64,000 nt of DNA from the NCBI GenBank assembly GCA_018241505.1, contig JAFEDS010000005.1:1-64000 (forward strand), given 5' to 3'. Source of the DNA: Pseudomonadota bacterium. GTDB lineage: Bacteria; Pseudomonadota; Gammaproteobacteria; Steroidobacterales; Steroidobacteraceae. Under the pieces are notes generated by a model that saw nothing but the letters and a program-made list of their open reading frames with translations, did not search any database and was not told where the DNA came from. This document shows positions 1 to 64,000 of the stretch, in pieces. The translations under genes were made by a program, and so were the position numbers. The number at the start of each line of letters is the position of its first letter. Position 1 is the stretch's first letter.

Positions 1-1
1 C

Positions 2-90
2 ACCGCCGCGCCAGCCGCCGCCGCGCCAGCCGCCGCCACCGCCGCGCCAGCCGCCGCCGCCGCCGCGCCAGCCGCCGCGGCGCGCCCCGT
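2..90 (+). repeat. Ala/Pro-coding low-complexity repeat in cobB linker
   Basis: An imperfect tandem array of 15-18 nt units built on GCG CCA GCC GCC GCC encodes an alternating Ala-rich/Pro stretch. It sits where the N-terminal ATPase domain would join the glutaminase domain of CobB. It begins at or before the window edge, so its full length is unknown. Confidence 0.8.
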
Positions 91-730
91 CATCGCCGTC
101 GCCCGCGACGAGGCCTTCTGCTTCTACTACCCCGAAAACCTGGAGCTTCTGGCCGAGGCCGGCGCCACAATAGAATTCTTCAGTCCATTGCGCGGCGAGC
201 GCCCATCCCCAACAGCCGCGGGTGTGTATCTCGGTGGGGGTTATCCGGAGCTTCACGGCCCCGCGCTGGCATCCAACATGGACCTCTGGCGCACTTTGAA
301 GGATCTGCACGCGGGTGATTGCCCCATTTATGCGGAATGCGGTGGTTTCATGGTGCTCACCGAAGGCCTGACAGATTCGAAAGGGCATACGTGGCCAATG
401 GCCAGTCTGATACCCGGCTTTGCGAGGATGAGTGGCAAGTTGGCGGCGTTAGGCTATCGGTATGCGAGGGTGTTGCGGTCGAATTTGCTGGCGCAGACAG
501 GCGAGGTACTCCGAGGACACGAATTCAGGTATAGCTCCTGGGTTCGCGACCCTGGTGCCGTAGGCAGTTGCGCAGCGTGGGAGGTCGAGGGTACGCGCGG
601 CAAGGTGCCGGATGACGGAGTTGGTTACGCCAGAGGTAACTTGCTGGCAAGTTACCTGCACGTGCATTTCGGTCAGCGGCGGGAGCTGGCGCAGCGGTTT
701 GTGCAGCGGCTACACCGCGCGACGCCGTAG
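2..730 (+). CDS. cobB: Cobyrinate a,c-diamide synthase, C-terminal part (5' truncated by window)
   Basis: This enzyme amidates the a and c side chains of the corrin ring with glutamine and ATP during cobalamin synthesis. The frame is open from the window edge, so the N-terminal ATPase domain lies outside. Visible are an Ala/Pro-rich linker of about 30 residues and then the class I glutamine amidotransferase domain, starting VIAVARDEAFCFYYPEN. The Cys nucleophile is in AECGG (codon 338-340), followed by GHEF and the His-bearing SYLHVHF near the end. The usual GHEFHYS box reads GHEFRYS; the catalytic His is expected in the later SYLHVHF, so this is probably neutral. A B12 gene suits the corrinoid methyltransferase genes further along, but nothing shows co-transcription. 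Confidence 0.9.
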   Translation, partial: TAAPAAAAPAAATAAPAAAAAAPAAAARPVIAVARDEAFCFYYPENLELLAEAGATIEFFSPLRGERPSPTAAGVYLGGGYPELHGPALASNMDLWRTLKDLHAGDCPIYAECGGFMVLTEGLTDSKGHTWPMASLIPGFARMSGKLAALGYRYARVLRSNLLAQTGEVLRGHEFRYSSWVRDPGAVGSCAAWEVEGTRGKVPDDGVGYARGNLLASYLHVHFGQRRELAQRFVQRLHRATP

Positions 731-763
731 AGCGGCCCCGCTCACAACGCGCTGAGGCCCGCC

Positions 764-1186
764 CTACAACTTATGCGTCGACAACAACAAACTGGTTTCT
801 GTGTTGGATATCCCTTCAATCAGCCGGATCCTCCCCAACACCCGATCAAAAGCCTCGAGGCTATCCGCCCGTAACTCCGCCACAATGTCCCAGCGCCCAT
901 TGGTAGTGTGAAGGGCAGTGACCGCCGGATCCCCCCGTAGCGCCCGAATCACCTCGTCAGTTCGGTTCCCCTCAACAGCGACCAATGTGAGCGCGCGTAT
1001 GCGCTGCGCTTCCTCCTGGGGCCGCAAACGGACGGTGTAGCCAACGATCGTCCCGTCGCTTTCGAGGCGAGCCAGGCGATTTTGGACCGTGCCCCGTGCG
1101 ACCCGCAGCTTGCGGGCCAGGGTGGCGACGGACGTTCTGGCGTCATCCCGGAGCAGGCCCAAAAGCTGTCGATCAATGTCGTCCAC
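764..1186 (-). CDS. Lrp/AsnC family transcriptional regulator
   Basis: A 140-residue protein of typical Lrp/AsnC length. Residues 1-60 form the helix-turn-helix (starting MDDIDRQLLGLLRDDART, with VARGTVQNRLARLESDG as recognition region) and about 65-140 form the RAM ligand-binding domain. It is divergent from ornithine cyclodeaminase and arginase across 165 bp, so local control of arginine/ornithine breakdown in response to an amino acid is the natural inference. The particular effector cannot be read from the sequence. Confidence 0.9.
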   Translation of the reverse strand: MDDIDRQLLGLLRDDARTSVATLARKLRVARGTVQNRLARLESDGTIVGYTVRLRPQEEAQRIRALTLVAVEGNRTDEVIRALRGDPAVTALHTTNGRWDIVAELRADSLEAFDRVLGRIRLIEGISNTETSLLLSTHKL

Positions 1187-1351
1187 GGTGCTCTCCGCCC
1201 CAAAACGGTGCTAGATTCTAGTCAAAACGCCAGCGAAAGCCATCATTCTGTTCACATTCGCGCGTCTTTTGATCAGTTTTCTGGCTATTTATTGGCTCAT
1301 GGGCCCCGGAAACTAGTGCCAGCAGAGACCGAATGAACCGGAGAGGGGATC
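1187..1351. promoter_or_regulatory. Divergent lrp/ocd promoter region with palindrome
   Basis: This 165 bp region separates the Lrp-type regulator from ocd and is more AT-rich than its surroundings. It contains a perfect 5-bp inverted repeat with a one-base centre, CTAGATTCTAG (1211-1221), close to the regulator start. A strong ribosome-binding site (AGAGGGG) precedes the ocd ATG. I could not place -35/-10 boxes with confidence. Confidence 0.45.
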
Positions 1352-2467
1352 ATGGTTGACTACATTGGCGTAGAGCGCGTCCAGGAGCTCGTAACCCACA
1401 TCGGACCGGCCCGCTTCATGGAAGCGCTGGCGGCCGAAATCGAGCACGACTACCGCCGCTGGGGCGAATTCGAAAAATCCCCTCGTCACGCCGTGCATTC
1501 GCCCGTCGGGGTGATTGAGTTGATGCCTACGAGCGATGGCCGCCTCTATTCATTCAAGTACGTCAACGGTCATCCGAAGAACACCGCCGCCGGCCTGTTG
1601 ACCGTTACGGCTTTCGGCGTGCTCTCCGACGTTGAAACCGGATATCCGCTGTTATTGTCTGAAATGACCTTCACGACCGCACTGCGTACCGCGGCAATGT
1701 CCGCCCTCGCAGCCCGCCGCATGGCCCGTCCCAACAGTCGCGTGATGGCCCTGATCGGCAACGGTGCGCAAAGCGAGTTCCAGGCAATCGCGTTCAATCA
1801 CATGTTGGGCGTCCGCGAGTTGCGCCTGTACGACACCGATAGTCGTGCCACCCTGAAGCTCGAACGCAATCTGTTGAAGTTGGGATTGCATGGCCTGCGG
1901 ATCGTGCGTTGCAGCTCGACTGCCGAGGCTGTGCGCGGCGCCGATATTGTCACGACTGTAACGGCCGACAAGCGCAATGCAGTCATCCTGACCCCCGCCA
2001 TGATCGAGCCCGGCATGCACATCAATGCAGTCGGCGGCGATTGTCCCGGCAAGACCGAATTGCACCCGGATATCCTGCGGCGGCCGGATGCGCGCGTGAT
2101 TGTGGAGTTTGCGCCGCAGTGCCGGATCGAGGGTGAAATCCAACAGTTGGAAGAGGGCTTCCCGGTAACCGAACTGAGCGATGTGCTCAGTGGCGCCGGG
2201 GTCGCCCGCGCGAGTGCCAATGAGGTGACGATATTCGACTCGGTCGGCTTCGCCCTGACGGACTTCTCCGCGTTGCGCTACCTGCATCGATTGAATCGCG
2301 AACAGCGAGTCGCCGCGCCGGCGATTGACTTGGTTCCCGAGCTGGATGATCCGAAGGACCTGTTTGGCGACTTGGTGCGCGAAAGCAGCGTCACTTTCCA
2401 GGCCCCGGGCGCCTGGTCTGCCCCGGCCGATATCAGAAGGGCGGCTGACAGCCGGTTGGGCTCATGA
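1352..2467 (+). CDS. Ornithine cyclodeaminase
   Basis: Converts L-ornithine to L-proline and ammonia with catalytic NAD+. The 371-residue protein has the OCD/mu-crystallin fold: an N-terminal substrate domain, the dinucleotide motif IGNGAQ at residues 135-140, and the INAVGGDCPGKTEL segment typical of true ornithine cyclodeaminases, including the catalytic Asp. The ATG is preceded by AGAGGGG at good spacing. Its stop overlaps the arginase start by 4 nt (ATGA), so the two are translationally coupled and form an arginine-to-proline route. The related alanine dehydrogenase/ketimine reductase function is less likely given the arginase partner. Confidence 0.9.
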   Translation: MVDYIGVERVQELVTHIGPARFMEALAAEIEHDYRRWGEFEKSPRHAVHSPVGVIELMPTSDGRLYSFKYVNGHPKNTAAGLLTVTAFGVLSDVETGYPLLLSEMTFTTALRTAAMSALAARRMARPNSRVMALIGNGAQSEFQAIAFNHMLGVRELRLYDTDSRATLKLERNLLKLGLHGLRIVRCSSTAEAVRGADIVTTVTADKRNAVILTPAMIEPGMHINAVGGDCPGKTELHPDILRRPDARVIVEFAPQCRIEGEIQQLEEGFPVTELSDVLSGAGVARASANEVTIFDSVGFALTDFSALRYLHRLNREQRVAAPAIDLVPELDDPKDLFGDLVRESSVTFQAPGAWSAPADIRRAADSRLGS

Positions 2468-3480
2468 TGGGCCGTGCACCGCGAACGGCAGCCCTGATCG
2501 GCGCGCCCACCGATGTCGGCGCGAGCGATCGCGGATCGTCTATGGGTCCCGAGGCTCTCCGCGTCGCCGGATTCGGCGCGGCGCTCGAGCGTCATGGCTT
2601 GAAGGTAATTGACCGTGGCAACGTCAGCGGTCCGCCCAACCCCTGGCTGCCGCCAGTGGATGGGTATCGGCACCTCAATGAGGTGTTTGAATGGAATCGC
2701 GCCGTGCACGAGGCGATGTACCGGGAGCTGGTTCAGGAGAATTTGCCGATCCTGCTGGGCGGTGATCACTGTCTCGGCATCGGCTCCATCAGCGCCGTCG
2801 CCCGTCATTGCCGTGAGACCGGCAAGAAGTTGCGCGTCTTGTGGCTCGATGCGCACGCGGATTTCAATACCAGAGAGCTGTCTCCCAGCGGCAACCTGCA
2901 CGGCATGCCCCTGTCATGCCTGTGCGGCTTCGGGCCGCGGCAACTGGTCGAGTTGGGTGGTGCCACGCCGGCCATCAGCCCCCAGTGGATCCGGCAGATC
3001 GGTATCCGCAGCGTCGACTCGGGCGAGAAGCGCTTCGTGCACGAGCAGGGACTCGAGGTGTTCGACATGCGTTCCGTCGATGAGCTAGGCGTGCGCCAGG
3101 TGATGGATCTGGCCTTGGCCGACCTCGACGCCAACACGCACCTGCACGTCAGCTTCGATGTTGACTTCCTGGACCCGGAAATCGCCCCAGGCGTCGGTAC
3201 AACCGTGCCCGGCGGCCCTTCGTACCGCGAGGCGCAGCTCTGCATGGAAATGATTGCGGATACCGGTGCGCTCGCTTCGCTCGATGTGGTTGAGCTCAAT
3301 CCCGCCCTCGACGTGCGCAACAAGACTGCCACCCTCGCCGTCGACCTCATAGAGTCGCTGTTCGGCAAAAGCACCCTCATTCGCAGGCGCTTTTCAGAGC
3401 AGACGCGGCATCCGCTCGGCGAGAAAGTCGATGAACGCGCGTACGGACGGCAACAGGCCGCGGCGGGTGGGAAACACTAG
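2464..3480 (+). CDS. rocF: Arginase
   Basis: Hydrolyses L-arginine to ornithine and urea; ornithine then feeds the overlapping ocd product. The dimanganese motifs are all present: GGDH (His102), DAHAD (129-133) and SFDVDFLDP (about 230-238), plus the VVELNP segment. The family normally ends shortly after the helix represented by LIESLFGKSTLI. Here about 25 further residues, rich in Arg and Gln, follow, and this tail is encoded antisense to the end of the convergent LysR gene. The start is ATG at 2464; a second ATG immediately follows. Confidence 0.92.
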   Translation: MMGRAPRTAALIGAPTDVGASDRGSSMGPEALRVAGFGAALERHGLKVIDRGNVSGPPNPWLPPVDGYRHLNEVFEWNRAVHEAMYRELVQENLPILLGGDHCLGIGSISAVARHCRETGKKLRVLWLDAHADFNTRELSPSGNLHGMPLSCLCGFGPRQLVELGGATPAISPQWIRQIGIRSVDSGEKRFVHEQGLEVFDMRSVDELGVRQVMDLALADLDANTHLHVSFDVDFLDPEIAPGVGTTVPGGPSYREAQLCMEMIADTGALASLDVVELNPALDVRNKTATLAVDLIESLFGKSTLIRRRFSEQTRHPLGEKVDERAYGRQQAAAGGKH

Positions 3481-4293
3481 ATGGAACACGCCGAGGGGTA
3501 AGGTCCACGCGGGAAGCACCTGTTCGAGCTTCCCGCTCTCGAGGTCGGCGCGAATCACACTTTCGGGCAAGAGCGCGATGCCGAGCCCGGCCAACACCGC
3601 AGTGCGCATCACAATGAAATCGTGACAGACCAGGCGCGGGGTGTGCTCGATCCGCGCCGACTTGCCTTCGGCATCAAACAACTCCCAGGTGTGTCGATCG
3701 CTGTCGGAATCGAATGACAGCGTGGCATGCTTTGCGACCTGATCCGGCTGTTCCGGCCGGCCGTTCGCGGCGAGATACTCCGGGGCCGCAACGAGGAAGT
3801 TGCTCGATGAGCCGAAGGTTCGCATGACGAGCCCATCCTCGCCCGTCGGTACGGTGCGCACGCGCAGCGCCACGTCAAAACCTTCATTCAGCACATCCAC
3901 GCGGCGATTGGTCGCGTGCAACATCAGGCGAATCTTCGGATACCGAGCCAGAAATTCGGGCAGGTACTGAGCCATCGCCCCTTGGGCGAGCGAAATGGGA
4001 CAGCTCGCCTTGATGATCCCGCGAGGTTCCGCGCGCGCAAATTCAACTGCTTCGACCGCGGCATCCGCCTCCGTGAGCATGGCGAGCGCGTGCTTGTGGA
4101 CCTCCTGGCCGACCTCCGTGACCACAAACCGGCGGGTCGATCGATTGACCAGCCGCACCCCCAGCCGAGCCTCGAGAGCCGCCACATGCCGGGAAAGCCG
4201 TGACTTGGGGATACTCAGAGCCCGGGCGGCCTTGGCGTAGCCCTCGTACTCAATCACCTTGGCGAAATAATAAAAATCGTCCAAAGGCTGCAT
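3394..4293 (-). CDS. LysR family transcriptional regulator
   Basis: About 299 residues. An N-terminal winged helix-turn-helix (AKAARALSIPKSRLSRHVA) is followed by the periplasmic-binding-protein-like effector domain, ending in the familiar FPTRRGLLPSVRAFIDFL segment. I chose the ATG at 4293 (MQPLDDFYYFAK), the usual family start, rather than the ATG 17 codons upstream at 4344, whose extra residues look non-coding and would cover the operator. It is divergent from azoR-pirin and probably controls them in response to a quinone, electrophile or azo compound (inference). Its 3' end overlaps arginase tail-to-tail by 87 bp. Confidence 0.88.
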   Translation of the reverse strand: MQPLDDFYYFAKVIEYEGYAKAARALSIPKSRLSRHVAALEARLGVRLVNRSTRRFVVTEVGQEVHKHALAMLTEADAAVEAVEFARAEPRGIIKASCPISLAQGAMAQYLPEFLARYPKIRLMLHATNRRVDVLNEGFDVALRVRTVPTGEDGLVMRTFGSSSNFLVAAPEYLAANGRPEQPDQVAKHATLSFDSDSDRHTWELFDAEGKSARIEHTPRLVCHDFIVMRTAVLAGLGIALLPESVIRADLESGKLEQVLPAWTLPLGVFHLVFPTRRGLLPSVRAFIDFLAERMPRLL

Positions 4294-4307
4294 ATATTGA
4301 TACCAAA

Positions 4308-4328
4308 TTTGGAACGAAATGTTCCAAA
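4308..4328. promoter_or_regulatory. LysR-type operator candidate between lysR and azoR
   Basis: A perfect 8-bp inverted repeat TTTGGAAC / GTTCCAAA with a 5-nt spacer. It has the T-N11-A core expected of LysR recognition sites and sits in the divergent promoter region just upstream of the lysR ATG. A further half-site, TGTTCCA, recurs at about 4349-4355, giving the usual pattern of a strong recognition site plus an activation half-site on the azoR side. Confidence 0.65.
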
Positions 4329-4405
4329 ACACCCAGATTATCAATCATTGTTCCACGGAATATGCTTCCGGTCCATGGGCATCGGGCCCGGTTTGGGAGA
4401 CTCCA

Positions 4406-4990
4406 ATGAAGGTTCTGCACATTGATTCGAGCATCCTGGGCGACAACTCGGCCAGCCGTGTGCTCAGCCGCGAGATTGTTTCGAAGCTGTCGGCGGACCA
4501 TGCCGATGCTGAGGTGAGCTATCTCGACCTCGCCGCATCGGAGCTGCCGCACCTTTCCGGCCGCTCGCTGGCCAAGCTGGATGCGCAAGAGAGCGCGTTG
4601 AGCGCCCGCGCCCTGGATGACTTTCTAGCCGCCGATGTAATTGTGATCGGTGCCCCCATGTACAACTTTACGATCCCCAGTCAGTTGAAAGCGTGGATCG
4701 ATCGCGTCGTTGTCGCGGGAAAGACGTTCCGGTACACGCAGTCCGGTCCTGAAGGTCTTGCGAAGGGCAAGCGGGTGATTGTGGGGATTTCGCGGGGTAG
4801 TGTGTACGCGCCCGGTTCGCCTGCGGAGTTCGCGGAGTCCTATCTGAGGCACGTGTTTGGATTTATCGGCGTCACGGACGTCGAGTTCATCCGGGCCGAG
4901 GGTCTGGGCCTGTCACCGCAGCATCGCGCAAAAGGTTTGAATGCGGCATTGACGGCGATTCATACGCCGGTTGTTGCCGCGGCAGCTTGA
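4406..4990 (+). CDS. azoR: FMN-dependent NADH-azoreductase
   Basis: Cytosolic flavodoxin-fold oxidoreductase that reduces quinones and azo compounds with NADH. The 194-residue protein begins MKVLHIDSSILGDNSASR, the classical FMN phosphate-binding start, and contains GAPMYNFTIPSQLKAWID, the family signature. The frame is open upstream, but the ATG at 4406 has GGGAGA five bases before it and matches family length. It is followed after 18 bp by a pirin gene, a frequent azoR neighbour in quinone/electrophile detoxification. Confidence 0.93.
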   Translation: MKVLHIDSSILGDNSASRVLSREIVSKLSADHADAEVSYLDLAASELPHLSGRSLAKLDAQESALSARALDDFLAADVIVIGAPMYNFTIPSQLKAWIDRVVVAGKTFRYTQSGPEGLAKGKRVIVGISRGSVYAPGSPAEFAESYLRHVFGFIGVTDVEFIRAEGLGLSPQHRAKGLNAALTAIHTPVVAAAA

Positions 4991-5008
4991 GCAAATAGGA
5001 GGTTTTCA

Positions 5009-5869
5009 ATGTCTGGTTTCAACGCCGCTCGTTCCACAGGCTCGACCGCTCGTGAGGTCGTCAAGGTGGTCCACGGAATGCCGACTTCCGACGGCGCGGG
5101 GGTGAAGCTACGGCGGGTCATTGGCCAGCCCGGCCTGTCCGAGCTCGATCCATTCCTGATGTTGGACGAGTTCGGTACCGACGCGCCGGCCGATTACATC
5201 GCCGGCTTCCCGGATCACCCGCACCGGGGGTTCGAGACCGTGACCTACATGTTGGATGGCCGCATGCGCCATCGGGACAACCATGGGCACGAGGGTGTGC
5301 TCGTTCCCGGCAGCGTCCAATGGATGACCGCGGGCCGGGGTATCGTGCACTCGGAAATGCCGGAGCAACAGGAAGGCCGCATGCGCGGCTTCCAGCTTTG
5401 GCTGAACCTGCCGGCACGCGACAAAATGACTGAGCCCAGGTACCAGGAGTTTGGACCCGAGCGCATTCCGGTCGCGACACCGGCCGCGGGCGTCAGTGTG
5501 AAGGTCATTGCAGGTGAGGTGGGAACGGTCAAGGGGCCGATTTCCCAGCCCGCGACGGATCCGACCTATCTGGATATCGCGTTGAGTCCGGGGACGGAGT
5601 ACGTACATACACTGCCGGAGCAACATTCGGCGTTCATGTACGTGTTTGAAGGAGCGGTCCAGGCCGGTACGACCACGGTCAACGCCGGTGAAATGGCAGT
5701 CCTCGGCACGGGTAGCGAAATTCGCCTGCGCGGTGCAAAGGAAAGCCGTGCCATCCTGGTGGCCGGCCGGCCCTTGCAGGAGCCGGTGGCTCGCTATGGT
5801 CCATTCGTGATGAGTACCCGCGAGCAATTGATCCAGGCGGTCGAGGACTTCCAGAACGGCAAGTTCTGA
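5009..5869 (+). CDS. Pirin family protein (quercetinase-like bicupin)
   Basis: A 286-residue bicupin. The N-terminal cupin carries the pirin metal motif (DHPHRGFETVTYMLDG ... VLVPGSVQWMTAGRGIVHSE) and the C-terminal half is the pirin_C cupin. Related proteins bind a metal and some, such as E. coli YhhW, have quercetin 2,3-dioxygenase activity. A strong AGGAGG precedes the ATG. It shares an operon with azoR under the divergent LysR regulator, which suggests a role in handling quinones or flavonoids; the substrate is unknown. Confidence 0.9.
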   Translation: MSGFNAARSTGSTAREVVKVVHGMPTSDGAGVKLRRVIGQPGLSELDPFLMLDEFGTDAPADYIAGFPDHPHRGFETVTYMLDGRMRHRDNHGHEGVLVPGSVQWMTAGRGIVHSEMPEQQEGRMRGFQLWLNLPARDKMTEPRYQEFGPERIPVATPAAGVSVKVIAGEVGTVKGPISQPATDPTYLDIALSPGTEYVHTLPEQHSAFMYVFEGAVQAGTTTVNAGEMAVLGTGSEIRLRGAKESRAILVAGRPLQEPVARYGPFVMSTREQLIQAVEDFQNGKF

Positions 5870-5891
5870 GCCTTCTCAGCGCGCAATCTCT

Positions 5892-7787
5892 CTACGAGGC
5901 TCTCGGCATAAAGGCGCCCGCAAGGGCGCCTGAGTCAGCGCCGTCAGGTTCCAACGTGGGATGACTGCCCGTGCTCACGATGACAGCCACGTTGGTGTCA
6001 AACACCGCAACCCGGTTTCGACCTGCGCGCTTGGCCGCATACAGGGCGGTGTCCGCGTGCGCCAGTAACAGCCGGAGGTCGTAGCCCGACGCACTGGTTG
6101 AAGCGATTCCAAAGCTCGCTGATATCGGCGAACCCGCACCTGTGCCACTGGCAACGGTGCCGCTGTCGTAGGTCAGTCCTGCAACGGTCCGGCGCAATTG
6201 CTCCGCACGGATTCGGGCATCCTCGGGCCCGCATCCGGCCATCAGGAAACTGAACTCTTCCCCGCCAAAGCGGCCGAACAGGTCGGTTGAGCGCATGAAC
6301 ACCTGGCACTCGTTCACGGTCTGTTTCAACACGTGATCGCCGGCCGCATGGCCATATTTGTCGTTGATGGCTTTGAAGTGGTCCAGGTCGAACAGAATGA
6401 TGCAGACGGGCTGGTTGGCTTTCCGGGCGCTCTCCAGACTGGCCTGGGCCTGCTTGAGGAAGTGCAGGCGGTTGGCGATGCCGGTGAGCCCATCGATCTG
6501 GGACAGGCTCATGAAATGCAGTTGCAACCGCTTGGTGCGGTACGCCCAGAAGGCAATAAATCCCAACGTGAGCAGCAGCAGGATGATGTACAGGCGCGAG
6601 TTCTCCACGGCCTTGGCGCCGAGCGCCTGCTCGAGCTGCAGGACGTGGTTTTCCTTGTTCAAGGTTTCAATCTGCAAACGGCTCGCAACGCTTTCGTGTG
6701 CAACGCGCTGGTACGCAAGCTGGCGCGCGGTCGTAACGTCCAGGTAGCCCTTGTCCATGGCCGCGTACTTCTCGTGATAGTCCAACGCGGCTTTGAAGTC
6801 TCCTGACTGCCGTGCCTGTTCGTAAAGCAGGTGGTAGGCGGCTACGAGGGGCGGCGAGACCTCGTTCGGCACGCCATTTTCAATGGTTCGGAGTGCGTAC
6901 TGGTGGGCCGCGGCCACATTGCCTTTTTTCTGGTAGGCCGTGGCCAGCAGCGATTCATAACGGGAGATCAAGCGCGGAAAGTGCGACTGCAGCACTTCCG
7001 CGTAATGTTCGGTCAAAAGCCGGATGGCGTCGTCGATCTGGTTGTTGGCGACATACACCGTGGCCGCGTAGCTTCGGATGAAGTTGGCGTAGGACAGCTC
7101 ATTCAACTGGGTGCAGGCATCCATGGCGGCGTTGAATTCCGGTCCGACCACGCGTTGTTTGCCGCTGGCGACTTCAGCGCGCAGCTTCTCGTTGTAACCC
7201 TTGCAGACGCCCCGGCCGAGCCAGTTTTCATCCATCAGCTTCCGAGCGTAAGTGATGGCAAGATCGTACTGCCCGACCTCGTTGTAGAGCTGGGCTGCAA
7301 CGAGGAGACCTTGTTCACGAGCAGCGGGATCGCTGACCCGCGGCAGCAACAAGAGAAGTTGTGTCAGCTCGGAAAACGCGTCCTCGTAGTGAGAGCTCAC
7401 TACCAGGGCGTGGATGATCGATGCCTTGGCGCGAAACTTCAGGGTGACATCGCGCGTCGCGAGGATCGTTGCTTTGAGGCGCGAGATCGCGATGTCGTAT
7501 TGGCCGTCGTACTCGGCTTTCCAGGCCTGTAGATAACGCACCAGCTCCTGTTGCGGCGGCGTCAACTCGTTCTGCCGGGCGGCCAGTGTGCCCAGCAGGG
7601 TGGTGAATTCAGTGGGGTAGGCGGTCTTGATCCGATCGGCCTTCTGCAGCATCGCGGCGGCTTCCCCGGGCTGAAACGCCGGTGTCGCCTGTGCGAAAGC
7701 AAGCAGCAAAAGACCGATGCCGCCCGGCAACCAGCGCCGGGCGGAGCGGAAAGGGGCGAAGCGAGGTGCCGACCTGCTAGGCCGCAC
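5892..7787 (-). CDS. Membrane diguanylate cyclase with TPR-like sensor domain
   Basis: Predicted to make cyclic di-GMP. From the N terminus: a GTG start with basic residues and a signal/anchor helix (GGIGLLLLAFAQATPAF), a long helical repeat region (about 40-390) resembling TPR sensors, a transmembrane helix (LYIILLLLTLGFIAFWAY), and a GGDEF domain with the active-site motif GGEEF near residue 505. The RSTD sequence five residues before it is a product-inhibition I-site, so feedback control is likely. No EAL domain. The start overlaps the upstream acidic-protein gene by 11 nt, implying one transcript. Confidence 0.88.
   Translation of the reverse strand: MRPSRSAPRFAPFRSARRWLPGGIGLLLLAFAQATPAFQPGEAAAMLQKADRIKTAYPTEFTTLLGTLAARQNELTPPQQELVRYLQAWKAEYDGQYDIAISRLKATILATRDVTLKFRAKASIIHALVVSSHYEDAFSELTQLLLLLPRVSDPAAREQGLLVAAQLYNEVGQYDLAITYARKLMDENWLGRGVCKGYNEKLRAEVASGKQRVVGPEFNAAMDACTQLNELSYANFIRSYAATVYVANNQIDDAIRLLTEHYAEVLQSHFPRLISRYESLLATAYQKKGNVAAAHQYALRTIENGVPNEVSPPLVAAYHLLYEQARQSGDFKAALDYHEKYAAMDKGYLDVTTARQLAYQRVAHESVASRLQIETLNKENHVLQLEQALGAKAVENSRLYIILLLLTLGFIAFWAYRTKRLQLHFMSLSQIDGLTGIANRLHFLKQAQASLESARKANQPVCIILFDLDHFKAINDKYGHAAGDHVLKQTVNECQVFMRSTDLFGRFGGEEFSFLMAGCGPEDARIRAEQLRRTVAGLTYDSGTVASGTGAGSPISASFGIASTSASGYDLRLLLAHADTALYAAKRAGRNRVAVFDTNVAVIVSTGSHPTLEPDGADSGALAGAFMPRAS
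5913..5930. terminator. Perfect hairpin at convergent pirin / diguanylate cyclase ends
   Basis: GGCGCCC GCAA GGGCGCC is a perfect 7-bp stem with a GNRA-type tetraloop when read on the + strand. It lies inside the last codons of the diguanylate cyclase and 40-60 nt beyond the pirin stop. There is no T-run on either side, so it may impede transcription from the pirin side or stabilise the 3' end rather than act as a classical intrinsic terminator. Confidence 0.4.
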
Positions 7788-8061
7788 GACGCAAAGGTGA
7801 ATAGCGCGGTGTCAGGCTGTTTTCCTCACCGTCGTCATCCTCGTCGTCGTAGTCATCGTCCTCGTCTTCGTCGTCCTCGTCGTAATCCTCGTCATCCTCA
7901 TCTTCATCGTCGAAATCGTCTTCGTCTTCGTCGTCCTCATCCTCGTCTTCGTCCCGTTTGCCAGGAGCCATGACAACGGCGAGCGGCAGCATGGAGTGGG
8001 GGCCACGGGGAAGCTCGCCCTCCAGACCCAGTCTCTGCAATAAATCAATAACGTTCGACAC
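7777..8061 (-). CDS. Small hypothetical protein with Asp/Glu-rich C-terminal tail
   Basis: A 94-residue protein. The GTG start has a good AAGGAGA ribosome-binding site eight bases upstream. The N terminus MSNVIDLLQRLGLEG is a short amphipathic helix of a kind seen in small hypothetical proteins. About residues 36-80 are almost entirely Asp and Glu with a few Tyr and Phe, then a short basic end (RYSPLRRAA). It overlaps the diguanylate cyclase start by 11 nt. The acidic run could mimic nucleic acid, bind Ca2+ or act as a charged tail; I do not recognise a characterised family. Confidence 0.65.
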   Translation of the reverse strand: MSNVIDLLQRLGLEGELPRGPHSMLPLAVVMAPGKRDEDEDEDDEDEDDFDDEDEDDEDYDEDDEDEDDDYDDEDDDGEENSLTPRYSPLRRAA

Positions 8062-8234
8062 GAAACAATCTCCTTGGAATACGGGGTAGTCGAAAGCGGC
8101 GTGGAAGGGTAAGTCTACTCATTGGCCTTCGGCAACCGAGTGTTCCCGAATCGGCCCGCGGCAATTGTACAGCCTCGCCTGCTCCCGTAGTCTCTCGCCC
8201 CCTCAAACCAAGAAATTAGCGATGGGGTCGTTCC

Positions 8235-9179
8235 ATGGATCAAGCCATTACAGCGACTATCTTAAGATATTCGCCAATAATGGCCCTGGTGGCGGTGCTG
8301 GCTTTGAGCCCCTGTTCGGTCCACGCCCGTGCACCAACGGAGCGGCCGGTCGGAATCGTCGAGCAGCCGTGCGCGCCCGCGGCCGGTGTCGAGCCCAAGG
8401 CAACCGATCCCTGGCTGCAACGGTTATTGGACCCGGGTGAGGGACGCGAAATCGAAACATCGGATACCGGTACTTCCACTACTGCGCACCCTTCCGAGGA
8501 TGAGCGGCTGCATTATGACTGGGCGCAACTGTGCCGTTACAGGGCAGAAAACGCGGCCTTGCAACGCGCGGCGCAACCCCGGATCGTGTTCATGGGTGAC
8601 TCGATTACCGAGTTCTGGAAGGCGGCCCACCCGGAATTCTTCGCTGACAACTATGTCGACCGCGGCGTTTCGGGTCAGACGACAACACAAATGCTCGTTC
8701 GCTTCCAGCAGGATGTCATCGCGCTGAAACCCGCGGTTGTGCACATTCTCGGGGGCACCAACGACATCGCCGGCAACGGCGGTCCAACGACGCTGGACGC
8801 GATCAAAAATAACATCCTCTCCATGGTCGATCTGGCGTTGGCGAATGACATTCGAGTGGTGCTCGCCTCGGTACCGCCCGCGGGTTCCTTCCCGTGGCGC
8901 GCATCGATACTGGACCCCCCGCAACATATTGTCGCGCTGAACGAATGGCTGCGGCGTTTGGCGCGCGAGAAAAATCTGTTTTACGTGGACTACTACGAAC
9001 CGCTCGCGGACGAAAGCGACGCTATGAAACAGACGTTCAGCAACGACGGCGTGCATCCTAACCGGGACGGGTATTCCGTCATGGAGCCGCTCGCGCGTCA
9101 TGCAATCGAGCAGGCGCTCGCGAGCGCCGATTCCGCGAAAAAAGCGCCGCCCTCCAAGCCACCCAAGAACAAGCGCTGA
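8235..9179 (+). CDS. Secreted SGNH/GDSL-family hydrolase
   Basis: A 314-residue predicted periplasmic or secreted esterase of the SGNH fold. A signal peptide (MALVAVLALSPCSVHA) precedes the four blocks: block I FMGDSITEF (catalytic Ser), block II Gly in RGVSGQTT, block III GGTNDIAG (Asn), and block V DGVHPNRDGY (Asp and His). A region of about 100 residues between the signal peptide and block I is not recognised. The family covers lysophospholipases and carbohydrate or lipid acetylesterases; the substrate cannot be assigned. The MaoC gene starts 2 bp after its stop. Confidence 0.85.
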   Translation: MDQAITATILRYSPIMALVAVLALSPCSVHARAPTERPVGIVEQPCAPAAGVEPKATDPWLQRLLDPGEGREIETSDTGTSTTAHPSEDERLHYDWAQLCRYRAENAALQRAAQPRIVFMGDSITEFWKAAHPEFFADNYVDRGVSGQTTTQMLVRFQQDVIALKPAVVHILGGTNDIAGNGGPTTLDAIKNNILSMVDLALANDIRVVLASVPPAGSFPWRASILDPPQHIVALNEWLRRLAREKNLFYVDYYEPLADESDAMKQTFSNDGVHPNRDGYSVMEPLARHAIEQALASADSAKKAPPSKPPKNKR

Positions 9180-9181
9180 CC

Positions 9182-9619
9182 ATGCATTTCGAACAGATTG
9201 AACCGGGCATGATCATTGACGGTGGGCGCCGTACGGTCACCGAGTCTGAGATCATCGAGTTTGCCAAGCGCTATGACCCGCAATGGTTTCACACCGATCC
9301 GGCCCGAGCGCAGCACAGTCGTTGGAAGGGACTCATTTCCAGCGGCTGGATGACCTGCTCGATTGCAATGGAGCTCGCGGTCAGGAGCATCCTGGCGGAT
9401 TCGCAGTCCATCGGCTCGCCGGGCGTGGAGCAGCTCAAATGGCTCAATCCCGTGCGGCCCGGCGATGAGCTGGCGTTGCGGGTGGAAGTCATTGACAAGA
9501 GCCTGTCCCGCTCCGGCTCGGTGGGCATCATCAAATGGCGCTGGGTGTTGACGACGCAGGTCCAGGTGCCCGTACTCGAGCTCACGGCGACCAGCCTGTT
9601 TCAATTGCGCAGCGTCTGA
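9182..9619 (+). CDS. MaoC-like (hot-dog fold) dehydratase family protein
   Basis: A 145-residue single hot-dog domain with the MaoC hydratase-type segment FAKRYDPQWFHTDPARA, whose Asp and His are the usual catalytic pair for hydration of enoyl-CoA thioesters. It begins 2 bp after the SGNH hydrolase stop, so it is co-translated with it. A relative is encoded at 63492-63935. The true substrate is unknown. Confidence 0.85.
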   Translation: MHFEQIEPGMIIDGGRRTVTESEIIEFAKRYDPQWFHTDPARAQHSRWKGLISSGWMTCSIAMELAVRSILADSQSIGSPGVEQLKWLNPVRPGDELALRVEVIDKSLSRSGSVGIIKWRWVLTTQVQVPVLELTATSLFQLRSV

Positions 9620-9737
9620 CCCCCCAGGGGTGCGCCGCGGGCGCTCCCGTGCAAGTGGGCGCCGCAAATCGACCAGTCCAGGCTCCGCCCGCTCGCCACA
9701 ATGGCCCCGTCGAGGCCAGATCTGGGGGATTTACGAT

Positions 9738-11300
9738 ATGGACGAGCAACAAGGTCAACGGTCACGTCGTCCCAGTGGACGAGATGCCAAACGAGCGGCG
9801 CGGACGGCGCGATCCTCGCAAATCGTCCCCTTCATCACCCGGAAGATTCCGTACTACGAGGTCGTCAACGCCGAGGGCCTCGAGCTTCTCGAACATAATG
9901 CGGACACGATCCTGCAGGAGGTCGGAATCGACTTCAGGGACGACCCTGAATCGCTGCAGTTGCTCAAAGACGCAGGTGCGGACGTCCAGGGGGAGCGTGT
10001 GCGCTTCCCACGTGGAATGTGCCGCACGATCGTCCAGCGATCGGCTCCGCGTGAATTCACTCAACACGCGCGCAATCCTGCACGCTCCGTCATCATCGGT
10101 GGAAATCGGACGGTATTTGCCCCGGCGTACGGCTCGCCATTCGTGCGAAACCTGGATGAAGGCCGTCGTTACGCCAAAATCGAAGATTTCCGCAATTTCG
10201 TAAAGCTCGCCTACATGTCGGGCTCCTTGCACCATTCCGGCGGCACCATCTGCGAGCCGGTCGATCTGCCCGTCAACAAGCGGCATTTCGACATGGTGTA
10301 CTCGCACATGAAGTACAGCGACAAACCGTACATGGGCTCGGTCACACATCCGGACCGCGCGCAGGATACGGTTGATATGACAAAGATCCTGTTCGGCGAC
10401 GAGTACCTCGATGCCGCGACCGGGAAGCCGAAGACTTTCATCACGAGTTTGATCAATGCCAACTCGCCGCTCACCTGGGATGCGACGATGCTCGGCGCGT
10501 TGAAGACCTATGCGCGCAACAACCAGGCGACCATTGTTACTCCGTTCATTCTCGCGGGCGCCATGTCGCCGGTCACCGTAGCAGGCACGGTCGCGCAAAC
10601 TCTGGCCGAGTCACTGGCCGGCATGACTCTCGCGCAGCTCGTGAATCCGGGCGCGCCTGTGATCATGGGGAGCTTTGCTTCGTCGTTGTCGATGCAGTCC
10701 GGTGCACCGACTTTCGGTACTCCCGAACCTGCGCTCGTATTGTATTCCATGGCCGCGCTCGCGCGCCGTCTCGGTGTCCCGTTTCGTTCGGGCGGCGGGC
10801 TTTGCGCATCGAAGATCGCAGATGCCCAGGCGGCGTTTGAGTCGGCCAACACGATGCTGCCAACGGCGCTGGCAGGCGTGAACTTTGTGCTGCACACGGC
10901 TGGCTGGCTCGAAGGCGGTCTGTCAATGGGCTACGAGAAGTTCATGATGGACGTCGACCAGGCAGGCATGATGCATACGCTGCTGGCTGGCGTCGATCTG
11001 TCCGACAACGGCCAGGCACTGGATGCCATTCGCGAAGTGGGCCCCGGAAAGCATTTCCTCGGCTGCACACACACGCAGGCCAACTTCGAGACGGCTTTCT
11101 ATCGCTCGCCGCTGGCCGACAACAACAGCTTCGAGCAGTGGGATGCGGAGGGCGCGCAGGATATGAACAAGCGCGCCAACACCCAGTGGAAGAAGATGCT
11201 CGCGGAGTATGAGGCCCCGCCTATGGATCCGGCGGTGGACGAGGCCCTGCTGGATTACATGAAGCGCCGCAAGGACTCGTTCCCCGACTCGAACGTATAG
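9738..11300 (+). CDS. MttB-superfamily (trimethylamine methyltransferase family) methyltransferase, non-pyrrolysine
   Basis: Predicted to move a methyl group from a quaternary or tertiary amine to the cobalt of the corrinoid protein encoded at 16825-17529. About 520 residues, with a basic Arg-rich N terminus followed by the MttB TIM barrel (SGSLHHSGGTICEPVD, SLINANSPLTWDATML). There is no in-frame TAG, so it is of the non-pyrrolysine type, whose characterised member MtgB acts on glycine betaine. I chose the ATG at 9738, preceded by a GGGGGA site, over an unlikely upstream extension to 9630. It is convergent with the rest of the corrinoid genes. Glycine betaine is the best substrate guess given the neighbours. 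Confidence 0.88.
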   Translation: MDEQQGQRSRRPSGRDAKRAARTARSSQIVPFITRKIPYYEVVNAEGLELLEHNADTILQEVGIDFRDDPESLQLLKDAGADVQGERVRFPRGMCRTIVQRSAPREFTQHARNPARSVIIGGNRTVFAPAYGSPFVRNLDEGRRYAKIEDFRNFVKLAYMSGSLHHSGGTICEPVDLPVNKRHFDMVYSHMKYSDKPYMGSVTHPDRAQDTVDMTKILFGDEYLDAATGKPKTFITSLINANSPLTWDATMLGALKTYARNNQATIVTPFILAGAMSPVTVAGTVAQTLAESLAGMTLAQLVNPGAPVIMGSFASSLSMQSGAPTFGTPEPALVLYSMAALARRLGVPFRSGGGLCASKIADAQAAFESANTMLPTALAGVNFVLHTAGWLEGGLSMGYEKFMMDVDQAGMMHTLLAGVDLSDNGQALDAIREVGPGKHFLGCTHTQANFETAFYRSPLADNNSFEQWDAEGAQDMNKRANTQWKKMLAEYEAPPMDPAVDEALLDYMKRRKDSFPDSNV

Positions 11301-11368
11301 GCCTCAGCTCCGGCTACAGGCGCGGGCGAGGGCAGTGGTGCCGCCAGCCCGCGGAGCCCGTCGCGCCG

Positions 11369-13375
11369 TCAGCCTGCGCCCGGCCGGCGTCGATGACTTC
11401 GGGTGTTGGTCCGCGGCGCGGCCGCCTTCCGCTCCGGCAAGGCGACCGCCTGGCGTAGGTGCACGTACTCGGCGGTCGAGTGGGGTATCCCCATCGCCTG
11501 CACAAAATGCTCCTGGAACCGAGGCTCAATCGCCGTCTCGATTTTCTCTACTCGCCGCACCAGCTCTTCGATCTTCGTGCGCGACCCGTTGTCCAACAGC
11601 GCGATTCGCGCCCCGGTGCCGGCTGCATTGCCAGCCGAACCCACTTTTGACAGGTCGCAATCCGGGATCATTCCCAGCAGCATGGCGTACTTGACGTCAA
11701 TGTGACTGCCGAACGCGCCGGCCAGCCGGATCCGATCGACATGGTCAGCCTGCATGTGCTCCATCAGGAGCTTGATTCCGGCATACAGCGCGGCCTTCGC
11801 AAGTTGAATCGCACGAACATCGTTCTGTGTCACCTGTATCGGCACCTCGCCCTGGTGGACGATGTAGCTGAACGTCCTTCCCGACGGCACGATGCGATTG
11901 CTGCGCTCGGCGAGCTGGCCGTCAACAACACCATCCTGATTGATGATGCCGGCAAGAAACATTTCGGCAATGACTTCAATGATGCCGGAACCGCAGATCC
12001 CCGTGACGCCGGTGGCCGCCACGGCCTGCGCGAATCCCGGTTCATCGGACCACGAGTCGGAGCCAATGACCTTGAAGCGGGCTGCGAAGGTGGCCGGGTC
12101 GATGCGCACGCGTTCGATTGCGCCGGGAGCGGCACGTTGTCCGCAACTGATCTGCGCTCCCTCGAAGGCAGGCCCGGTAGGGCTCGAGCAGGCGAGCAGC
12201 CGCTGGCGGTTGCCCAATACAATCTCTGCGTTGGTTCCCACGTCAACGAGCAGAGTCAGCTCATCGCTCAGATCAGGGCGCTCAGCGAGCACCATACCTG
12301 CCGCGTCGGCGCCTACATGTCCTGCAATGCAGGGAAGCACGTAGATACGCGCATTGGGGTGGAGCTTCAGTCCGATTTCCGAGGCCCGGATGGTCATCGC
12401 GCCATCGGTTGCGAGGGCAAACGGCGCGCCGCCCAACTCGACCGGATCGATACCCAACAACAGGTGGTGCATGATCGGATTGCCGACCAGCGTCACCTCG
12501 AGAATGTCGTTGACGTCGACGCCGGCGGCTTCGGCCACCTCGGCCGCGAGGGCGTCGAGAGCCGCATGAACGGCCGCCGTCATCTGCTGCGCGCCGCCCG
12601 GATTCATCATTGAGTAGGAGACCCGGCTCATCAGGTCCTCGCCGAAGCGGATTTGGGGATTCATGCAGCCGGTGGAGGCGACCACCTCACCGGACTCGAG
12701 ATCGCACAGATGCGCGGCGATCGTGGTCGAGCCGACGTCTACGGCCATGCCGAACAGGCGCTCGTGCAGGCCGGGCCAGATGCCGATGATCCGCGATTCG
12801 GCATGCACCGCTACGGTGACTTTCCAGTGACCCGCGCGCAGCACCGGTTGCATCGATTGCAACACCTGCAGATCGCACGCGAGATTGCGCAGCCCCCATT
12901 CTTCCGCCAGCGCATTCATCAATCGCTGCAGGTCGCCGCTGGGGTCGTGCATGTCGGGTTCCTTGACCTCGACATAGTGCAGATGGACCACCGGGTCCAG
13001 TGTGATGACCCGGCTTTCCGCGGCTTTGCGCACCACCTGGCGATGTACCTGGCTGCTGGCCGGTACATCGACCACCAGGTCGCCTTCGATACGGGTATGG
13101 CAGGACAGCCGGTGTCCGGCCGGCAGGGGTTTGCGGCGCGCGAAATTTTGTTCCGGTTCGGAGAACGCGCTCGCGTTGGCGGCGCGCGAGTTGACGCCGT
13201 GCTTGGGAAAGTCGCCCTCCATGACGAGGACCTGGCAGCGACCGCACAGTCCCCGCCCACCGCACACAGAATCAACATCAACGCCGAGCGTACGCGCCGC
13301 CTGGAGAAGGGGCGTTCCGACCGGAAATCGTCCGCGTTTGCCTGAAGGAGTAAATACTACGAGTGGGTCAGTCAT
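11369..13375 (-). CDS. Ferredoxin-ASKHA reductive activator of corrinoid proteins (RACo-like, DUF4445)
   Basis: Restores inactive Co(II) corrinoid to Co(I) using ATP and an electron. About 668 residues. The N-terminal 2Fe-2S ferredoxin domain has Cys38, Cys44, Cys47 and Cys92 (CGGRGLCGRC ... SCHT). It is followed by a linker domain and the actin-like ATPase core (VDVGSTTIAAH, LLVDVGTNAEIVLGN, ICGSGIIEV, RLAGAFGSHIDVKYAM). The start is the ATG at 13375, which overlaps the preceding methyltransferase stop by 4 nt (ATGA). This architecture matches RACo rather than the 4Fe-4S protein RamA. It completes the corrinoid cycle encoded here. Confidence 0.9.
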   Translation of the reverse strand: MTDPLVVFTPSGKRGRFPVGTPLLQAARTLGVDVDSVCGGRGLCGRCQVLVMEGDFPKHGVNSRAANASAFSEPEQNFARRKPLPAGHRLSCHTRIEGDLVVDVPASSQVHRQVVRKAAESRVITLDPVVHLHYVEVKEPDMHDPSGDLQRLMNALAEEWGLRNLACDLQVLQSMQPVLRAGHWKVTVAVHAESRIIGIWPGLHERLFGMAVDVGSTTIAAHLCDLESGEVVASTGCMNPQIRFGEDLMSRVSYSMMNPGGAQQMTAAVHAALDALAAEVAEAAGVDVNDILEVTLVGNPIMHHLLLGIDPVELGGAPFALATDGAMTIRASEIGLKLHPNARIYVLPCIAGHVGADAAGMVLAERPDLSDELTLLVDVGTNAEIVLGNRQRLLACSSPTGPAFEGAQISCGQRAAPGAIERVRIDPATFAARFKVIGSDSWSDEPGFAQAVAATGVTGICGSGIIEVIAEMFLAGIINQDGVVDGQLAERSNRIVPSGRTFSYIVHQGEVPIQVTQNDVRAIQLAKAALYAGIKLLMEHMQADHVDRIRLAGAFGSHIDVKYAMLLGMIPDCDLSKVGSAGNAAGTGARIALLDNGSRTKIEELVRRVEKIETAIEPRFQEHFVQAMGIPHSTAEYVHLRQAVALPERKAAAPRTNTRSHRRRPGAG

Positions 13376-14316
13376 GTCGGTGTGGTTGGGCGACGACGAT
13401 GGCCACCTTCGCGCCGGCCGCGAGCAGCGCCTTCGCCCGGGGTTGCGGCGCCACCGCCGGCAGCCATGGGCGGGGCCTCGCGGAAGCGGCGAATCCAACG
13501 GGCGCAGTCGGGATCGTGACCCATCATGACATCGGCGGCCATGCAGGCCTTCACGATCTCGAGGTGCATCGGGTTCATGATGGCCGAGGTCATGCCGTTG
13601 CCGATGGCCATGGTGAGAAAGCCCGCGCTGATGGCTTCACGGGCCGGTAAACCGAAGCTGATGTTGGATGCGCCGCACGTGGTGTTGACTTTGAGCTCGT
13701 TCTTGAGGCGCCCCAGCAACCGCATCACCTGCACGCCCGCCTGGTTGATGGCGCCGATGGGCATCACCAGTGGGTCGACAACCACATCCGACGCCGCAAT
13801 ACCGTAATCGGCGGCGCGCTGCACGATCTTTTTGGCGACCTCAAAACGCACATCGGGATCTTCGGAGATTCCCGTCTCATCGTTTGAGATCGCAACCACC
13901 GCCGCGCCGTACTTCTTCACCAGCGGCAGCACGGTCTCGAGGCGCTCCTCCTCGCCCGTCACCGAGTTGACGAGGGGCTTGCCCTTGTAGACGGCGAGGC
14001 CGGCTTCCAGCGCCGCGACAATCGACGAGTCGATTGACAGCGGGGCATCGGTGATGGACTGAACGAGTTGGATTGCCTTGGCGAGAATCGCGGGCTCGTC
14101 AGCGAGTGGGATGCCTGCGTTGACATCGAGCATCTGTGCGCCGGCGGCCAACTGGGCCCGTGTGTCGGCTTCGACGCGGCTGAAATCGCCGGCGGCCATT
14201 TCGGCGGCGAGAATCTTGCGGCCGGTGGGATTGATGCGCTCGCCAATCATCACAAAGGGGCGTTCGAAGCCGATGACGACTTCTTTGGTGGCCGAGCTGA
14301 TCACGGTGTCTGTCAT
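13372..14316 (-). CDS. Methylcorrinoid:tetrahydrofolate methyltransferase (DHPS-like pterin-binding)
   Basis: A 314-residue protein whose first 270 residues form the pterin-binding TIM barrel (FVMIGERINPTGRK, MLDVNAGIP, LSIDSS, NSVTGEEERL, INTTCG-type block as VNTTCGASNISFGLP). Family members such as MtgA and AcsE move methyl groups between a corrinoid protein and tetrahydrofolate. Here the methyl presumably leaves the corrinoid to form methyl-THF. The last 30 residues are a Gly/Arg-rich tail. Both ends overlap neighbours by 4 nt, so it is tightly coupled within the operon. Confidence 0.9.
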   Translation of the reverse strand: MTDTVISSATKEVVIGFERPFVMIGERINPTGRKILAAEMAAGDFSRVEADTRAQLAAGAQMLDVNAGIPLADEPAILAKAIQLVQSITDAPLSIDSSIVAALEAGLAVYKGKPLVNSVTGEEERLETVLPLVKKYGAAVVAISNDETGISEDPDVRFEVAKKIVQRAADYGIAASDVVVDPLVMPIGAINQAGVQVMRLLGRLKNELKVNTTCGASNISFGLPAREAISAGFLTMAIGNGMTSAIMNPMHLEIVKACMAADVMMGHDPDCARWIRRFREAPPMAAGGGAATPGEGAARGRREGGHRRRPTTPT

Positions 14317-15335
14317 GAGAGTGTCCTGTTGGCAATCGGTTCGGCGGCGGGGCGTCCCGGGTACCAGGGCACCCGGCCACGCAGCACGCCTGAGCGGTCA
14401 ATGATTTCGGGGACGCTGTCTTCCTGCTTGTAGGCCATGAGGTGAATGCCGCTCACGCCGGGCAGGGAATGGATTTCCTGGATGAGATCGATGCAGAGCT
14501 GGCGGCCTTCGCGGGCGCCATCTTTCGCGCCGGCCATGCGTTTGACGACGTCGTCCGGGATATGCAGTCCCGGTACATGGGTGCGCATCCATTCGGCGGC
14601 TTTCGCGGAACGCAGCGGCCCAACGCCCACGAGAATGAAAATCTTGCCGAGCAGGCCGAGGTCGGCCACTTCGCGCAGGAATTGCTTCAGCAGCGCAATG
14701 TCGTAGCAGTATTGGGTCTGGATGAATTGCGCGCCGGCCTCGACCTTCTTGGCGAGCCGCTGGGCGCGCCAGGCCACTGGATGCGCGAATGGATTCTCCG
14801 CCGCTCCCAACAGTACGCGGGGCGCGTAGGAAATCTTGCGGCCGCTCAGGAAACGGTGCTCATCCCGCAGCGTGCGCGCCGTGGCGAGCAATGAAATCGA
14901 GTCGAGATCGAACACGGGCAGGGCCTGCGGGTGATCGCCGGCCTGCACGCCATCGCCACTCAGGCACAACACGTTGCACACACCCATGGCCGCGCCCCCG
15001 AGAATATCCCCCTGGATCGCGATCCGGTTGCGATCGCGGCAGGAGATCTGCATCACCGGCGCATAGCCAACCCGGGTCAGGAGCGCGCACACCGCGAGGC
15101 TGGACATGTGACAGTTGGCGCCGCTCCCGTCGGTTGCGTTGATGGCGTCGACGTAACGGTCAAACAGGCGGGCGCGCTGATACACCTCTTCGGGGTCCGC
15201 CGAGTCAGGGGGAGCAAGCTCACTGGTGATTGCGAACTGGCCGGCGCGCAGTACCCGCTCCAATCGCCCCGGGGAGGTATGCCCGGGAAGAATCGGCAGG
15301 GGATAACCCGGGACCGGCTCGTCCTCGAAATTCAC
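14313..15335 (-). CDS. metF: Methylenetetrahydrofolate reductase
   Basis: An FAD-dependent TIM barrel of about 340 residues interconverting methyl-THF and methylene-THF. Family blocks seen include ITSELAPPDSADPEE, DGSGANCHMSS, CLSGDG near the middle, and AGAQFIQTQYCYD. In this context it would oxidise the methyl-THF made by the pterin methyltransferase, feeding one-carbon metabolism. I chose the GTG at 15335 (VNFEDEPVPGYP), which has GGGAG upstream and overlaps the MetV-like stop as GTGA. Its own stop overlaps the next start as ATGA. Confidence 0.9.
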   Translation of the reverse strand: MNFEDEPVPGYPLPILPGHTSPGRLERVLRAGQFAITSELAPPDSADPEEVYQRARLFDRYVDAINATDGSGANCHMSSLAVCALLTRVGYAPVMQISCRDRNRIAIQGDILGGAAMGVCNVLCLSGDGVQAGDHPQALPVFDLDSISLLATARTLRDEHRFLSGRKISYAPRVLLGAAENPFAHPVAWRAQRLAKKVEAGAQFIQTQYCYDIALLKQFLREVADLGLLGKIFILVGVGPLRSAKAAEWMRTHVPGLHIPDDVVKRMAGAKDGAREGRQLCIDLIQEIHSLPGVSGIHLMAYKQEDSVPEIIDRSGVLRGRVPWYPGRPAAEPIANRTLS

Positions 15336-15790
15336 GCGCTTTCTCCCGCACGCAGGCGAGCGACCCGCAGCCAGGAGGATTTGCCCACCAGTCGCCGGTC
15401 GACGGGTAGCTGGACGGTGCGCAGTTTTTCCATGCCGCCCGGAATGCGCTGGGCGCCGGCAAATGCCTCGTGCCATACACACTTCATGTCCGGGCGTACT
15501 TCGCAGTTGCCATCGTCCCGTACGCCGCCGCAGGGGCCGTTGCGCAGGTTCTTAGGGCAATTCATGGAGCAGGACATGCCCGTGGAGCTCAGCGCGCACT
15601 GTCCGCACATCTTGCAGTCGAACAGCAGTCCCTTGATGACGCGCTCGCTCGCGGCTACAGGGCGCTCCAGGCGGGCGTAACCGATTCGTTTCCACAAGGG
15701 ATGCAGTCCACACACGACGGCCTCAAAGCCACGATAGAAGGCGTTGAGACCGCGGGCGTGACGCACCGACCAGCGGCGCAATGCGTACAT
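15332..15790 (-). CDS. Methylenetetrahydrofolate reductase C-terminal-domain (MetV-like) Cys-rich protein
   Basis: A 152-residue partner of MetF. The Cys-rich core is CKMCGQCALSSTGMSC, then CPKNLRNGPCGGV and further Cys residues, the pattern of the MTHFR_C family (MetV in acetogens), which binds zinc and/or an Fe-S cluster and forms a complex with MetF. It precedes and overlaps metF by 4 nt. A separate MetV-like subunit suggests that MetF here uses electron carriers unlike those of the plain enteric enzyme (inference). Confidence 0.85.
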   Translation of the reverse strand: MYALRRWSVRHARGLNAFYRGFEAVVCGLHPLWKRIGYARLERPVAASERVIKGLLFDCKMCGQCALSSTGMSCSMNCPKNLRNGPCGGVRDDGNCEVRPDMKCVWHEAFAGAQRIPGGMEKLRTVQLPVDRRLVGKSSWLRVARLRAGESA

Positions 15791-16119
15791 CAGGACTCCG
15801 TGGGGGTTGGCGGAATCGATGGGGATTCCAGCCCCTTTGCTTTTATGAGTCGTTCCAGGTCGGCATCGGTGTAGCGGGCTTCGAGCGCGGCGGCCGTGGC
15901 TTCGGCCACCGCCTTCAAGTCATCGCCACAGGGTGTTGGATCGCTGCGCTTCCAGTCGGCGAGGTAGGCATCGGAGCTGCCTTTGCCGGCGCGCATGGCC
16001 GCCCGGTCCACGGCTTCCTGGAAGCGCAGGGAAAGCTGTACTTTGGCGGTCTCGCGCCCGCGCTTCACCAACACCTGCGCGGGAATGTCGCGCCACGAAA
16101 TAATGATCAACGAGGCCAT
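15790..16119 (-). CDS. Virulence_fact-family small protein (function unknown)
   Basis: A 109-residue protein starting MASLIIISWRDIPAQV and matching the misleadingly named 'virulence factor' domain family (PF13769), small proteins found beside corrinoid and MTHFR genes in proteobacteria. Nothing suggests virulence. It contains no Cys cluster and no membrane segment. It overlaps the DUF1638 gene by 13 nt and touches the MetV-like start as TGATG, so it is a fixed member of this operon, perhaps an assembly or regulatory subunit of the methyl-transfer complex. Confidence 0.75.
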   Translation of the reverse strand: MASLIIISWRDIPAQVLVKRGRETAKVQLSLRFQEAVDRAAMRAGKGSSDAYLADWKRSDPTPCGDDLKAVAEATAAALEARYTDADLERLIKAKGLESPSIPPTPTES

Positions 16120-16733
16120 GTTTCCTTCCGCGCCAGCGCGCTCAGACGGGTGCCCAGCTCACCGTAGCCGGTCACGCGATATTCGAAATCGAGGCCCATG
16201 CGGGTAGCGATGTCCCGTGCCTCTTGTTCCGCGCCGGGAGCCGGGTTCTGGGCGAGATACACCAGCTTGCGATAGTTGCGGAAGTATTCCTGGGCCAGCT
16301 CCGGATGCCGGTCGAGACCGAGACCGCGGGTGACGAGGCGCTCGTAATGCCGCAGCAGGAAGTCGGTCAGATAGAACGTGCCGGGCTCGGCATCCTGCAA
16401 CTGCGCGAAGGTGGAGCTGCCGGCGAAGAACTCATAGCAGTGGGCGCCCGGCAGGCGCTCGAGGCCTTCCTCGCGCAGCAGCACATCAAGCAGTCCGCCG
16501 GTGCCGCAGTCCGCGTAGGCCACGAAGACCGATTCGAACCGGGCGCGTTGCTCGCGTAGCGTTTCTCGGATGGCGGGCACGATTCGCTCGGGCCGGTTGT
16601 GGAGCTCGGGCGGCAGGCACTGGACCTCCAGGTCCGTCCATTGATTGGCCCGCTTCAATGCCGTGATCTCGTTGGCGAGAGCTCCGCAGGCGATTATTAG
16701 CGTGCCACGCGGCACAACGACTCCTGTAAACAT
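16107..16733 (-). CDS. DUF1638 domain protein
   Basis: A 208-residue member of DUF1638, a family associated with corrinoid methyltransferase gene clusters. The recognisable blocks are LIIACGALANEI near the start, YADCGTGG in the middle and CYEFFAG after it. The conserved Cys residues hint at metal or corrinoid-related chemistry, but no activity is established. It follows the corrinoid protein gene across a 91 bp gap filled by a repeat element and overlaps the next gene by 13 nt. Confidence 0.8.
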   Translation of the reverse strand: MFTGVVVPRGTLIIACGALANEITALKRANQWTDLEVQCLPPELHNRPERIVPAIRETLREQRARFESVFVAYADCGTGGLLDVLLREEGLERLPGAHCYEFFAGSSTFAQLQDAEPGTFYLTDFLLRHYERLVTRGLGLDRHPELAQEYFRNYRKLVYLAQNPAPGAEQEARDIATRMGLDFEYRVTGYGELGTRLSALARKETWPR

Positions 16734-16750
16734 GGCATTTCACAGACGCA

Positions 16751-16829
16751 GCCACCAAAAACCACGCTTTTTGGTGGCGGAAAAAGCACCCGGGCTCCGC
16801 GCGGCCAGTGCCGCGCCAATAAAACTAGT
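16751..16829 (-). repeat. Two-hairpin dispersed intergenic repeat, copy 1
   Basis: It has two perfect stems. Hairpin A is GCCACCAAAAA (16751-16761) pairing with TTTTTGGTGGC (16768-16778) across a 6-nt loop. Hairpin B is GCGCGGC (16799-16805) pairing with GCCGCGC (16810-16816) around CAGT. The right flank AATAAAACTAGT contains the stop codon of the corrinoid protein gene. The T-run stem could act as a bidirectional attenuator between the corrinoid protein and the downstream operon genes. Related copies lie at 24653, 38881 and 49855. Confidence 0.8.
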
Positions 16830-17529
16830 TCGCCCGGGCCGCGCGGCGCTGAGCCAACAGCCCCTTGGCGGTCTCGACGGCAATGGCGGCGTCACGACAG
16901 TACGCATCAGCCCCGACCGCTTTGCCAAACTCCTCGTTGAGCGGCGCACCGCCCACGAGGACGATGTAGTCATTGCGAATACCTTTGTCCTTCATGGTGT
17001 CAATGACGACCTTCATGTAGGGCATGGTGGTGGTCAGGAGAGCTGACATGCCCAGGATGTCGGGCTTGTGCTCTTCGAGGGCGGCGAGATACTTCTCGAC
17101 CGGGTTGTTGATTCCCAGGTCGATGACCTCGAAGCCGGCGCCTTCCAACATCATGGACACCAGGTTCTTGCCGATGTCGTGGATGTCGCCCTTCACCGTG
17201 CCGATGACAATCTTGCCGATGGGCTCGACGCCCGTCTCGGCCAGCAGGGGACGCAGGATCTCCATGCCGCCCTTCATGGAGTTGGCGGCCAGGAGCACCT
17301 CGGGGACGAACAGGATGCCGTCGCGAAAGTCGATACCGACGATGCGCATGCCTTCGACGAGCGCTTCGTTCAGCACCTTTTCGGCGCCCCAGCCGCGCTC
17401 CAGGAAAATGTGCGTGGCTTCCTCGACCTCCGACTTCAGCCCGTTGTACAGATCGTCGTGGACCTGCTCAATGAGTTCCTGATCGTTCAGATCGCGTAAG
17501 TTGAACTCGGCTTCGGGCTCGTCGGCCAT
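16825..17529 (-). CDS. Corrinoid (cobalamin-binding) methyl-carrier protein
   Basis: A 234-residue MttC/MtgC-type protein that carries the methyl group on cobalt. A four-helix cap of about 90 residues (methionine-synthase B12-binding domain 1 type) precedes the Rossmann-like B12 domain, with the axial-ligand motif GDIHDIGKNL (His117) and the later SALLTTT and VGGAPLN blocks. The start is the ATG at 17529, with a G-rich ribosome-binding site. It would serve the MttB-family enzyme at 9738 and the pterin methyltransferase at 13372. Its stop codon is embedded in the repeat element. Confidence 0.92.
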   Translation of the reverse strand: MADEPEAEFNLRDLNDQELIEQVHDDLYNGLKSEVEEATHIFLERGWGAEKVLNEALVEGMRIVGIDFRDGILFVPEVLLAANSMKGGMEILRPLLAETGVEPIGKIVIGTVKGDIHDIGKNLVSMMLEGAGFEVIDLGINNPVEKYLAALEEHKPDILGMSALLTTTMPYMKVVIDTMKDKGIRNDYIVLVGGAPLNEEFGKAVGADAYCRDAAIAVETAKGLLAQRRAARAN

Positions 17530-17588
17530 GGTCAATCCCCCCGGGGATTCCTCTGCTCTGATGCTCGATGGTAAGTGTGGGGTCGCTC

Positions 17589-18617
17589 TCAGACTGGTTG
17601 CTTCGCGACTCTGGCATGCCTGCCGGCGACACGGCTCAGGCGTTCGGCACTGGGTGCGCAGCCAAACTGCGCGCGGTAGCAGCGCGAGAAGTGCGGCGGC
17701 GACTGGAAGCCGCAGGCCGTCGTTATGTCTATTATGGGCATCGAGGTCTGCAGCAACAGCTCGCGTGCGCGCCGCAGGCGCATCTGCAGGTAGTAGCGGT
17801 TCGGCACGCAATCGAGGTGGCGCTTGAACAGGCGCTCGATCTGGCGGCGCGACAGCTCCGTGGCGGCGGCGATCTCATCGAGCGACAGCGGCTTCTCGAT
17901 GTTGTTCTCCATCAATTGCGCGACCCTGATGAGCGTCTCGTGGCTCGCCCCGACTTGGGCCCGAAGCGGCACGTACTGGCGGTCGCGATCGTTGCGCACG
18001 CGGTCGAGAATGAATTGCTCGGAGATCAGTTGCGCCGCGGTTGCGCCCAGCCGGGTCTTGATGAGATTCAACATCAGATCCAGCGGGGCGGTGCCGCCGG
18101 AGCAGGTAAAACGGTCGCGGTCGATTGTGAACAACTGATCGTTCAGCAGAATGCGGGGAAACTCTTCCCGCAGCGCCGAGAGATTCTCCCAATGAATACT
18201 GGCCTTGTATTTGTCCAACAAGCCGGCCCGGGCGAGCGCGTAACCTCCTGTACACAACGCGCCCAACGGCACCCGCCGCTCGGCGAACCGGCGCAGGGCA
18301 GATAACACCTGCGGCGAGACGGCCGATTGCACTTCAACACCTCCGCACACGAACAGGATGTCGACGCTGCCAATGGCGTCGAGCGAAACCGTGGGCGACA
18401 TTTGCAGGCCATTGCTGGCGAAGGTGGGGTGGCCGTCGAGGCTGGCGATCGACCATTCGTAGGCCGACTGGGCCGTCACGATATTCGCCATTCGCAAGGG
18501 CTCAACGGCACTGGTCAACGCGATCATCGAGTATCGCGGCAGCGTCAGGAAGGCGAACCGTGTTCGGGTGTCCGGCACGGGAGTGGATTTTACCCCAACC
18601 TTGCCTATTTGCGACAT
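17589..18617 (-). CDS. GlxA-family AraC regulator (GbdR/CdhR-like)
   Basis: About 342 residues. The N-terminal DJ-1/PfpI-like amidotransferase-fold domain (LTLPRYSMIALTSAVEPLRMAN, GALCTGGYALARAGLL) is followed by a C-terminal AraC double helix-turn-helix (SLDEIAAATELSRRQIERLFK, ITTACGFQSPPHFSRCYR). Members of this group, such as GbdR and CdhR, activate glycine betaine, dimethylglycine and carnitine catabolism, which fits the flanking methyltransferase and sox genes. I chose the ATG at 18617; an ATG five codons earlier is possible. It overlaps the glcF end and is in line with the corrinoid genes. Confidence 0.88.
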   Translation of the reverse strand: MSQIGKVGVKSTPVPDTRTRFAFLTLPRYSMIALTSAVEPLRMANIVTAQSAYEWSIASLDGHPTFASNGLQMSPTVSLDAIGSVDILFVCGGVEVQSAVSPQVLSALRRFAERRVPLGALCTGGYALARAGLLDKYKASIHWENLSALREEFPRILLNDQLFTIDRDRFTCSGGTAPLDLMLNLIKTRLGATAAQLISEQFILDRVRNDRDRQYVPLRAQVGASHETLIRVAQLMENNIEKPLSLDEIAAATELSRRQIERLFKRHLDCVPNRYYLQMRLRRARELLLQTSMPIIDITTACGFQSPPHFSRCYRAQFGCAPSAERLSRVAGRHARVAKQPV

Positions 18618-19819
18618 CTCTCGTCCAGCCACTCGATCCAGTGGCGGACAGGGATTTCGGTGCCCCCCTGCAGGTGGGCAATGCAGCCGATATTGGCGGA
18701 GAGAATCACTTCAGGAACGCTTTCCTGCAGTGCATCAATTTTGCGCTCCCGCAGTTCCTGGGACAGCTCGGTCTGAAGGATTGAGTAGGTGCCGGCAGAC
18801 CCGCAACACAGGTGGGCGTCCCGCACGGGTACGAGCTCGGCGCCCAGTGAACGCAGCAGTGTCTCGACCTGGCCACGAATTTTCTGCCCGTGCTGCAATG
18901 TGCAGGGTGGATGGAAGGCGACGCGCTGCGCGCGGGGGGCGGCAGGCACGCTGCAACCCGCGAGAAATTCCGCGATATCCCGAGTCGATTCAACGATGCG
19001 ATTTGCCTTCGTCGCATAGGCAGGGTCATCACTCAGAAGATGGCCGTAGTCCTTGACCATCGCGCCACATCCCGATGCGTTGATGACTATGGCTTCAACC
19101 TGACCTGACTCCACGAGGGGCCACCACGCGTCGATGTTGCGCCGCATGTTGTTTCGCGCTCCGTCGTGATCATCCAGATGCTGGCGGATGGCACCACAAC
19201 AACCGGATCCTGGCGCGATGATCGATTGCACACCCGTGGCGTCGAGAACACGTGCGGTGGCCGCATCAATCGAAGGAGCCATGGCCGGTTGTACGCAATT
19301 GTTGAGTAACAACACTTTGCGCGCATGGGTTTGCGAGGGGATCGGGCCTGGGGGCCGCGTGACTCCGACCTTGTTACGCACGCTCCGCGGCAACACCCAC
19401 CTGACCGAGCGTCCCAACTTCAGCGCGGTCCCAAACAGCCAGGGGCGGGGAAGTGACTCACGTAACAGCCAGCGCAGAGCCCGTTCGCGCCAGGGGCGCT
19501 CAACCTGTTTTGCGACCACCGCGCGTCCAATGTCGACGAGGTGGCCGTACTGGACGCCTGAAGGGCAGGTGGTTTCGCAATTGCGGCAGGTCAGACACCG
19601 ATCGAGGTGGAGTTGAGTCGCGCGCTGCGCCGGAGCGCCCTCGAGCACCTGCTTGATCTGATAGATGCGCCCGCGCGGTCCGTCGAGCTCATCTCCTAAA
19701 ATCTGGTAGGTCGGGCAAGTGGCCAGACAGAAGCCACAGTGCACACACTTGCGCAGGATTTCATCCGCGGCAGTCCCGGTTGGCGTGTCCCGGATCCAGT
19801 CGGCGAGCCTCGTTTCCAT
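18605..19819 (-). CDS. glcF: Glycolate oxidase iron-sulfur subunit
   Basis: A 404-residue electron-transfer subunit of glycolate oxidase. Two 4Fe-4S ferredoxin motifs lie in the first 100 residues (CVHCGFCLATCPTY and CLTCRNCETTCPSG), followed by two CCG domains (GSGCCGAIRQH and LCCGSAGTYSILQ). It accepts electrons from the flavin subunits and passes them to the respiratory chain. It begins 3 bp after glcE and its end overlaps the GlxA regulator gene. Confidence 0.93.
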   Translation of the reverse strand: METRLADWIRDTPTGTAADEILRKCVHCGFCLATCPTYQILGDELDGPRGRIYQIKQVLEGAPAQRATQLHLDRCLTCRNCETTCPSGVQYGHLVDIGRAVVAKQVERPWRERALRWLLRESLPRPWLFGTALKLGRSVRWVLPRSVRNKVGVTRPPGPIPSQTHARKVLLLNNCVQPAMAPSIDAATARVLDATGVQSIIAPGSGCCGAIRQHLDDHDGARNNMRRNIDAWWPLVESGQVEAIVINASGCGAMVKDYGHLLSDDPAYATKANRIVESTRDIAEFLAGCSVPAAPRAQRVAFHPPCTLQHGQKIRGQVETLLRSLGAELVPVRDAHLCCGSAGTYSILQTELSQELRERKIDALQESVPEVILSANIGCIAHLQGGTEIPVRHWIEWLDERCRK

Positions 19820-19822
19820 GCG

Positions 19823-20881
19823 TTACAGTCCCGCCACCAGGCGGCCGGGATTGAAAATTCCGTCCGGATCGAAACTGCGCTTCAGGCGGCGGTGAATTTC
19901 CAGGATGGCTCGGGGCAGTGGATGGAAACGGCTCTCCGAACCCGCGCCGTTCCAACGCAAGGCGGTGCCTCCCGCGGCGAGAGCCAGTCCCCTGACATCG
20001 AAATCGCTCACATCCCCGGCGTACCAACGAAGCGCGCCGCCCCAGTCGATCAAGGGTTCAGAGGGCAATTTCAACGGGGCAGCGGTGGGGGGCAGCGACA
20101 CGCGCCAGACCGTTTCCCCCGAAAACACCGGGTGCGTGTAGTCGCGAACCGCGTCCCACCAACGGCACGCCAGGGCAGGAAATACCCGGTCGCCCCCCAC
20201 AACAGCCTGTGCGGCCCGGACCGCGGGCTCCGCGCCTGACAACCTGACCCAGGCAGCCCCGTCGTGCCAGGCGGCGGCGGAAATCGGCAACGGCTGGCCG
20301 CCCCAGCGATTGAACGTCTCCACGGCCACGCGCGCCGGCATTTCCAACCGCATCGTTTCCTCCGCCCGCGGTTGGGGCAGAACTTTGATCGACACCTGCG
20401 TCACAATCCCCAGAATTCCCATCGAACCGCACAACAAGCGCGCGACATCGAAGCCGGCCACATTCTTCATCACCTGGCCGCCAAAACGCAGCACTTCGCC
20501 GTCGGCCGCCATGAGGTGGGCCCCGAGCACAAAATCACGGGCGGCGCCGGTCTGCATGCGGCGCGGCCCCGACAGTCCGGTGGCCATGACACCGCCGAGC
20601 GTGGGATTACCCACAGGCCGGGGCGGCTCGAAGCCGAGAAACTGGCCGCGCTCGGCGAGCGCTGCTTCGATTTCAGACAACGGGGTGCCACAGCGTGCGG
20701 TAATGACGAGCTCCGAGGGTTCATAGTCAATGATCCCACGATAACCCGACACATCGAGCGGCTGGCCGGAAATCGCCTCGCCATAGAAATCCTTCGTCCG
20801 TGCGCCGTGAAGCTGCAGCGGCGTGCGCTGCGATCCGGCCACGAGCACGCGCTCGCGCAATTGCAACAGTTCGGTGTCCAC
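19823..20881 (-). CDS. glcE: Glycolate oxidase FAD-binding subunit GlcE
   Basis: A 352-residue second flavin subunit of glycolate oxidase. It has the FAD_binding_4 fold with the PTLGGVMATGLSGPRRMQTG and MKNVAGFDVARL segments typical of GlcE, and lacks most of the GlcD C-terminal domain. It starts at a GTG overlapping the glcD stop by one base (TAGTG). Confidence 0.9.
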   Translation of the reverse strand: MDTELLQLRERVLVAGSQRTPLQLHGARTKDFYGEAISGQPLDVSGYRGIIDYEPSELVITARCGTPLSEIEAALAERGQFLGFEPPRPVGNPTLGGVMATGLSGPRRMQTGAARDFVLGAHLMAADGEVLRFGGQVMKNVAGFDVARLLCGSMGILGIVTQVSIKVLPQPRAEETMRLEMPARVAVETFNRWGGQPLPISAAAWHDGAAWVRLSGAEPAVRAAQAVVGGDRVFPALACRWWDAVRDYTHPVFSGETVWRVSLPPTAAPLKLPSEPLIDWGGALRWYAGDVSDFDVRGLALAAGGTALRWNGAGSESRFHPLPRAILEIHRRLKRSFDPDGIFNPGRLVAGL

Positions 20882-22389
20882 TAGAACCGCGGGATGTCAG
20901 GATGGGGCAAGGCTCCGGCGTGCACGTGCATCTTGCCGTACTCGGCACAGCGCGACAGCGTTGGAATCGCCTTGCCGGGATTCAGCAGTCCCAACGGATC
21001 GAAGGCCTTTTTCACGGCAAAGAACGCCGCGCGCTCGCGCGGTGCAAACTGCACACACATGGAGTTGATTTTCTCGATGCCCACACCGTGCTCGCCCGTA
21101 ATGGTGCCGCCGAGCTGCACACACAGCTCCAGGATTTCCGCCCCGAAGCGGTCGGCGCGCTGCCATTCGCCGGGCGCATTGGCGTCGAATAATATCAGGG
21201 GGTGCAGGTTGCCATCGCCGGCATGGAAGACATTCATACAGCGCAGGGAGTACGACTGTTCCATGGTTTCGATGGCTTGCAGCATGCGGCCGAGATTCTT
21301 GCGCGGAATGGTGCCGTCCATGCAGTAATAGTCGGGCGAGATGCGTCCCGCGGCCGGGAAAGCGTTCTTCCGCCCCGACCAGAAGCGCAAGCGCTCCGCT
21401 TCGGAGCTCGAGACGGTGATCGCAGTGGCGCCGGCCGCGCGCACCACGCCTTCAATCTCGTCGATTTGAGCGGCCACTTCCTCGGGGGTGCCATCCGCTT
21501 CGGCGAGCAGGATGGCTTCGGCATTCAGGTCATAGCCGGCCTTCACAAACGGTTCCACGGCCGCGGTGGCCTTCCGGTCCATCATTTCGAGGCCGGCGGG
21601 AATGATGCCTGCCGCAATGATGGCCGCGACCGCGTTGCCGGCCTTCACGACATCATCGAACGAGGCCATGACCAGTTGCGCCAACTGGGGGCGCGGGACC
21701 AGCTTGACAGTGACTTCGGTTACGACGAGCAACAAGCCCTCGGAGCCGATGGCGACGGCCAACAGATCGAGTCCCGGACCATCGAGGGCAGCGGACCCCA
21801 ACTCCAGAAGCTCGCCATCAATGGTGAACCCGCGCACACGCAGGATGTTGTGAACCGTGAGCCCGTACTTGAGGCAATGCACGCCGCCGGAGTTTTCGGC
21901 GACATTGCCGCCGATGGAGCAGGCAATCTGCGATGAAGGGTCCGGTGCGTAGTACAGGCCATAGGGTGCCGCCGCTTCAGATACCTGTAGATTGCGAACA
22001 CCGGGTTGGACACGCGCCGTGCGCGCCAACGGGTCAACTTCGAGGACCTGATTCAGGCGCGCGAGCGATAACACTACTCCCGCGGCATGTGGCATCGCGC
22101 CACCGGATAACCCCGTGCCTGACCCTCGCGCAACCACGGGAACATCTAAACGATGGCACAGCGAAATGACTTCACGGACCTGTTGTTCACTTTCAGGCAG
22201 TACCACTGCGAGGGGCAGTTGTCGGAATGCTGTGAGCCCGTCGCATTCGTAGGGCCGCAACTCTGCCTCGCTGGAGAGTACACACCGGTTGGGCAACGCG
22301 TGGCGTAACGCCGTGACCACAGCGGACTTTCGCTCCGGGCTGGGAGGGTCCGCGAGGTTGGACTGTATGGGTTCATCACTGGATTGCAT
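20881..22389 (-). CDS. glcD: Glycolate oxidase subunit GlcD (FAD-linked oxidase)
   Basis: A 502-residue catalytic flavoprotein oxidising glycolate (or another short 2-hydroxyacid) to glyoxylate. FAD-binding blocks VVARGSGTGLSGGAMPHA and IGGNVAENSGG are followed by the FAD_oxidase_C domain with HAGDGNLHPLILFD and GEHGVGIEK. It is the first gene of glcDEF, read toward the GlxA regulator and the corrinoid genes on the same strand. Glyoxylate could be aminated to glycine, linking it to the sarcosine/glycine end of betaine catabolism (inference). Confidence 0.93.
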   Translation of the reverse strand: MQSSDEPIQSNLADPPSPERKSAVVTALRHALPNRCVLSSEAELRPYECDGLTAFRQLPLAVVLPESEQQVREVISLCHRLDVPVVARGSGTGLSGGAMPHAAGVVLSLARLNQVLEVDPLARTARVQPGVRNLQVSEAAAPYGLYYAPDPSSQIACSIGGNVAENSGGVHCLKYGLTVHNILRVRGFTIDGELLELGSAALDGPGLDLLAVAIGSEGLLLVVTEVTVKLVPRPQLAQLVMASFDDVVKAGNAVAAIIAAGIIPAGLEMMDRKATAAVEPFVKAGYDLNAEAILLAEADGTPEEVAAQIDEIEGVVRAAGATAITVSSSEAERLRFWSGRKNAFPAAGRISPDYYCMDGTIPRKNLGRMLQAIETMEQSYSLRCMNVFHAGDGNLHPLILFDANAPGEWQRADRFGAEILELCVQLGGTITGEHGVGIEKINSMCVQFAPRERAAFFAVKKAFDPLGLLNPGKAIPTLSRCAEYGKMHVHAGALPHPDIPRF

Positions 22390-22702
22390 CAGCGCATCCT
22401 AACTCGGTTCGGCGACGAAAGTCTCGATTGGTCTCATTGCGGTCTGCACAAAATGTCAATACAACTCGGCCAGCTTGTTGGGCATCGACTTCGATATTGA
22501 AGGCGGTCAGAGCCCTCGCGATAACGACTGCGCGCCAGGCTCCGCTTCCCCGACGTGCAACAGCTACGGTCCGGCCGGGCGGTTGGGTTTCACGACGCGA
22601 TTCGCGAGTGACCTGGGCCAGTAGCGCTGCGTTGAGTGCAGATGTAATGGAACGAAGCGGTCGGATCTCCATTTAGGTGGGGGGTCCGACCGCGGAGGCT
22701 GA
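22390..22702. other. 313-bp divergent intergenic region between glcD and mscS
   Basis: It presumably holds the promoters of glcDEF (leftward) and the MscS gene (rightward). Apart from the 9-bp inverted repeat just before the mscS ribosome-binding site, I see no clear -35/-10 pair, no riboswitch and no RNA gene. A minus-strand reading frame of 98 codons (22376-22672) spans most of it but resembles nothing I know. Confidence 0.5.
22657..22693 (+). promoter_or_regulatory. Leader hairpin or operator immediately upstream of the mscS ribosome-binding site
   Basis: A perfect 9-bp inverted repeat, GCGGTCGGA (22657-22665) and TCCGACCGC (22685-22693), with a 19-nt spacer, ends directly against the GGAGG ribosome-binding site (22694-22698) of the MscS gene. 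CTCC in the loop is complementary to that site. It could be a protein-binding palindrome or a leader structure influencing translation. Confidence 0.4.
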
Positions 22703-24649
22703 GTGCGTTCCAGTTTGTGGGTTATTGGTCTGGCTGTGTGTCTCAGCGCCAGTGCCGCTATCGCTCCGCCGCCGGCAACGGTCGAGTTGCCCGTGCCACC
22801 CGAGCAGGTGGTCAATCACGTCAGCCGCACAACCACCTGGTATCGCCGGATCAATGCGCTTGCGCAGATTCCCGTCGATTCCGAGGACGTCGTGCCGCGG
22901 GATCGTCTGACGCAAACCGCGCTTACCTCGTTGCAATTGGCTTTCGATTTCGGACGCGCAGCCGGTGCCCTGGCCGCCAATGTCGGCCAACCCACTGACG
23001 CCGCCGAGGCCGCCGAGCTAGGAAGCCCGATTGACCAAGCCGCCGCCAGAATGGCGGACCGGATCGCAAACCTGCAAACGCAGGTCACGGGGGTGGACGA
23101 GCAGATTTCCCATGCCAAGGCGAAAGAAAAGCAGGCACTCATTGCGAAGCGCGCCGAGGTGGTGGCGGCGTTGGATCTCGCGAAGGAGATCCAGCGGACG
23201 GTGGGGCAGATTCAACGGTTTGAAGAAACGTCGGATGCGCGCGCAGGCGGCGCGGCAGCGGGCCTGGCCTCGCAGATCGCCGACTTGCGCAAGTCGGTGC
23301 CGGAGGTGTACGGCACCGGCGCCCGCTCGGGGGCCGGCTCCGGCGGCGGTGCCAGCGGCGGTGCCAGCAGCGGTGGCGTCGGCAACAGCGGCTCGGGATC
23401 TTCGAGGCCCGCGGCTCCAGCCTCCGCATCCAACACCGCGGAAACCTTCCGGCCCGAATCCGCGGGCATCATCGCCCTGTTCGGTAAATGGTTCGCGCTC
23501 GCCAGCGCCCGGCGCGACCTGTCGGACGCCAAAAAACAAACCGACGGCCTGGTCAAGGATCTTGGCAAAATCCGCGACGCCGTCACCAAAGAGGTCCGCG
23601 GCCTGGCGAATCAGAACCTCGAAAACGCCTCCACCGATCCCGAGGCGCTGGCGCAGTCGAAGCTCCGATTCCAACAGGCCGCCGCGCACTTCAAACAGGT
23701 CGCCACGCTGATTGTCCCGTTGGGAGAGCAGGGCGTTACGCTGGAAACAGCACACAATCTGTTGGATGAATGGCACGACGCGCTTGCCTCCCGAACCGGC
23801 ACGGTGGCGCGTTACCTCATGTTGCGACTGGCCTTCCTGTTGGGATCTGTCGCCGTGGTATTGATTATATCCGAGGTCTGGCGCCGTGCCACTTTCCGCT
23901 ACCTGACGGACGCGCGTCGCCGCCAGCAGTTTCTGGCGCTTCGGCGCGTGCTCGTGGGATTGGCGCTCACTCTCGTAATTGTCTTCGGGCTGGTCTCGGA
24001 GTTTGGCTCGTTAGCCACCTACGCCGGACTCATCACGGCGGGCCTCGCCGTGGCGCTGCAAAACGTGATTCTCGCGGTCGTGGCGTATTTCTTTCTCATA
24101 GGTCGCTACGGCGTCCGGGTCGGAGATCGCGTCACGCTGGCGGGCGTTACGGGGCGTGTCGTTGAGATCGGGCTGGTGCGGATTTATCTGATGGAGCTGG
24201 CGGGTTCGCAATGGCGGGCCACCGGCCGGATGGTGGTACTGTCGAACGCGGTTCTGTTTCAGCCGACCGCCATGTTCAAGCAGATGCCCGGCGGCGATTT
24301 CTACTGGCACACCATCACGATGGTGTTCGCATCCACAACCGATGTGTCGGATGCCGAGAAGCGTCTGAGCGAAGCCGCAAATTCGGTGTACTCGAAATAT
24401 CGGCCGGCCATTGAGCAACAACACGCGGCCTTGCAGCGCTTCATTGATTTCCAGACCGCGTTGCCGGAGCCCGAAGTCTACGCACGGCTCAATATCAAAG
24501 GCCTGGAGTGCACCGTTCGCTACCCCGTCGAGCCAGCACACGCCGCCTCTACCGACCAGACGATGCTGCAGGCGCTGCGCGAGGCTCAGTCCAAAGCACC
24601 CGAACTGAAGCTCGTCGATGGACCGCTGTTAGATACATCAGAGAGCTAG
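22703..24649 (+). CDS. MscS-family mechanosensitive channel with long periplasmic domain
   Basis: A 648-residue membrane channel. A GTG start with GGAGG five bases upstream begins a signal peptide (SLWVIGLAVCLSASAAIA). A coiled-coil-like periplasmic region (about 30-190) and a Gly/Ser-rich linker (about 208-245) precede transmembrane helices around residues 370-440. The MscS pore-lining and beta domain follows (AGLAVALQNVILAVVAYFFL, RVGDRVTLAGVTGRVVEIG). It probably releases solutes on hypo-osmotic shock. Betaine and choline are classic osmolytes, so its position next to betaine genes is suggestive only. Confidence 0.85.
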   Translation: MRSSLWVIGLAVCLSASAAIAPPPATVELPVPPEQVVNHVSRTTTWYRRINALAQIPVDSEDVVPRDRLTQTALTSLQLAFDFGRAAGALAANVGQPTDAAEAAELGSPIDQAAARMADRIANLQTQVTGVDEQISHAKAKEKQALIAKRAEVVAALDLAKEIQRTVGQIQRFEETSDARAGGAAAGLASQIADLRKSVPEVYGTGARSGAGSGGGASGGASSGGVGNSGSGSSRPAAPASASNTAETFRPESAGIIALFGKWFALASARRDLSDAKKQTDGLVKDLGKIRDAVTKEVRGLANQNLENASTDPEALAQSKLRFQQAAAHFKQVATLIVPLGEQGVTLETAHNLLDEWHDALASRTGTVARYLMLRLAFLLGSVAVVLIISEVWRRATFRYLTDARRRQQFLALRRVLVGLALTLVIVFGLVSEFGSLATYAGLITAGLAVALQNVILAVVAYFFLIGRYGVRVGDRVTLAGVTGRVVEIGLVRIYLMELAGSQWRATGRMVVLSNAVLFQPTAMFKQMPGGDFYWHTITMVFASTTDVSDAEKRLSEAANSVYSKYRPAIEQQHAALQRFIDFQTALPEPEVYARLNIKGLECTVRYPVEPAHAASTDQTMLQALREAQSKAPELKLVDGPLLDTSES

Positions 24650-24652
24650 GAG

Positions 24653-24743
24653 CAGCCACCAAAAACCGCGCTTTTTGGGGGGGGCGCCCAGTCTGGCGTA
24701 AAAGGACCCGGGCTCCGTGCGGCCAGTGCCGCGCCAGATAAAA
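24653..24743 (-). repeat. Two-hairpin dispersed intergenic repeat, copy 2 (eroded)
   Basis: Same orientation as copy 1. Hairpin A is GCCACCAAAAA (24655-24665) against TTTTTGGGGGGGGC, so one pair is lost by the G-run. Hairpin B is GTGCGGC (24717-24723) / GCCGCGC (24728-24734) around CAGT with one wobble pair. It fills the whole gap between the convergent mscS and Rieske genes, where a bidirectional terminator would be expected. Confidence 0.75.
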
Positions 24744-25961
24744 TCACAGAGTCAAGTGCTTCAGGTACCACTCGGAGAACACATTCACCAGCCCCTCCGT
24801 GTACGGGGAATAGGGTCCTGGTTGATAAGCAGGGCTGCTCACTCCCAGGTGTGTCCGTTCTACCAATGCGCTGTCCTGGGCGTTGGTGGCTATCCAGACA
24901 GATGAGAGCTTGTTGACGTCGTAGTCGATGCCTTCCTGTGCATCCTTGTGAACGAGCCACCGTGTTCGCAGCAGCGTTCTGTTGGCCGCCAGGGGCAGCA
25001 CCGAAAAGCTGACGGCGTGGTCGCTCATCAAGTGCTGCCAGGAGTTGGGCTGGGTCCAGACCGACAAGCCGCCCAGCGCGGGTTGCTCGAATTTACCCAG
25101 CAGCTTGGCGCAAGCCACCTTGGTGTCGATAGTCTGCGACTCACCGTGTTGTGCGATTGGCAGCCGGACGGCGCGGAATCCTGTCGTCCCGCTGAGCGAA
25201 TCGATGGCTACCGAGGGCAAACCGCACGCTTCCCACTTCCGGTGCTCGGTCGCGAGCAACTCTTCGAACCGCTTCATCTTGCTGAGGTTCTCGGGTGTCG
25301 GCTGATAGCCGAACCCGTACTCCAGCAGCGGCACAGTCAGCTCAGGGTGATTGGCGCTGCAGTGATTGCACTCACGATTGTTCTCCATCGTGAGTTTCCA
25401 GTTGCCTTCCTCGACGATGTCGAGTTGGTAGGCGACCTTGCTCTTCGCGATGTCGTGAGGCGCGATGTACGGCTCCAGCGCCGCCCGCATGGCCTCGAAG
25501 TCTTCAGGCGGTGCTGCCGCGAGGCAGATGAAGATCAGACCGGCGAGGCTGCGTACGTGCACCGACTTCAGGCTGAACTGGGAGCGATCGAAGTTCTCGC
25601 CCATGTGCTCGTTGTGAATCAGCTCGCCACACAGGTTGTAGGTCCAACTGTGGTACGGGCAAACGAGGTTACCCACGATCCCGCTACCGGCATTGCGCAG
25701 CCGGGCACCGCGATGCCTGCATACGTTGTGAAAGGCATTGATCCGCATCTCATCGTCGCGAACGATAATGATGGAGTCAGTGCCGATCTCGACCGTGAAA
25801 AAGTCGCCCGGCTCGGCGATCTCCGGCTCCACGCCCACAAAAATCCAGTAGCGGCCGAAAATCCGGGCAACGTCCTGCTCGTAGACTTCGTGGCTCAGGT
25901 AGAACGGCGCGGGCAGGGTGTACCCAGCCTTGCGGGATTGGATGAGGGCGTCCAGGCTCAT
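24744..25961 (-). CDS. GbcA-like Rieske oxygenase alpha subunit (predicted glycine betaine demethylase)
   Basis: A 405-residue ring-hydroxylating-type oxygenase. The Rieske 2Fe-2S ligands are Cys81, His83, Cys101 and His104 (CRHRGAR, CPYHSW). The mononuclear iron site is in ENNRECNHCSANHPEL (His200, His205) with an Asp in WIATNAQDSAL. The ENNREC-HC pattern is that of the quaternary-amine N-demethylases (GbcA, stachydrine demethylase) rather than aromatic dioxygenases. With its partner it would convert glycine betaine to dimethylglycine and formaldehyde. No GbcB-type reductase is in the window. It overlaps the dimethylglycine dehydrogenase-like gene by 4 nt. Confidence 0.85.
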   Translation of the reverse strand: MSLDALIQSRKAGYTLPAPFYLSHEVYEQDVARIFGRYWIFVGVEPEIAEPGDFFTVEIGTDSIIIVRDDEMRINAFHNVCRHRGARLRNAGSGIVGNLVCPYHSWTYNLCGELIHNEHMGENFDRSQFSLKSVHVRSLAGLIFICLAAAPPEDFEAMRAALEPYIAPHDIAKSKVAYQLDIVEEGNWKLTMENNRECNHCSANHPELTVPLLEYGFGYQPTPENLSKMKRFEELLATEHRKWEACGLPSVAIDSLSGTTGFRAVRLPIAQHGESQTIDTKVACAKLLGKFEQPALGGLSVWTQPNSWQHLMSDHAVSFSVLPLAANRTLLRTRWLVHKDAQEGIDYDVNKLSSVWIATNAQDSALVERTHLGVSSPAYQPGPYSPYTEGLVNVFSEWYLKHLTL

Positions 25962-28420
25962 GCGCGCAGTTCGTTGTTCTCGGGGTCGTAGGGTGATTCG
26001 GGGATTACAGTGGCTTTCCTGCTCTCGCCGAGAATCTGAATGGTGAGCTGAGTGCCGACGGTTGCAAACTCCGCCTTGACGTAGCCGATTGCCAGGCTCT
26101 TACGAACGTAGTGACCGTAATAGCCGGAGGTCGCTCGGCCAACAATATTCCCCGAAGCATCAAACAGCGGCTCATTACCCAGCGGGTCGGCGTCGGTGAC
26201 ACCGTGCACTTCAAGAGTAATGAACCGATTAGGCACGCCCGCCGCGAGCTGCTTCTCGAGCCGCGGCTTGCCAATGAAATTGCCTTTCTTCATGCGCACA
26301 AACCGGTCGAGACTCGTCTCGAACGGAGTGTAGTCGGGAGTCATGTCACTTCCCCACATGCGATAGGACTTCTCCATGCGCATGGACTCCATCGCGCGCA
26401 TGCCGACCATGCCGATGCCGTACTCTTTGCCGGCCGCGAAGACTGCGTCGAAAATGTGGTGCGCGTACTCGATCGGGAAGTGCAGCTCCCAGCCCAATGA
26501 GCCCACGAAATTGACACGCAGTGCGTGAACATCGACAGCCAATCCCACTTCGATAGTCTGGCCGGTGAGCCAGGGGAATGACGCAGAGTCGAGCGGGGTA
26601 TCCGTCAGCTTGGCGAGCAGATCGCGCGAGCGGGGGCCCGCAATCACGAAACAGCCGCGCGAAGTGGTGATGTTGCGCAGATCGACGGAACCGTCCTTGG
26701 GGAGCGCCTTGCGCAGGTAGTCTCCGTCATAGCGCTCCGCGGCGCCCGCGCTCACTACATAGAACTTGTCGTCAGCAACCTTCGTGATGGTGAATTCCGA
26801 ACGGATTCCGCCCGTGCGGTGCGTCAGTGCATGGCACAGAGCGATGCGGCCGATTTTCGTGGGGACCTTGTTGGCTACGAGGCAGTCCAACCAGGCCTCC
26901 GCGCCGGGACCGGAAACCTCGTGCTTGGTGAACGGCGACAGGTCGATGACACCCACCTTCTCGCGCATGAGACGGACTTCATTGCCAACGTGCTCGAAGT
27001 AGTTCGAGCGGCGGAAGCTCCATTTGTCCTTGCGCTCAACTCCGGGCGGGGCAAACCAGTTGGCCCGCTCCCAACCGTAGCGCTGGCCCCAGACAGCTCC
27101 CATGCGGTCGATCTTGTCGTACACCGCGCTGGTTTTGGCAGGACGTGCGTCTTCACGCTCCTCGTCGGGGTAATGATGCGTAAAGACGTTGCGATACGTC
27201 TCTTCGTTCTTGATAACCGTGTAACGCTTGCTCGTGTAGGGACCATAGCGCCGTGGATCGACCGCCAACATGTCGATGCCGGGCTCGCCTTCGACAATCC
27301 ACTCCGCGAGTTGCCAGCCGGAGCCACCGGCGGCCGTGATGCCGAAACTATGGCCTTCGTTCAACCACACATTCGGCAGATCCCAGGCCGGACCAATCAG
27401 CGGACTGCCATCCGGGGTGTAGGAGATCGGGCCGTTGACAATGTCCTTGATGCCGCAATTCTCCAGGCTCGGCACGCGCCGTTGCGCGGCTTCGACGTGC
27501 GGCAGCAGCCTCTCCAGATCACCCTCGAACAGGCTTCGGCCGAACCAGTCAGGCACGCCGTCGGCAAAGCGAGCCGGGGCGCCTTTCTCATAGGGCCCGA
27601 GGATCCAGCCCATGCGCTCTTCGCGCAGGTAGTAGGACTGATCGGACTCTCTCAATACCGCCAGCTCGCGACCGCCGCCGGTGCGATACGCCTTCAGCTC
27701 CGGCGACTGATCGTAAACAATGTATTGGTGTTCGACCGGGATGGCTGGGACGTTGAGTCCCAACATCCGGCCGGTCTGACGGGCGTAGTTGCCGGTTGCG
27801 AGAACGATGTGCTGGGCAACAATATCGCCCTTGGCCGTGTGGACTTTCCATTCGCCGCCGGCCGTACGCTCGAAGCTGAGCGCTTCGGTCTGCTCGTAGA
27901 TTTCAGCGCCGGCCGAGCGCGCGCCAATGCGCAGCGCCATGGTCAGGTCCGCTGGCGCGATGTGCCCGTCATCCGGGTGATACAGAGCGCCGACAATAGC
28001 GGGCGTGTCGCCGCTGCCGCCCAACTCAACCAGCGGCCACAACTCCTTCACCTGCGAGGGTGTGATCACTTCAAATGGCACACCGATGGTGTTCGCTGTG
28101 CCGCAGTATTTCTGGTATTCATCCATGCGGTCGCGGTTGGTCGCGAGGCGCAGGTTGCCGGTCACGTGGAAGCTCACGTCCTGGCCGGTCTCGGCGGGCA
28201 GCCTCTTGTACAGGTCCACTGAGTACTTGTGGAGCTGGCCCACGGTGTAGCTCATGTTGAAGAGCGGCAGCAGGCCGGCCGCGTGCCAGGTGGAACCGGC
28301 GGTGAGCTCAGTGCGCTCCAGCAGCGCCACATCGGTCCAACCCTTCCGGGTCAGATGGTAAAGCGTGCTCACGCCGACGACACCGCCGCCGATGACCAAC
28401 ACTCGAACATGGGTTTTCAC
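25958..28420 (-). CDS. Dimethylglycine/sarcosine dehydrogenase-like FAD and GcvT-domain protein
   Basis: An 820-residue flavoprotein. The N-terminal DAO domain has VIGGGVVGVSTLYHL and TAGSTWHAAG; His46 in the latter matches the residue that carries covalent FAD in dimethylglycine dehydrogenase. The C-terminal half is the folate-binding aminomethyltransferase fold (about 430-820), which captures the released one-carbon unit as methylene-THF. In this operon it most likely oxidises dimethylglycine to sarcosine. It lies between soxG and the Rieske oxygenase gene, the order expected for stepwise betaine demethylation. Confidence 0.88.
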   Translation of the reverse strand: MKTHVRVLVIGGGVVGVSTLYHLTRKGWTDVALLERTELTAGSTWHAAGLLPLFNMSYTVGQLHKYSVDLYKRLPAETGQDVSFHVTGNLRLATNRDRMDEYQKYCGTANTIGVPFEVITPSQVKELWPLVELGGSGDTPAIVGALYHPDDGHIAPADLTMALRIGARSAGAEIYEQTEALSFERTAGGEWKVHTAKGDIVAQHIVLATGNYARQTGRMLGLNVPAIPVEHQYIVYDQSPELKAYRTGGGRELAVLRESDQSYYLREERMGWILGPYEKGAPARFADGVPDWFGRSLFEGDLERLLPHVEAAQRRVPSLENCGIKDIVNGPISYTPDGSPLIGPAWDLPNVWLNEGHSFGITAAGGSGWQLAEWIVEGEPGIDMLAVDPRRYGPYTSKRYTVIKNEETYRNVFTHHYPDEEREDARPAKTSAVYDKIDRMGAVWGQRYGWERANWFAPPGVERKDKWSFRRSNYFEHVGNEVRLMREKVGVIDLSPFTKHEVSGPGAEAWLDCLVANKVPTKIGRIALCHALTHRTGGIRSEFTITKVADDKFYVVSAGAAERYDGDYLRKALPKDGSVDLRNITTSRGCFVIAGPRSRDLLAKLTDTPLDSASFPWLTGQTIEVGLAVDVHALRVNFVGSLGWELHFPIEYAHHIFDAVFAAGKEYGIGMVGMRAMESMRMEKSYRMWGSDMTPDYTPFETSLDRFVRMKKGNFIGKPRLEKQLAAGVPNRFITLEVHGVTDADPLGNEPLFDASGNIVGRATSGYYGHYVRKSLAIGYVKAEFATVGTQLTIQILGESRKATVIPESPYDPENNELRA

Positions 28421-28441
28421 TGAGAGTTCTCCGCAAATGGT

Positions 28442-28987
28442 TCAGGCGAGCTCGCGGGCCGCTTCCGCCAGGAATCGGGCCACGTAGTCGGCGAAGGATC
28501 GCCAGACTTCAACATGGAAAGAATCGGGACCGGTGCGCCACAGCACGATGTCCGCTTTGCCGAGCACCGTTCGCGTGCACATGCCGATTGGAAAGGCCGA
28601 CGGGTGCAGATCGAGCGGGCAGCCGGCGTTCAGCAGAGTCTGCGCCGTGGGCCCGGAAACTTCGAGCGCCAACTGGCGATGGCTCACGTCGACGAGGGAA
28701 TGGGGCAGCGCGCCGAGGGCTTCGCGCAATTGGGCCACTACCGCGCCGCCATCGGTCACGGGCACGAGAATGAGCTGCTCATCCGGTCCCATCCACAGGG
28801 CAGCCCGCTGACCGTGGGTATCGCTGCGGCAGGCGAGGGCCGACATACTCAGGCCCAAGGCCGCCCCGGCGGCGGTCATCACCGGAGCGAGGCCCCGCAG
28901 GGTGAACCGGGCAGCCGGCGGCAACAATCGGATGGCGTCCGGGAGGTCGAGCAAAGGCGCCTGGCGCGCGCTGGATAGATCAGCCAT
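28442..28987 (-). CDS. soxG: Sarcosine oxidase gamma subunit
   Basis: A 181-residue GcvT-like small subunit of heterotetrameric sarcosine oxidase. It has LEVSGPTAQTLLNAGCPLDL and the downstream GMCTRTVLGKADIVLWR segment typical of SoxG. It overlaps the soxA end by 8 nt and is followed by the dimethylglycine dehydrogenase-like gene. Confidence 0.88.
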   Translation of the reverse strand: MADLSSARQAPLLDLPDAIRLLPPAARFTLRGLAPVMTAAGAALGLSMSALACRSDTHGQRAALWMGPDEQLILVPVTDGGAVVAQLREALGALPHSLVDVSHRQLALEVSGPTAQTLLNAGCPLDLHPSAFPIGMCTRTVLGKADIVLWRTGPDSFHVEVWRSFADYVARFLAEAARELA

Positions 28988-31940
28988 TCAGGCGGCTCCC
29001 TTCCTTGTCGTAGAACACGGGCGAAGTCACCTGGACTTGAATATCGCCACCCGGCATCGACACATACAGAGTTTGTCCGACGCGGCCCCGGCCGCCACTG
29101 ACCATTGCGAGGGCAATCGAACGCTTCAGCACAGCGCTGTGGTAGGAGGACGTAATGTGGCCAATCGGTTTGAAGGGAGGTGTGAGACCCGCGGACGGCG
29201 CGACCTGCGCGCCTTCTTCCAGCACTACCTGTGGATCGGCCGTCGCGAGCCCTACGAGCTGTTTGCGGTCGGGCGAGCTCATGGCGGGACGCATCAATGA
29301 GCGCTTGCCCACAAAGTCCGGTTTGCTTTTGCCAATCGCCCAGGTGAGTCCCGCGTCGTCGGGTGTTGCGGTGCCATCGGTGTCCTGACCCACGATGATG
29401 TAGCCCTTTTCAGCACGCATCACGTGCATGGCTTCGGTGCCGTACACCTCGATTCCGTGCTTCTGGCCGGCTTCGTAGATCGCTTCCCACACGGCGAGCC
29501 CGTAGTCCGACGGTACGTTGACCTCAAAACCCAACTCGCCGGTGAAACTGACACGGAACAACAACATGGGCACGCCGCAGATCTTGCCGTTGACCACGCT
29601 CATGTGCGGCAACGCCGAAGCGGAGATATCCACTCCCTCCACCAAGCCTTCCAACACTTTGCGCGCGTTCGGCCCCTGCACGGCGATGACTGACCATTGC
29701 TCGGTGGTGGAGGTGAGCCAGACATCCAGCTCAGTCCATTCGGTCTGAATGTAGTCTTCCATCAGCGCATACACCCGAGCGGCGCCGCCGGTCGTGGTGG
29801 TCACATGGAAACGGTTCTCAGCCGTGCGAGCCACGACACCGTCGTCGTAGACAAAGCCGTCGTCGCGCAGCAGCACACCGTACTTGGAGCGTCCGACCGC
29901 AAGATTCGACCAGGCGTTGACGTACATTCGGTTCATGAACTCGGCTGCGTCTTTGCCGACAACTTCGATTTTGCCGAGGGTGGAGGCGTCGAACATGCCG
30001 CAGCTATTGCGGACTGCCACGCACTCACGCGCGACCGCTGCGTGCATGTCTTCGCCTGCACGCGGGAAGTAGCGAGCGCGCTTCCACAAGCCAACGTCCT
30101 CAAACACCGCGCCGTGAGCTGCTGCCCAGGGATGTGTCGGCGTCTTACGCACAGGGTCGAACAGCTCGCCCCGCTGGAATCCCGCGAAGCTGCCGAATGT
30201 GATTGGCGTGTAGGGCATGCGGAAAGTGGTGAGCCCGATCTGCGGGACCGGCTTTTCGATCTCACGTGCGACGACTGCCAGGGCGTTGAGATTGGATGTC
30301 TTGCCCTGGTCCGTTGCCATACCCGTGGTGGTGTAGCGCTTGATGTGCTCGATCGACCGGAAGCCTTCGCGTGTCGCGAGCTTCAGGTCGCGGGTCGTGA
30401 CATCGTGCTGCCAGTCAACAAACGCCTTCTCTTTTGAGTCGGGCCGTTGGGGCAGGGCGCCAATGAATCCCTTGCGTCCCGCGTTCAACGCGACCACCGG
30501 GTAACGCTTGAGAATGGCCGCCAGATCGAAAAGGCCGCCGCAGGCGCCGGCCGAGCGCGTCCTTTCGGCCGCCGCTCCGGGGACAAACGCCTGCAACTCC
30601 TCGTCCCACTCAACTTTGCCCCGTGACTGCGAGAACAAATGCACCGACGGCGTGAGACCTCCGGACATGACGACCAGGTCGCAACTGATGGAGTCCGCGC
30701 CGCCGGAGACCTCGCCGTGACTGTCGATCCGCGCAACTTGAATCGAGTTGACACGCAGCCGGCCCGTTGTGCCGACGATTGTTGATTGGACCTGAACCTG
30801 CAGGCCGGCTTGCCGCGCCGCGTTGGGCAGAGGACCGTCCGCGCGCTCACGGACGTCGACGATCAGTGCAACATCGATACCGGCGGCATTGAGATCGATG
30901 GCCGCGCGATAAGCCTCATCGTGGGCCGCGACGACCACAGCAGTGCTTCCGGGCAGAACACCATACCGATTTACATAGGTCCGCGCTGCGCTGGCCAACA
31001 TCACGCCAGGACGGTCGTTACCCGGGAATACGAGAGGGCGCTCGATGGCGCCGGTCGCCAGGATGACTTCCTTCGCACGAACCTGCCAGGTCCGCTCGCG
31101 TGGCAGATGCTCCGGAACGCGGCTCAGGTGGTCTGTCAGACGTTCGTTGAGACCGACGTGGTTGTGCGGGAAGTAGCCGAATGCCGTTGTACGCGGCAGT
31201 AGTGTTACTTCGGGCATGCGAGCAAGCTGGGCGATCGCCTGGTGGACCCAGTCGCGTGAGCGGTAGCCATCGATGCTCGCGCCGTTTGCCGGTGGTTCCG
31301 ACAGCAGGCTGCCACCCATCTCGGACTGCTCGTCACAGAGAATGACGCGCTGGCCTGCCTGCCCCGCGGCCAATGCAGCAGCGAGGCCAGCCGGACCGGC
31401 TCCCACCACCAAAACATCGCAATGTGCAAAGCGGTTGGTGTAACGATCCGGGTCGGGCTCGGAGGGAGCAACGCCGAGACCCGCCGTCGCTCGGATCTTG
31501 GGCTCGTAGAAGGAATGCCACGCACTGCGCGGCCACATGAAGGTCTTGTAGTAGAAGCCGGCCGGAATGAAGGGTGAGATCAGATCGTTGACCGCGCCGA
31601 CGTCGAAATCGAGGCTCGGCCAGCGATTCTGACTTTCGGCCTGCAGGCCCTCGTACAGCTCGATCTGGGTGGCGCGAAGATTCGGTACGTATCGGGCGGA
31701 ATCGCGCCGAACGCCGACGAGCGCATTGGGTTCTTCAGCACCGGCAGCAAAGATGCCGCGCGGCCGGTGATACTTGAAGGACCGCCCTACAAGATGTACG
31801 CCGTTGGCCAGCAGGGCCGAGGCCAGGGTGTCGCCCTGGAGGCCCGTGTAGGGGCGGCCGTCGAAGCTGAAATTCAACACGCGGCTGCGATCGATGCGGC
31901 CACCAGCGTTGGTGCGAAGTGTCCCGCCGCCAGCACTCAC
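28980..31940 (-). CDS. soxA: Sarcosine oxidase alpha subunit
   Basis: A 986-residue large subunit of heterotetrameric sarcosine oxidase. The N-terminal Fer2_4-type domain (FDGRPYTGLQGDTLASALL, RSFKYHRPRGIF) is followed by the NAD-binding pyridine nucleotide-disulfide oxidoreductase domain (LVVGAGPAGLAAALAAG). The C-terminal aminomethyltransferase domain (about 590-986) makes methylene-THF from the iminium product. A GTG start overlaps the soxD stop as GTGA. Confidence 0.94.
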   Translation of the reverse strand: MSAGGGTLRTNAGGRIDRSRVLNFSFDGRPYTGLQGDTLASALLANGVHLVGRSFKYHRPRGIFAAGAEEPNALVGVRRDSARYVPNLRATQIELYEGLQAESQNRWPSLDFDVGAVNDLISPFIPAGFYYKTFMWPRSAWHSFYEPKIRATAGLGVAPSEPDPDRYTNRFAHCDVLVVGAGPAGLAAALAAGQAGQRVILCDEQSEMGGSLLSEPPANGASIDGYRSRDWVHQAIAQLARMPEVTLLPRTTAFGYFPHNHVGLNERLTDHLSRVPEHLPRERTWQVRAKEVILATGAIERPLVFPGNDRPGVMLASAARTYVNRYGVLPGSTAVVVAAHDEAYRAAIDLNAAGIDVALIVDVRERADGPLPNAARQAGLQVQVQSTIVGTTGRLRVNSIQVARIDSHGEVSGGADSISCDLVVMSGGLTPSVHLFSQSRGKVEWDEELQAFVPGAAAERTRSAGACGGLFDLAAILKRYPVVALNAGRKGFIGALPQRPDSKEKAFVDWQHDVTTRDLKLATREGFRSIEHIKRYTTTGMATDQGKTSNLNALAVVAREIEKPVPQIGLTTFRMPYTPITFGSFAGFQRGELFDPVRKTPTHPWAAAHGAVFEDVGLWKRARYFPRAGEDMHAAVARECVAVRNSCGMFDASTLGKIEVVGKDAAEFMNRMYVNAWSNLAVGRSKYGVLLRDDGFVYDDGVVARTAENRFHVTTTTGGAARVYALMEDYIQTEWTELDVWLTSTTEQWSVIAVQGPNARKVLEGLVEGVDISASALPHMSVVNGKICGVPMLLFRVSFTGELGFEVNVPSDYGLAVWEAIYEAGQKHGIEVYGTEAMHVMRAEKGYIIVGQDTDGTATPDDAGLTWAIGKSKPDFVGKRSLMRPAMSSPDRKQLVGLATADPQVVLEEGAQVAPSAGLTPPFKPIGHITSSYHSAVLKRSIALAMVSGGRGRVGQTLYVSMPGGDIQVQVTSPVFYDKEGSRLNG

Positions 31941-32203
31941 GGGCGCTCACCCACTTTGTAGGTCTTCACGAAGTGATCCGTTGTCGTGTCGCGCAGCGCG
32001 TTGAAGAATTTTCCGCAGCCATGCGCGTGCCGCCAGCGTTCGGCGTAAACGCCTTTAACGTTGTCGCGCATGTAAAGGAACTGAGTCCACTCTTCGGCGC
32101 TCGCGTCCGAGGGTTTGGCGGGGCGGGCGATATGCGCTTGTCCGCCATGCGCGAACTCCAGTTCGGGGCGCTCGCCACAGTAGGGGCATGCAATGAGCAG
32201 CAT
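31937..32203 (-). CDS. soxD: Sarcosine oxidase delta subunit
   Basis: An 88-residue zinc-binding small subunit. The CPYCGER motif at residues 6-12 and HAHGCGKFF near residue 60 supply the zinc ligands. It overlaps soxA by 4 nt and follows soxB by 26 bp, the classical soxB-D-A-G order. Confidence 0.93.
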   Translation of the reverse strand: MLLIACPYCGERPELEFAHGGQAHIARPAKPSDASAEEWTQFLYMRDNVKGVYAERWRHAHGCGKFFNALRDTTTDHFVKTYKVGERP

Positions 32204-32229
32204 GATATCTCTCAGTTGGCCACGGCGGC

Positions 32230-33483
32230 TCAGTGTGCGACGGCGGCCGCGGCCGCTTCGTCGATCAGATTGCCGTCGGCAAACCGTTCAATGGTAAATG
32301 GCGCGTTGATCGGATGCGGTTTGTCATTCGCAATCGTGTGTGCAAACACATGCGCTGAACCGGGCGTCGCCTTGAAGCCACCGGTTCCCCAACCGCAATT
32401 GACATACAGGCCCGGTACGGGTGTTTTGGCAATGATGGGCGAGCGGTCCGGGGTGACATCGACGATGCCGCCCCAACTGCGCAGCATGCGCATGCGCCGG
32501 AATGCCGGAAACAGCTCGCAAATAGCTTCGAGCGCGTGGCTGCTGATGTGCAGTCCGCCCCGTTGGGTGTAGGAGTTGTAGGCGTCGGTGCCGGCGCCGA
32601 TCACCAACTCGCCTTTGTCCGATTGGCTGATGTATGCGTGCACGGTGTTGGACATCACCACGCACGGGAATATCGGCTTCACCGGTTCGGATACCAGCGC
32701 CTGCAGCGGGTAGCTCTCCAGCGGCAACTTCACTCCGGCCATCTTCATGACCACGCTCGTGTTGCCTGCCGCGCAGACGCCGATTTTGCGGGACTCTATG
32801 ACACCGCGCGTTGTCTCGAGAGCGGTGACCGCACCGTTGGAGTCGCGACGGATTCCGGTGACCTCGCAGTTCTCGAGAATATCGACACCCAGTGCGTCGG
32901 CTCCGCGGGCATATCCCCATGCGACCGCATCGTGGCGGGCAGTACCTCCCCTTCGCTGCAAGGCTGCACCGACTACAGGGTAACGGATGTCGCTGATATT
33001 CAGCGGCGGACAGAATTCTTTGGCTTGCTTCGCGGTCAGCCATTCGTTGTCGACGCCATTGGCGCGATTGGCATGCACGTGGCGCTTGGAAACCTGCTCG
33101 TCATGAACCGTGTGGGCCAGCATCATGACCCCGCGCGGCGAGAACATGACGTTGTAATTCAGCTCCTGGGAGAGGGTCGGCCACATCTCGAGTGCGTGGT
33201 CGTACAACCCGGCGCTTTCATCAAACAGGTAGTTCGAGCGAATGATGGTGGTGTTGCGGCCGGTGTTTCCGCCGCCAATCCAGCCTTTTTCCACCACCGC
33301 AATGTTGGTCAGACCGTGCTGCTTCGCCAGGTAGTAGGCGGCTCCCAGCCCATGGCCGCCGCCGCCCACAATGACGGCGTCATAGCCCTTCTTGGGCCGC
33401 TCAGGTCTGCGCCACTGAGGCGTCCACCCACGCTGGCCCGAGAGGCCGCGCTTCAGGAGCGACAGGGCAGAAAAGCGTTGCAT
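32230..33483 (-). CDS. soxB: Sarcosine oxidase beta subunit
   Basis: A 417-residue flavoprotein subunit that oxidises sarcosine to glycine. FAD-binding [17 protein letters not shown] follows a short SoxB-type N-terminal extension. The [17 protein letters not shown] block holds His184, the residue that carries covalent FMN in the family, and [15 protein letters not shown] and [15 protein letters not shown] complete the signature. An AAGGTGA site precedes the ATG. It is first in the sox block and is transcribed in the same direction as the ABC importer upstream. Confidence 0.94.
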
Positions 33484-33529
33484 GCGGGAACGTCACCTTG
33501 TGGTGGAGGGGCGGCGGCATCATGACCGG

Positions 33530-33633
33530 TTGGGGGCGCACCCCCAAGCACACGTACGCCGCGCCATTTGAACAAAAGCGACATCACGCGCGACATGAGT
33601 TTTCCTGGGGCGCGTGTCACATGAGCGCGCCCC
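33530..33633. terminator. Two hairpins in the choV-soxB gap
   Basis: Hairpin 1 is TTGGGGG CGCA CCCCCAA (33530-33547). Hairpin 2 is GGGGCGCG (33607-33614) with CGCGCCCC (33626-33633) and an 11-nt loop. Both are perfect but lack T-runs. They lie in the 160 bp between the ATPase gene end and the soxB start, so they may trim or attenuate a transcript running from the importer into sox. Confidence 0.35.
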
Positions 33634-33643
33634 CGCGTCGTGT

Positions 33644-34843
33644 TTATTGACCGTGGCGCCTGCCCGCGAGCGCCTGGATGATTTCCTTCTGGCAGCAGCT
33701 TCCCAGCAGCCGGCCTTCCTCCACCAGCAGCACGGGATGGCCTGTGGCATTGCGCAACTTGATTAACGTGCTCAGTGAGCTCGACGCCGGTGCGACAGCG
33801 AGCCCGATGCGCTCCGGCGCCCAGGTTTCATCCTCGGCAACGTGCTCCAGGGGCTGTTGCAGGCCATCCACCGTCATGGCGGTCGGTCGGCCCGTCTCGT
33901 CAATGAGCACCTGGAACCGATGCTCGTCATCGAGCCATACGGTGTGATCGTGGCCCGCCGTTCCCCGGCGCATCACCATCGCACCGGTCAGCACACTGAG
34001 CGGGTTCATGTGCATGACAAATTCCGACACGTACTCGTTCGCCGGCCGCACCACGATGTCTTCGGCCGTGCCGGTTTGAACGATCCGGCCACCCTCCAGG
34101 ATGGTGATGTGATCGCCGAGCTTCAGGGCCTCATCGAGATCGTGGCTGACAAACAGGATCGTCTTCTTTACGCGGGCCTGTAGCGTTAGCAACTCGTCCT
34201 GCAGCTTGCCGCGGATGAGGGGATCCAGGGCCGAGAAGGGCTCGTCCATCAGCAGAACATCCGCGTTCGTCGCAAATGCCCGAGCGAGCCCCACGCGCTG
34301 CTGCATTCCGCCGGACAGCTCGCCGACGTGCCGATCGGCCCACTGCGCCAGCCCCACCAGCTCGAGCTGCTCATCAATGATCCGCTTGCTGGCCGCTTTG
34401 GTTTCTCCGCGCAACTCGAGCCCGAAGCCCACGTTGTCGCGCACGGTGCGCCACGGCAGGAGTCCGAATTGTTGGAACACCATGGCAATACGCAGGCGCC
34501 GTACATGGCGCAGCGTCGCCGCATCGCATTTGGCAATGTCGACGACCGTGTCGCCGTCCTGGATCAGGACCTGGCCCCGGGTGACTTCATTGAGGCCGTT
34601 CGCCGCGCGCAGCAGGGTTGATTTTCCGGACCCCGACAGTCCCATGAGCACTGATATCTCGCCCCGGGCAACCTGGAGATTGGCATTGGCCACGCCGACG
34701 ACGACACCGGTCTGTTCGGCGATCTGGGCTCGCGATTGGCCGGCATCGAGCGCGGCGAGCGCCGCCTGCTTCTGCGCGGCGGCGCGCCGGGTTTTGCCCC
34801 CGAACAGGATGTCAACCTGGCGGAACTCGACTGCTGTGCTCAT
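33644..34843 (-). CDS. Choline/glycine betaine ABC transporter ATP-binding protein
   Basis: A 399-residue ProV/ChoV-type ATPase. Walker A is GLSGSGKSTLLRAANGL, the ABC signature LSGGMQQRVGLARA, and Walker B LLMDEPFSALDP; the AANGL and PLIRGKLQDELL segments are typical of the quaternary amine uptake (QAT) family. The roughly 130-residue C-terminal region is where CBS domains sit in ProV/OpuA. Its start overlaps the membrane component by 4 nt. Confidence 0.92.
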   Translation of the reverse strand: MSTAVEFRQVDILFGGKTRRAAAQKQAALAALDAGQSRAQIAEQTGVVVGVANANLQVARGEISVLMGLSGSGKSTLLRAANGLNEVTRGQVLIQDGDTVVDIAKCDAATLRHVRRLRIAMVFQQFGLLPWRTVRDNVGFGLELRGETKAASKRIIDEQLELVGLAQWADRHVGELSGGMQQRVGLARAFATNADVLLMDEPFSALDPLIRGKLQDELLTLQARVKKTILFVSHDLDEALKLGDHITILEGGRIVQTGTAEDIVVRPANEYVSEFVMHMNPLSVLTGAMVMRRGTAGHDHTVWLDDEHRFQVLIDETGRPTAMTVDGLQQPLEHVAEDETWAPERIGLAVAPASSSLSTLIKLRNATGHPVLLVEEGRLLGSCCQKEIIQALAGRRHGQ

Positions 34844-36684
34844 GAAGCGGCGTTCTTTTCAGCCGGGCGGCTGATGCGATCCAGAATAATGGCCAACAAC
34901 ACAATGACAAATCCGGCCTCGAACCCCATGCCCACCTGCACGGTGTTGAGGGCTCTGACCACGGGGACACCCAGGCCGCCGGCGCCGACCAGGGCCGCAA
35001 TGACGACCATGGACAGGCTCAGCATGATGCATTGGGTGATGCCCGCCACAATGGTCGGGGCGGCGCTTGGCAACTCGACTTTCCACAACATCTGGGCGCG
35101 GGTTGCGCCAAAGGCCTCACCCGCTTCCAGCAGCGCCTTCGGCACCGATGAGATGCCGAGATGAGTGAGCCGGATGGGCGCCGGGAGCGCGAATATGACA
35201 GTGGAAATTAAACCGGGGACCACGCCCAATCCAAACAGCACCAGTGTCGGAATCAAGTACACAAACGTGGGCAGCGTCTGCATCAGATCGAGCACCGGGC
35301 GCATCGCTGCGTAGAGCTTCGGGCTGTGGGCGGCGGCGATTCCCAACGGGATGCCGAACGCCGCGGAGAAGAATGCGGCCACCATTACCAGCGACAGGGT
35401 TTCGAGCGTCGCCTGCCAGTATCCCTGGTTGATGATGAAAATGAGTGCGGCCACCACAAAGATTGCCAATGCAACGGAGCGGCGCAGGAACCAGGCCAGG
35501 AGGCCGACTGCAACAATCAGGATGGGTGAGGGGATGATGCGTAGGGCAGCCGTGAGCCCGTCCACGCTGCCGCGTATCACGGCTGACACCCCATCGAACA
35601 GCGAGCGGCCATGAGTTTTCACGTACTCGATCAGGTCGGCGACGGCATTGCCGATGGGAATCTTGTGATTGCTCATCCACTGTTCGAAGTCGGTTCCGGA
35701 GCTGCTTTCCCCGCGGTTACGCAGCGCAGCGAGTGCCGGCCGGCCGTCGAACGTGGTCACGCCTTCCAGCCAGGCACTCACGGCCTGGGGGTTGGCCTTC
35801 AGCCAGGCACGAGCGGCAGCTTCCGGTTGTTGGTGCTTGTTCAGGATGGCATCCATCATCTGACTCTCGCCGGTCAGAGCGAATTTCAGGTTTTTCAGCA
35901 GCCGCCCGAGATTCGGGCATTCCTGGGCGTAGCCGGCGCGGACATCCGTGTAGATCGTGGCGCCACCGAAGTTGGGTCCGAAGACGGCATCGCCGCCCGC
36001 CAGGTAGCGCATGTCGAAGCGCATGTTCATGGGATGCGGATCCCAGCCCAGAAACACCACGGGCTGGCGGTTGCGGATGGCACGCTCGACTTCCGCCAAC
36101 ATGCCCTGCTCACTCGACTCCACCAGCCGGAAGCCGCCGAGATTGAACTGGTTCTGTTTGATCATGCCCAGGATCAGGCGGTTGCCGTCGTTGCCGGGCT
36201 CGATGCCGTAAATGGAGCCGTTCAACTGGGGCGCGAAGCGTTGGATGTCATCGAAGGTGCGCAGGCCGGCCGCGTAGGTGTAGGCGGGAACGGCGAGGGT
36301 GAACTTGGCGCCCGTCAGGTTGACCCCGATGACATCAATCGAGTGATCCTCCAGGTAGGGTTTGCGGTCTGCTTCCATGGTCGGCATCCAGTTGCCGAGA
36401 AACACGTCAATGTCTTTGTTCTTCATTGACGTGAAGGTCACGGGAATGGACAGGACGGTGACCTGGGATTCATAACCGAGCTGCCTGACCAGCGCGCTGA
36501 AGAGCGCCGAGGTCGAAGTCACGTCGGTCCAACCGACGTCCGAGATCCTGACAGCCCGGCAGGACGGCGGATCCGCCGCTTTTGCCAGAACGGCTGCGAC
36601 GAGGGACAGGAACGCAAGCGCCACCGCGGCGACGCGGCTGCTCGAGTGACTCATGGACTTGACCCGCCGGGGTGGCAAAGACAT
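34840..36684 (-). CDS. Fused substrate-binding/permease protein of choline/glycine betaine ABC importer
   Basis: About 614 residues combining two normally separate components. A signal peptide (VAAVALAFLSLVAAVLAKA) leads to an OpuAC/ChoX-type binding domain (about 40-320; VGWTDVTSTSALFSALV, VFLGNWMPTME, FLGWDPHPMN). This is followed by a permease domain (about 370-600) with the EAA-like region LEAGEAFGATRAQMLWKVELP. Starts at 36684 or 36654 both give a plausible signal peptide; the longer frame to 36750 would nearly reach the divergent gene and is less likely. With the adjacent ATPase it forms a complete importer, divergent from betI-betB. Confidence 0.88.
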   Translation of the reverse strand: MSLPPRRVKSMSHSSSRVAAVALAFLSLVAAVLAKAADPPSCRAVRISDVGWTDVTSTSALFSALVRQLGYESQVTVLSIPVTFTSMKNKDIDVFLGNWMPTMEADRKPYLEDHSIDVIGVNLTGAKFTLAVPAYTYAAGLRTFDDIQRFAPQLNGSIYGIEPGNDGNRLILGMIKQNQFNLGGFRLVESSEQGMLAEVERAIRNRQPVVFLGWDPHPMNMRFDMRYLAGGDAVFGPNFGGATIYTDVRAGYAQECPNLGRLLKNLKFALTGESQMMDAILNKHQQPEAAARAWLKANPQAVSAWLEGVTTFDGRPALAALRNRGESSSGTDFEQWMSNHKIPIGNAVADLIEYVKTHGRSLFDGVSAVIRGSVDGLTAALRIIPSPILIVAVGLLAWFLRRSVALAIFVVAALIFIINQGYWQATLETLSLVMVAAFFSAAFGIPLGIAAAHSPKLYAAMRPVLDLMQTLPTFVYLIPTLVLFGLGVVPGLISTVIFALPAPIRLTHLGISSVPKALLEAGEAFGATRAQMLWKVELPSAAPTIVAGITQCIMLSLSMVVIAALVGAGGLGVPVVRALNTVQVGMGFEAGFVIVLLAIILDRISRPAEKNAAS

Positions 36685-36780
36685 GATCTTGCAATGACCC
36701 TTGAATAGCCGTTTAACGGACTCTCTGTCAAGCTCCCCACCCCCGGGCAAGTCTCTGATGTACCGGGAGGTAACGACGGG
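36685..36780. promoter_or_regulatory. Divergent betaine importer / betI-betB promoter region
   Basis: About 96 bp separate the importer start from the BetI-BetB fusion start. It contains an exact inverted repeat with a one-base centre, CCGTTTAACGG (36709-36719), the best operator candidate here for the BetI domain, and GGGAGG before the GTG start of the fusion. The motif does not obviously match the E. coli BetI operator. Confidence 0.45.
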
Positions 36781-38880
36781 GTGGGTGCGCCGTTACAACT
36801 GCTCGACACAGGCGCGCACGGCAGGCTTCGGAGCATTTCATTGAACAGACAATCAACGCCTGAGCAGGAGGATTTCCGGCGCATCCAATTGATCGAAGTC
36901 ACGATCGACAGTCTCGCCGAAGTCGGCTATGTCGGCAGCACTTTGGCACAGATTGCCAGCCGTGCGGATGTCTCTCCCGGGTTGGTTGCTCATTACTTCG
37001 ATGACAAGGACGGATTGCTGGAAGCGGCATTCCGGACGCTCAGCCGCCGTTTGTTTGAGCAGATGGATGTGCGCATGCGCCTGGCGCACACGCCTCGCGG
37101 CCGTATCCAGGCAATCATTGATACGAATCTCGGTCCTCAGGAATTTACTCAGCGCACCGGCAGTGCGTGGCTCGCGTTCTGGGGTCAGGTTCCGCACGTC
37201 GAGGGGCTCAAGCGCGTGCAGAACGCGTACCAACGGCGCATGGTTTCCAACTTGCGGTACGCGTTGGTCCGGTTGGTACCGGCTGCGGAGGCGCGCAGCC
37301 TGGCTTCGACCATTGCCGCAATGATCGATGGCGTCTGGTTGCGGGCGGCTCTGTCAAACTGGGCAGAGGCTGACAGTGAGAGCGCTCGGGACTTGTTGAG
37401 TGCATTCGTGGATGCGCGTTTGAAGGAATGTCAGCCTCATGTGGTTGACAGCGCCTCGCGCTCGGTGCGCACACCCGATGCCTTTCAGACTATCAATCCG
37501 GCGACGGGTGAAGTGCTCGCGACCATCAAGGTATCAACCGCATCTGACATCGATGCCGCTGTCGAAGCGGCGGGGAAGGCTCAACGGGAGTGGGCTGCGC
37601 GCACTGGAACCGAGCGCGGTCGTATTTTGCGCCGCGCCGCAGAGATACTGCGATCTCGGAATGCGCAATTGGCGCAGCTCGAGACCCGGGATACCGGCAA
37701 GCCCATCCAGGAAACCAGCGTTGTCGATGTGGCCTCGGGCGCCGACTGTCTCGAGTATTTTGCCGGCGTCGCGCCGACCCTTGCGGGTGAGCACCTGGAC
37801 CTGGGTCCGGCCGCCTTTGGCTACACGCGCCGCGAGCCGATCGGTGTCGTGGCCGGCATTGGTGCCTGGAACTATCCGCTGCAGATCGCGTGTTGGAAGT
37901 CCGCCCCGGCACTGGCCTGCGGAAATGCGATTATTTTCAAACCCTCCGACATGACGCCGTTGACGGCCATCAAGCTCCAGGAGGTATTGCTGGAGGCTGG
38001 CCTGCCGCAGGGGTTGTTCCAGGTGGTACAGGGTTTTGGCGAGACCGGCCGCTTGCTGAGCCGGCATCCCGGCATTCATAAAGTGTCCGTGACCGGTTCG
38101 GTCGGTACCGGCAAGGCCGTCATGGCCGACTGCGCCAGCACCCTCAAGCACATCACCCTGGAGCTGGGCGGCAAATCGCCGTTGATTGTTTGCGAGGACG
38201 CCCGGCTCGACAATGCGGTGTCGGGCGCGTTGCTCGCCAACTTCTACTCGGCTGGCGAGGTGTGCTCGAACGGCACGCGTGTGTTTGTACACAGAAGCGT
38301 GAAGGCCGCATTTCTCGAGAAGCTGAAGGCGCGTGTGAGTGCCATGAAGATTGGCAATCCGTTGGATCCCGAGACCCAGGTGGGGTCGTTGATCTCGGAG
38401 AATCACATGGACAAAGTGCTGGGGTACATTGCCCGCGGCCGAGCTGAAGGCGCCCAGATTGTCGTCGGCGGTCATCGTGTCATCGCTGGCGAGCTCGCGA
38501 ACGGCTTTTTCGTCGCGCCGACGGTGTTTGATGCCTGCCATGACGACATGGCGATTGCGCGGGATGAGATTTTCGGGCCGGTGATGACCGTATTGCCGTT
38601 TGACGACGAAGACGAGGTCATTGCCCGCGCCAACGCGACCGAGTATGGACTGTCGGCAGGGGTATTCACCAATGACCTGACGCGCGGGCATCGCATGATC
38701 GCGCGGCTGCAGGCCGGCACCTGCTGGCTCAATCATTACAACATCACCCCCATCGAAATGCCGTTCGGCGGTGTCAAGATGTCGGGTCTCGGGCGCGAGA
38801 ACGGGCGCGCCGCAATCGAGCATTACACTCAATTGAAGAGCGTTTACGTCGCGATGCGCGATGTCGAATCGCCGTACTGA
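36781..38880 (+). CDS. BetI-BetB fusion: TetR-type repressor joined to betaine aldehyde dehydrogenase
   Basis: A single 699-residue frame with two complete functions. Residues about 30-217 are a BetI-like TetR repressor: helix-turn-helix STLAQIASRADVSPGLVAHYF, then the BetI-type regulatory domain with SAWLAFWGQVPHV and IDGVWLRAALS. Residues about 222-699 are BetB, which oxidises betaine aldehyde to glycine betaine with NAD(P)+: WNYPLQ (Asn364), FKPSD (Lys387), ELGGKSP (Glu461) and EVCSNGTR (nucleophile Cys495). All catalytic residues are present and only a few N-terminal BetB residues are missing. Possible starts are GTG 36781 and TTG 36841. A GTG at 37441 with an upstream AAGGAA could allow internal initiation of free BetB. 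It is divergent from the importer and upstream of betA. Confidence 0.92.
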   Translation: MGAPLQLLDTGAHGRLRSISLNRQSTPEQEDFRRIQLIEVTIDSLAEVGYVGSTLAQIASRADVSPGLVAHYFDDKDGLLEAAFRTLSRRLFEQMDVRMRLAHTPRGRIQAIIDTNLGPQEFTQRTGSAWLAFWGQVPHVEGLKRVQNAYQRRMVSNLRYALVRLVPAAEARSLASTIAAMIDGVWLRAALSNWAEADSESARDLLSAFVDARLKECQPHVVDSASRSVRTPDAFQTINPATGEVLATIKVSTASDIDAAVEAAGKAQREWAARTGTERGRILRRAAEILRSRNAQLAQLETRDTGKPIQETSVVDVASGADCLEYFAGVAPTLAGEHLDLGPAAFGYTRREPIGVVAGIGAWNYPLQIACWKSAPALACGNAIIFKPSDMTPLTAIKLQEVLLEAGLPQGLFQVVQGFGETGRLLSRHPGIHKVSVTGSVGTGKAVMADCASTLKHITLELGGKSPLIVCEDARLDNAVSGALLANFYSAGEVCSNGTRVFVHRSVKAAFLEKLKARVSAMKIGNPLDPETQVGSLISENHMDKVLGYIARGRAEGAQIVVGGHRVIAGELANGFFVAPTVFDACHDDMAIARDEIFGPVMTVLPFDDEDEVIARANATEYGLSAGVFTNDLTRGHRMIARLQAGTCWLNHYNITPIEMPFGGVKMSGLGRENGRAAIEHYTQLKSVYVAMRDVESPY

Positions 38881-38955
38881 TTTATTAGCGCGGCACTGGC
38901 CGCGCGGAGACCGGGCTGCGTTTCCGCCGGCAAAAAGCGTGGTTTTTGCCGGCTG
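38881..38955 (+). repeat. Two-hairpin dispersed intergenic repeat, copy 3 (inverted)
   Basis: Opposite orientation to copies 1 and 2. Hairpin B is GCGCGGC (38888-38894) / GCCGCGC (38899-38905) around ACTG. Hairpin A is GCCGGCAAAAA (38926-38936) / TTTTTGCCGGC (38943-38953). Compared with copy 1, two neighbouring pairs of stem A have changed on both sides, so pairing is preserved. It begins immediately after the betI-betB stop and lies before betA. Confidence 0.8.
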
Positions 38956-39017
38956 CGCTGGTGCGGGGCGCCTGCGGCGCGCATGTGCGTTTTGAGACTG
39001 ATTGCAGGAAGTGTTCA

Positions 39018-40679
39018 GTGGCGGAAGATAACTTTGACTACGTGATTGTGGGCGCCGGCTCGGCGGGCTGTGTCCTGGCGGACCGCCTGACCGCGGACGG
39101 CAGCAACAGCGTGCTCGTGCTCGAGAACGGCGGCTCGGATCGCTCCATCTACATCCAAATGCCGACGGCACTGTCCATACCCATGAACATGCCGAAGTAC
39201 AACTGGTTCTATCATACGGAACCGGAACCCGGTCTCGGCGGCCGCAGCTTGCATACTCCTCGCGGCAAGGTGATTGGCGGATCGTCCTCCATCAACGGCC
39301 TCGTGTACGTGCGCGGCAATCCTTTTGACTTTGATCGTTGGCAGGAGGAGGGCGCGCACGGATGGAGCTATCACGATGTGCTTCCGTACTTCCGCCGCGC
39401 GGAGAAGCGTGCGGGTGGCGGCGACCAATATCATGGAGACAGCGGCAAGCTCAGCACCACTCGCGGGTCGATGACCAACCCGTTGAATCCGGTCTGGATC
39501 GAGGCCGGCCGGCAGGCAGGCTATCCGGTCACTGCCGATATGAACGGTTACCAGCAGGAGGGTTTCGGCGAGATGGACATGACCGTCGGCAATGGCCGGC
39601 GGTGCAGTGCTGCGAACGCCTATTTGCGGCCCGCCATGGGTCGCAGCAACCTGGCTGTTCGAACCCATGCATTGGTTACCCGTGTTTTGTTCGAGGGTCG
39701 CCGCGCCGTGGGTGTTAGCTATACGCACGGCGGCAATGCCGTCACCGTGCACGCGCGCCGCGAGGTGATTGTCAGCGCGGGGTCGATCGCTTCGCCCCAG
39801 CTTTTGAAGTTGTCCGGGGTGGGGCCGGCAGGGGAGTTGCGGGCGTTGGGCATTCCGGTGGTACACGATCTGCCGGGGGTGGGAGAGAACCTGCAGGATC
39901 ACCTGGAGTTTTATTTCCAGGTGGCCTGCACACAGCCCATCACGCTCTACAAGCACATGAACCCGCTGGGCAAGGCGCTCATCGGCATGCGTTGGATCCT
40001 GAGCAAGGACGGCCTGGGCGCCACCAATCACTTCGAGGCCGGCGGGTTCATCCGCAGCCGTGCGGGAATCCAGTACCCTGACATTCAATATCACTTCCTG
40101 CCCATGGCCGTGACCTATGACGGTACTTCGCTGGCAAAGGAGCATGGATTCCAGGCGCATGTCGGCCCCATGCGATCGAAGAGCAAGGGGTGGGTCCGAC
40201 TCGTGTCGGCGCATGCAACGGACAAGCCGCGCATCTTTTTCAACTACCTGTCTCGGGAAGAAGATCTGATTGAGATGCGGGCCTGCGTGCGGCTCACACG
40301 CGAGGTGTTCGCACAGCCGGCTTTCGCCCCCTTTCGCGGCCGGGAGATCCAGCCAGGGCCCGATGTGCAGACGGATGAGCAGATCGACCGGTTTGTGCGG
40401 GAGAAGGTCGAGAGCGCCTATCACCCCTCCTGCTCATGCAAGATGGGGGCGCAGGATGACCCCATGGCCGTTGTCGATCCGGAGTTGCGGGTTCGGGGGC
40501 TCGAAGGGTTCCGGGTGGTGGACTCGTCGATCATGCCGTCCATTACCACCGGCAACCTGAATGCGCCGACCATCATGCTGGCGGAGAAGGCGGCGGATCA
40601 CATCCTGGGGCGAGGGATGCTGCCGCGCTCCGATGCGCCTTATTACGAGGCGCCGGACTGGCAGAACAGCCAGCGCTGA
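39018..40679 (+). CDS. betA: Choline dehydrogenase
   Basis: A 553-residue GMC-family flavoenzyme oxidising choline to betaine aldehyde. Features are the FAD site [16 protein letters not shown], the GMC signatures [22 protein letters not shown] and [17 protein letters not shown], and the C-terminal active-site region [10 protein letters not shown] with His, then [18 protein letters not shown] chose the GTG at 39018 ([12 protein letters not shown]), which has AGGAAG upstream; the 24 codons before it fall in the repeat-bearing leader. It completes choline-to-betaine oxidation with the preceding BetB domain. Confidence 0.93.
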
Positions 40680-40709
40680 GGTGCCCGGCCCTCAGCCGCG
40701 CGAGGCAGG

Positions 40710-40768
40710 CCTGGGCACGCAACGCCGCGCCTGGGCATGTAATGCCGGCCTGGGCATGCAACGCCGCG
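40710..40768 (+). repeat. Three direct repeats of about 20 bp downstream of betA
   Basis: CCTGGGCACGCAACGCCGCG (40710-40729), CCTGGGCATGTAATGCCGG (40730-40748) and CCTGGGCATGCAACGCCGCG (40749-40768) follow each other without gaps. They lie in the 218-bp gap between betA and the next gene. No coding function is apparent. Confidence 0.7.
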
Positions 40769-40841
40769 CCGTACCCTCGCCGCGCCACCGGCGTCTGCAC
40801 AGTCCGCGCCCGCGGGCCCCGACCACGCCGCCTTGCGCCGG

Positions 40842-40863
40842 TATTATTATCACGTCAATAATA
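40842..40863. promoter_or_regulatory. AT-rich palindrome upstream of polyamine-type ABC binding protein
   Basis: TATTATT (40842-40848) and AATAATA (40857-40863) form a perfect inverted repeat with an 8-nt spacer, conspicuous in a very GC-rich stretch. It lies 34 bp before the start of the binding-protein gene and is a plausible operator for a TetR-type regulator of the 41-55 kb locus. Confidence 0.5.
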
Positions 40864-40897
40864 AGCCGCACCTTCACCGGCGGGCGGCGCGATCATC

Positions 40898-41992
40898 TTG
40901 AGACCATTGCGGGCGTGTCTGGCTTTGTTCCTTGCGGGCGTTGCGTCCGCCTGCAGCCACGACCCGAATGAAAAGGTCGTGCACATCTACAACTGGGCCG
41001 ACTACATCGGCAAGGACACCGTGGCCCGGTTCGAGAAGGAAACGGGAATCCGGGTGGTCTATGACACCTACGATGCGGATGAGACTCTCGAGGCCAAGAT
41101 GATGGCCGGGGACTCCGGGTACGACATTGTCAGTACCTCCACCGACTACTTCAGCCGGCAGATCAAGGCGGGCATCTACCAGCCTCTGGACAAGTCGCGG
41201 TTGCCCGGCTGGAAGAACCTCGATCCCGAAGTGCTGCAGGACGAGGCCGTTGGCGATCCGGGCAACCGCCACGCCCTGCCTTACCTGCGTCACGTGAACG
41301 GCTTTGCCTACAACATCGAGCTGGTGAAAGCGCGCATGCCCGAGGCGCCCGTCGACAGTCTCGACCTGTTGTTCAAACCGGAAATCATTGCGAAGTTCGC
41401 CGACTGTGGGGTCACCTTCCTCGATTCCGCGGAGGATGTGCTGCAGCTCGCGCTCAACTACCTGCACATCGATCCGAACACCACGCGACCTGAAGATTAC
41501 AAGCGGGCGGAAAAGCTGATTCTGTCGGTTCGGCCTTATGTGCGTGCCTTCGATTCCACCGAGTACATGAACGGCCTGGCCGATCGGGAATTCTGCATTT
41601 CCATGTCCTGGTCCGGTGACTATGCCACCATCAAGGCGCGCGCTCGTTCAGCGGGAATCAATGTCCCCCTGGCGTTCACGATTCCCAAGGAAGGCGCCAA
41701 CAGGTCGGCGGACGCATTGCTCATCCCCAAGGATGCGCCGCATCTCGACTCCGCTTACGCCTTCCTCAATTTCATGCTGCGTCCAGACGTGATTGCACAG
41801 GTCACAAATGACATTCACTATGCCAACAACAACCTGGCGGCCAATCAGTACGTCAGTCCCGCCATCCTGAACGATCCGGCGGTGTACACCCCACCCGAGG
41901 TGCGCTCGAGGTTATACCAGTCCGCGGAAGTGTCCCCGGCGCTCGAACGCATCAGAACGCGCACTTGGACCCGTATCAAGACAGCGCGCTAA
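40898..41992 (+). CDS. PotD/PotF-like ABC substrate-binding protein
   Basis: A 364-residue periplasmic binding protein of the spermidine/putrescine family. It has a TTG start, a hydrophobic signal (ACLALFLAGVASACS, possibly a lipobox ending at Cys), and the family start VVHIYNWADYIGKDTV. YDIVSTSTDYFSRQIKAGIYQPLDK follows, split here as the PotD ligand-binding lobe. Members bind polyamines but also other cationic amines, so a quaternary amine or aminophosphonate is possible. The permeases lie at 43.8-45.5 kb on the other strand and a matching ATPase at 54.6 kb. It is followed after 11 bp by the TauD-type oxygenase. Confidence 0.87.
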   Translation: MRPLRACLALFLAGVASACSHDPNEKVVHIYNWADYIGKDTVARFEKETGIRVVYDTYDADETLEAKMMAGDSGYDIVSTSTDYFSRQIKAGIYQPLDKSRLPGWKNLDPEVLQDEAVGDPGNRHALPYLRHVNGFAYNIELVKARMPEAPVDSLDLLFKPEIIAKFADCGVTFLDSAEDVLQLALNYLHIDPNTTRPEDYKRAEKLILSVRPYVRAFDSTEYMNGLADREFCISMSWSGDYATIKARARSAGINVPLAFTIPKEGANRSADALLIPKDAPHLDSAYAFLNFMLRPDVIAQVTNDIHYANNNLAANQYVSPAILNDPAVYTPPEVRSRLYQSAEVSPALERIRTRTWTRIKTAR

Positions 41993-42003
41993 CGAGGACT
42001 CCC

Positions 42004-43128
42004 ATGTCAACCTTGCAAATCACCGGCCCCAACGAGCTCAGTATCGACACTGGCGGGACGCGTTTTCCAATTCACCCTTTGTGGTTGCGCGAGCGCTGTC
42101 TGGACTCGAAGTCGATCGATCTGCGCACCGGGCAACGCCTGGAGGATCCGTCCGATCTCGATTTGAAACTGGGGCTGTCCTCGGTGGCGGAAGTGGAGCC
42201 GGGCCGCTATCGCATCCGCTTCACTGACGGACACGAGGCAGACTTCGCGGCACGGGAGATTCTGGCCGAAGCCTCCCTGCCGCCGGGAGATCATGACTGT
42301 CCGCCCATCCGCCTGTGGAATAGTTCCCTGACCGACATCCCGCGGCTGCCCTGGTCCGCCCATCCGAGCGATGCCGAAAAGGCGAGTTGGATGATGCCAT
42401 TCCTGGAGTTGGGCTTCGTCATATTCACCGGCGTGCCGGCCGAGTCAAAACAGGTGTTGAAAGTCGGCTCGGCCTTCGGCTACGTGCGTGACACCAATTT
42501 CGGCGCGCACTTTGATGTGCGTTCGGTGCCGGACGCCAATGACCTGGCGTACACGTCATTGTTCCTCGACCCCCACACCGACAATCCCTATCGCTCGCCG
42601 GTGCCGGGGGTGCAGTTGTTGCACTGCCTGGTGAATGAGACTTCGGGCGGTTTGTCGACATTGGTCGACGGATTCGCGGCCGCGGAGACGCTGCGATCCC
42701 AGGATGCGGCGGCATTTCACGTGTTGGCGCAGACTCCGGTCCGCTTCAGGTTCCGGGATGTCGACACCGAGCTCATCCGCAGCTCGTCACTGATTGAGGT
42801 GGATGGGGTCGGTGGACTGCAGGCCATCAATTTCAGCCCGCGCCTGGACTATGTGCCGCTGCTGCCGCCGGTCCAGCTCACTGCGTACTTCGCGGCGCGC
42901 AAGAAGCTGGACAGCCTGCTGCGTTCACCGAAATACGAGATTCGCTTCCTGCTGAATGCGGGCGATCTCATGATGATGGATAATCGACGCTTGCTGCACG
43001 GGAGAACTTCGTTCGATACGCGCGAAGGGCTGCGCCACCTGCAAGGTTGTTATATCGATGTCGATGGACCGCGCAGCGTCTATCGTGTCTTGCGCCGCAA
43101 GCTTGCCGCATCGGGGAGCCAGTCATGA
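42004..43128 (+). CDS. TauD/gamma-butyrobetaine hydroxylase-like Fe(II)/2-oxoglutarate oxygenase
   Basis: A 374-residue non-haem iron oxygenase. An N-terminal GBBH-like (DUF971) domain (IHPLWLRERC) precedes the jelly-roll core with metal ligands His191 and Asp193 in DPHTDNPY and His332 in RRLLHGRTSFD. Characterised relatives act on trimethylammonium substrates: gamma-butyrobetaine hydroxylase and TmpA (2-trimethylaminoethylphosphonate hydroxylase). The ATG at 42004 with upstream GAGGA is preferred to a longer frame. It overlaps the HD-domain gene by 4 nt, the same pairing as TmpA/TmpB. The substrate is unproven. Confidence 0.87.
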   Translation: MSTLQITGPNELSIDTGGTRFPIHPLWLRERCLDSKSIDLRTGQRLEDPSDLDLKLGLSSVAEVEPGRYRIRFTDGHEADFAAREILAEASLPPGDHDCPPIRLWNSSLTDIPRLPWSAHPSDAEKASWMMPFLELGFVIFTGVPAESKQVLKVGSAFGYVRDTNFGAHFDVRSVPDANDLAYTSLFLDPHTDNPYRSPVPGVQLLHCLVNETSGGLSTLVDGFAAAETLRSQDAAAFHVLAQTPVRFRFRDVDTELIRSSSLIEVDGVGGLQAINFSPRLDYVPLLPPVQLTAYFAARKKLDSLLRSPKYEIRFLLNAGDLMMMDNRRLLHGRTSFDTREGLRHLQGCYIDVDGPRSVYRVLRRKLAASGSQS

Positions 43129-43709
43129 GCCGCGTTGTCAGCTTTCGCCGGATGGAAGACGGAACCAAGGAAGACTACGCGCTGTTGGATGAATCGGAGC
43201 GCAAGTACGCGGCCGGCTTGCCGGGGCGGGTCCTGCAGGCTGTGCGCAATCTGGACCATTCGTTGGAAGGTTATCCCGTCAGCCGGCTCGGTCATTCGCT
43301 GCAGACCGCAACCCGGGCGCTTCGCGATGGCGCCGACGATGAGCTGATTGTCGCGGCGTTGATGCACGACGTGGGCGATGAGCTTGCGCCTTATAACCAC
43401 GCCGAAGTGGCCGCCGGAATCATTCGGCCGTATGTACGGCCTGAAGTGACCTGGATCGTCGAGCAGCATGGGCTCGTGCAGACTTACTACTATGTGCATC
43501 ACAACGGCGGGAACCGCCACATGCGTGATGTGTTGAAGGGGCACAAGTGGTTTCAGGCCTGTGTGGACTTTTGCCACAAGTGGGATCAGGCCTCATTCGA
43601 TCCGGATTATCCCGCGTTGCCATTGGAGGCGTTTGAGGGACACGTGCAGCGGATTTTCGGGCGCAAGGCGCACGATCCGCGGTACACAAAGGAGGCCGCT
43701 TCGGCTTAG
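43125..43709 (+). CDS. HD-domain protein, candidate diiron oxygenase partner of the TauD-like enzyme
   Basis: A 194-residue single HD domain. All six diiron ligand positions of the PhnZ/TmpB/MIOX-type oxygenases can be placed: His57 (GHSLQTA), His81-Asp82 (MHDVGD), His92 (NH), His115 (QHG) and Asp154 (KWDQ). The second-shell His that follows HD by three in PhnZ is Asp85 here, and a Tyr (Tyr50) lies seven residues before His57. The start overlaps the oxygenase stop as ATGA, arguing for sequential action. It may be a C-P or C-N cleaving oxygenase like TmpB, or an ordinary phosphohydrolase; I favour the former. Confidence 0.75.
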   Translation: MSRVVSFRRMEDGTKEDYALLDESERKYAAGLPGRVLQAVRNLDHSLEGYPVSRLGHSLQTATRALRDGADDELIVAALMHDVGDELAPYNHAEVAAGIIRPYVRPEVTWIVEQHGLVQTYYYVHHNGGNRHMRDVLKGHKWFQACVDFCHKWDQASFDPDYPALPLEAFEGHVQRIFGRKAHDPRYTKEAASA

Positions 43710-43735
43710 CGTGCCGCGTCGTAGGGCCGCCGCCG

Positions 43736-43775
43736 GCGTTGGGGCCGCCGCGCTGGCGTTGGGGCCGCCGCGCTG
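43736..43775 (+). repeat. Two exact 20-bp tandem repeats after the HD-domain gene
   Basis: GCGTTGGGGCCGCCGCGCTG occurs twice in direct succession (43736-43755 and 43756-43775) and then begins a third time. It occupies the gap between the HD-domain gene and the convergent permease gene. No function is apparent. Confidence 0.75.
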
Positions 43776-43799
43776 GCGCTGATCGCGGTGCCACCTGGC

Positions 43800-44633
43800 T
43801 CAACCCCGCTCGGCGCTTTGCATCTCCAACAGCCGCTGTTTCTCAGCGCGGCGCATGAAATAGCCTGCGACAATCACGCACGTTCCCACGGCGCAGATGA
43901 TCAGGCTCGCCAGCGCGTTGACATCCGGGCTCACGCCCAACTTCACCTTGGAGTAGATGACCATGGGCAATGTGCTGGCACCCGGGCCCGATACGAAGCT
44001 CGAAATCACCAGGTCATCCAGCGACAGCGTAAAGCTCAGCAACCAGCTCGAGATCAGCGCCGGGGCAATAATGGGCAAAGTCACTTCAACAAACGCCTGA
44101 GCGGGGCTGGACCCCAGGTCCATGGCGGCTTCCTCCAGCGACCGGTCCGCGCTCTGCAGCCGCGACTGGACGGTCACCGTCACATAGGCGGTGCAAAACG
44201 CAATGTGTGCGATGACGATGGTCGTCAGGCCCCGGTGCGGCCAGGAAAACATCTGCAGCATGGACACAAACAACAGGAGCTGAGTGATGCCGGTAATGAT
44301 TTCCGGCATGACCAACGGCGCGTTCACCATGCCGGTGAGCATGAGCCTGCCCGGAAATCGGCCGAACCTGACGAGAGCAATTGACGCGAGGGTGCCCAAC
44401 ACAACCGCCGCGGTGGATGAGGCCACGGCAACCTCCAACGACAGCAGCGCCGCGTCCAATATCTGGCGGTTGTGAAACAGCGCCCCGTACCACTGTGTCG
44501 AGAATCCACCCCACACGCTGACCAGCGGCGATGCGTTGAATGAGTAGGCAATCAGCACGAGTATCGGAATGTAGAGTACGGCGATTCCGAAGCTCAGCGC
44601 TGCAAACAACACCGGTGAGAAACGCCTTTCCAC
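43800..44633 (-). CDS. Polyamine-type ABC transporter permease (PotC/PotI-like)
   Basis: About 277 residues with six predicted membrane helices and the cytoplasmic EAA loop LEEAAMDLGSSPAQAFVEVTLPIIAPAL (split here: EEAAMDLGSSPAQAF then VTLPIIAPAL), which contacts the ATPase. I chose the GTG at 44633 (VERRFSPVLFAAL), 5 bp after the upstream permease stop and preceded by AGGAAA. It pairs with the permease at 44639 and, by family, with the binding protein at 40898 and the ATPase at 54637. Confidence 0.88.
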   Translation of the reverse strand: MERRFSPVLFAALSFGIAVLYIPILVLIAYSFNASPLVSVWGGFSTQWYGALFHNRQILDAALLSLEVAVASSTAAVVLGTLASIALVRFGRFPGRLMLTGMVNAPLVMPEIITGITQLLLFVSMLQMFSWPHRGLTTIVIAHIAFCTAYVTVTVQSRLQSADRSLEEAAMDLGSSPAQAFVEVTLPIIAPALISSWLLSFTLSLDDLVISSFVSGPGASTLPMVIYSKVKLGVSPDVNALASLIICAVGTCVIVAGYFMRRAEKQRLLEMQSAERG

Positions 44634-44638
44634 GGGGA

Positions 44639-45529
44639 TCAGGTTTCCTGCTGCCGCACGTTGTAGTACTGATAGATTGCGATCGGGCCCGCAAGCAGGA
44701 ACAGGAAGGCGATCGCCACCGCCGAAGCGACCGGCCAATCATGGTTGCCAAAGAACTCATCCCACAGGACACGCCCGATCATCAGGTTGTCGGGGCCGCC
44801 CAACAGCGACGGAATGACAAACTCGCCCACGGCCGGAATGAACACCAGCATGGAGCCGGCAATGACCCCGGGGATCGACTGCGGCAAGGTGACATCGAGG
44901 AAGGCTCGCCACGGCGGACTGCCGAGGTCGGCCGCGGCTTCCAGCAGGGTGTTATCCAGTTTTTCCAGGGTGGCGAACAGCGGCAGCACCATGAAGGGCA
45001 GATACGAGTAGATGATGCCCAGGTACACAGCTACGCTGGTGCGCATGATTTTCAGTGGCTGGGATACGAGCCCGAGTTTCAATAACACCGTGTTGAGAAT
45101 TCCGCCATCCCGGATGACGCCTTCCAGCGCATAGACTCGAAGCAGGAACGAGGTCCAGAACGGCAGGATGATAATGAGCAGCAGGATGCTCTGGGTGGTC
45201 TTGGATGCCCGAGAGATTGCGTAGGCCATGGGATAGCCCAGCGCCAGGCAGATCAATGTTGAGAAGAAAGCGGTTTTCAGCGAGTAGAGGTAGGCGACAC
45301 CGTAGACTTCGTCGGTGAGCAGGTACTTGAAGTTCGCGAGGCTCACCGACAACTGCAGGTGGCCATCGGCGGTGCGCGTGAGGATGTCGGTAAAAGGCGG
45401 TACCCGCGGCGCGGTTTCGGCCAGGCTGATTTTGAAGGCGAACGCGAACGGGACCAGGAAGAAGACCGTGAGGAACAGCATTGGCGGAAGAATAATGAGC
45501 CAACGGCCCGGCCGCTCCAGCAATCTCAT
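44639..45529 (-). CDS. Polyamine-type ABC transporter permease (PotB/PotH-like)
   Basis: A 296-residue inner-membrane permease beginning MRLLERPGRWLIILPPMLFL. It has six predicted helices and the EAA loop LLEAAADLGSPPWRAFLDV followed by TLPQSIPGVIAG. It is the first gene of the permease pair and is divergent from the TetR-Rieske fusion regulator, 116 bp away, so that regulator is well placed to control it. Confidence 0.9.
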   Translation of the reverse strand: MRLLERPGRWLIILPPMLFLTVFFLVPFAFAFKISLAETAPRVPPFTDILTRTADGHLQLSVSLANFKYLLTDEVYGVAYLYSLKTAFFSTLICLALGYPMAYAISRASKTTQSILLLIIILPFWTSFLLRVYALEGVIRDGGILNTVLLKLGLVSQPLKIMRTSVAVYLGIIYSYLPFMVLPLFATLEKLDNTLLEAAADLGSPPWRAFLDVTLPQSIPGVIAGSMLVFIPAVGEFVIPSLLGGPDNLMIGRVLWDEFFGNHDWPVASAVAIAFLFLLAGPIAIYQYYNVRQQET

Positions 45530-45645
45530 GATTCCCGCCTGAAAGATGCCTGCGGGCTATTTTGCGATATAAACTTCAGGCCGTGTACAACTTTTGCCCG
45601 CCATGACGGGCGCGGCCGGCATAGGGCCGCAAGGTGAACAGCAAC
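45530..45645. promoter_or_regulatory. Divergent permease / TetR-Rieske fusion promoter region
   Basis: This 116-bp region contains an AT-rich stretch (TTTTGCGATATAAAC, about 45560-45574) suitable for a -10 region and an inverted repeat GCCCG CCATGA CGGGC (45596-45611). The latter lies just before AAGGTG, the ribosome-binding site of the fusion gene. Autoregulation of the fusion through this region is plausible. Confidence 0.4.
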
Positions 45646-47211
45646 ATGGCCAAAAAGAAGGCCAATGAAATCGCCCCAGTCCCCGAGCGCGCGTCCCGCG
45701 CCCGCCAGCGGCAGCGTCTGATTGACGCCTGTATCTCCGCGCTGCACATCCACGGCCCATCGCGTACCACTGTGGAAAAGGTTGTCGCGCTCGCTGACAT
45801 GTCCCCCGGCATCGTGCGTTTCTACTTCGACTCCAAGGACGCGATGCTGGTGGCATCGCTTGCCTACCTCGCGTCGGAATTCGAGGAACGGGTCATGGTC
45901 CCCGTATCTCAACTGAAGGCCACGCCGGTGAAAGCGTTGCAGCAGCTCGTTGAGCTGTATCTCGACCCCGAGATTGCCAGCCCCCGCAAAGTGTCCGTCT
46001 GGTACTCGTTCTGGGGCGAGGCGAGCTCCCGGCAGGAGTACCTGGAGCTGTGTGGCAAGAAGGACGAAGACTTCGCCGCCCTGGTCCTGGACCTCATTGA
46101 GCGCATGATTGCGCAAACCGGCCAAACACACCTGGATGCCGACGGTGTGGCCCTCGGGCTGATTGGCGTGCTCGAGGTGTTGTGGCAGGGAATTGCCTTT
46201 ACCCATGAGGCGCAAATCGACCGGGATGCCGCGAAACGGCGCTCGATCGCTTTTCTGCGCTCGGTGTTTCCCGGTCAATTCGCAGCTCCTGCCCGGGTGG
46301 CTGCCTCCGGCAACGGTGCGCAGGCTGTGCCGGCGAGCGTACCCGCCTGGGCTTATTCCAACAGCGCGTTGTTGGCTGTTGAGCGGGATCGTTTGTTTCG
46401 CCCTTCGTGGCAGCTTGTCGGCCATGAAGCGGATATTCCGCGAGTGGGCGACTACCTGACCGCAGACCTGGCCGGCGAACGGGTGTTGGTTGTGAGAACC
46501 GCGCCGGCCAAAATCCTGGCGTTTCGCAATAGTTGTCGCAAACGTCCGCATGCGTTGCTGATGGAGCGCTCCGGTCATTTGACTGACACAATCGGATGCG
46601 CAGCCCACGAGCTCGTGTACGGTCTCGACGGCAAGTTGCGCACAGGTGCTACAGCCGGCGATCTCATTCCCCTGGAGCTCGAGCTGCCGGGTAAATTCAT
46701 CCTGGTCCGTGCGCTCGCCGGCCGAAACGCCGAGCCTGCATCCACGGCGCTCCTGGAAATCGCCGGCGCGCCCTCGGGTGATTGGGAGTCACTGGCGGAT
46801 CTGAAGCCGGCAGGGTCGAGTGATCTGGTGGTGGCAGCCGATTGGAAGCTCATGGTCGAACAGTGGCTCGAAGCGCTGCCACGGCCGAAAGGGACGCGGC
46901 GCGCGTTCCTGACACCCAACCAACTGTTGGAAGTGAACGCCTCCGGGGCGGTTGTGCTCCAGGTGGTGCCCGAGTCCCCGGGGCGGTGCCGTATCCGGCG
47001 CCTGGACTATTCGAGCGCCCGGCGCAAGACCCCGTCCCCGGGTGAGGTGCCGGCGTGGTTGCAGCAGGATATTGATGTGGCGCAGTCCATGCAGGCCGGA
47101 CTCGCGGCCGGCATGGATGCTGCCGCGGAATCGGCCGGGCCGATCTCGGAGCAGCTCCAGGAGTTTCGTGCCGGCATTGCGGTCCTGTTGCCGCTGGCGC
47201 AGGGCGCATAA
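45646..47211 (+). CDS. TetR regulator fused to a degenerate Rieske oxygenase alpha subunit
   Basis: A single 521-residue frame. Residues about 15-210 are a BetI-like TetR repressor (RTTVEKVVALADMSPGIVRFYF). From about residue 227 (VPAWAYSN, RLFRPSWQLVGHEADIPRVGDYL) it aligns along its length with the intact Rieske oxygenase encoded next door. The cluster ligands there, Cys85/His87/Cys105/His108, become Cys297/Lys299/Cys318/His321. The iron-site DNYLESYHVPIGH becomes VEQWLEALPRPKG, with both His replaced (Pro412, Thr417) and Asn by Gln406. Catalysis is therefore unlikely, and the enzyme fold probably serves as ligand sensor. I preferred ATG 45646 with AAGGTG upstream; GTG 45634 is possible. 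It ends 4 bp from the convergent intact gene. Confidence 0.88.
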   Translation: MAKKKANEIAPVPERASRARQRQRLIDACISALHIHGPSRTTVEKVVALADMSPGIVRFYFDSKDAMLVASLAYLASEFEERVMVPVSQLKATPVKALQQLVELYLDPEIASPRKVSVWYSFWGEASSRQEYLELCGKKDEDFAALVLDLIERMIAQTGQTHLDADGVALGLIGVLEVLWQGIAFTHEAQIDRDAAKRRSIAFLRSVFPGQFAAPARVAASGNGAQAVPASVPAWAYSNSALLAVERDRLFRPSWQLVGHEADIPRVGDYLTADLAGERVLVVRTAPAKILAFRNSCRKRPHALLMERSGHLTDTIGCAAHELVYGLDGKLRTGATAGDLIPLELELPGKFILVRALAGRNAEPASTALLEIAGAPSGDWESLADLKPAGSSDLVVAADWKLMVEQWLEALPRPKGTRRAFLTPNQLLEVNASGAVVLQVVPESPGRCRIRRLDYSSARRKTPSPGEVPAWLQQDIDVAQSMQAGLAAGMDAAAESAGPISEQLQEFRAGIAVLLPLAQGA

Positions 47212-47215
47212 CCCG

Positions 47216-48382
47216 TCAAGCAAACTGGGCAGGGGCGCTGGGCAAACGCACTTCCGGGATCCTCTCCCGCAACAGGTCATGGAATTCCAACATGCAACTC
47301 TCGAGCGCCGACAGCGGGCCGGGCTCGTAGCTGCTGGAGGCCAGTCCCTGCTGCACCCGCCGGCATAGAAATTCGTCTTCGCGCTGGACCTGCCGGTTGA
47401 TGCGCGTCGACAGGTAGCGAACGATCCGCATCTCCCGGCGCGCGTCAGGACGCGCGAATGAGCCGCCCCGGATAGTGCACTTGCCCGGACCTCGCGGCAG
47501 TACCTGAAAGAAGTCCATCTGGTCGGGAAACACATCCACGCCCAGGTTTGGCAACATGCTGTAGAACGTCCAACGTTTGCGGTGAGTTTCCGGCAGATCC
47601 TCGGTCACCTTGCCAACCATCTGCGCATACATGCGCTCGCTCCACTTGGAGGAAGGGCGGTCGCGCAGCCAACTGATTCCCCGCGCAACACCGGATGGCA
47701 GGGTGGTCATGTCGTCGTAGTCCGGAGTAAACATCCGGAACAGTCCGGGATGTCCGATGGGCACGTGGTAGGACTCCAGGTAGTTGTCCATGGCCACTTT
47801 CCAGTCGACATCCCAATGCTCGATATACAGCGGGCCCAGCGGCTCCATGGCCTCGAACTGATGGGGCGTGAAGTCATCGAGGAAGCTGCCCCAGGTCGAC
47901 TCCAGCGGTGCGGGGTTACCCGCGAGGTTCACAAACACAAAGCCGAACTGAATCGACATGCGTACAGGTTTCAGCCCATGTTGAGACCGGTCGAGTCCCG
48001 GAAAGCTCTCGCGTGCCGGCATGCCAATCAACTCGCCGTTCAGCCGATACGACCAGCCGTGGTATGGGCACGTGATGGCGCCAGGACAGTTGCCTGTCCC
48101 TTCGAGAATGCGCGCACCACGGTGGCGGCAAACGTTGTGAAAGGCCTGTACCTGGCCTTGGGAGTTGCGCACGGCCACGACGCTATCGCCGCCGATGTCC
48201 AGGGTAATGAAGTCACCGGGATTGGGGATCGAGTTGACGTGACAGACGATCTGCCAGCTCGGCTTGAGGACCCGTTCATACTCGAGGCGGGTCATTTCGG
48301 GATGGCTGTACGCCCAGGCGGGCAACGCACGCGGCAGCGTGGAAACCGGGGTATCGAGAGTCTGCGCAGCAGGGGAATTCAT
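47216..48382 (-). CDS. Rieske non-haem iron oxygenase alpha subunit
   Basis: A 388-residue oxygenase with the full ligand sets: Rieske Cys85, His87, Cys105 and His108 (CRHRGAR, CPYHGW) and the mononuclear iron site DNYLESYHVPIGHPG (His206, His211). It has no accompanying reductase or beta subunit in the window. The start is the ATG at 48382 with GGGAAG upstream. The substrate is unknown; the amine-transport, aminotransferase and GcvT-like neighbours suggest N-dealkylation or hydroxylation of an amine. The adjacent fusion regulator carries a dead copy of this protein, which probably binds the same or a related ligand. Confidence 0.88.
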   Translation of the reverse strand: MNSPAAQTLDTPVSTLPRALPAWAYSHPEMTRLEYERVLKPSWQIVCHVNSIPNPGDFITLDIGGDSVVAVRNSQGQVQAFHNVCRHRGARILEGTGNCPGAITCPYHGWSYRLNGELIGMPARESFPGLDRSQHGLKPVRMSIQFGFVFVNLAGNPAPLESTWGSFLDDFTPHQFEAMEPLGPLYIEHWDVDWKVAMDNYLESYHVPIGHPGLFRMFTPDYDDMTTLPSGVARGISWLRDRPSSKWSERMYAQMVGKVTEDLPETHRKRWTFYSMLPNLGVDVFPDQMDFFQVLPRGPGKCTIRGGSFARPDARREMRIVRYLSTRINRQVQREDEFLCRRVQQGLASSSYEPGPLSALESCMLEFHDLLRERIPEVRLPSAPAQFA

Positions 48383-48501
48383 GGTGCTTCCCACGAAAAT
48401 TATATGACCATGCAATTCTACCTGAAGAAATTATATATTCATATAGACGATGACCTTCTCCGGTGGTACCGTGCCGGCAAGGCATCAGGAGAGCGCGCAC
48501 C
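48383..48501. promoter_or_regulatory. AT-rich divergent promoter between Rieske oxygenase and aminotransferase
   Basis: From about 48395 to 48450 the sequence is markedly AT-rich against a GC-rich background. It holds a repeated AAATTATAT (about 48398 and 48429) and outer inverted copies TATATG (48401-48406) / CATATA (48440-48445). This is the natural control region for both flanking genes and the best candidate target of the TetR-Rieske fusion protein. Confidence 0.5.
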
Positions 48502-49830
48502 ATGTCCCGTAAAATGAACCAGAACAATGCGCACTTCCGGCAGGCAGTCCGGCGATTGCCCCTGGGAGTCGCCTCCAATTTCCGCTACTGGGGCGAAGAG
48601 CGCACGATCTACATCAAGCAGGGTCGCGGCGCGCGGATCGTCGATCTCGACGATAATGTCTATATCGATTACCGCCTCGGATACGGCCCTGCCATCCTGG
48701 GCTACGCCGATCCCCGCGTGGATGAGGCGGCCCGCAAGGGGATGGAAGTCGGCGGCGTGTTCGCGCTTTCGACCGAACGTGAATACACGGTCGCCGAGCG
48801 CATCTCAAAGATGGTGCCGGCCGCGGAGTTGGTTCGCTTTTCAAACTCGGGCACCGAGGCTGTCATGGCTGCGTTGCGTCTGGCGCGCGCCTACACCAAG
48901 AAGGATGACTACGTCATTCTCGAGGGCAGTTACCACGGATTGTTCGATGCGGCGATGTGGTACACGCCCATGGACAAATGGGGCCAGGTGGGCGATCCCG
49001 AGGTTTATCCTTACAGTGAAGGGATTCCCGTCAGCACCAAGAGCTTTGCGCATTTTGTGCAGGCGAATGACGCCAACCAGCTCGAGGACGTGTTCAAGCG
49101 CAAGGCGGGCCGGATCGCCTGCTTGTTGATTGAGCCCATCATGGGCAACTGTCTGGGAATCGCAGCCGATCCCGAGTACCTGCGTACGGCGCGGGCCCTT
49201 TGTGACAAGCACGGTGTCGTGTTGATCATCGATGAAGTGAAGACGGGGTTCCGGGTCGCCAAAGGCGGCGTACAACAGCTATACGGTGTCAAAGCCGACT
49301 TGTGCACCTTTGCAAAGGCCGTCGCGAATGGATACCCCATTTCGGTGCTCGCCGGGCGCGAAGACATCATGAGAAAAATCGGCAAGGGAGTCGCCCATGG
49401 TGGGACCTACACGGCCCATTCAGTGTCTCTGGCCGCTGCCGAAAAGACCCTCGAGATTCTCGATGAGACGGACGCGTTGGAGCGCATCGCCGACTATGGG
49501 ACGCGTTTGCGCAATGGCATGAGCGTAAGCCTGAAAGCCCGCGGAATTGCCCACAGCTTCGTAGGGCATCCATCCATGAGTGGCTTGTATTTCGCGAAGG
49601 ACCCGCCACGCAACTATCGCGATTGGAAGGGCAGTGACTATTCCTTCTACGACGCTGCCGCAAAGGTGCTTCACGATGAGCGCATCCTGTGCGAGCCCGA
49701 CTCGCGGGAACCGTGGTTCATCAGCGCGGCCCATGACGAATCCTGTCTCACAGAAACCCTTGCCGCATTCGAGATCGCGATAGACACTACGCTGCGGTCC
49801 GCTGGATCGACCCACAAAAAGTCCGGTTGA
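48502..49830 (+). CDS. Class III pyridoxal-phosphate aminotransferase
   Basis: A 442-residue fold-type I PLP enzyme related to glutamate-1-semialdehyde aminomutase and omega-aminotransferases. Visible are RFSNSGTEAVMAALRLARAY (cofactor phosphate region), LIIDEVKTGFRV (Asp contacting the pyridine nitrogen) and the Schiff-base Lys272 in CTFAKAVANGYP. No hem genes are nearby, so a catabolic transamination of an amino-bearing intermediate is more likely than haem synthesis. AGGAGA precedes the ATG at 48502. It is the first gene of the rightward block ending with the ABC ATPase. Confidence 0.88.
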   Translation: MSRKMNQNNAHFRQAVRRLPLGVASNFRYWGEERTIYIKQGRGARIVDLDDNVYIDYRLGYGPAILGYADPRVDEAARKGMEVGGVFALSTEREYTVAERISKMVPAAELVRFSNSGTEAVMAALRLARAYTKKDDYVILEGSYHGLFDAAMWYTPMDKWGQVGDPEVYPYSEGIPVSTKSFAHFVQANDANQLEDVFKRKAGRIACLLIEPIMGNCLGIAADPEYLRTARALCDKHGVVLIIDEVKTGFRVAKGGVQQLYGVKADLCTFAKAVANGYPISVLAGREDIMRKIGKGVAHGGTYTAHSVSLAAAEKTLEILDETDALERIADYGTRLRNGMSVSLKARGIAHSFVGHPSMSGLYFAKDPPRNYRDWKGSDYSFYDAAAKVLHDERILCEPDSREPWFISAAHDESCLTETLAAFEIAIDTTLRSAGSTHKKSG

Positions 49831-49839
49831 GCAGGCGGG

Positions 49840-51525
49840 GTGGGAGCGATGGCTACTAGTTTATTGGCGCGGCACTCGCCGCGCGGCAAGCGGTATGACG
49901 TCATCGTCATCGGTGCCGGCCACAACGGGCTGGTGGCCGCGTGCTACCTCGCGCGGTCGGGTCTCGATGTGCTCGTACTCGAACGTAATCCGTACATTGG
50001 CGGTGCGGCCGTCAGCCGCCAGTTGTACAAGGATTTCACGTACTCAAACTGCTCCTACGTCTGCAGCCTATTGCGCACGGAGATTATCCGCACATTGGAC
50101 CTGCCCAGATTTGGGTTGCAGGTAATTCCGTATGACGGTGGGTGCACGATGATGCGCGACGGAAATCATCTCGCGCTCTACGACAATCACGATGCCCTTC
50201 GCCGTGAGATCTCGCGTCACTCCAAACGAGACAGTGAAGCATACGACCGTTTTGTCCGTGACATGCTTCGTCACTGCAGGTTTATCAAACCATTGCTGCT
50301 ACGCGAGCCTCCCGACCCGACATCATTCAAGCCGCGCGACATCATGGAGTTGCTGTACCTGGGTAAGCACTTCCATAAGCTCGGTGAGGCACAGATGTAC
50401 GACACGCTGCGCTTCTGGACGATGAGTTGTGCGGATCTGCTCGATGAGTACTTCGAGAGTGAGATTGTCAAAGCGCACATGGCCGGTAGCTCGATCATTG
50501 GAACTGCTCTGGGTCCGAGATCGCCTGGTACCGCGTATGTACTGCTGCATCACTATATGGGCAGCATCGACGGGACTGTCGGCGCGTGGGGTTTCGCTCG
50601 CGGTGGGATGGGCGCTGTAACGTCCGCGCTCTCGAAGTCGTTTCAGGCGAGTGGCGGCACGATCCGATGTGCGGCTCCAGTCCATCAAATACTCGTGCGG
50701 AACGGTCGAGCTATTGGAGTGGCACTCGACGACGGTGAAGAGATTCACGCTCGCACAGTCGTCTCTAACATGGACGTGCGCCGCACGTTCCTCGAAACGA
50801 TGGATTCACACGACTTGCCGGACGATTTCGTTAAACGAGTGCGGCATTTCAAGATCCGCGGGTCGTCGGGAAAGCTCAATATTGCGTTGGATGCGCTACC
50901 GAGCTTTCCGTCTATTCCTGCAGGTTCTCCGTCGACTCGCGGCGATATGCACGTTACCGACACCATCGAGATGTTGGAGCGGGCCTATGACGATTGGAAG
51001 GACGGACGGTGGTCTCGGGCTCCGTACATTGACATGCTGATACCGTCGCAGATTGACCCTACGATGGCACCTGATGGGAAACACTACATGTCGGTGTTTG
51101 TGCAGTATTGTCCCTATCAACTGGCGGATGGGGAGTGGAACGATGCGCGGCGCAAGGCGTTCGGCGACACCGTCATCGACACGATCTCGAGGGTCAGCCC
51201 CAACTTCAAGGATCTCATTTTGCATGCGGAGATCCGCACGCCTTGGGACATCGAGAATGAGGTTGGATTGACGGAGGGGAATATTTTCCAGGGCGAGCTG
51301 ACGTTCGATCAGTTGCTGTTCAACCGGCCGGTTCCCGGGTACGCCCAGTACCGCGCGCCGGTGCGGGGGATGTACATGTGCGGGTCGAGCACCCACCCCG
51401 GTGGGGGCGTGATGGGCGCTCCTGGGTACAACGCCGCGGGAGCGATTTTGCGGGATATGGGGCGAGCCGCTGCTGGCGAACCGGAGCGCGATGGCGCCGT
51501 GGAGCGAAAGGTGGCGGGGCTGTGA
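49840..51525 (+). CDS. FAD-dependent oxidoreductase, phytoene dehydrogenase-like (COG1233 type)
   Basis: A 561-residue flavoprotein with VIVIGAGHNGLVAACYLARSG as dinucleotide fold (from residue about 20) and the C-terminal PVRGMYMCGSSTHPGGGVMGAPG FAD block, split here as GMYMCGSSTHPGGG. The family includes carotenoid desaturases and amine oxidases, but no carotenoid genes are present. Its pairing with a second homologue and a GcvT-like protein argues for amine oxidation. The start is GTG 49840 or ATG 49849; either way the first codons come from the dispersed repeat. Codon choice looks less GC-biased than in neighbouring loci. Confidence 0.85.
   Translation: MGAMATSLLARHSPRGKRYDVIVIGAGHNGLVAACYLARSGLDVLVLERNPYIGGAAVSRQLYKDFTYSNCSYVCSLLRTEIIRTLDLPRFGLQVIPYDGGCTMMRDGNHLALYDNHDALRREISRHSKRDSEAYDRFVRDMLRHCRFIKPLLLREPPDPTSFKPRDIMELLYLGKHFHKLGEAQMYDTLRFWTMSCADLLDEYFESEIVKAHMAGSSIIGTALGPRSPGTAYVLLHHYMGSIDGTVGAWGFARGGMGAVTSALSKSFQASGGTIRCAAPVHQILVRNGRAIGVALDDGEEIHARTVVSNMDVRRTFLETMDSHDLPDDFVKRVRHFKIRGSSGKLNIALDALPSFPSIPAGSPSTRGDMHVTDTIEMLERAYDDWKDGRWSRAPYIDMLIPSQIDPTMAPDGKHYMSVFVQYCPYQLADGEWNDARRKAFGDTVIDTISRVSPNFKDLILHAEIRTPWDIENEVGLTEGNIFQGELTFDQLLFNRPVPGYAQYRAPVRGMYMCGSSTHPGGGVMGAPGYNAAGAILRDMGRAAAGEPERDGAVERKVAGL
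49855..49886 (+). repeat. Partial copy 4 of the dispersed repeat, inside a coding region
   Basis: ACTAGTTTATTG followed by hairpin B, GCGCGGC (49867-49873) / GCCGCGC (49878-49884) around ACTC. It matches the ACTAGT...TTATTGGCGCGGC end of copy 1 and lacks hairpin A. It lies within the first codons of the flavoprotein gene, contributing roughly residues TSLLARHSPRG. Confidence 0.7.
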
Positions 51526-51583
51526 GACTGTCAGGCATCGAAGCGGGCCGTGTGCAGGCGCTCGTGGCCGAGGCGAGGCGGCC

Positions 51584-53170
51584 ATGGTAGCGGCGGCCGG
51601 CGGCGCGCGCTACGACTGCATCGTCGTCGGCGGCGGTCACAACGGCCTCGTGTGCGCGGCCTATTTGGCGCGCGGCGGCCGATCGGTGCTGGTGCTTGAA
51701 GCGGCGAACGAAGTGGGCGGCGCCGCCGTGACTCGCGAGTTCGCACCCGGCTTTCGCGTATCCGCTTGCGCTCATCTATTGCACTCGATGTCGGGTGCAA
51801 TGATTCGGGACCTCCAGCTAGAGAATCACGGTCTCGAGTTCGCGGCTCGTCACATGCAAACCGTCGCGTTGTCGACCGACGGCGCGCCTATTGCCCTCGG
51901 GGCGACAGCCGTCACTATGGGCACAGGCACGGCGGAATCAGGCGCCGACGCAGCCGCGTACCCTGGGTATGTTGAGCTCTTGAATCGTCTTGCGCAGGCA
52001 CTGCGCCCAATGCTCGATTCAGTGCCGCCGCGATTGGGCACGGACTCATGGGCTGACAAACGGGCGCTGTTGCAACTCGGCTGGCAGATCCGCCGCCTCG
52101 GCCGCCAGGACATGCGCGAGTTATTGCGCATTGGCGGCATGAATGTGTACGACCTGCTGAAAGAACACTTCAATTCCCCCTTGCTGCAAGGCGCCCTCGG
52201 TTTCGACGCTGTTCTCGGCAGCAATTTTGGACCGCGGTCGCCGGGGTCGGTTTTCACGCTGTTGTATCGTCTAGCTGCTGCGTTCGAAGCGGGCGGTGCA
52301 CCTCTTTCGCAACCCGCGGGCGGCCTCGGATCCTTATCCCGGGCGTTGGCTGCCGCGGCGGTCGCAGCAGGCGCTGAAGTGAGAACGAATTCTGCAGTTC
52401 AGCGAATCACGGTTCATAAGCACCGCACATCCGGCGTCCAGCTTGCTTCGGGTGAAACGATTGTGGCCGACACTGTGATTTCGAACGTAGATCCGCAGGC
52501 AACATTCTTGCGGCTGTTGGGACCTGAGTACTTAGACGCTGGGTTTACGCGCCGAGTGTCTCATCTGCGTACCCGCGGCCTTACTGCAAAACTTCATCTC
52601 GCGTTGGAAGACTTACCCAGGTTTGCGGGCGTCTCAGCGGATGCGCTTGGTGGTCGACTGCTGATTGCGCCGTCGCTGGAGTACCTGGAGCGCGCGTTCA
52701 ATCATTCGAAGTACGGCGAGTTTTCGAGCGCACCGGCAATTGAAATCACGCTACCAACGGTCAATGACCCAACGCTTGCGCCTTCGGGGAAGCACGTACT
52801 TTCGGCGGTTGTTCAATACGCGCCTTACGCGTTGAAGGAAGGGTGGGATCAAGGGCGCCAGCAATTTACCGACATCGTTGTGGATACCATTAAACGATAT
52901 TCACCGGGGTTGAATGACTCGATCATTTCGGCACAACTGCTAACGCCAGAGGACATTGAGCGCGAGTTCAGGATCACTGGTGGTCATTGGCATCACGCGG
53001 AGCTGGCCCTCGACCAGTTCTTCATGATGCGGCCGGTGCCCGGTGCGGCTCAGTATCAGACGCCAGTGGATGGTTTGTATTTGTGTGGCGCTGGGTGCCA
53101 TCCCGGCGGAGGTGTAATGGGCACCGCAGGTCGAAATGCCGCACGGCAGGTGTTGGGGGAGGCGGCCTGA
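51584..53170 (+). CDS. Second FAD-dependent oxidoreductase, phytoene dehydrogenase-like
   Basis: A 528-residue paralogue of the preceding flavoprotein. The FAD motif IVVGGGHNGLVCAAYLARGG lies near the N terminus and GLYLCGAGCHPGGGVMGTAG near the C terminus. The ATG at 51584 follows a GAGGCG site and the frame upstream is not conserved-looking. The two proteins may form a heterodimer or act on successive intermediates. Its stop overlaps the GcvT-like start by one base (TGATG). Confidence 0.85.
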   Translation: MVAAAGGARYDCIVVGGGHNGLVCAAYLARGGRSVLVLEAANEVGGAAVTREFAPGFRVSACAHLLHSMSGAMIRDLQLENHGLEFAARHMQTVALSTDGAPIALGATAVTMGTGTAESGADAAAYPGYVELLNRLAQALRPMLDSVPPRLGTDSWADKRALLQLGWQIRRLGRQDMRELLRIGGMNVYDLLKEHFNSPLLQGALGFDAVLGSNFGPRSPGSVFTLLYRLAAAFEAGGAPLSQPAGGLGSLSRALAAAAVAAGAEVRTNSAVQRITVHKHRTSGVQLASGETIVADTVISNVDPQATFLRLLGPEYLDAGFTRRVSHLRTRGLTAKLHLALEDLPRFAGVSADALGGRLLIAPSLEYLERAFNHSKYGEFSSAPAIEITLPTVNDPTLAPSGKHVLSAVVQYAPYALKEGWDQGRQQFTDIVVDTIKRYSPGLNDSIISAQLLTPEDIEREFRITGGHWHHAELALDQFFMMRPVPGAAQYQTPVDGLYLCGAGCHPGGGVMGTAGRNAARQVLGEAA

Positions 53171-54603
53171 TGCGTAATCCTGACGCCAGCGAGGGCGCGC
53201 TTGAGTCGACGGTGGCGGGCGGGCCTGAGTTGGTTGCCGCCATGAGCGCGTCCGCTGGCGCTCGGCCGCCCGCCGGAGGCGGAGCCGCCCACGCGTCCGC
53301 TGGCGCCCAATCGCCCGCAGCCGTCCATGCGTCCGCTGGTGCCCAATCCCCCGCCGCCGCCCATGCTGCTGCCGGCGCAGTAGTCGCACGCCCCGCGCTC
53401 GTTCCGGGGCCCGCCCCCCACTACGTGCAACCGCTACTCAAAACTCCTTTCCACAACCGCGCCCGCGCTCTAAGCCAACGCGACAGCTTCATCCCATGGG
53501 CGGGTTACACCACCGTCGACGTCTTCACCAACGTCGAACAGGAATACTTCGCGATCCGCAACGCGACGACCTTGTATGACCTGACCCCAATGGTGAAATA
53601 CCGCATTGCCGGCCCGTCCGCTCTCGCGTATCTGAATCGTCTAGTCACCCGCTACATCAGCAAACTCAAGGTGGGACGCGTCGCCTATTGCGTTTGGTGC
53701 AACGACGCCGGTCATCTCATTGATGACGGGACAGTGTTTCGCCTCGGGGAAAACGAATACCGATTGTGCACCGCTGAGCGTCAATTGGACTGGCTGCTCT
53801 CGAGTGCCATAGGTTTCAATGAACTCGTGATCGAAGAGGTCACTGAGCAAATCGCGGCCTTGGCGATGCAAGGTCCGACTTCGTACGCGGTCCTCGCTGT
53901 CGCGGGATTGGTCGGCATTGAACGCCTCAAGCCATTCGAGATTGGGGCATTTGATCTCGATGGTGCCAGCTTGATGGTGTCTCGTACGGGCTTCACCGGT
54001 GACCTGGGTTACGAGCTTTGGATGGATCCGAGTCAGGCTGAGCGCGTGTGGGACATTCTGATGGCGGCGGGATCCACGCGTGGCATACGCGCGATCGGTT
54101 CCAGTGCGCTGAATATTGCCCGTATTGAGGCGGGTTTTCTGCAGCCCAACGTGGACTTTGTGTCGAGCGCACACACGGTTTTGATCGGACGCGACCGATC
54201 GCCACTGGAGCTGGGACTCGAATGGCTGGTCGATTTCGACAAGCCGCATTTCACGGGACGGCGCGCACTGGTTGACGAAAAGCGCCGTGGCTCGGCGAGG
54301 CGACTGGTCGGATTGGACGTCGATGGAAACAAACCCGCGCATAACGCGCTGCTGTATTCTGACCGGGGCGGGCGGAAGGAAGTCGGGAGCATCACATCGG
54401 CTACTTGGTCGCCCACCTGTAAGCGTAATATTGCGCTCGGGATAATCGACGCGCCTCATTTTGCGACGGGTAGTACAGTGTGGGCGGACATCTATTTGAA
54501 TCGCGAGCTCGTGTGGGAGCGACGTATGGTGCGTGCGCGCATCGTTGACCGGCCATTCTTCGCGCCCGACCGGCGCAAAGCGACCCCGCCTGGAAACTAC
54601 TAG
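53170..54603 (+). CDS. GcvT-family aminomethyltransferase-like protein with Ala-rich N-terminal extension
   Basis: A 477-residue protein. Residues 1 to about 85 are low-complexity, rich in Ala, Gly, Pro and Ser. The rest is a folate-binding GcvT fold (AIRNATTLYDLTPMVKYRI, MVSRTGFTGDLGYELWMD, RIEAGFLQPNVDF). GcvT-like proteins transfer one-carbon units from amines to tetrahydrofolate and serve as demethylases or as the C-terminal half of dimethylglycine dehydrogenase. Here the two flavoproteins just upstream could oxidise an N-methyl group that this protein captures (inference). It is translationally coupled to the second flavoprotein. Confidence 0.85.
   Translation: MRNPDASEGALESTVAGGPELVAAMSASAGARPPAGGGAAHASAGAQSPAAVHASAGAQSPAAAHAAAGAVVARPALVPGPAPHYVQPLLKTPFHNRARALSQRDSFIPWAGYTTVDVFTNVEQEYFAIRNATTLYDLTPMVKYRIAGPSALAYLNRLVTRYISKLKVGRVAYCVWCNDAGHLIDDGTVFRLGENEYRLCTAERQLDWLLSSAIGFNELVIEEVTEQIAALAMQGPTSYAVLAVAGLVGIERLKPFEIGAFDLDGASLMVSRTGFTGDLGYELWMDPSQAERVWDILMAAGSTRGIRAIGSSALNIARIEAGFLQPNVDFVSSAHTVLIGRDRSPLELGLEWLVDFDKPHFTGRRALVDEKRRGSARRLVGLDVDGNKPAHNALLYSDRGGRKEVGSITSATWSPTCKRNIALGIIDAPHFATGSTVWADIYLNRELVWERRMVRARIVDRPFFAPDRRKATPPGNY
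53248..53364 (+). repeat. 36-bp tandem repeats encoding ASAGAQSPAAxH
   Basis: Two near-identical 36-bp units (53293-53328 and 53329-53364) and a degenerate third (from 53248) encode repeated ASAGAQSPAAVH-like peptides at the N terminus of the GcvT-like protein. Such in-frame arrays can expand or shrink, so the N-terminal length probably varies between strains. Confidence 0.75.
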
Positions 54604-54636
54604 CAGGGTTACCGCGCTGGGCGCCGAGGCGCGCCC

Positions 54637-55782
54637 ATGATCGCCAACCAACAGAAACCCAACCCCGAGCGCCCGTGGCTCGACCCTGCGGCAACGCCGC
54701 AAATTGTCATCAATGGTGTGAGCAAAACCTACGGCGGCTTCACCGCCGTCGACAATATCAGTCTGTCTATCTACAAAGGCGAAATGTTCGCACTCGTGGG
54801 TGCTTCCGGCTGTGGCAAAACCACGTTGCTGAGAATGCTCGCCGGGTTCGCGAATCAGACGTCCGGGCAGATTACGATAGACGGCATTGAGATGGCGGGT
54901 GTGCCCCCGCACGAGCGACCCGTCAACATGATGTTTCAGTCATATGCGCTCTTTCCCCACATGACGGTGGAAAAGAACGTGGGTTATGGCTTGAAACGGA
55001 TGGATCTCGATAGCTCGGCGAAAAAGCAGCGGGTCAAAGACGCGCTCGATATGGTTCAACTTGGGCATCTCGGACAGCGCAAGCCGCACCAGCTTTCGGG
55101 TGGCCAACGCCAACGCGTGGCCCTGGCGCGTGCGCTCATCCGAAGGCCGAAGGTATTGTTGCTCGACGAACCTTTGTCGGCACTCGACAAGAAGCTTCGG
55201 GAGAAGACGCAGTTTGAGTTGATGGACCTGCAGCACCAGGTGGGCATTACATTCATCGTCGTGACGCACGATCAGGATGAAGCGATGGCGCTCGCTACGC
55301 GCATCGCCGTTATGGATCGGGGAAAAGTGGTGCAGGTGGGCACGCCGTCAGAAATCTACGAATTTCCACAGAGCCGATTTGTGGCGGACTTTGTGGGCAC
55401 GACCAATCTATTTGAGGGGACCGTGGTTACCTGTGAGCCGGGGTTGATCACAGTGAATTGCGCGGAGACGGGTTGTGATCTCGTGGTCGACGACGTAGGC
55501 CGGTTCACGCCCGGGCAAAAGGTGTGGGTCGCGTTGCGACCGGAGAAGATCCGCCTGAGCAAGCAACCGAGCGCCGGCGGACGTGTCAACCAACTGAAGG
55601 GCATGGTGTGGGAGTTGGGGTACCTGGGAAACCGTTCGACGTATCAAATCAAAACGGCCACGGGCAAAATCGTTACGGTGTTCGCGCAAAACGAGCGGCG
55701 GACGTCGGAGTGGTCGATTGATTGGAGCGACGAGGTGTACGTTACTTGGAGTGTGGACGCGGCAGTGCTGCTGCACACCTGA
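54637..55782 (+). CDS. Polyamine-type ABC transporter ATP-binding protein (PotA-like)
   Basis: A 381-residue ATPase: Walker A GASGCGKTTLLRMLAG, signature LSGGQRQRVALARAL, Walker B LLLDEPLSALDKKL, switch His in VVTHDQDEAMA, and a C-terminal TOBE domain. The QSYALFPHMTVEKNVGYGL Q-loop segment is typical of PotA. The permeases (43.8-45.5 kb) and binding protein (40.9 kb) of the same family lie in the same locus but in other transcription units, so it most likely completes that importer. Confidence 0.9.
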   Translation: MIANQQKPNPERPWLDPAATPQIVINGVSKTYGGFTAVDNISLSIYKGEMFALVGASGCGKTTLLRMLAGFANQTSGQITIDGIEMAGVPPHERPVNMMFQSYALFPHMTVEKNVGYGLKRMDLDSSAKKQRVKDALDMVQLGHLGQRKPHQLSGGQRQRVALARALIRRPKVLLLDEPLSALDKKLREKTQFELMDLQHQVGITFIVVTHDQDEAMALATRIAVMDRGKVVQVGTPSEIYEFPQSRFVADFVGTTNLFEGTVVTCEPGLITVNCAETGCDLVVDDVGRFTPGQKVWVALRPEKIRLSKQPSAGGRVNQLKGMVWELGYLGNRSTYQIKTATGKIVTVFAQNERRTSEWSIDWSDEVYVTWSVDAAVLLHT

Positions 55783-55787
55783 CGCGC

Positions 55788-57773
55788 CTACTCGCGGAAC
55801 CGCGTAACCGCGTCCCCCAACGCTGTCCGCAGCGAACCCAGCCACGGCTCAAAATTCCGCCACTGGTCCAGGCCCTCTCGGTAGATGGGCTGCCGCACCT
55901 GCTCCGAGCTGGCGGTGCGAATACTCCGCGACGTCTTGTGAAACTCCACGCACCCGATTTCAAAGTCCAACCCGCAGAAATCGAGGAGCCGTCGTACCGA
56001 GCCCTCCAGATCATCCACCACGTCCTCGTGGTGCACGCGCAGTACGCGCCCGGGCAACACGGTGTCCCAATGCCGCATCAGCTCCAAATAAGTGCGGTAG
56101 TAGCGCGCAATATCCTCGATGCCGTAAGTGAACTCCTGCCCCTGAGCAAAAAGCTGCTTGAAGTTGCTGAAACAACACGCCATGGGCTCGCGGCGTGCAT
56201 CAATGATGCGGGCGTTGGGCAAAAGCAGGTGAATCAGCCCGATGTGCCGGAAGTTATTGGGCATCTTGTCAATGAATCGCGGCTTACCGGTGCGATATAC
56301 GCGGGTGTCAGTCAGATATTTTTCGCCGAGGCGGCGAAATTCAGCGGACCCCATTTTTGCCAGTACACCCGGATACAGCGGACTGTCGGCGTCGCGGCCT
56401 TTGAGGTCGGCGGCAATCCGCGGGATATCGGCGAGCTCCTGGGTCCCCTCCACAGCGGAGTGCGAAGCCAGAATCTGCTCCAGGAGGGTCGAGCCGGAAC
56501 GGGGTAATCCGACGATGAAAATAGGGTCCGCGGCCTGGATGCCGCTGTTGCCACGTGCAAATAACTCCGGGGTGCAAACTTCGATCTGCTGCCGAGTGTT
56601 GAGCTCGATCGTCTGCGGCTGGTAACGGACTTCAGCATGCTTGAGCTCATTGCCCCGAGCGTAAAACTCGAAGGACTCCCGAAATTGCTTCTGATCCTCC
56701 AGCGCTTTACCGAGTGCGAAGCAAAGGTGGTAGCGGTCTACCGGTGCTGTCGAAGTAGATGACTCCGCCGCATACATCTGTGTCAGTTCCGAGTCCTGAA
56801 ACCGATACGTTTTGAGGTTCGCAAGACTCCAGTAGACATCACCGTACCCAGGTCGCGCAGCGGCTGCGGCACGATATTCAGCGATTGCCTCGTCACGTCG
56901 TCCAAGCGTCTTCAGAGAATGAGCGATCGACAAGTGCAAATCTGCCGGCTGAGTGGCGCCGGTCAACAGCTCTGTGTAAAGCTCGACTGCGCGCTCTTGT
57001 TGACCGAGTCCCACGCAAGTCAGTGCGTGAAGCATGCGGTAGTTTCGGTTTGTGGGGTCAACAGACAGCAACTTCGTTACTTCCTGCTGAGCAAGTTGGT
57101 GCAAGTGGCGCTTGCTCAGGACTTGCGCGTAGTCGTACCGTGCTGCCTGGTATTCAGGCGCGAGGTCCAGAACCGCTTCCAGCAAGAGTTGCGCGTCGTC
57201 GAGCACGTCGCGCTCGATGCCGATACGCGCCAGTAGGCGCATTGCCTCAATGTGATGACCGTGCTGGAGTAAAAAGGCGCGGGTGATCTGCTCGGCTTCG
57301 GCCAGTTCGCCGTCCGAGAAGAGGGCAGTGGCGGTTACCACATCGGGAGGGAGCTTCTTTAGGGTCGCGACGTGCGCGGCTGCTTCCGAGGCCTGCTCGG
57401 GTTGCCGGGTCATACGGAATAACCCTTCCAGCATGCTCCAGCTAGCCGGAAGCGCCGGATTGATATTCACAGCGCGCAGAAAGGCTTCAATGGCCTCAGG
57501 AGCCTGTTTCAGCGCGACATGGCATTGGCCTCGCTCTTGGAACAGACGGCTGAATCTGGGATTCAGCTTCTCCAGCGTGGAAAGAGTTGCAAGCGACGCT
57601 GGAATGTCACCCAGCATTCGTTGCGCGTGAGCGCGAAGGTAGAGAACGTCTCGGTTCTCTGGCACCGTGACGAGTAAAGAATCGGCGATACGCAGAGTAT
57701 CTGCGAAGCGCCGCTCCTGGATGAGCGATCGCATTTGCGCTACGGCGAGCTCGACTGATGATTTGGCTGGCAT
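55788..57773 (-). CDS. Tetratricopeptide-repeat sulfotransferase family protein
   Basis: About 661 residues. The first 400 are TPR-like helical repeats and the C-terminal 260 form a PAPS-type sulfotransferase domain, with the 5'-phosphosulfate loop FIVGLPRSGSTLLEQIL and the 3'-phosphate region DARREPMACCFSNFKQLF. I chose the ATG at 57773 (MPAKSSVELAVAQM); the longer frame to 57944 adds a low-complexity leader. In several proteobacteria such genes sit next to TonB-dependent receptors, as here. The acceptor is unknown. Confidence 0.85.
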   Translation of the reverse strand: MPAKSSVELAVAQMRSLIQERRFADTLRIADSLLVTVPENRDVLYLRAHAQRMLGDIPASLATLSTLEKLNPRFSRLFQERGQCHVALKQAPEAIEAFLRAVNINPALPASWSMLEGLFRMTRQPEQASEAAAHVATLKKLPPDVVTATALFSDGELAEAEQITRAFLLQHGHHIEAMRLLARIGIERDVLDDAQLLLEAVLDLAPEYQAARYDYAQVLSKRHLHQLAQQEVTKLLSVDPTNRNYRMLHALTCVGLGQQERAVELYTELLTGATQPADLHLSIAHSLKTLGRRDEAIAEYRAAAAARPGYGDVYWSLANLKTYRFQDSELTQMYAAESSTSTAPVDRYHLCFALGKALEDQKQFRESFEFYARGNELKHAEVRYQPQTIELNTRQQIEVCTPELFARGNSGIQAADPIFIVGLPRSGSTLLEQILASHSAVEGTQELADIPRIAADLKGRDADSPLYPGVLAKMGSAEFRRLGEKYLTDTRVYRTGKPRFIDKMPNNFRHIGLIHLLLPNARIIDARREPMACCFSNFKQLFAQGQEFTYGIEDIARYYRTYLELMRHWDTVLPGRVLRVHHEDVVDDLEGSVRRLLDFCGLDFEIGCVEFHKTSRSIRTASSEQVRQPIYREGLDQWRNFEPWLGSLRTALGDAVTRFRE

Positions 57774-57947
57774 GCTCACAGGCGAAGCGTACACGCCCCA
57801 GCCCGGGTGCGCCCACCGACGATCGGTAGGCGCTGATTGAGCCACCACGGCCGCCCCCGGCGCCGAGTCATCGCCACGTGACAGCGGGCCCAGGGCCGGC
57901 CGAGGCCGGCAACTGCGGCAACCCTGGACGGTGCAGCCGATCAACCC

Positions 57948-60599
57948 TTAGAAGAATTTGTACCCGAACTGCAGGCCCAATACGCGTGGCCGCAGCGGCG
58001 TCTGCGCCACGATAAATTGATCCGTGCTCACGAACACGCTTTTGTTCGAGTTCGCCAGGTTCTCCCCAAACGCATTGACCCACCAGGCGTCCTTGGAAAT
58101 GCCAATGGACGCGTCAAACGTGGTGTAAGCCGGATTCTCAAACCGTAACCGGCCCGTGGTAATCGCCCCCGAATTATCGGCAATGGACGGGTTCGAGCCC
58201 GCCTGCGTGAACGAATGACCGCTGTGGGTCGCGCCGGCCTGTACATACGGAATATAACCGGCGTATTCCCACTCATACCGCACACGCAAGCTGAACTGCA
58301 GCGGCGGCGAATTTGCGCTCGGCGAGCCGATAGGACCGTAGGGGTTGGTTACCGGCGTGCAGGGAGTGGTGGTGCAGTTCTGGGTGATGGGTTGACCGAA
58401 GCCGGCACTGGCCGGATTGTTGTTGATCAGATCCGGCGAGTTGGTCTGCCGGCTGTGATTCCAGGAGCCGGCCGCCTGCAGGGTCAAGCCGGGCACCAGC
58501 CGCGCCACAACCGAGGTTTCGATGCCCTTGATGTCGAAATTCTGGCCATTGGTGTTGTAGAAGATGTTGCCCACCAGGCCCGGATTGAAGAAGGCCACCT
58601 GGACGTTGTCCCAGGTCTCCTTGTAGATCGCGCCGTTCCATTGCAGCCGGTTGCCCAGGAACTCGGTCTTCCAGCCGATCTCGTTGTTGGTCAGCTTGTC
58701 GGATTGATAGGAGCTCGGTACGAGGTACTGGGCCACGCCATCGGGTCCGGTGGCGTGCGCGGCCCCGCCGTTCTGATTGAATCCGCCGGGGCGGAACCCC
58801 TGCGAGAACGTGTAGTACACCATCGTATCCGGTGTAACGTGCCACGTGATGTTGCCGCGGCTCTTGAAGCCGGACTCGGTGTCACGCAGGTTCTGCTGGT
58901 TCAGGTTGAAGTTGTCGACGAGACAGCCACCGTCCGGCACGCCCTGCTCGAAACAGAAAAAGCTGCCGCTGACACTGCCGGCCGATGAGTTCTGGAAGCG
59001 GAAGTGGCGGGTACCCCCTGTGACTGTGAGCACCTTGGGAATGATGTCGAAGTCAACAGAGGCGAAGAACGCCAACTGCTTGGTTTCGCGGACTGTGTCC
59101 TGGTAAAAGGACAGGTGGTCGCCCTGGACGCCCGGGTTGACGACGGTGGCGCCAGGCGCGGTGCCGATGTTGGAGAAGCAACCCGAATTGCCGCCGGTGC
59201 CGGCGGGATCGTTGGTTGTGCACGAGGGCACGTTTTTGTAGTTCCAGCCGGACTGGTCGTACAGCTTGTTATCTTCCCAGAAGACGCCGGCAATAGCGCG
59301 AACGCGCTCCTCGTCGGGCGTGCTGAGGCGGAATTCGTGCTGCTGGTGTGTATTGCGCTCATTGGAGAACCAGGTTGCACTGGGGGAGAAGCAAACACCG
59401 GTGGTGTTGTTGCCATTGCCGCCCGGTCCGTAGCACTGGTAGTAATCGGCGTACACGCCGCGCGCATAGTTGGTGTAGTCACCCACCTGCTCGACATTGC
59501 GTACCAGGTAGCCGCCGGTGTAGACCGCCTTGAGGAAGGAGAATTTTCCGTTGACGGTCCAGGCAGTGCTCTCAAACTTGTCGTTGTCGAACGAGTTGTT
59601 GAACAGCGTGACTTCGAGGGGCTTCAGAGCCGAACCATCGGAGGCGGTGGGCTGCTGATAGAACACACCCTTCGAGTCCATCTTCTGGTATGACTGGGTG
59701 ATCAGGGCATCCCAGTCATCGTTGATCTGCCACTTCACCTCGGCACGGGCGCCCTTGTAGTTCACCGGATTGATTGCGCGCCCGGCAATATTCGAATTGC
59801 TGACGGTCGGACTGCCTGGCGGGACGCAGAATCCGACATTGGGCTGCCCGTCGGGACAATTGCCGCCGGCATCGGCCGGATAGCCGGCGTAATGAATGCC
59901 GACGTCCGTGTTCTTGCGGGCGAATGTGGCCGGCACGTTGTCGATGTAGCCGCCACGTGAGTCGTTGTAGATGACGCCGCGGAAGCCGAGCACATTCTCG
60001 ATGATCGGCACATTCAACACTGCGGTCACGTCAGTATTCGGATCGCCGTGCGCAGTGACGCCGTAGCCGGCTTTGACGTTGGCTTCCACCTTGTCGAGCT
60101 TGGGTTCATTCGTGATGTAGCGAATGACACCGGCTTCGGCGCCCGCGCCGTACAGGGTGCCTTGCGGGCCTTCCAGGACCTCGATGCGATTCAGGTCGGC
60201 GGCATAGATGTCGAGATTGCGATTCGGCAACTGTCCGGACTGGTTGTCCAGGTAGATGGCGACGTTGGGCCATAGGCCGGTGGAGGCGCTGCCCTGGCTG
60301 GGTTGCGAGCCCGCGCTCAGGCCGCGCATGAAGACTTCGTTCTGCCCGGGACCGTTGTTCGCCGTCGTTACGTTGGGCAGGTACTTGATGTAATCATCCA
60401 GGGTGCTGACATTGAGCTGTTGCAGGCTTTCGGCAGTGAAAGCTTGCATCGCAATCGGCACGTTCTGAATGCTCTCATTGCGACGCTGCGCCGTAACCGT
60501 GATTTCTTCGAGTGCTGCGCCTTCTGTGTCGGCCGCGTGTGTTGTGAATGACACGCTACTCAGTATTGCCGCAACGGCGCACGAGACCTTCGAGTTCAT
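57948..60599 (-). CDS. TonB-dependent outer-membrane receptor
   Basis: An 883-residue receptor. A signal peptide (CAVAAILSSVSFTTHA) leads to a TonB box (EEITVTAQRR), the plug domain (LDDYIKYLPNVTTANNGPGQ, RIEVLEGPQGTLYGAGAEAG, which is the standard plug end) and a long beta-barrel. The chain ends in the aromatic residue expected for outer-membrane insertion (FGYKFF). The plug and barrel resemble the large pesticin/vitamin B12-type receptor group common in Steroidobacteraceae and sphingomonads. The ligand is unknown; the GlxA regulator behind it could report on the same compound. Confidence 0.93.
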   Translation of the reverse strand: MNSKVSCAVAAILSSVSFTTHAADTEGAALEEITVTAQRRNESIQNVPIAMQAFTAESLQQLNVSTLDDYIKYLPNVTTANNGPGQNEVFMRGLSAGSQPSQGSASTGLWPNVAIYLDNQSGQLPNRNLDIYAADLNRIEVLEGPQGTLYGAGAEAGVIRYITNEPKLDKVEANVKAGYGVTAHGDPNTDVTAVLNVPIIENVLGFRGVIYNDSRGGYIDNVPATFARKNTDVGIHYAGYPADAGGNCPDGQPNVGFCVPPGSPTVSNSNIAGRAINPVNYKGARAEVKWQINDDWDALITQSYQKMDSKGVFYQQPTASDGSALKPLEVTLFNNSFDNDKFESTAWTVNGKFSFLKAVYTGGYLVRNVEQVGDYTNYARGVYADYYQCYGPGGNGNNTTGVCFSPSATWFSNERNTHQQHEFRLSTPDEERVRAIAGVFWEDNKLYDQSGWNYKNVPSCTTNDPAGTGGNSGCFSNIGTAPGATVVNPGVQGDHLSFYQDTVRETKQLAFFASVDFDIIPKVLTVTGGTRHFRFQNSSAGSVSGSFFCFEQGVPDGGCLVDNFNLNQQNLRDTESGFKSRGNITWHVTPDTMVYYTFSQGFRPGGFNQNGGAAHATGPDGVAQYLVPSSYQSDKLTNNEIGWKTEFLGNRLQWNGAIYKETWDNVQVAFFNPGLVGNIFYNTNGQNFDIKGIETSVVARLVPGLTLQAAGSWNHSRQTNSPDLINNNPASAGFGQPITQNCTTTPCTPVTNPYGPIGSPSANSPPLQFSLRVRYEWEYAGYIPYVQAGATHSGHSFTQAGSNPSIADNSGAITTGRLRFENPAYTTFDASIGISKDAWWVNAFGENLANSNKSVFVSTDQFIVAQTPLRPRVLGLQFGYKFF

Positions 60600-60689
60600 C
60601 ACTGGACTCCCCTGGATTTATCGCCCCCCACGAGCGAACCGGATCATCGCCGCGCTAGCGTGTGATCCGATTGAACAAACGCGCCACTC

Positions 60690-61742
60690 CTATTCGTAGA
60701 CGCGACCGCCCGCCGCATCACTGTAGGTCGGCCGGGTTGGCTGCAGCCTGCGGGTCGAAGGGGAGAGACCGTAGGCATCCTTGAATTGCCGTGAGAAGTG
60801 CGCGCAGTCCGCGAACCCGGCCTCAATGGCAATCTCCGTAACGGAGCGGTCGGTGTTCTCGACGAGCCAGTGTGCGTAACGCATGCGCAACTGCCGGTAC
60901 AACGAGGCGGGTCCCATGCCAACATGTTCGCGACAAACACGTTCCAACTGCCGGACCGAAACGCCGAGCTCGTCGGCAATGGCGGCAATTGCAACAGGAC
61001 GTGTGAGGTTCTGTTCCATCAGCAGCAGCGCGCGTCGTACCCGAGGCTCGCGCACCGTTTCGGACAGAGGCGGGTGCGGCTGTGCATCGCTGCCGGAGCG
61101 CTCGCGATCGAACAACAACACCTGGCTGGCCTTCTGCGCCACCGCGCGGCCCAGATGTTGCTCAATCAGATAGGTGGCCAGGGCGGCGGTGCCGGCACCC
61201 CCGGCGCACGTAATCCGCGGCCCGTCCGCGAGGAACAGGCGGTCGGCTACCACGGCCTGTCCGGGGAATGCCTCGAGAAAGTCCTGGTAGTGATACCAGC
61301 TTACACAGGAGCGGCGGCCCTTCATGAGACCGGCACGGCACAGAATGAAGCTGCCGGTGCAGACGCCGATCAAAGGGACGTTGGCTGCGCTCACCTCGCG
61401 CAGATAGCGCACCGTGGCTTCATCGACCTGCGGGCCTGCGTGGAGAAGGCCTCCAACAACCACAACGTAGTCGAGTGAATCGGGATCGATGAACCCGCCG
61501 GTGGGTTCAATCAACACCCCGCAACTGGCAGGTACGGATGCCTGCCGGCTCGCCATGATCGACCATTGCACGTGCAACGGGCGGCTGCGATCACCTTCAT
61601 CCGCCGCCAGGCGCAGATGATCAATGAACACAGCGAAGGCCGAGAGTGTGAAGTGCTCAGCCAGGATGATTCCGACGCGCAAGGGAGCTCGCGTTCCGGA
61701 CAACGATGACTGAGGTTTCTGCGAACCGCTTTGTTGAGGCAT
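60690..61742 (-). CDS. GlxA-family AraC transcriptional regulator
   Basis: About 350 residues: an N-terminal DJ-1/PfpI-like domain (RVGIILAEHFTLSAFAVFIDHL, LIGVCTGSFILCRAGLM) and a C-terminal AraC DNA-binding domain (IAAIADELGVSVRQLERVCRE, EIAIEAGFADCAHFSRQFKDA). It is more distant from GbdR than the regulator at 17.6 kb. The start is uncertain between ATG 61742 and ATG 61808, neither with a clear ribosome-binding site. It lies 90 bp upstream of the TonB receptor on the same strand and may activate it. Confidence 0.87.
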   Translation of the reverse strand: MPQQSGSQKPQSSLSGTRAPLRVGIILAEHFTLSAFAVFIDHLRLAADEGDRSRPLHVQWSIMASRQASVPASCGVLIEPTGGFIDPDSLDYVVVVGGLLHAGPQVDEATVRYLREVSAANVPLIGVCTGSFILCRAGLMKGRRSCVSWYHYQDFLEAFPGQAVVADRLFLADGPRITCAGGAGTAALATYLIEQHLGRAVAQKASQVLLFDRERSGSDAQPHPPLSETVREPRVRRALLLMEQNLTRPVAIAAIADELGVSVRQLERVCREHVGMGPASLYRQLRMRYAHWLVENTDRSVTEIAIEAGFADCAHFSRQFKDAYGLSPSTRRLQPTRPTYSDAAGGRVYE

Positions 61743-61918
61743 TGAACGGGCACTCAATGTTGGGTGGACCCCCGCGCGCAGTAATATTCCCTTAACCTCA
61801 CCTGTCATGCAAGGAGCAAACGGATCTCGGGGCTGGACCCTGCCTATTCAATCACTTACTGAGTTTTTCTGGGTGCTCCCGCAGAATTTCTAAACCCGGC
61901 TCATCATTGAACGCGCAT

Positions 61919-62602
61919 TCAGGGCGGGTCTTTGCGGCCCCCGCGGCCCGGTTTCGCGGGCAATCCGGCGAGCTCGCGGATCTTCTCATCCAGGTAGGCG
62001 AGCACCCGTTTATCGCGCTCGGTTTCCTTGTGGGTGAGAAAGCTGATGGCCATGCCTTCGAGCACATAGCGGGAAATATCGAGGGCGAGGTCGAATTTCT
62101 CACCGCGGCCCTGCCATTCCGGGAATACCTCGACGGCCTGCCGGTGCCACTCTTTCTCGAAAGCCTCCTGTGCCGGGCGCAGGATCGCCGACAACTCCTT
62201 GTCGGTCCGGGCCGCGACCGCGAGCTCGAAGAAAGCCACGAACATCGGGTGACGAACGTGCCCCCAATACGCTTCGACACTCTGGCGGATGTGGTCGCGG
62301 TCCGAGCTGGGCTTGGTGACGGCCTTGCGAAACGCCCGCAGGCGTTTTGCGTGCAGATGTTCCACCGCCGCTCTGACGACCGCCAGCTTGGAGGGGAAGT
62401 GATGCAACATCGCGCCGCGCGACAACCCGGCCTTCTCGGCGATCAGTGTGGTGGTTGTCCGGGAATAGCCGTAGTCAATGAAGCACTTGATGGCGGCTTC
62501 AATGATCTGTGTCCGGGTCGAGGCGCTCTTCTGGGCCTGCCAGCCCAGCGCCTCGGCGGGTTCGGAGTCATCGTCAGGAAGGGCGGTAGAGGTCTTATTC
62601 AC
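61919..62602 (-). CDS. TetR/AcrR family transcriptional regulator
   Basis: About 227 residues. The helix-turn-helix (RTTTTLIAEKAGLSRGAMLHHF) starts near residue 45 and is followed by an all-helical ligand domain. I chose the GTG at 62602, which has AAGGAA eight bases upstream; the longer frame begins at a TTG (62623) lying inside the candidate operator and has no ribosome-binding site. It is divergent from the SDR-MaoC-SDR operon and is its likely repressor. Confidence 0.88.
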   Translation of the reverse strand: MNKTSTALPDDDSEPAEALGWQAQKSASTRTQIIEAAIKCFIDYGYSRTTTTLIAEKAGLSRGAMLHHFPSKLAVVRAAVEHLHAKRLRAFRKAVTKPSSDRDHIRQSVEAYWGHVRHPMFVAFFELAVAARTDKELSAILRPAQEAFEKEWHRQAVEVFPEWQGRGEKFDLALDISRYVLEGMAISFLTHKETERDKRVLAYLDEKIRELAGLPAKPGRGGRKDPP

Positions 62603-62620
62603 TCGAAATTCCTTATTCGA

Positions 62621-62641
62621 CAAGCATGTATAGGTTGCTTG
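62621..62641. promoter_or_regulatory. TetR operator candidate upstream of SDR operon
   Basis: A perfect 6-bp inverted repeat CAAGCA / TGCTTG with a 9-nt AT-rich spacer (TGTATAGGT), 21 bp in total, lies between the divergent TetR and SDR genes. Length and position suit a TetR-family dimer site controlling both. Confidence 0.55.
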
Positions 62642-62723
62642 AAAAAGTCAAAGGTGATTGAAACAGGATGAGCTGACTGCTAACGTCGGCACGCATCGGG
62701 TGGCTGACCGGGGGATACGGCAC

Positions 62724-63482
62724 GTGAATCGGCTCGCGGGAAAAGTGGCAATCATTACAGGGGCGGCGTCCGGACTCGGGCGCGCCGATGCGCAGGCGCT
62801 CGTAGAGCAGGGGGCCAGGGTGCTCCTCAGCGATCTGAACGAGAGCGCCGGCAGGCAGGTCGCCGCCGAGTTGAATGAGCGGGCCGCGGGCGCGGCTCAT
62901 TTCATGACCCACGATGTTCGCGACGAGGCTCGTTGGGGCGAGGTTGTCGCCGCCGCGCAGGAGCGCTTTGGCGGGCTGCACATCCTGGTCAACAACGCAG
63001 GCGTGGTCGTAGTGGCCACACCCGAGACGACCACCCTGGAGCAATTCAGATTCGCCAATTCCGTGATGTCCGAAGGGGTGTTCCTGGGATGCAAGGCCGC
63101 GATTCCGGTCATGCGCGCCAGTGGCGGCGGCTCGATCATCAACATGTCTTCTGTCGCCTCCCATCTGGGCTATCCCGTCTTTTTCGCCTACAGCGCCGCC
63201 AAGGGCGCGGTGCGCGCCATGACCAAATCCATTGCAGTGCATTGTCAGATGAACAAGTACCACATTCGCTGCAATTCCATCCACGCGGGAGCAATCGACA
63301 CGCCCATGATTGCGCAGGCCAACGCCGCGCTGGGACTGAAAAACGCCGACTACGAGGCGGCTCCTTGGGGGTTGGGCACGCCTCGGGACGTCGCGAACCT
63401 CGTCGTGTACCTCGCATCCGATGAATCCGCGTTCGTGAACGGCACCGAGATCCTCATTGATAACGCCTTGACCATCCAATAA
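62724..63482 (+). CDS. Short-chain dehydrogenase/reductase (SDR)
   Basis: A 252-residue classical SDR. Visible are the NAD(P) motif TGAASGLG near residue 12, an Asp after the second strand (LLSDLNES) that favours NAD(H), NNAG, and the catalytic Ser plus YSAAK (NMSSVASHLGYPVFFAYSAAK). The GTG start at 62724 has GGGGGA nine bases upstream. It heads an operon with MaoC and another SDR, an arrangement seen in fatty-acid-like, steroid or terpenoid oxidation. The substrate is unknown. Confidence 0.9.
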   Translation: MNRLAGKVAIITGAASGLGRADAQALVEQGARVLLSDLNESAGRQVAAELNERAAGAAHFMTHDVRDEARWGEVVAAAQERFGGLHILVNNAGVVVVATPETTTLEQFRFANSVMSEGVFLGCKAAIPVMRASGGGSIINMSSVASHLGYPVFFAYSAAKGAVRAMTKSIAVHCQMNKYHIRCNSIHAGAIDTPMIAQANAALGLKNADYEAAPWGLGTPRDVANLVVYLASDESAFVNGTEILIDNALTIQ

Positions 63483-63491
63483 GCGGCTGTC

Positions 63492-63935
63492 ATGCGCTAT
63501 TACGAGGACCTGGTCGAAGGCGAAGAAAGCTGCTCCGGGACCCGGGCCGTGACGGCGGAGGAGCTCGTCGATTTCGCCCGCAAATACGACCCCCAGTATT
63601 TCCACATCGATGTGGAAGCGGCCAAGGGCTCCATATTCGGCGGGCTGGTCGCCTCGGGCATTTTCACCATGGCCATCTGGCGTCAACTCGATCACCAGAT
63701 CGCCGGCGACATCGCCTGGATCTGCGGCGTCGGTTGGGATGATGTGAAGTTCAAGACCGCCTTGCGCGCGGGAGACGTGGTACGAGCCCGGGCGAAATGC
63801 GTCGGCAAACGGCCTTCCAACAGTCATCCCGAACGGGGTGTCGTCATTTACGACTACACGCTGCAGAACCAACGCAACGAGACAGTGTTCTCGTGCCGTA
63901 GCACCAACCTGGTCGAGCGAAAGGGGCCACGATGA
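63492..63935 (+). CDS. MaoC-like (hot-dog fold) dehydratase family protein
   Basis: A 147-residue MaoC-type protein with the hydratase segment FARKYDPQYFHIDVEAAK containing the Asp and His. It is a homologue of the MaoC protein at 9182-9619. It sits between two SDR genes and overlaps the second by 4 nt (ATGA). The pairing suggests alternating hydration and dehydrogenation, as in beta-oxidation-like chemistry. Confidence 0.88.
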   Translation: MRYYEDLVEGEESCSGTRAVTAEELVDFARKYDPQYFHIDVEAAKGSIFGGLVASGIFTMAIWRQLDHQIAGDIAWICGVGWDDVKFKTALRAGDVVRARAKCVGKRPSNSHPERGVVIYDYTLQNQRNETVFSCRSTNLVERKGPR

Positions 63936-64000
63936 ATCGCCTGGAAGCAAAAGTCGCCGTCGTCCTCGGCGCGGCCGGTGAGAACAACATGGGGCAGGTG
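63932..64000 (+). CDS. SDR-family oxidoreductase, N-terminal fragment (cut by window)
   Basis: Only the first 23 codons are present: MNRLEAKVAVVLGAAGENNM continuing GQV. The VAVVLGAAG-x-x-N-M-G spacing is a Rossmann nucleotide-binding start of the SDR family, with the extended GxxGxxxMG form. The start overlaps the MaoC stop by 4 nt. Confidence 0.75.
   Translation, partial: MNRLEAKVAVVLGAAGENNMGQV

Follow-up and report, generated by a model that had tools for sequence, protein, structure and literature searches.

What becomes of an oxygenase subunit that is joined in one reading frame to a TetR-type repressor and has lost the ligands of its active site? The locus raising this question lies in a genome of the Steroidobacteraceae, in a stretch of 64,000 nucleotides that was analysed as a whole and is called the window here. 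The first-pass annotation proposed that a duplicated catabolic oxygenase had been captured as the ligand-binding module of the repressor of its own pathway. We have analysed the fusion protein, P0001, together with its neighbourhood and its relatives. The best reading that we can infer is that P0001 would be a two-input repressor of an amine-catabolism cluster, with a tail that senses the metal or redox state or docks on a free oxygenase.

The fusion protein and its neighbourhood

The features used in this work are, with positions in the window:

40898..43709 (+): PotD-like binding protein, TmpA-like dioxygenase and HD-domain protein
43800..45529 (-): divergent PotC/PotB-like ABC permease genes (43800-44738 and 44639-45529; PF00528), conserved beside the fusion
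45530..45645 (no strand): divergent intergenic region, candidate promoter/operator, within which an 18-base block at 45558-45575, upstream of potB, is conserved
45646..47211 (+): TetR-Rieske fusion protein P0001, a single open frame of 521 amino acids
45721..45855 (+): TetR_N helix-turn-helix domain (PF00440), P0001 residues 26-70
45931..46263 (+): BetI-type TetR C-terminal domain, P0001 residues 96-206
46405..46647 (+): Rieske-like domain of the tail (PF00355, 35.4 bits), residues 254-334
46534..46551 (+): loop of the first ligand pair, C297-R-K299-R-P-H302, with Lys299 in place of the canonical His and H302 retained
46597..46608 (+): loop of the second ligand pair, C318-x-x-H321, in its canonical form and conserved
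46837..47208 (+): catalytic region, shortened and dead (residues 398-521), with P412 and T417 at the HX4H positions and an acid retained at 405
47216..48382 (-): P0002, an intact Rieske oxygenase of 388 amino acids encoded on its own, with CxH..CxxH and DNYLESYHVPIGH present, convergent with P0001 and 4 bp from it
48463..55782 (+): class III aminotransferase, two amine-oxidase-type FAD oxidoreductases, GcvT-like protein and PotA-like ABC ATPase, a conserved cluster

That one frame joins a BetI-like TetR domain to a homologue of Rieske oxygenases was confirmed by the frame and by its Pfam domains, where TetR_N scored 25.7 bits (cut-off 24) and the BetI-type C-terminal domain, PF13977, 42.3 bits (cut-off 27). 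BetI, the TetR repressor of choline genes, which is not known to carry a Rieske-type tail, was the best NCBIfam match of the TetR half, but with 70.9 bits this match stays well under the BetI equivalog cut-off of 201.3. Judging from sequence, the TetR half would provide DNA binding that a ligand releases.

The tail had been described as a full-length oxygenase and is in fact shortened in its catalytic half. The catalytic domain is only weakly recognised (Ring_hydroxyl_A, 18.2 bits, below the cut-off of 24.9); 4/4 intact fusions scanned passed this cut-off with 109-133 bits. A recognisable fold around the lost ligands, on the other hand, is borne out by the predicted structure (pLDDT 89.6), which has a Rieske oxygenase fold and in which residues 225-516 match Rieske oxygenases over both the Rieske domain and the alpha-subunit fold. 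Quaternary-ammonium oxygenases (CntA, stachydrine demethylase) are among the best, tied fold matches and occupy Foldseek rows 1-16.

A frameshift or assembly artefact merging two genes was ruled out, because the full-length frame recurs in 13 of 98 other genomes, all 13 among the 57 genomes of the same genus. Besides these, the fusion is interrupted by a contig end in G009 and shortened in G031, and eight further genomes of the genus carry an unfused orthologue of P0001 without the tail. A collection of relatives was gathered with patterns located in the TetR half, and the best 80 of 145 relatives were kept, many of them on the same contigs as in the 98-genome search. Of these 80 loci, 49 hold a degenerate fusion at full length, 7 a fusion with all catalytic ligands and 8 an unfused form, the remaining 16 being other or incomplete forms, and the record titles are mostly those of metagenome assemblies, Gammaproteobacteria, Proteobacteria or Steroidobacteraceae. 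Among plasmids, neither P0001 (E up to 1e-5) nor the intact fusion (E up to 1e-40) was covered to 80% by any record.

P0002 carries all motifs and is indeed the intact oxygenase copy reported 4 bp away. Among the best 80 of 145 relatives, a P0002-type neighbour (at least 50% identity) was present in 42 of the 49 degenerate-fusion loci and in 0/7 intact-fusion loci. Four of the seven degenerate loci lacking it have just 1.0-3.3 kb of downstream DNA; the other three (L076, L082, L084) have about 9 kb downstream, with no P0002-type oxygenase.

Rieske oxygenases form alpha-3 trimers in which the subunits are bridged by an acid. The tail could accordingly be a docking subunit that joins the P0002 trimer, so that the amount or state of the enzyme would hold the repressor off or on the DNA. 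The neighbourhood of 42/49 degenerate fusions is in line with this, as are the predicted retention of the alpha-subunit fold in the P0001 tail, the Glu or Asp found at position 405 in 48/50 degenerate fusions, and the 4-base overlap between an intact fusion and a free intact oxygenase gene in genome G676; the three loci with about 9 kb of downstream DNA argue the other way, and we regard docking as a rather doubtful possibility.

The Pot names were assigned here from family matches to ABC transporter parts, and the TmpA model scored 350 bits, under its cut-off of 400. Further surroundings include a choline ABC transporter and a choline dehydrogenase. By its gene content the P0001 region is an amine-catabolism region, and the substrate class of the cluster is probably a quaternary or methylated amine. 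Rhizobium sp. SL42 and Shinella plasmids have a related cluster in which the TetR and the Rieske oxygenase are separate genes. Identity to the P0001 cluster is 65-67% for the FAD oxidoreductase, 49-53% for the GcvT-like protein and 51-53% for the ABC ATPase, and only 24-30% for the aminotransferase and 34% for the Rieske protein.

With up to 4 mismatches allowed, the 18-base block precedes potB in 21 of the best 80 loci (from 145 relatives); the 12 loci that served to define it were part of this count. It is kept in tail-less relatives and stays with potB where the gene order differs. No regulon can be claimed, since no second copy was found in the P0001 cluster, including the Rieske/aminotransferase promoter.

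Two more composite proteins were observed in the window. At 36781-38880 (+) a BetI-type TetR is fused to a betaine aldehyde dehydrogenase that is complete (777.7 bits against a cut-off of 593); this second regulator-enzyme fusion aligns to its end (residue 699) in 22 of the 98 other genomes, all of the same genus, and partially in five more (G012, G033, G044, G050, G051), and in a neighbouring genus (G059) the betaine aldehyde dehydrogenase matches without the TetR part. At 34840-36750 (-) a choline-binding protein and a transporter permease form one chain.

Metal-ligand positions and selection on the tail

The ligand replacements reported for P0001, the cluster His by Lys299 and the two iron His by Pro412 and Thr417, were all found. 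For comparison with relatives we used an alignment, A3, of P0001, the 49 degenerate fusions and 6 of the 7 intact fusions; counts for degenerate fusions refer to the 49 loci plus P0001 (n=50). Omitted from A3 were L112 (intact type, 5' end missing), the 8 unfused forms (L093, L095-L099, L101, L105), forms cut by contig ends (L058, L063, L085, L086, L110) or with the 5' end missing (L083), L113, where the frame is broken at an ambiguous base, and forms with a short or other C-terminus (L100, L103, L106, L116). In two of the last, at L103 8974-10062 and L106 6598-7773, what follows the TetR domain is another kind of C-terminal extension, to which no Pfam model matched.

His at 412 and 417 occurs in 0/50 degenerate against 6/6 intact fusions. 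As for the acid of the iron site, P0001 keeps an Asp at 475, like 11/50 degenerate fusions, and the surroundings of the former iron site (positions 410-418) are gapped and poorly conserved across them. C297, H302 and C318 are invariant (50/50) and H321 is present in 49/50. The canonical cluster His at 299 is kept in only 8/50, P0001 itself reading CxK...CxxH in place of CxH...CxxH. Loss of the same ligands in homologues, as had been anticipated, thus holds for both iron His (gone in 50/50) and only in part for the cluster His.

Ranked by conservation among the 297 tail columns, C297, H302 and C318 tie for first place with five others and H321 is ninth; the lost ligand positions 299, 412 and 417 rank 204, 147 and 274. 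The chance of the three remaining canonical ligands all falling within the 15 columns that are at least 98% conserved is about 1e-4, a figure which treats columns as equal and independent and beside which H302 was noticed afterwards. From the ligand and conservation pattern of the 50 degenerate fusions it follows that the oxygenase chemistry has been lost, yet that the metal-site region is among the best-kept parts of the tail. The loss of oxygenase chemistry claimed at the outset therefore stands, in a fusion that is conserved and under selection. The companion claim that the cluster chemistry is gone is right in that the canonical His is mostly replaced, but the other three ligands and H302 are among the most conserved tail columns.

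H302 was considered as a newly gained ligand and this was not upheld, as His is already present in 4/5 intact tails of the tree set (5/6 in the alignment). Ala stands at this position in the intact G676 fusion, and none of 18 free P0002-type enzymes has His there. The residue is thus probably inherited and may be structural; as an inherited residue it may have taken over as a ligand. Taken together, the residue pattern suggests a kept or shifted metal site in degenerate tails, from CxH...CxxH to CX4H...CxxH. The latter motif also occurs outside A3 in L058, L063, L072, L083 and L085, and L086 is without H321.

The same data bear on the proposal of the first-pass annotation that the dead active site binds the pathway amine and signals to the repressor. 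The tied fold matches to quaternary-ammonium oxygenases (Foldseek rows 1-16) point in this direction, and MocR regulators set a precedent, their enzyme fold having been retained to bind an effector (PMC6677901). Against it are the poor conservation of the 410-418 region in a shortened catalytic half without an iron site, the BetI-type domain that the TetR half has of its own, the eight tail-less orthologues in the genus, and the occurrence of tail-less forms beside the same cluster. We consider a ligand-binding role of the tail distinctly improbable.

The dN/dS of degenerate tails is 0.17-0.51 (18 pairs), which indicates purifying selection, and the tail evolves faster than the TetR half in 17/17 degenerate pairs where both could be computed. 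Some tails outside A3 are in decay: an internal deletion in L071 removes C297 and H302, with C318 changed to Tyr, the frame of L072 stops at 339 amino acids, and in L089, L094 and L102 the tail is reduced to a stub. The 8 unfused TetRs of the genus fall in two places inside the degenerate group of the TetR tree, so tail loss at least twice is the simplest account. Given the tail-less orthologues, the three stubs and the internal deletion, the regulator can do without its tail.

After the oxygenase died, the tail might then be only an extension for folding or stability that is slowly being lost, a structural remnant. The two tree places of the tail-less forms, the stubs, the deletion, the early frame end and the faster evolution of the tail agree with this. 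The dN/dS values, the 300-amino-acid open frame retained in 49 loci and the metal-ligand positions among the most conserved columns do not; the dN/dS in particular weakens a neutral remnant as the full account, which stays a rival that we judge unlikely.

Intact fusions and the descent of the degenerate tail

Homologues with intact metal ligands and oxygenase activity had been named as grounds for refutation. Fusions with every metal ligand do exist, 7 among the best 80 of 145 relatives (Inquilinus and others); they come from isolates of Inquilinus limosus, among other sources, and from a genome in the Inquilinus family that is recorded as Mycobacterium sp. KBS0706. Within this family the intact fusion was found at 95-100% identity in 5/17 genomes, counting the query's own genome and one copy without a start at a contig end. 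A search of 398 Pseudomonadota genomes (E up to 1e-60, best 3 candidates per genome) gave no full-length match to the intact fusion, and P0001's own genome matched it over 12-422. In 385 genomes of the Inquilinus class (E up to 1e-80, best 3 candidates per genome) at least two matches were full-length, the Inquilinus query's own and G676. Seven long-frame loci examined among the 398-genome matches contained 0 fusions; a separate TetR-like gene adjoins the Rieske gene in five (L133, L136, L137, L138, L140) and was not found adjoining in L132 and L150. The TetR and Rieske genes are thus neighbours more widely than they are fused.

At L210 10140-13315, in G676, an intact TetR-Rieske fusion is followed by a free intact Rieske oxygenase. 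The fused and the adjacent free oxygenase are 56% identical and look like sisters, with a support of only 57. The G676 TetR is nearest to unfused TetRs in the tree, so G676 is probably an independent fusion, with weak tree support, and, going by its gene arrangement, local duplication is probably able to produce a fusion.

No other Rieske match (E up to 1e-20) was found on the Inquilinus-type contigs with the fusion and transporter (G099:C26, G100:C80) or on those with the FAD oxidoreductase homologue (G100:C180, G101:C29); on the G101 fusion contig a second Rieske gene lies about 95 kb off. It is plausible that the fused enzyme serves the amine pathway in Inquilinus-type genomes. The intact fusion need not regulate the cluster there, because free TetRs accompany the cluster genes: one of the same family stands beside the aminotransferase in the Inquilinus cluster, and the L107 and L115 genomes have one on the contig with the FAD oxidoreductase homologue.

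The Rieske tree unites 22 degenerate tails in a single clade and 18 free P0002-type enzymes in a second one. Four of the intact tails come together, supported at only 85, and the fifth, L115, joins free enzymes. Constraining the degenerate and the four intact tails to be monophyletic costs 0.10 log-likelihood units (AU p 0.5), and the degenerate tails with the free type 8.8 units (AU p 0.30); neither is rejected. Of the signature columns of degenerate tails, 9 are common with intact tails, L115 excluded, against 3 with the free type. The TetR tree separates the 45 rows of the fused group, among them the tail-less sisters, from 15 unfused TetRs (support 99/92), and the split was recovered in 100% of 200 bootstrap trees; five long-branched rows were excluded from this tree (the BetI-BADH TetR, L177, L178, L188, L116) and the long L107 and L115 were kept. 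In a fuller tree the support of the split was 96 and the unfused L116 lay within the fused group. Adding the TetR of G676, a further intact fusion, lowered the support for the split to 32. Long branches weaken both the Rieske and the TetR trees.

Shared descent of degenerate tails and intact fusions is by these sequence comparisons supported, not settled. The alternative is a tail derived from a duplicated free P0002-type oxygenase, separately from the Inquilinus-type fusion. Its AU p of 0.30 leaves it standing, the G676 pair has the look of sisters beside a TetR nearest to unfused ones, and the drop to 32 upon adding this TetR is to its credit; the 8.8 against 0.10 units, the signature columns and the 99/92 split without G676 count against it, and we find a separate origin rather unlikely. 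The duplication of the neighbouring pathway oxygenase that was originally assumed is on the same evidence the less supported account.

Proposed role and related regulators

As best explanation we tentatively put forward that P0001 is a local repressor of the amine uptake and demethylation cluster with the tail as a metal or redox input. The TetR half would bind DNA, its own BetI-type pocket taking an amine, and would repress the divergent potB and neighbouring genes in an amine-responsive manner, as its family and position suggest. The tail would descend from a Rieske oxygenase subunit. Probably the oxygenase was catalytically competent when the fusion arose, the state that Inquilinus shows today; in the P0001 lineage the tail would then have lost the mononuclear iron site and part of the pocket, leaving the chemistry to the free oxygenase. 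As a second, non-catalytic input it may read the iron-sulfur or redox state and adjust repression, whereby the cluster would not be expressed when its Rieske chemistry cannot run.

The fusion, its conservation, purifying selection on it, the ligand pattern and the cluster linkage on which this explanation builds are observed and the fold is predicted; DNA binding, effector, metal binding and redox sensing of P0001 are putative. A metal or redox input is favoured because the conserved features of the tail are the cluster region and the acid at 405, and for the tail we favour it over docking on the free oxygenase, docking over a remnant, and a remnant over a substrate pocket. A precedent for a redox input are the tetralin genes, which are regulated by a Rieske ferredoxin and a ferredoxin-reductase homologue (PMC3771892). 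These proteins, ThnA3 and ThnY, are like P0001 in that electron-transfer parts of an oxygenase act as regulators; unlike P0001 they are separate proteins working with a LysR-type activator, with no fusion and no oxygenase subunit.

Other known systems offer comparisons. MocR/GabR regulators are similar in having a DNA-binding domain and a catabolic-enzyme fold with catalysis lost, the cofactor site kept and a regulatory function (PMC6677901). Their domains are a GntR-type winged helix-turn-helix and a PLP aminotransferase fold, whereas the Pfam domains of P0001 are TetR and Rieske, and the TetR half of P0001 keeps its own ligand-type domain, unlike MocR/GabR. Trifunctional PutA, an RHH domain on a proline-oxidising flavoenzyme, is repressor and pathway enzyme in one chain (PMC5293562), like the intact fusions. 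PutA is catalytically active and P0001 is not expected to be, its iron site being lost, and the domains are unrelated; the intact TetR-Rieske fusions, with all ligands present in sequence, resemble PutA as putative enzyme-repressors.

CntA and stachydrine demethylase, Rieske oxygenases of quaternary amines, are enzymes with all ligands and are not known to carry a DNA-binding domain. The statement that no regulator with a TetR-Rieske architecture had been described agrees with our search, as no such fusion was found in the open-access literature searched (titles and abstract starts). Enzyme-derived regulators are a known kind (MocR/GabR, PutA); for a TetR-Rieske family that has both intact and dead members, that literature gave no example.

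The TetR-Rieske fusions could constitute a new class of enzyme-derived regulators in which every stage is present: separate genes, fusions with all catalytic ligands that could repress their own genes, and a pseudo-oxygenase sensor whose migrated CX4H...CxxH site reports the redox or iron-sulfur state of the pathway to the promoter, possibly via mixed trimers with the free enzyme. As a whole this is a possibility that we consider less likely than not. To our knowledge, regulators made from enzymes seldom have living intermediates for comparison. Here one can align unfused, intact-fused, partly dead, dead and tail-less forms, which opens the individual steps between enzyme and sensor to testing. 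An altered metal site, should it prove real, would be a new form of the Rieske ligand set and would tie iron-sulfur status directly to an amine-degradation operon. P0001 has the appearance of an enzyme on its way to becoming part of a sensor.
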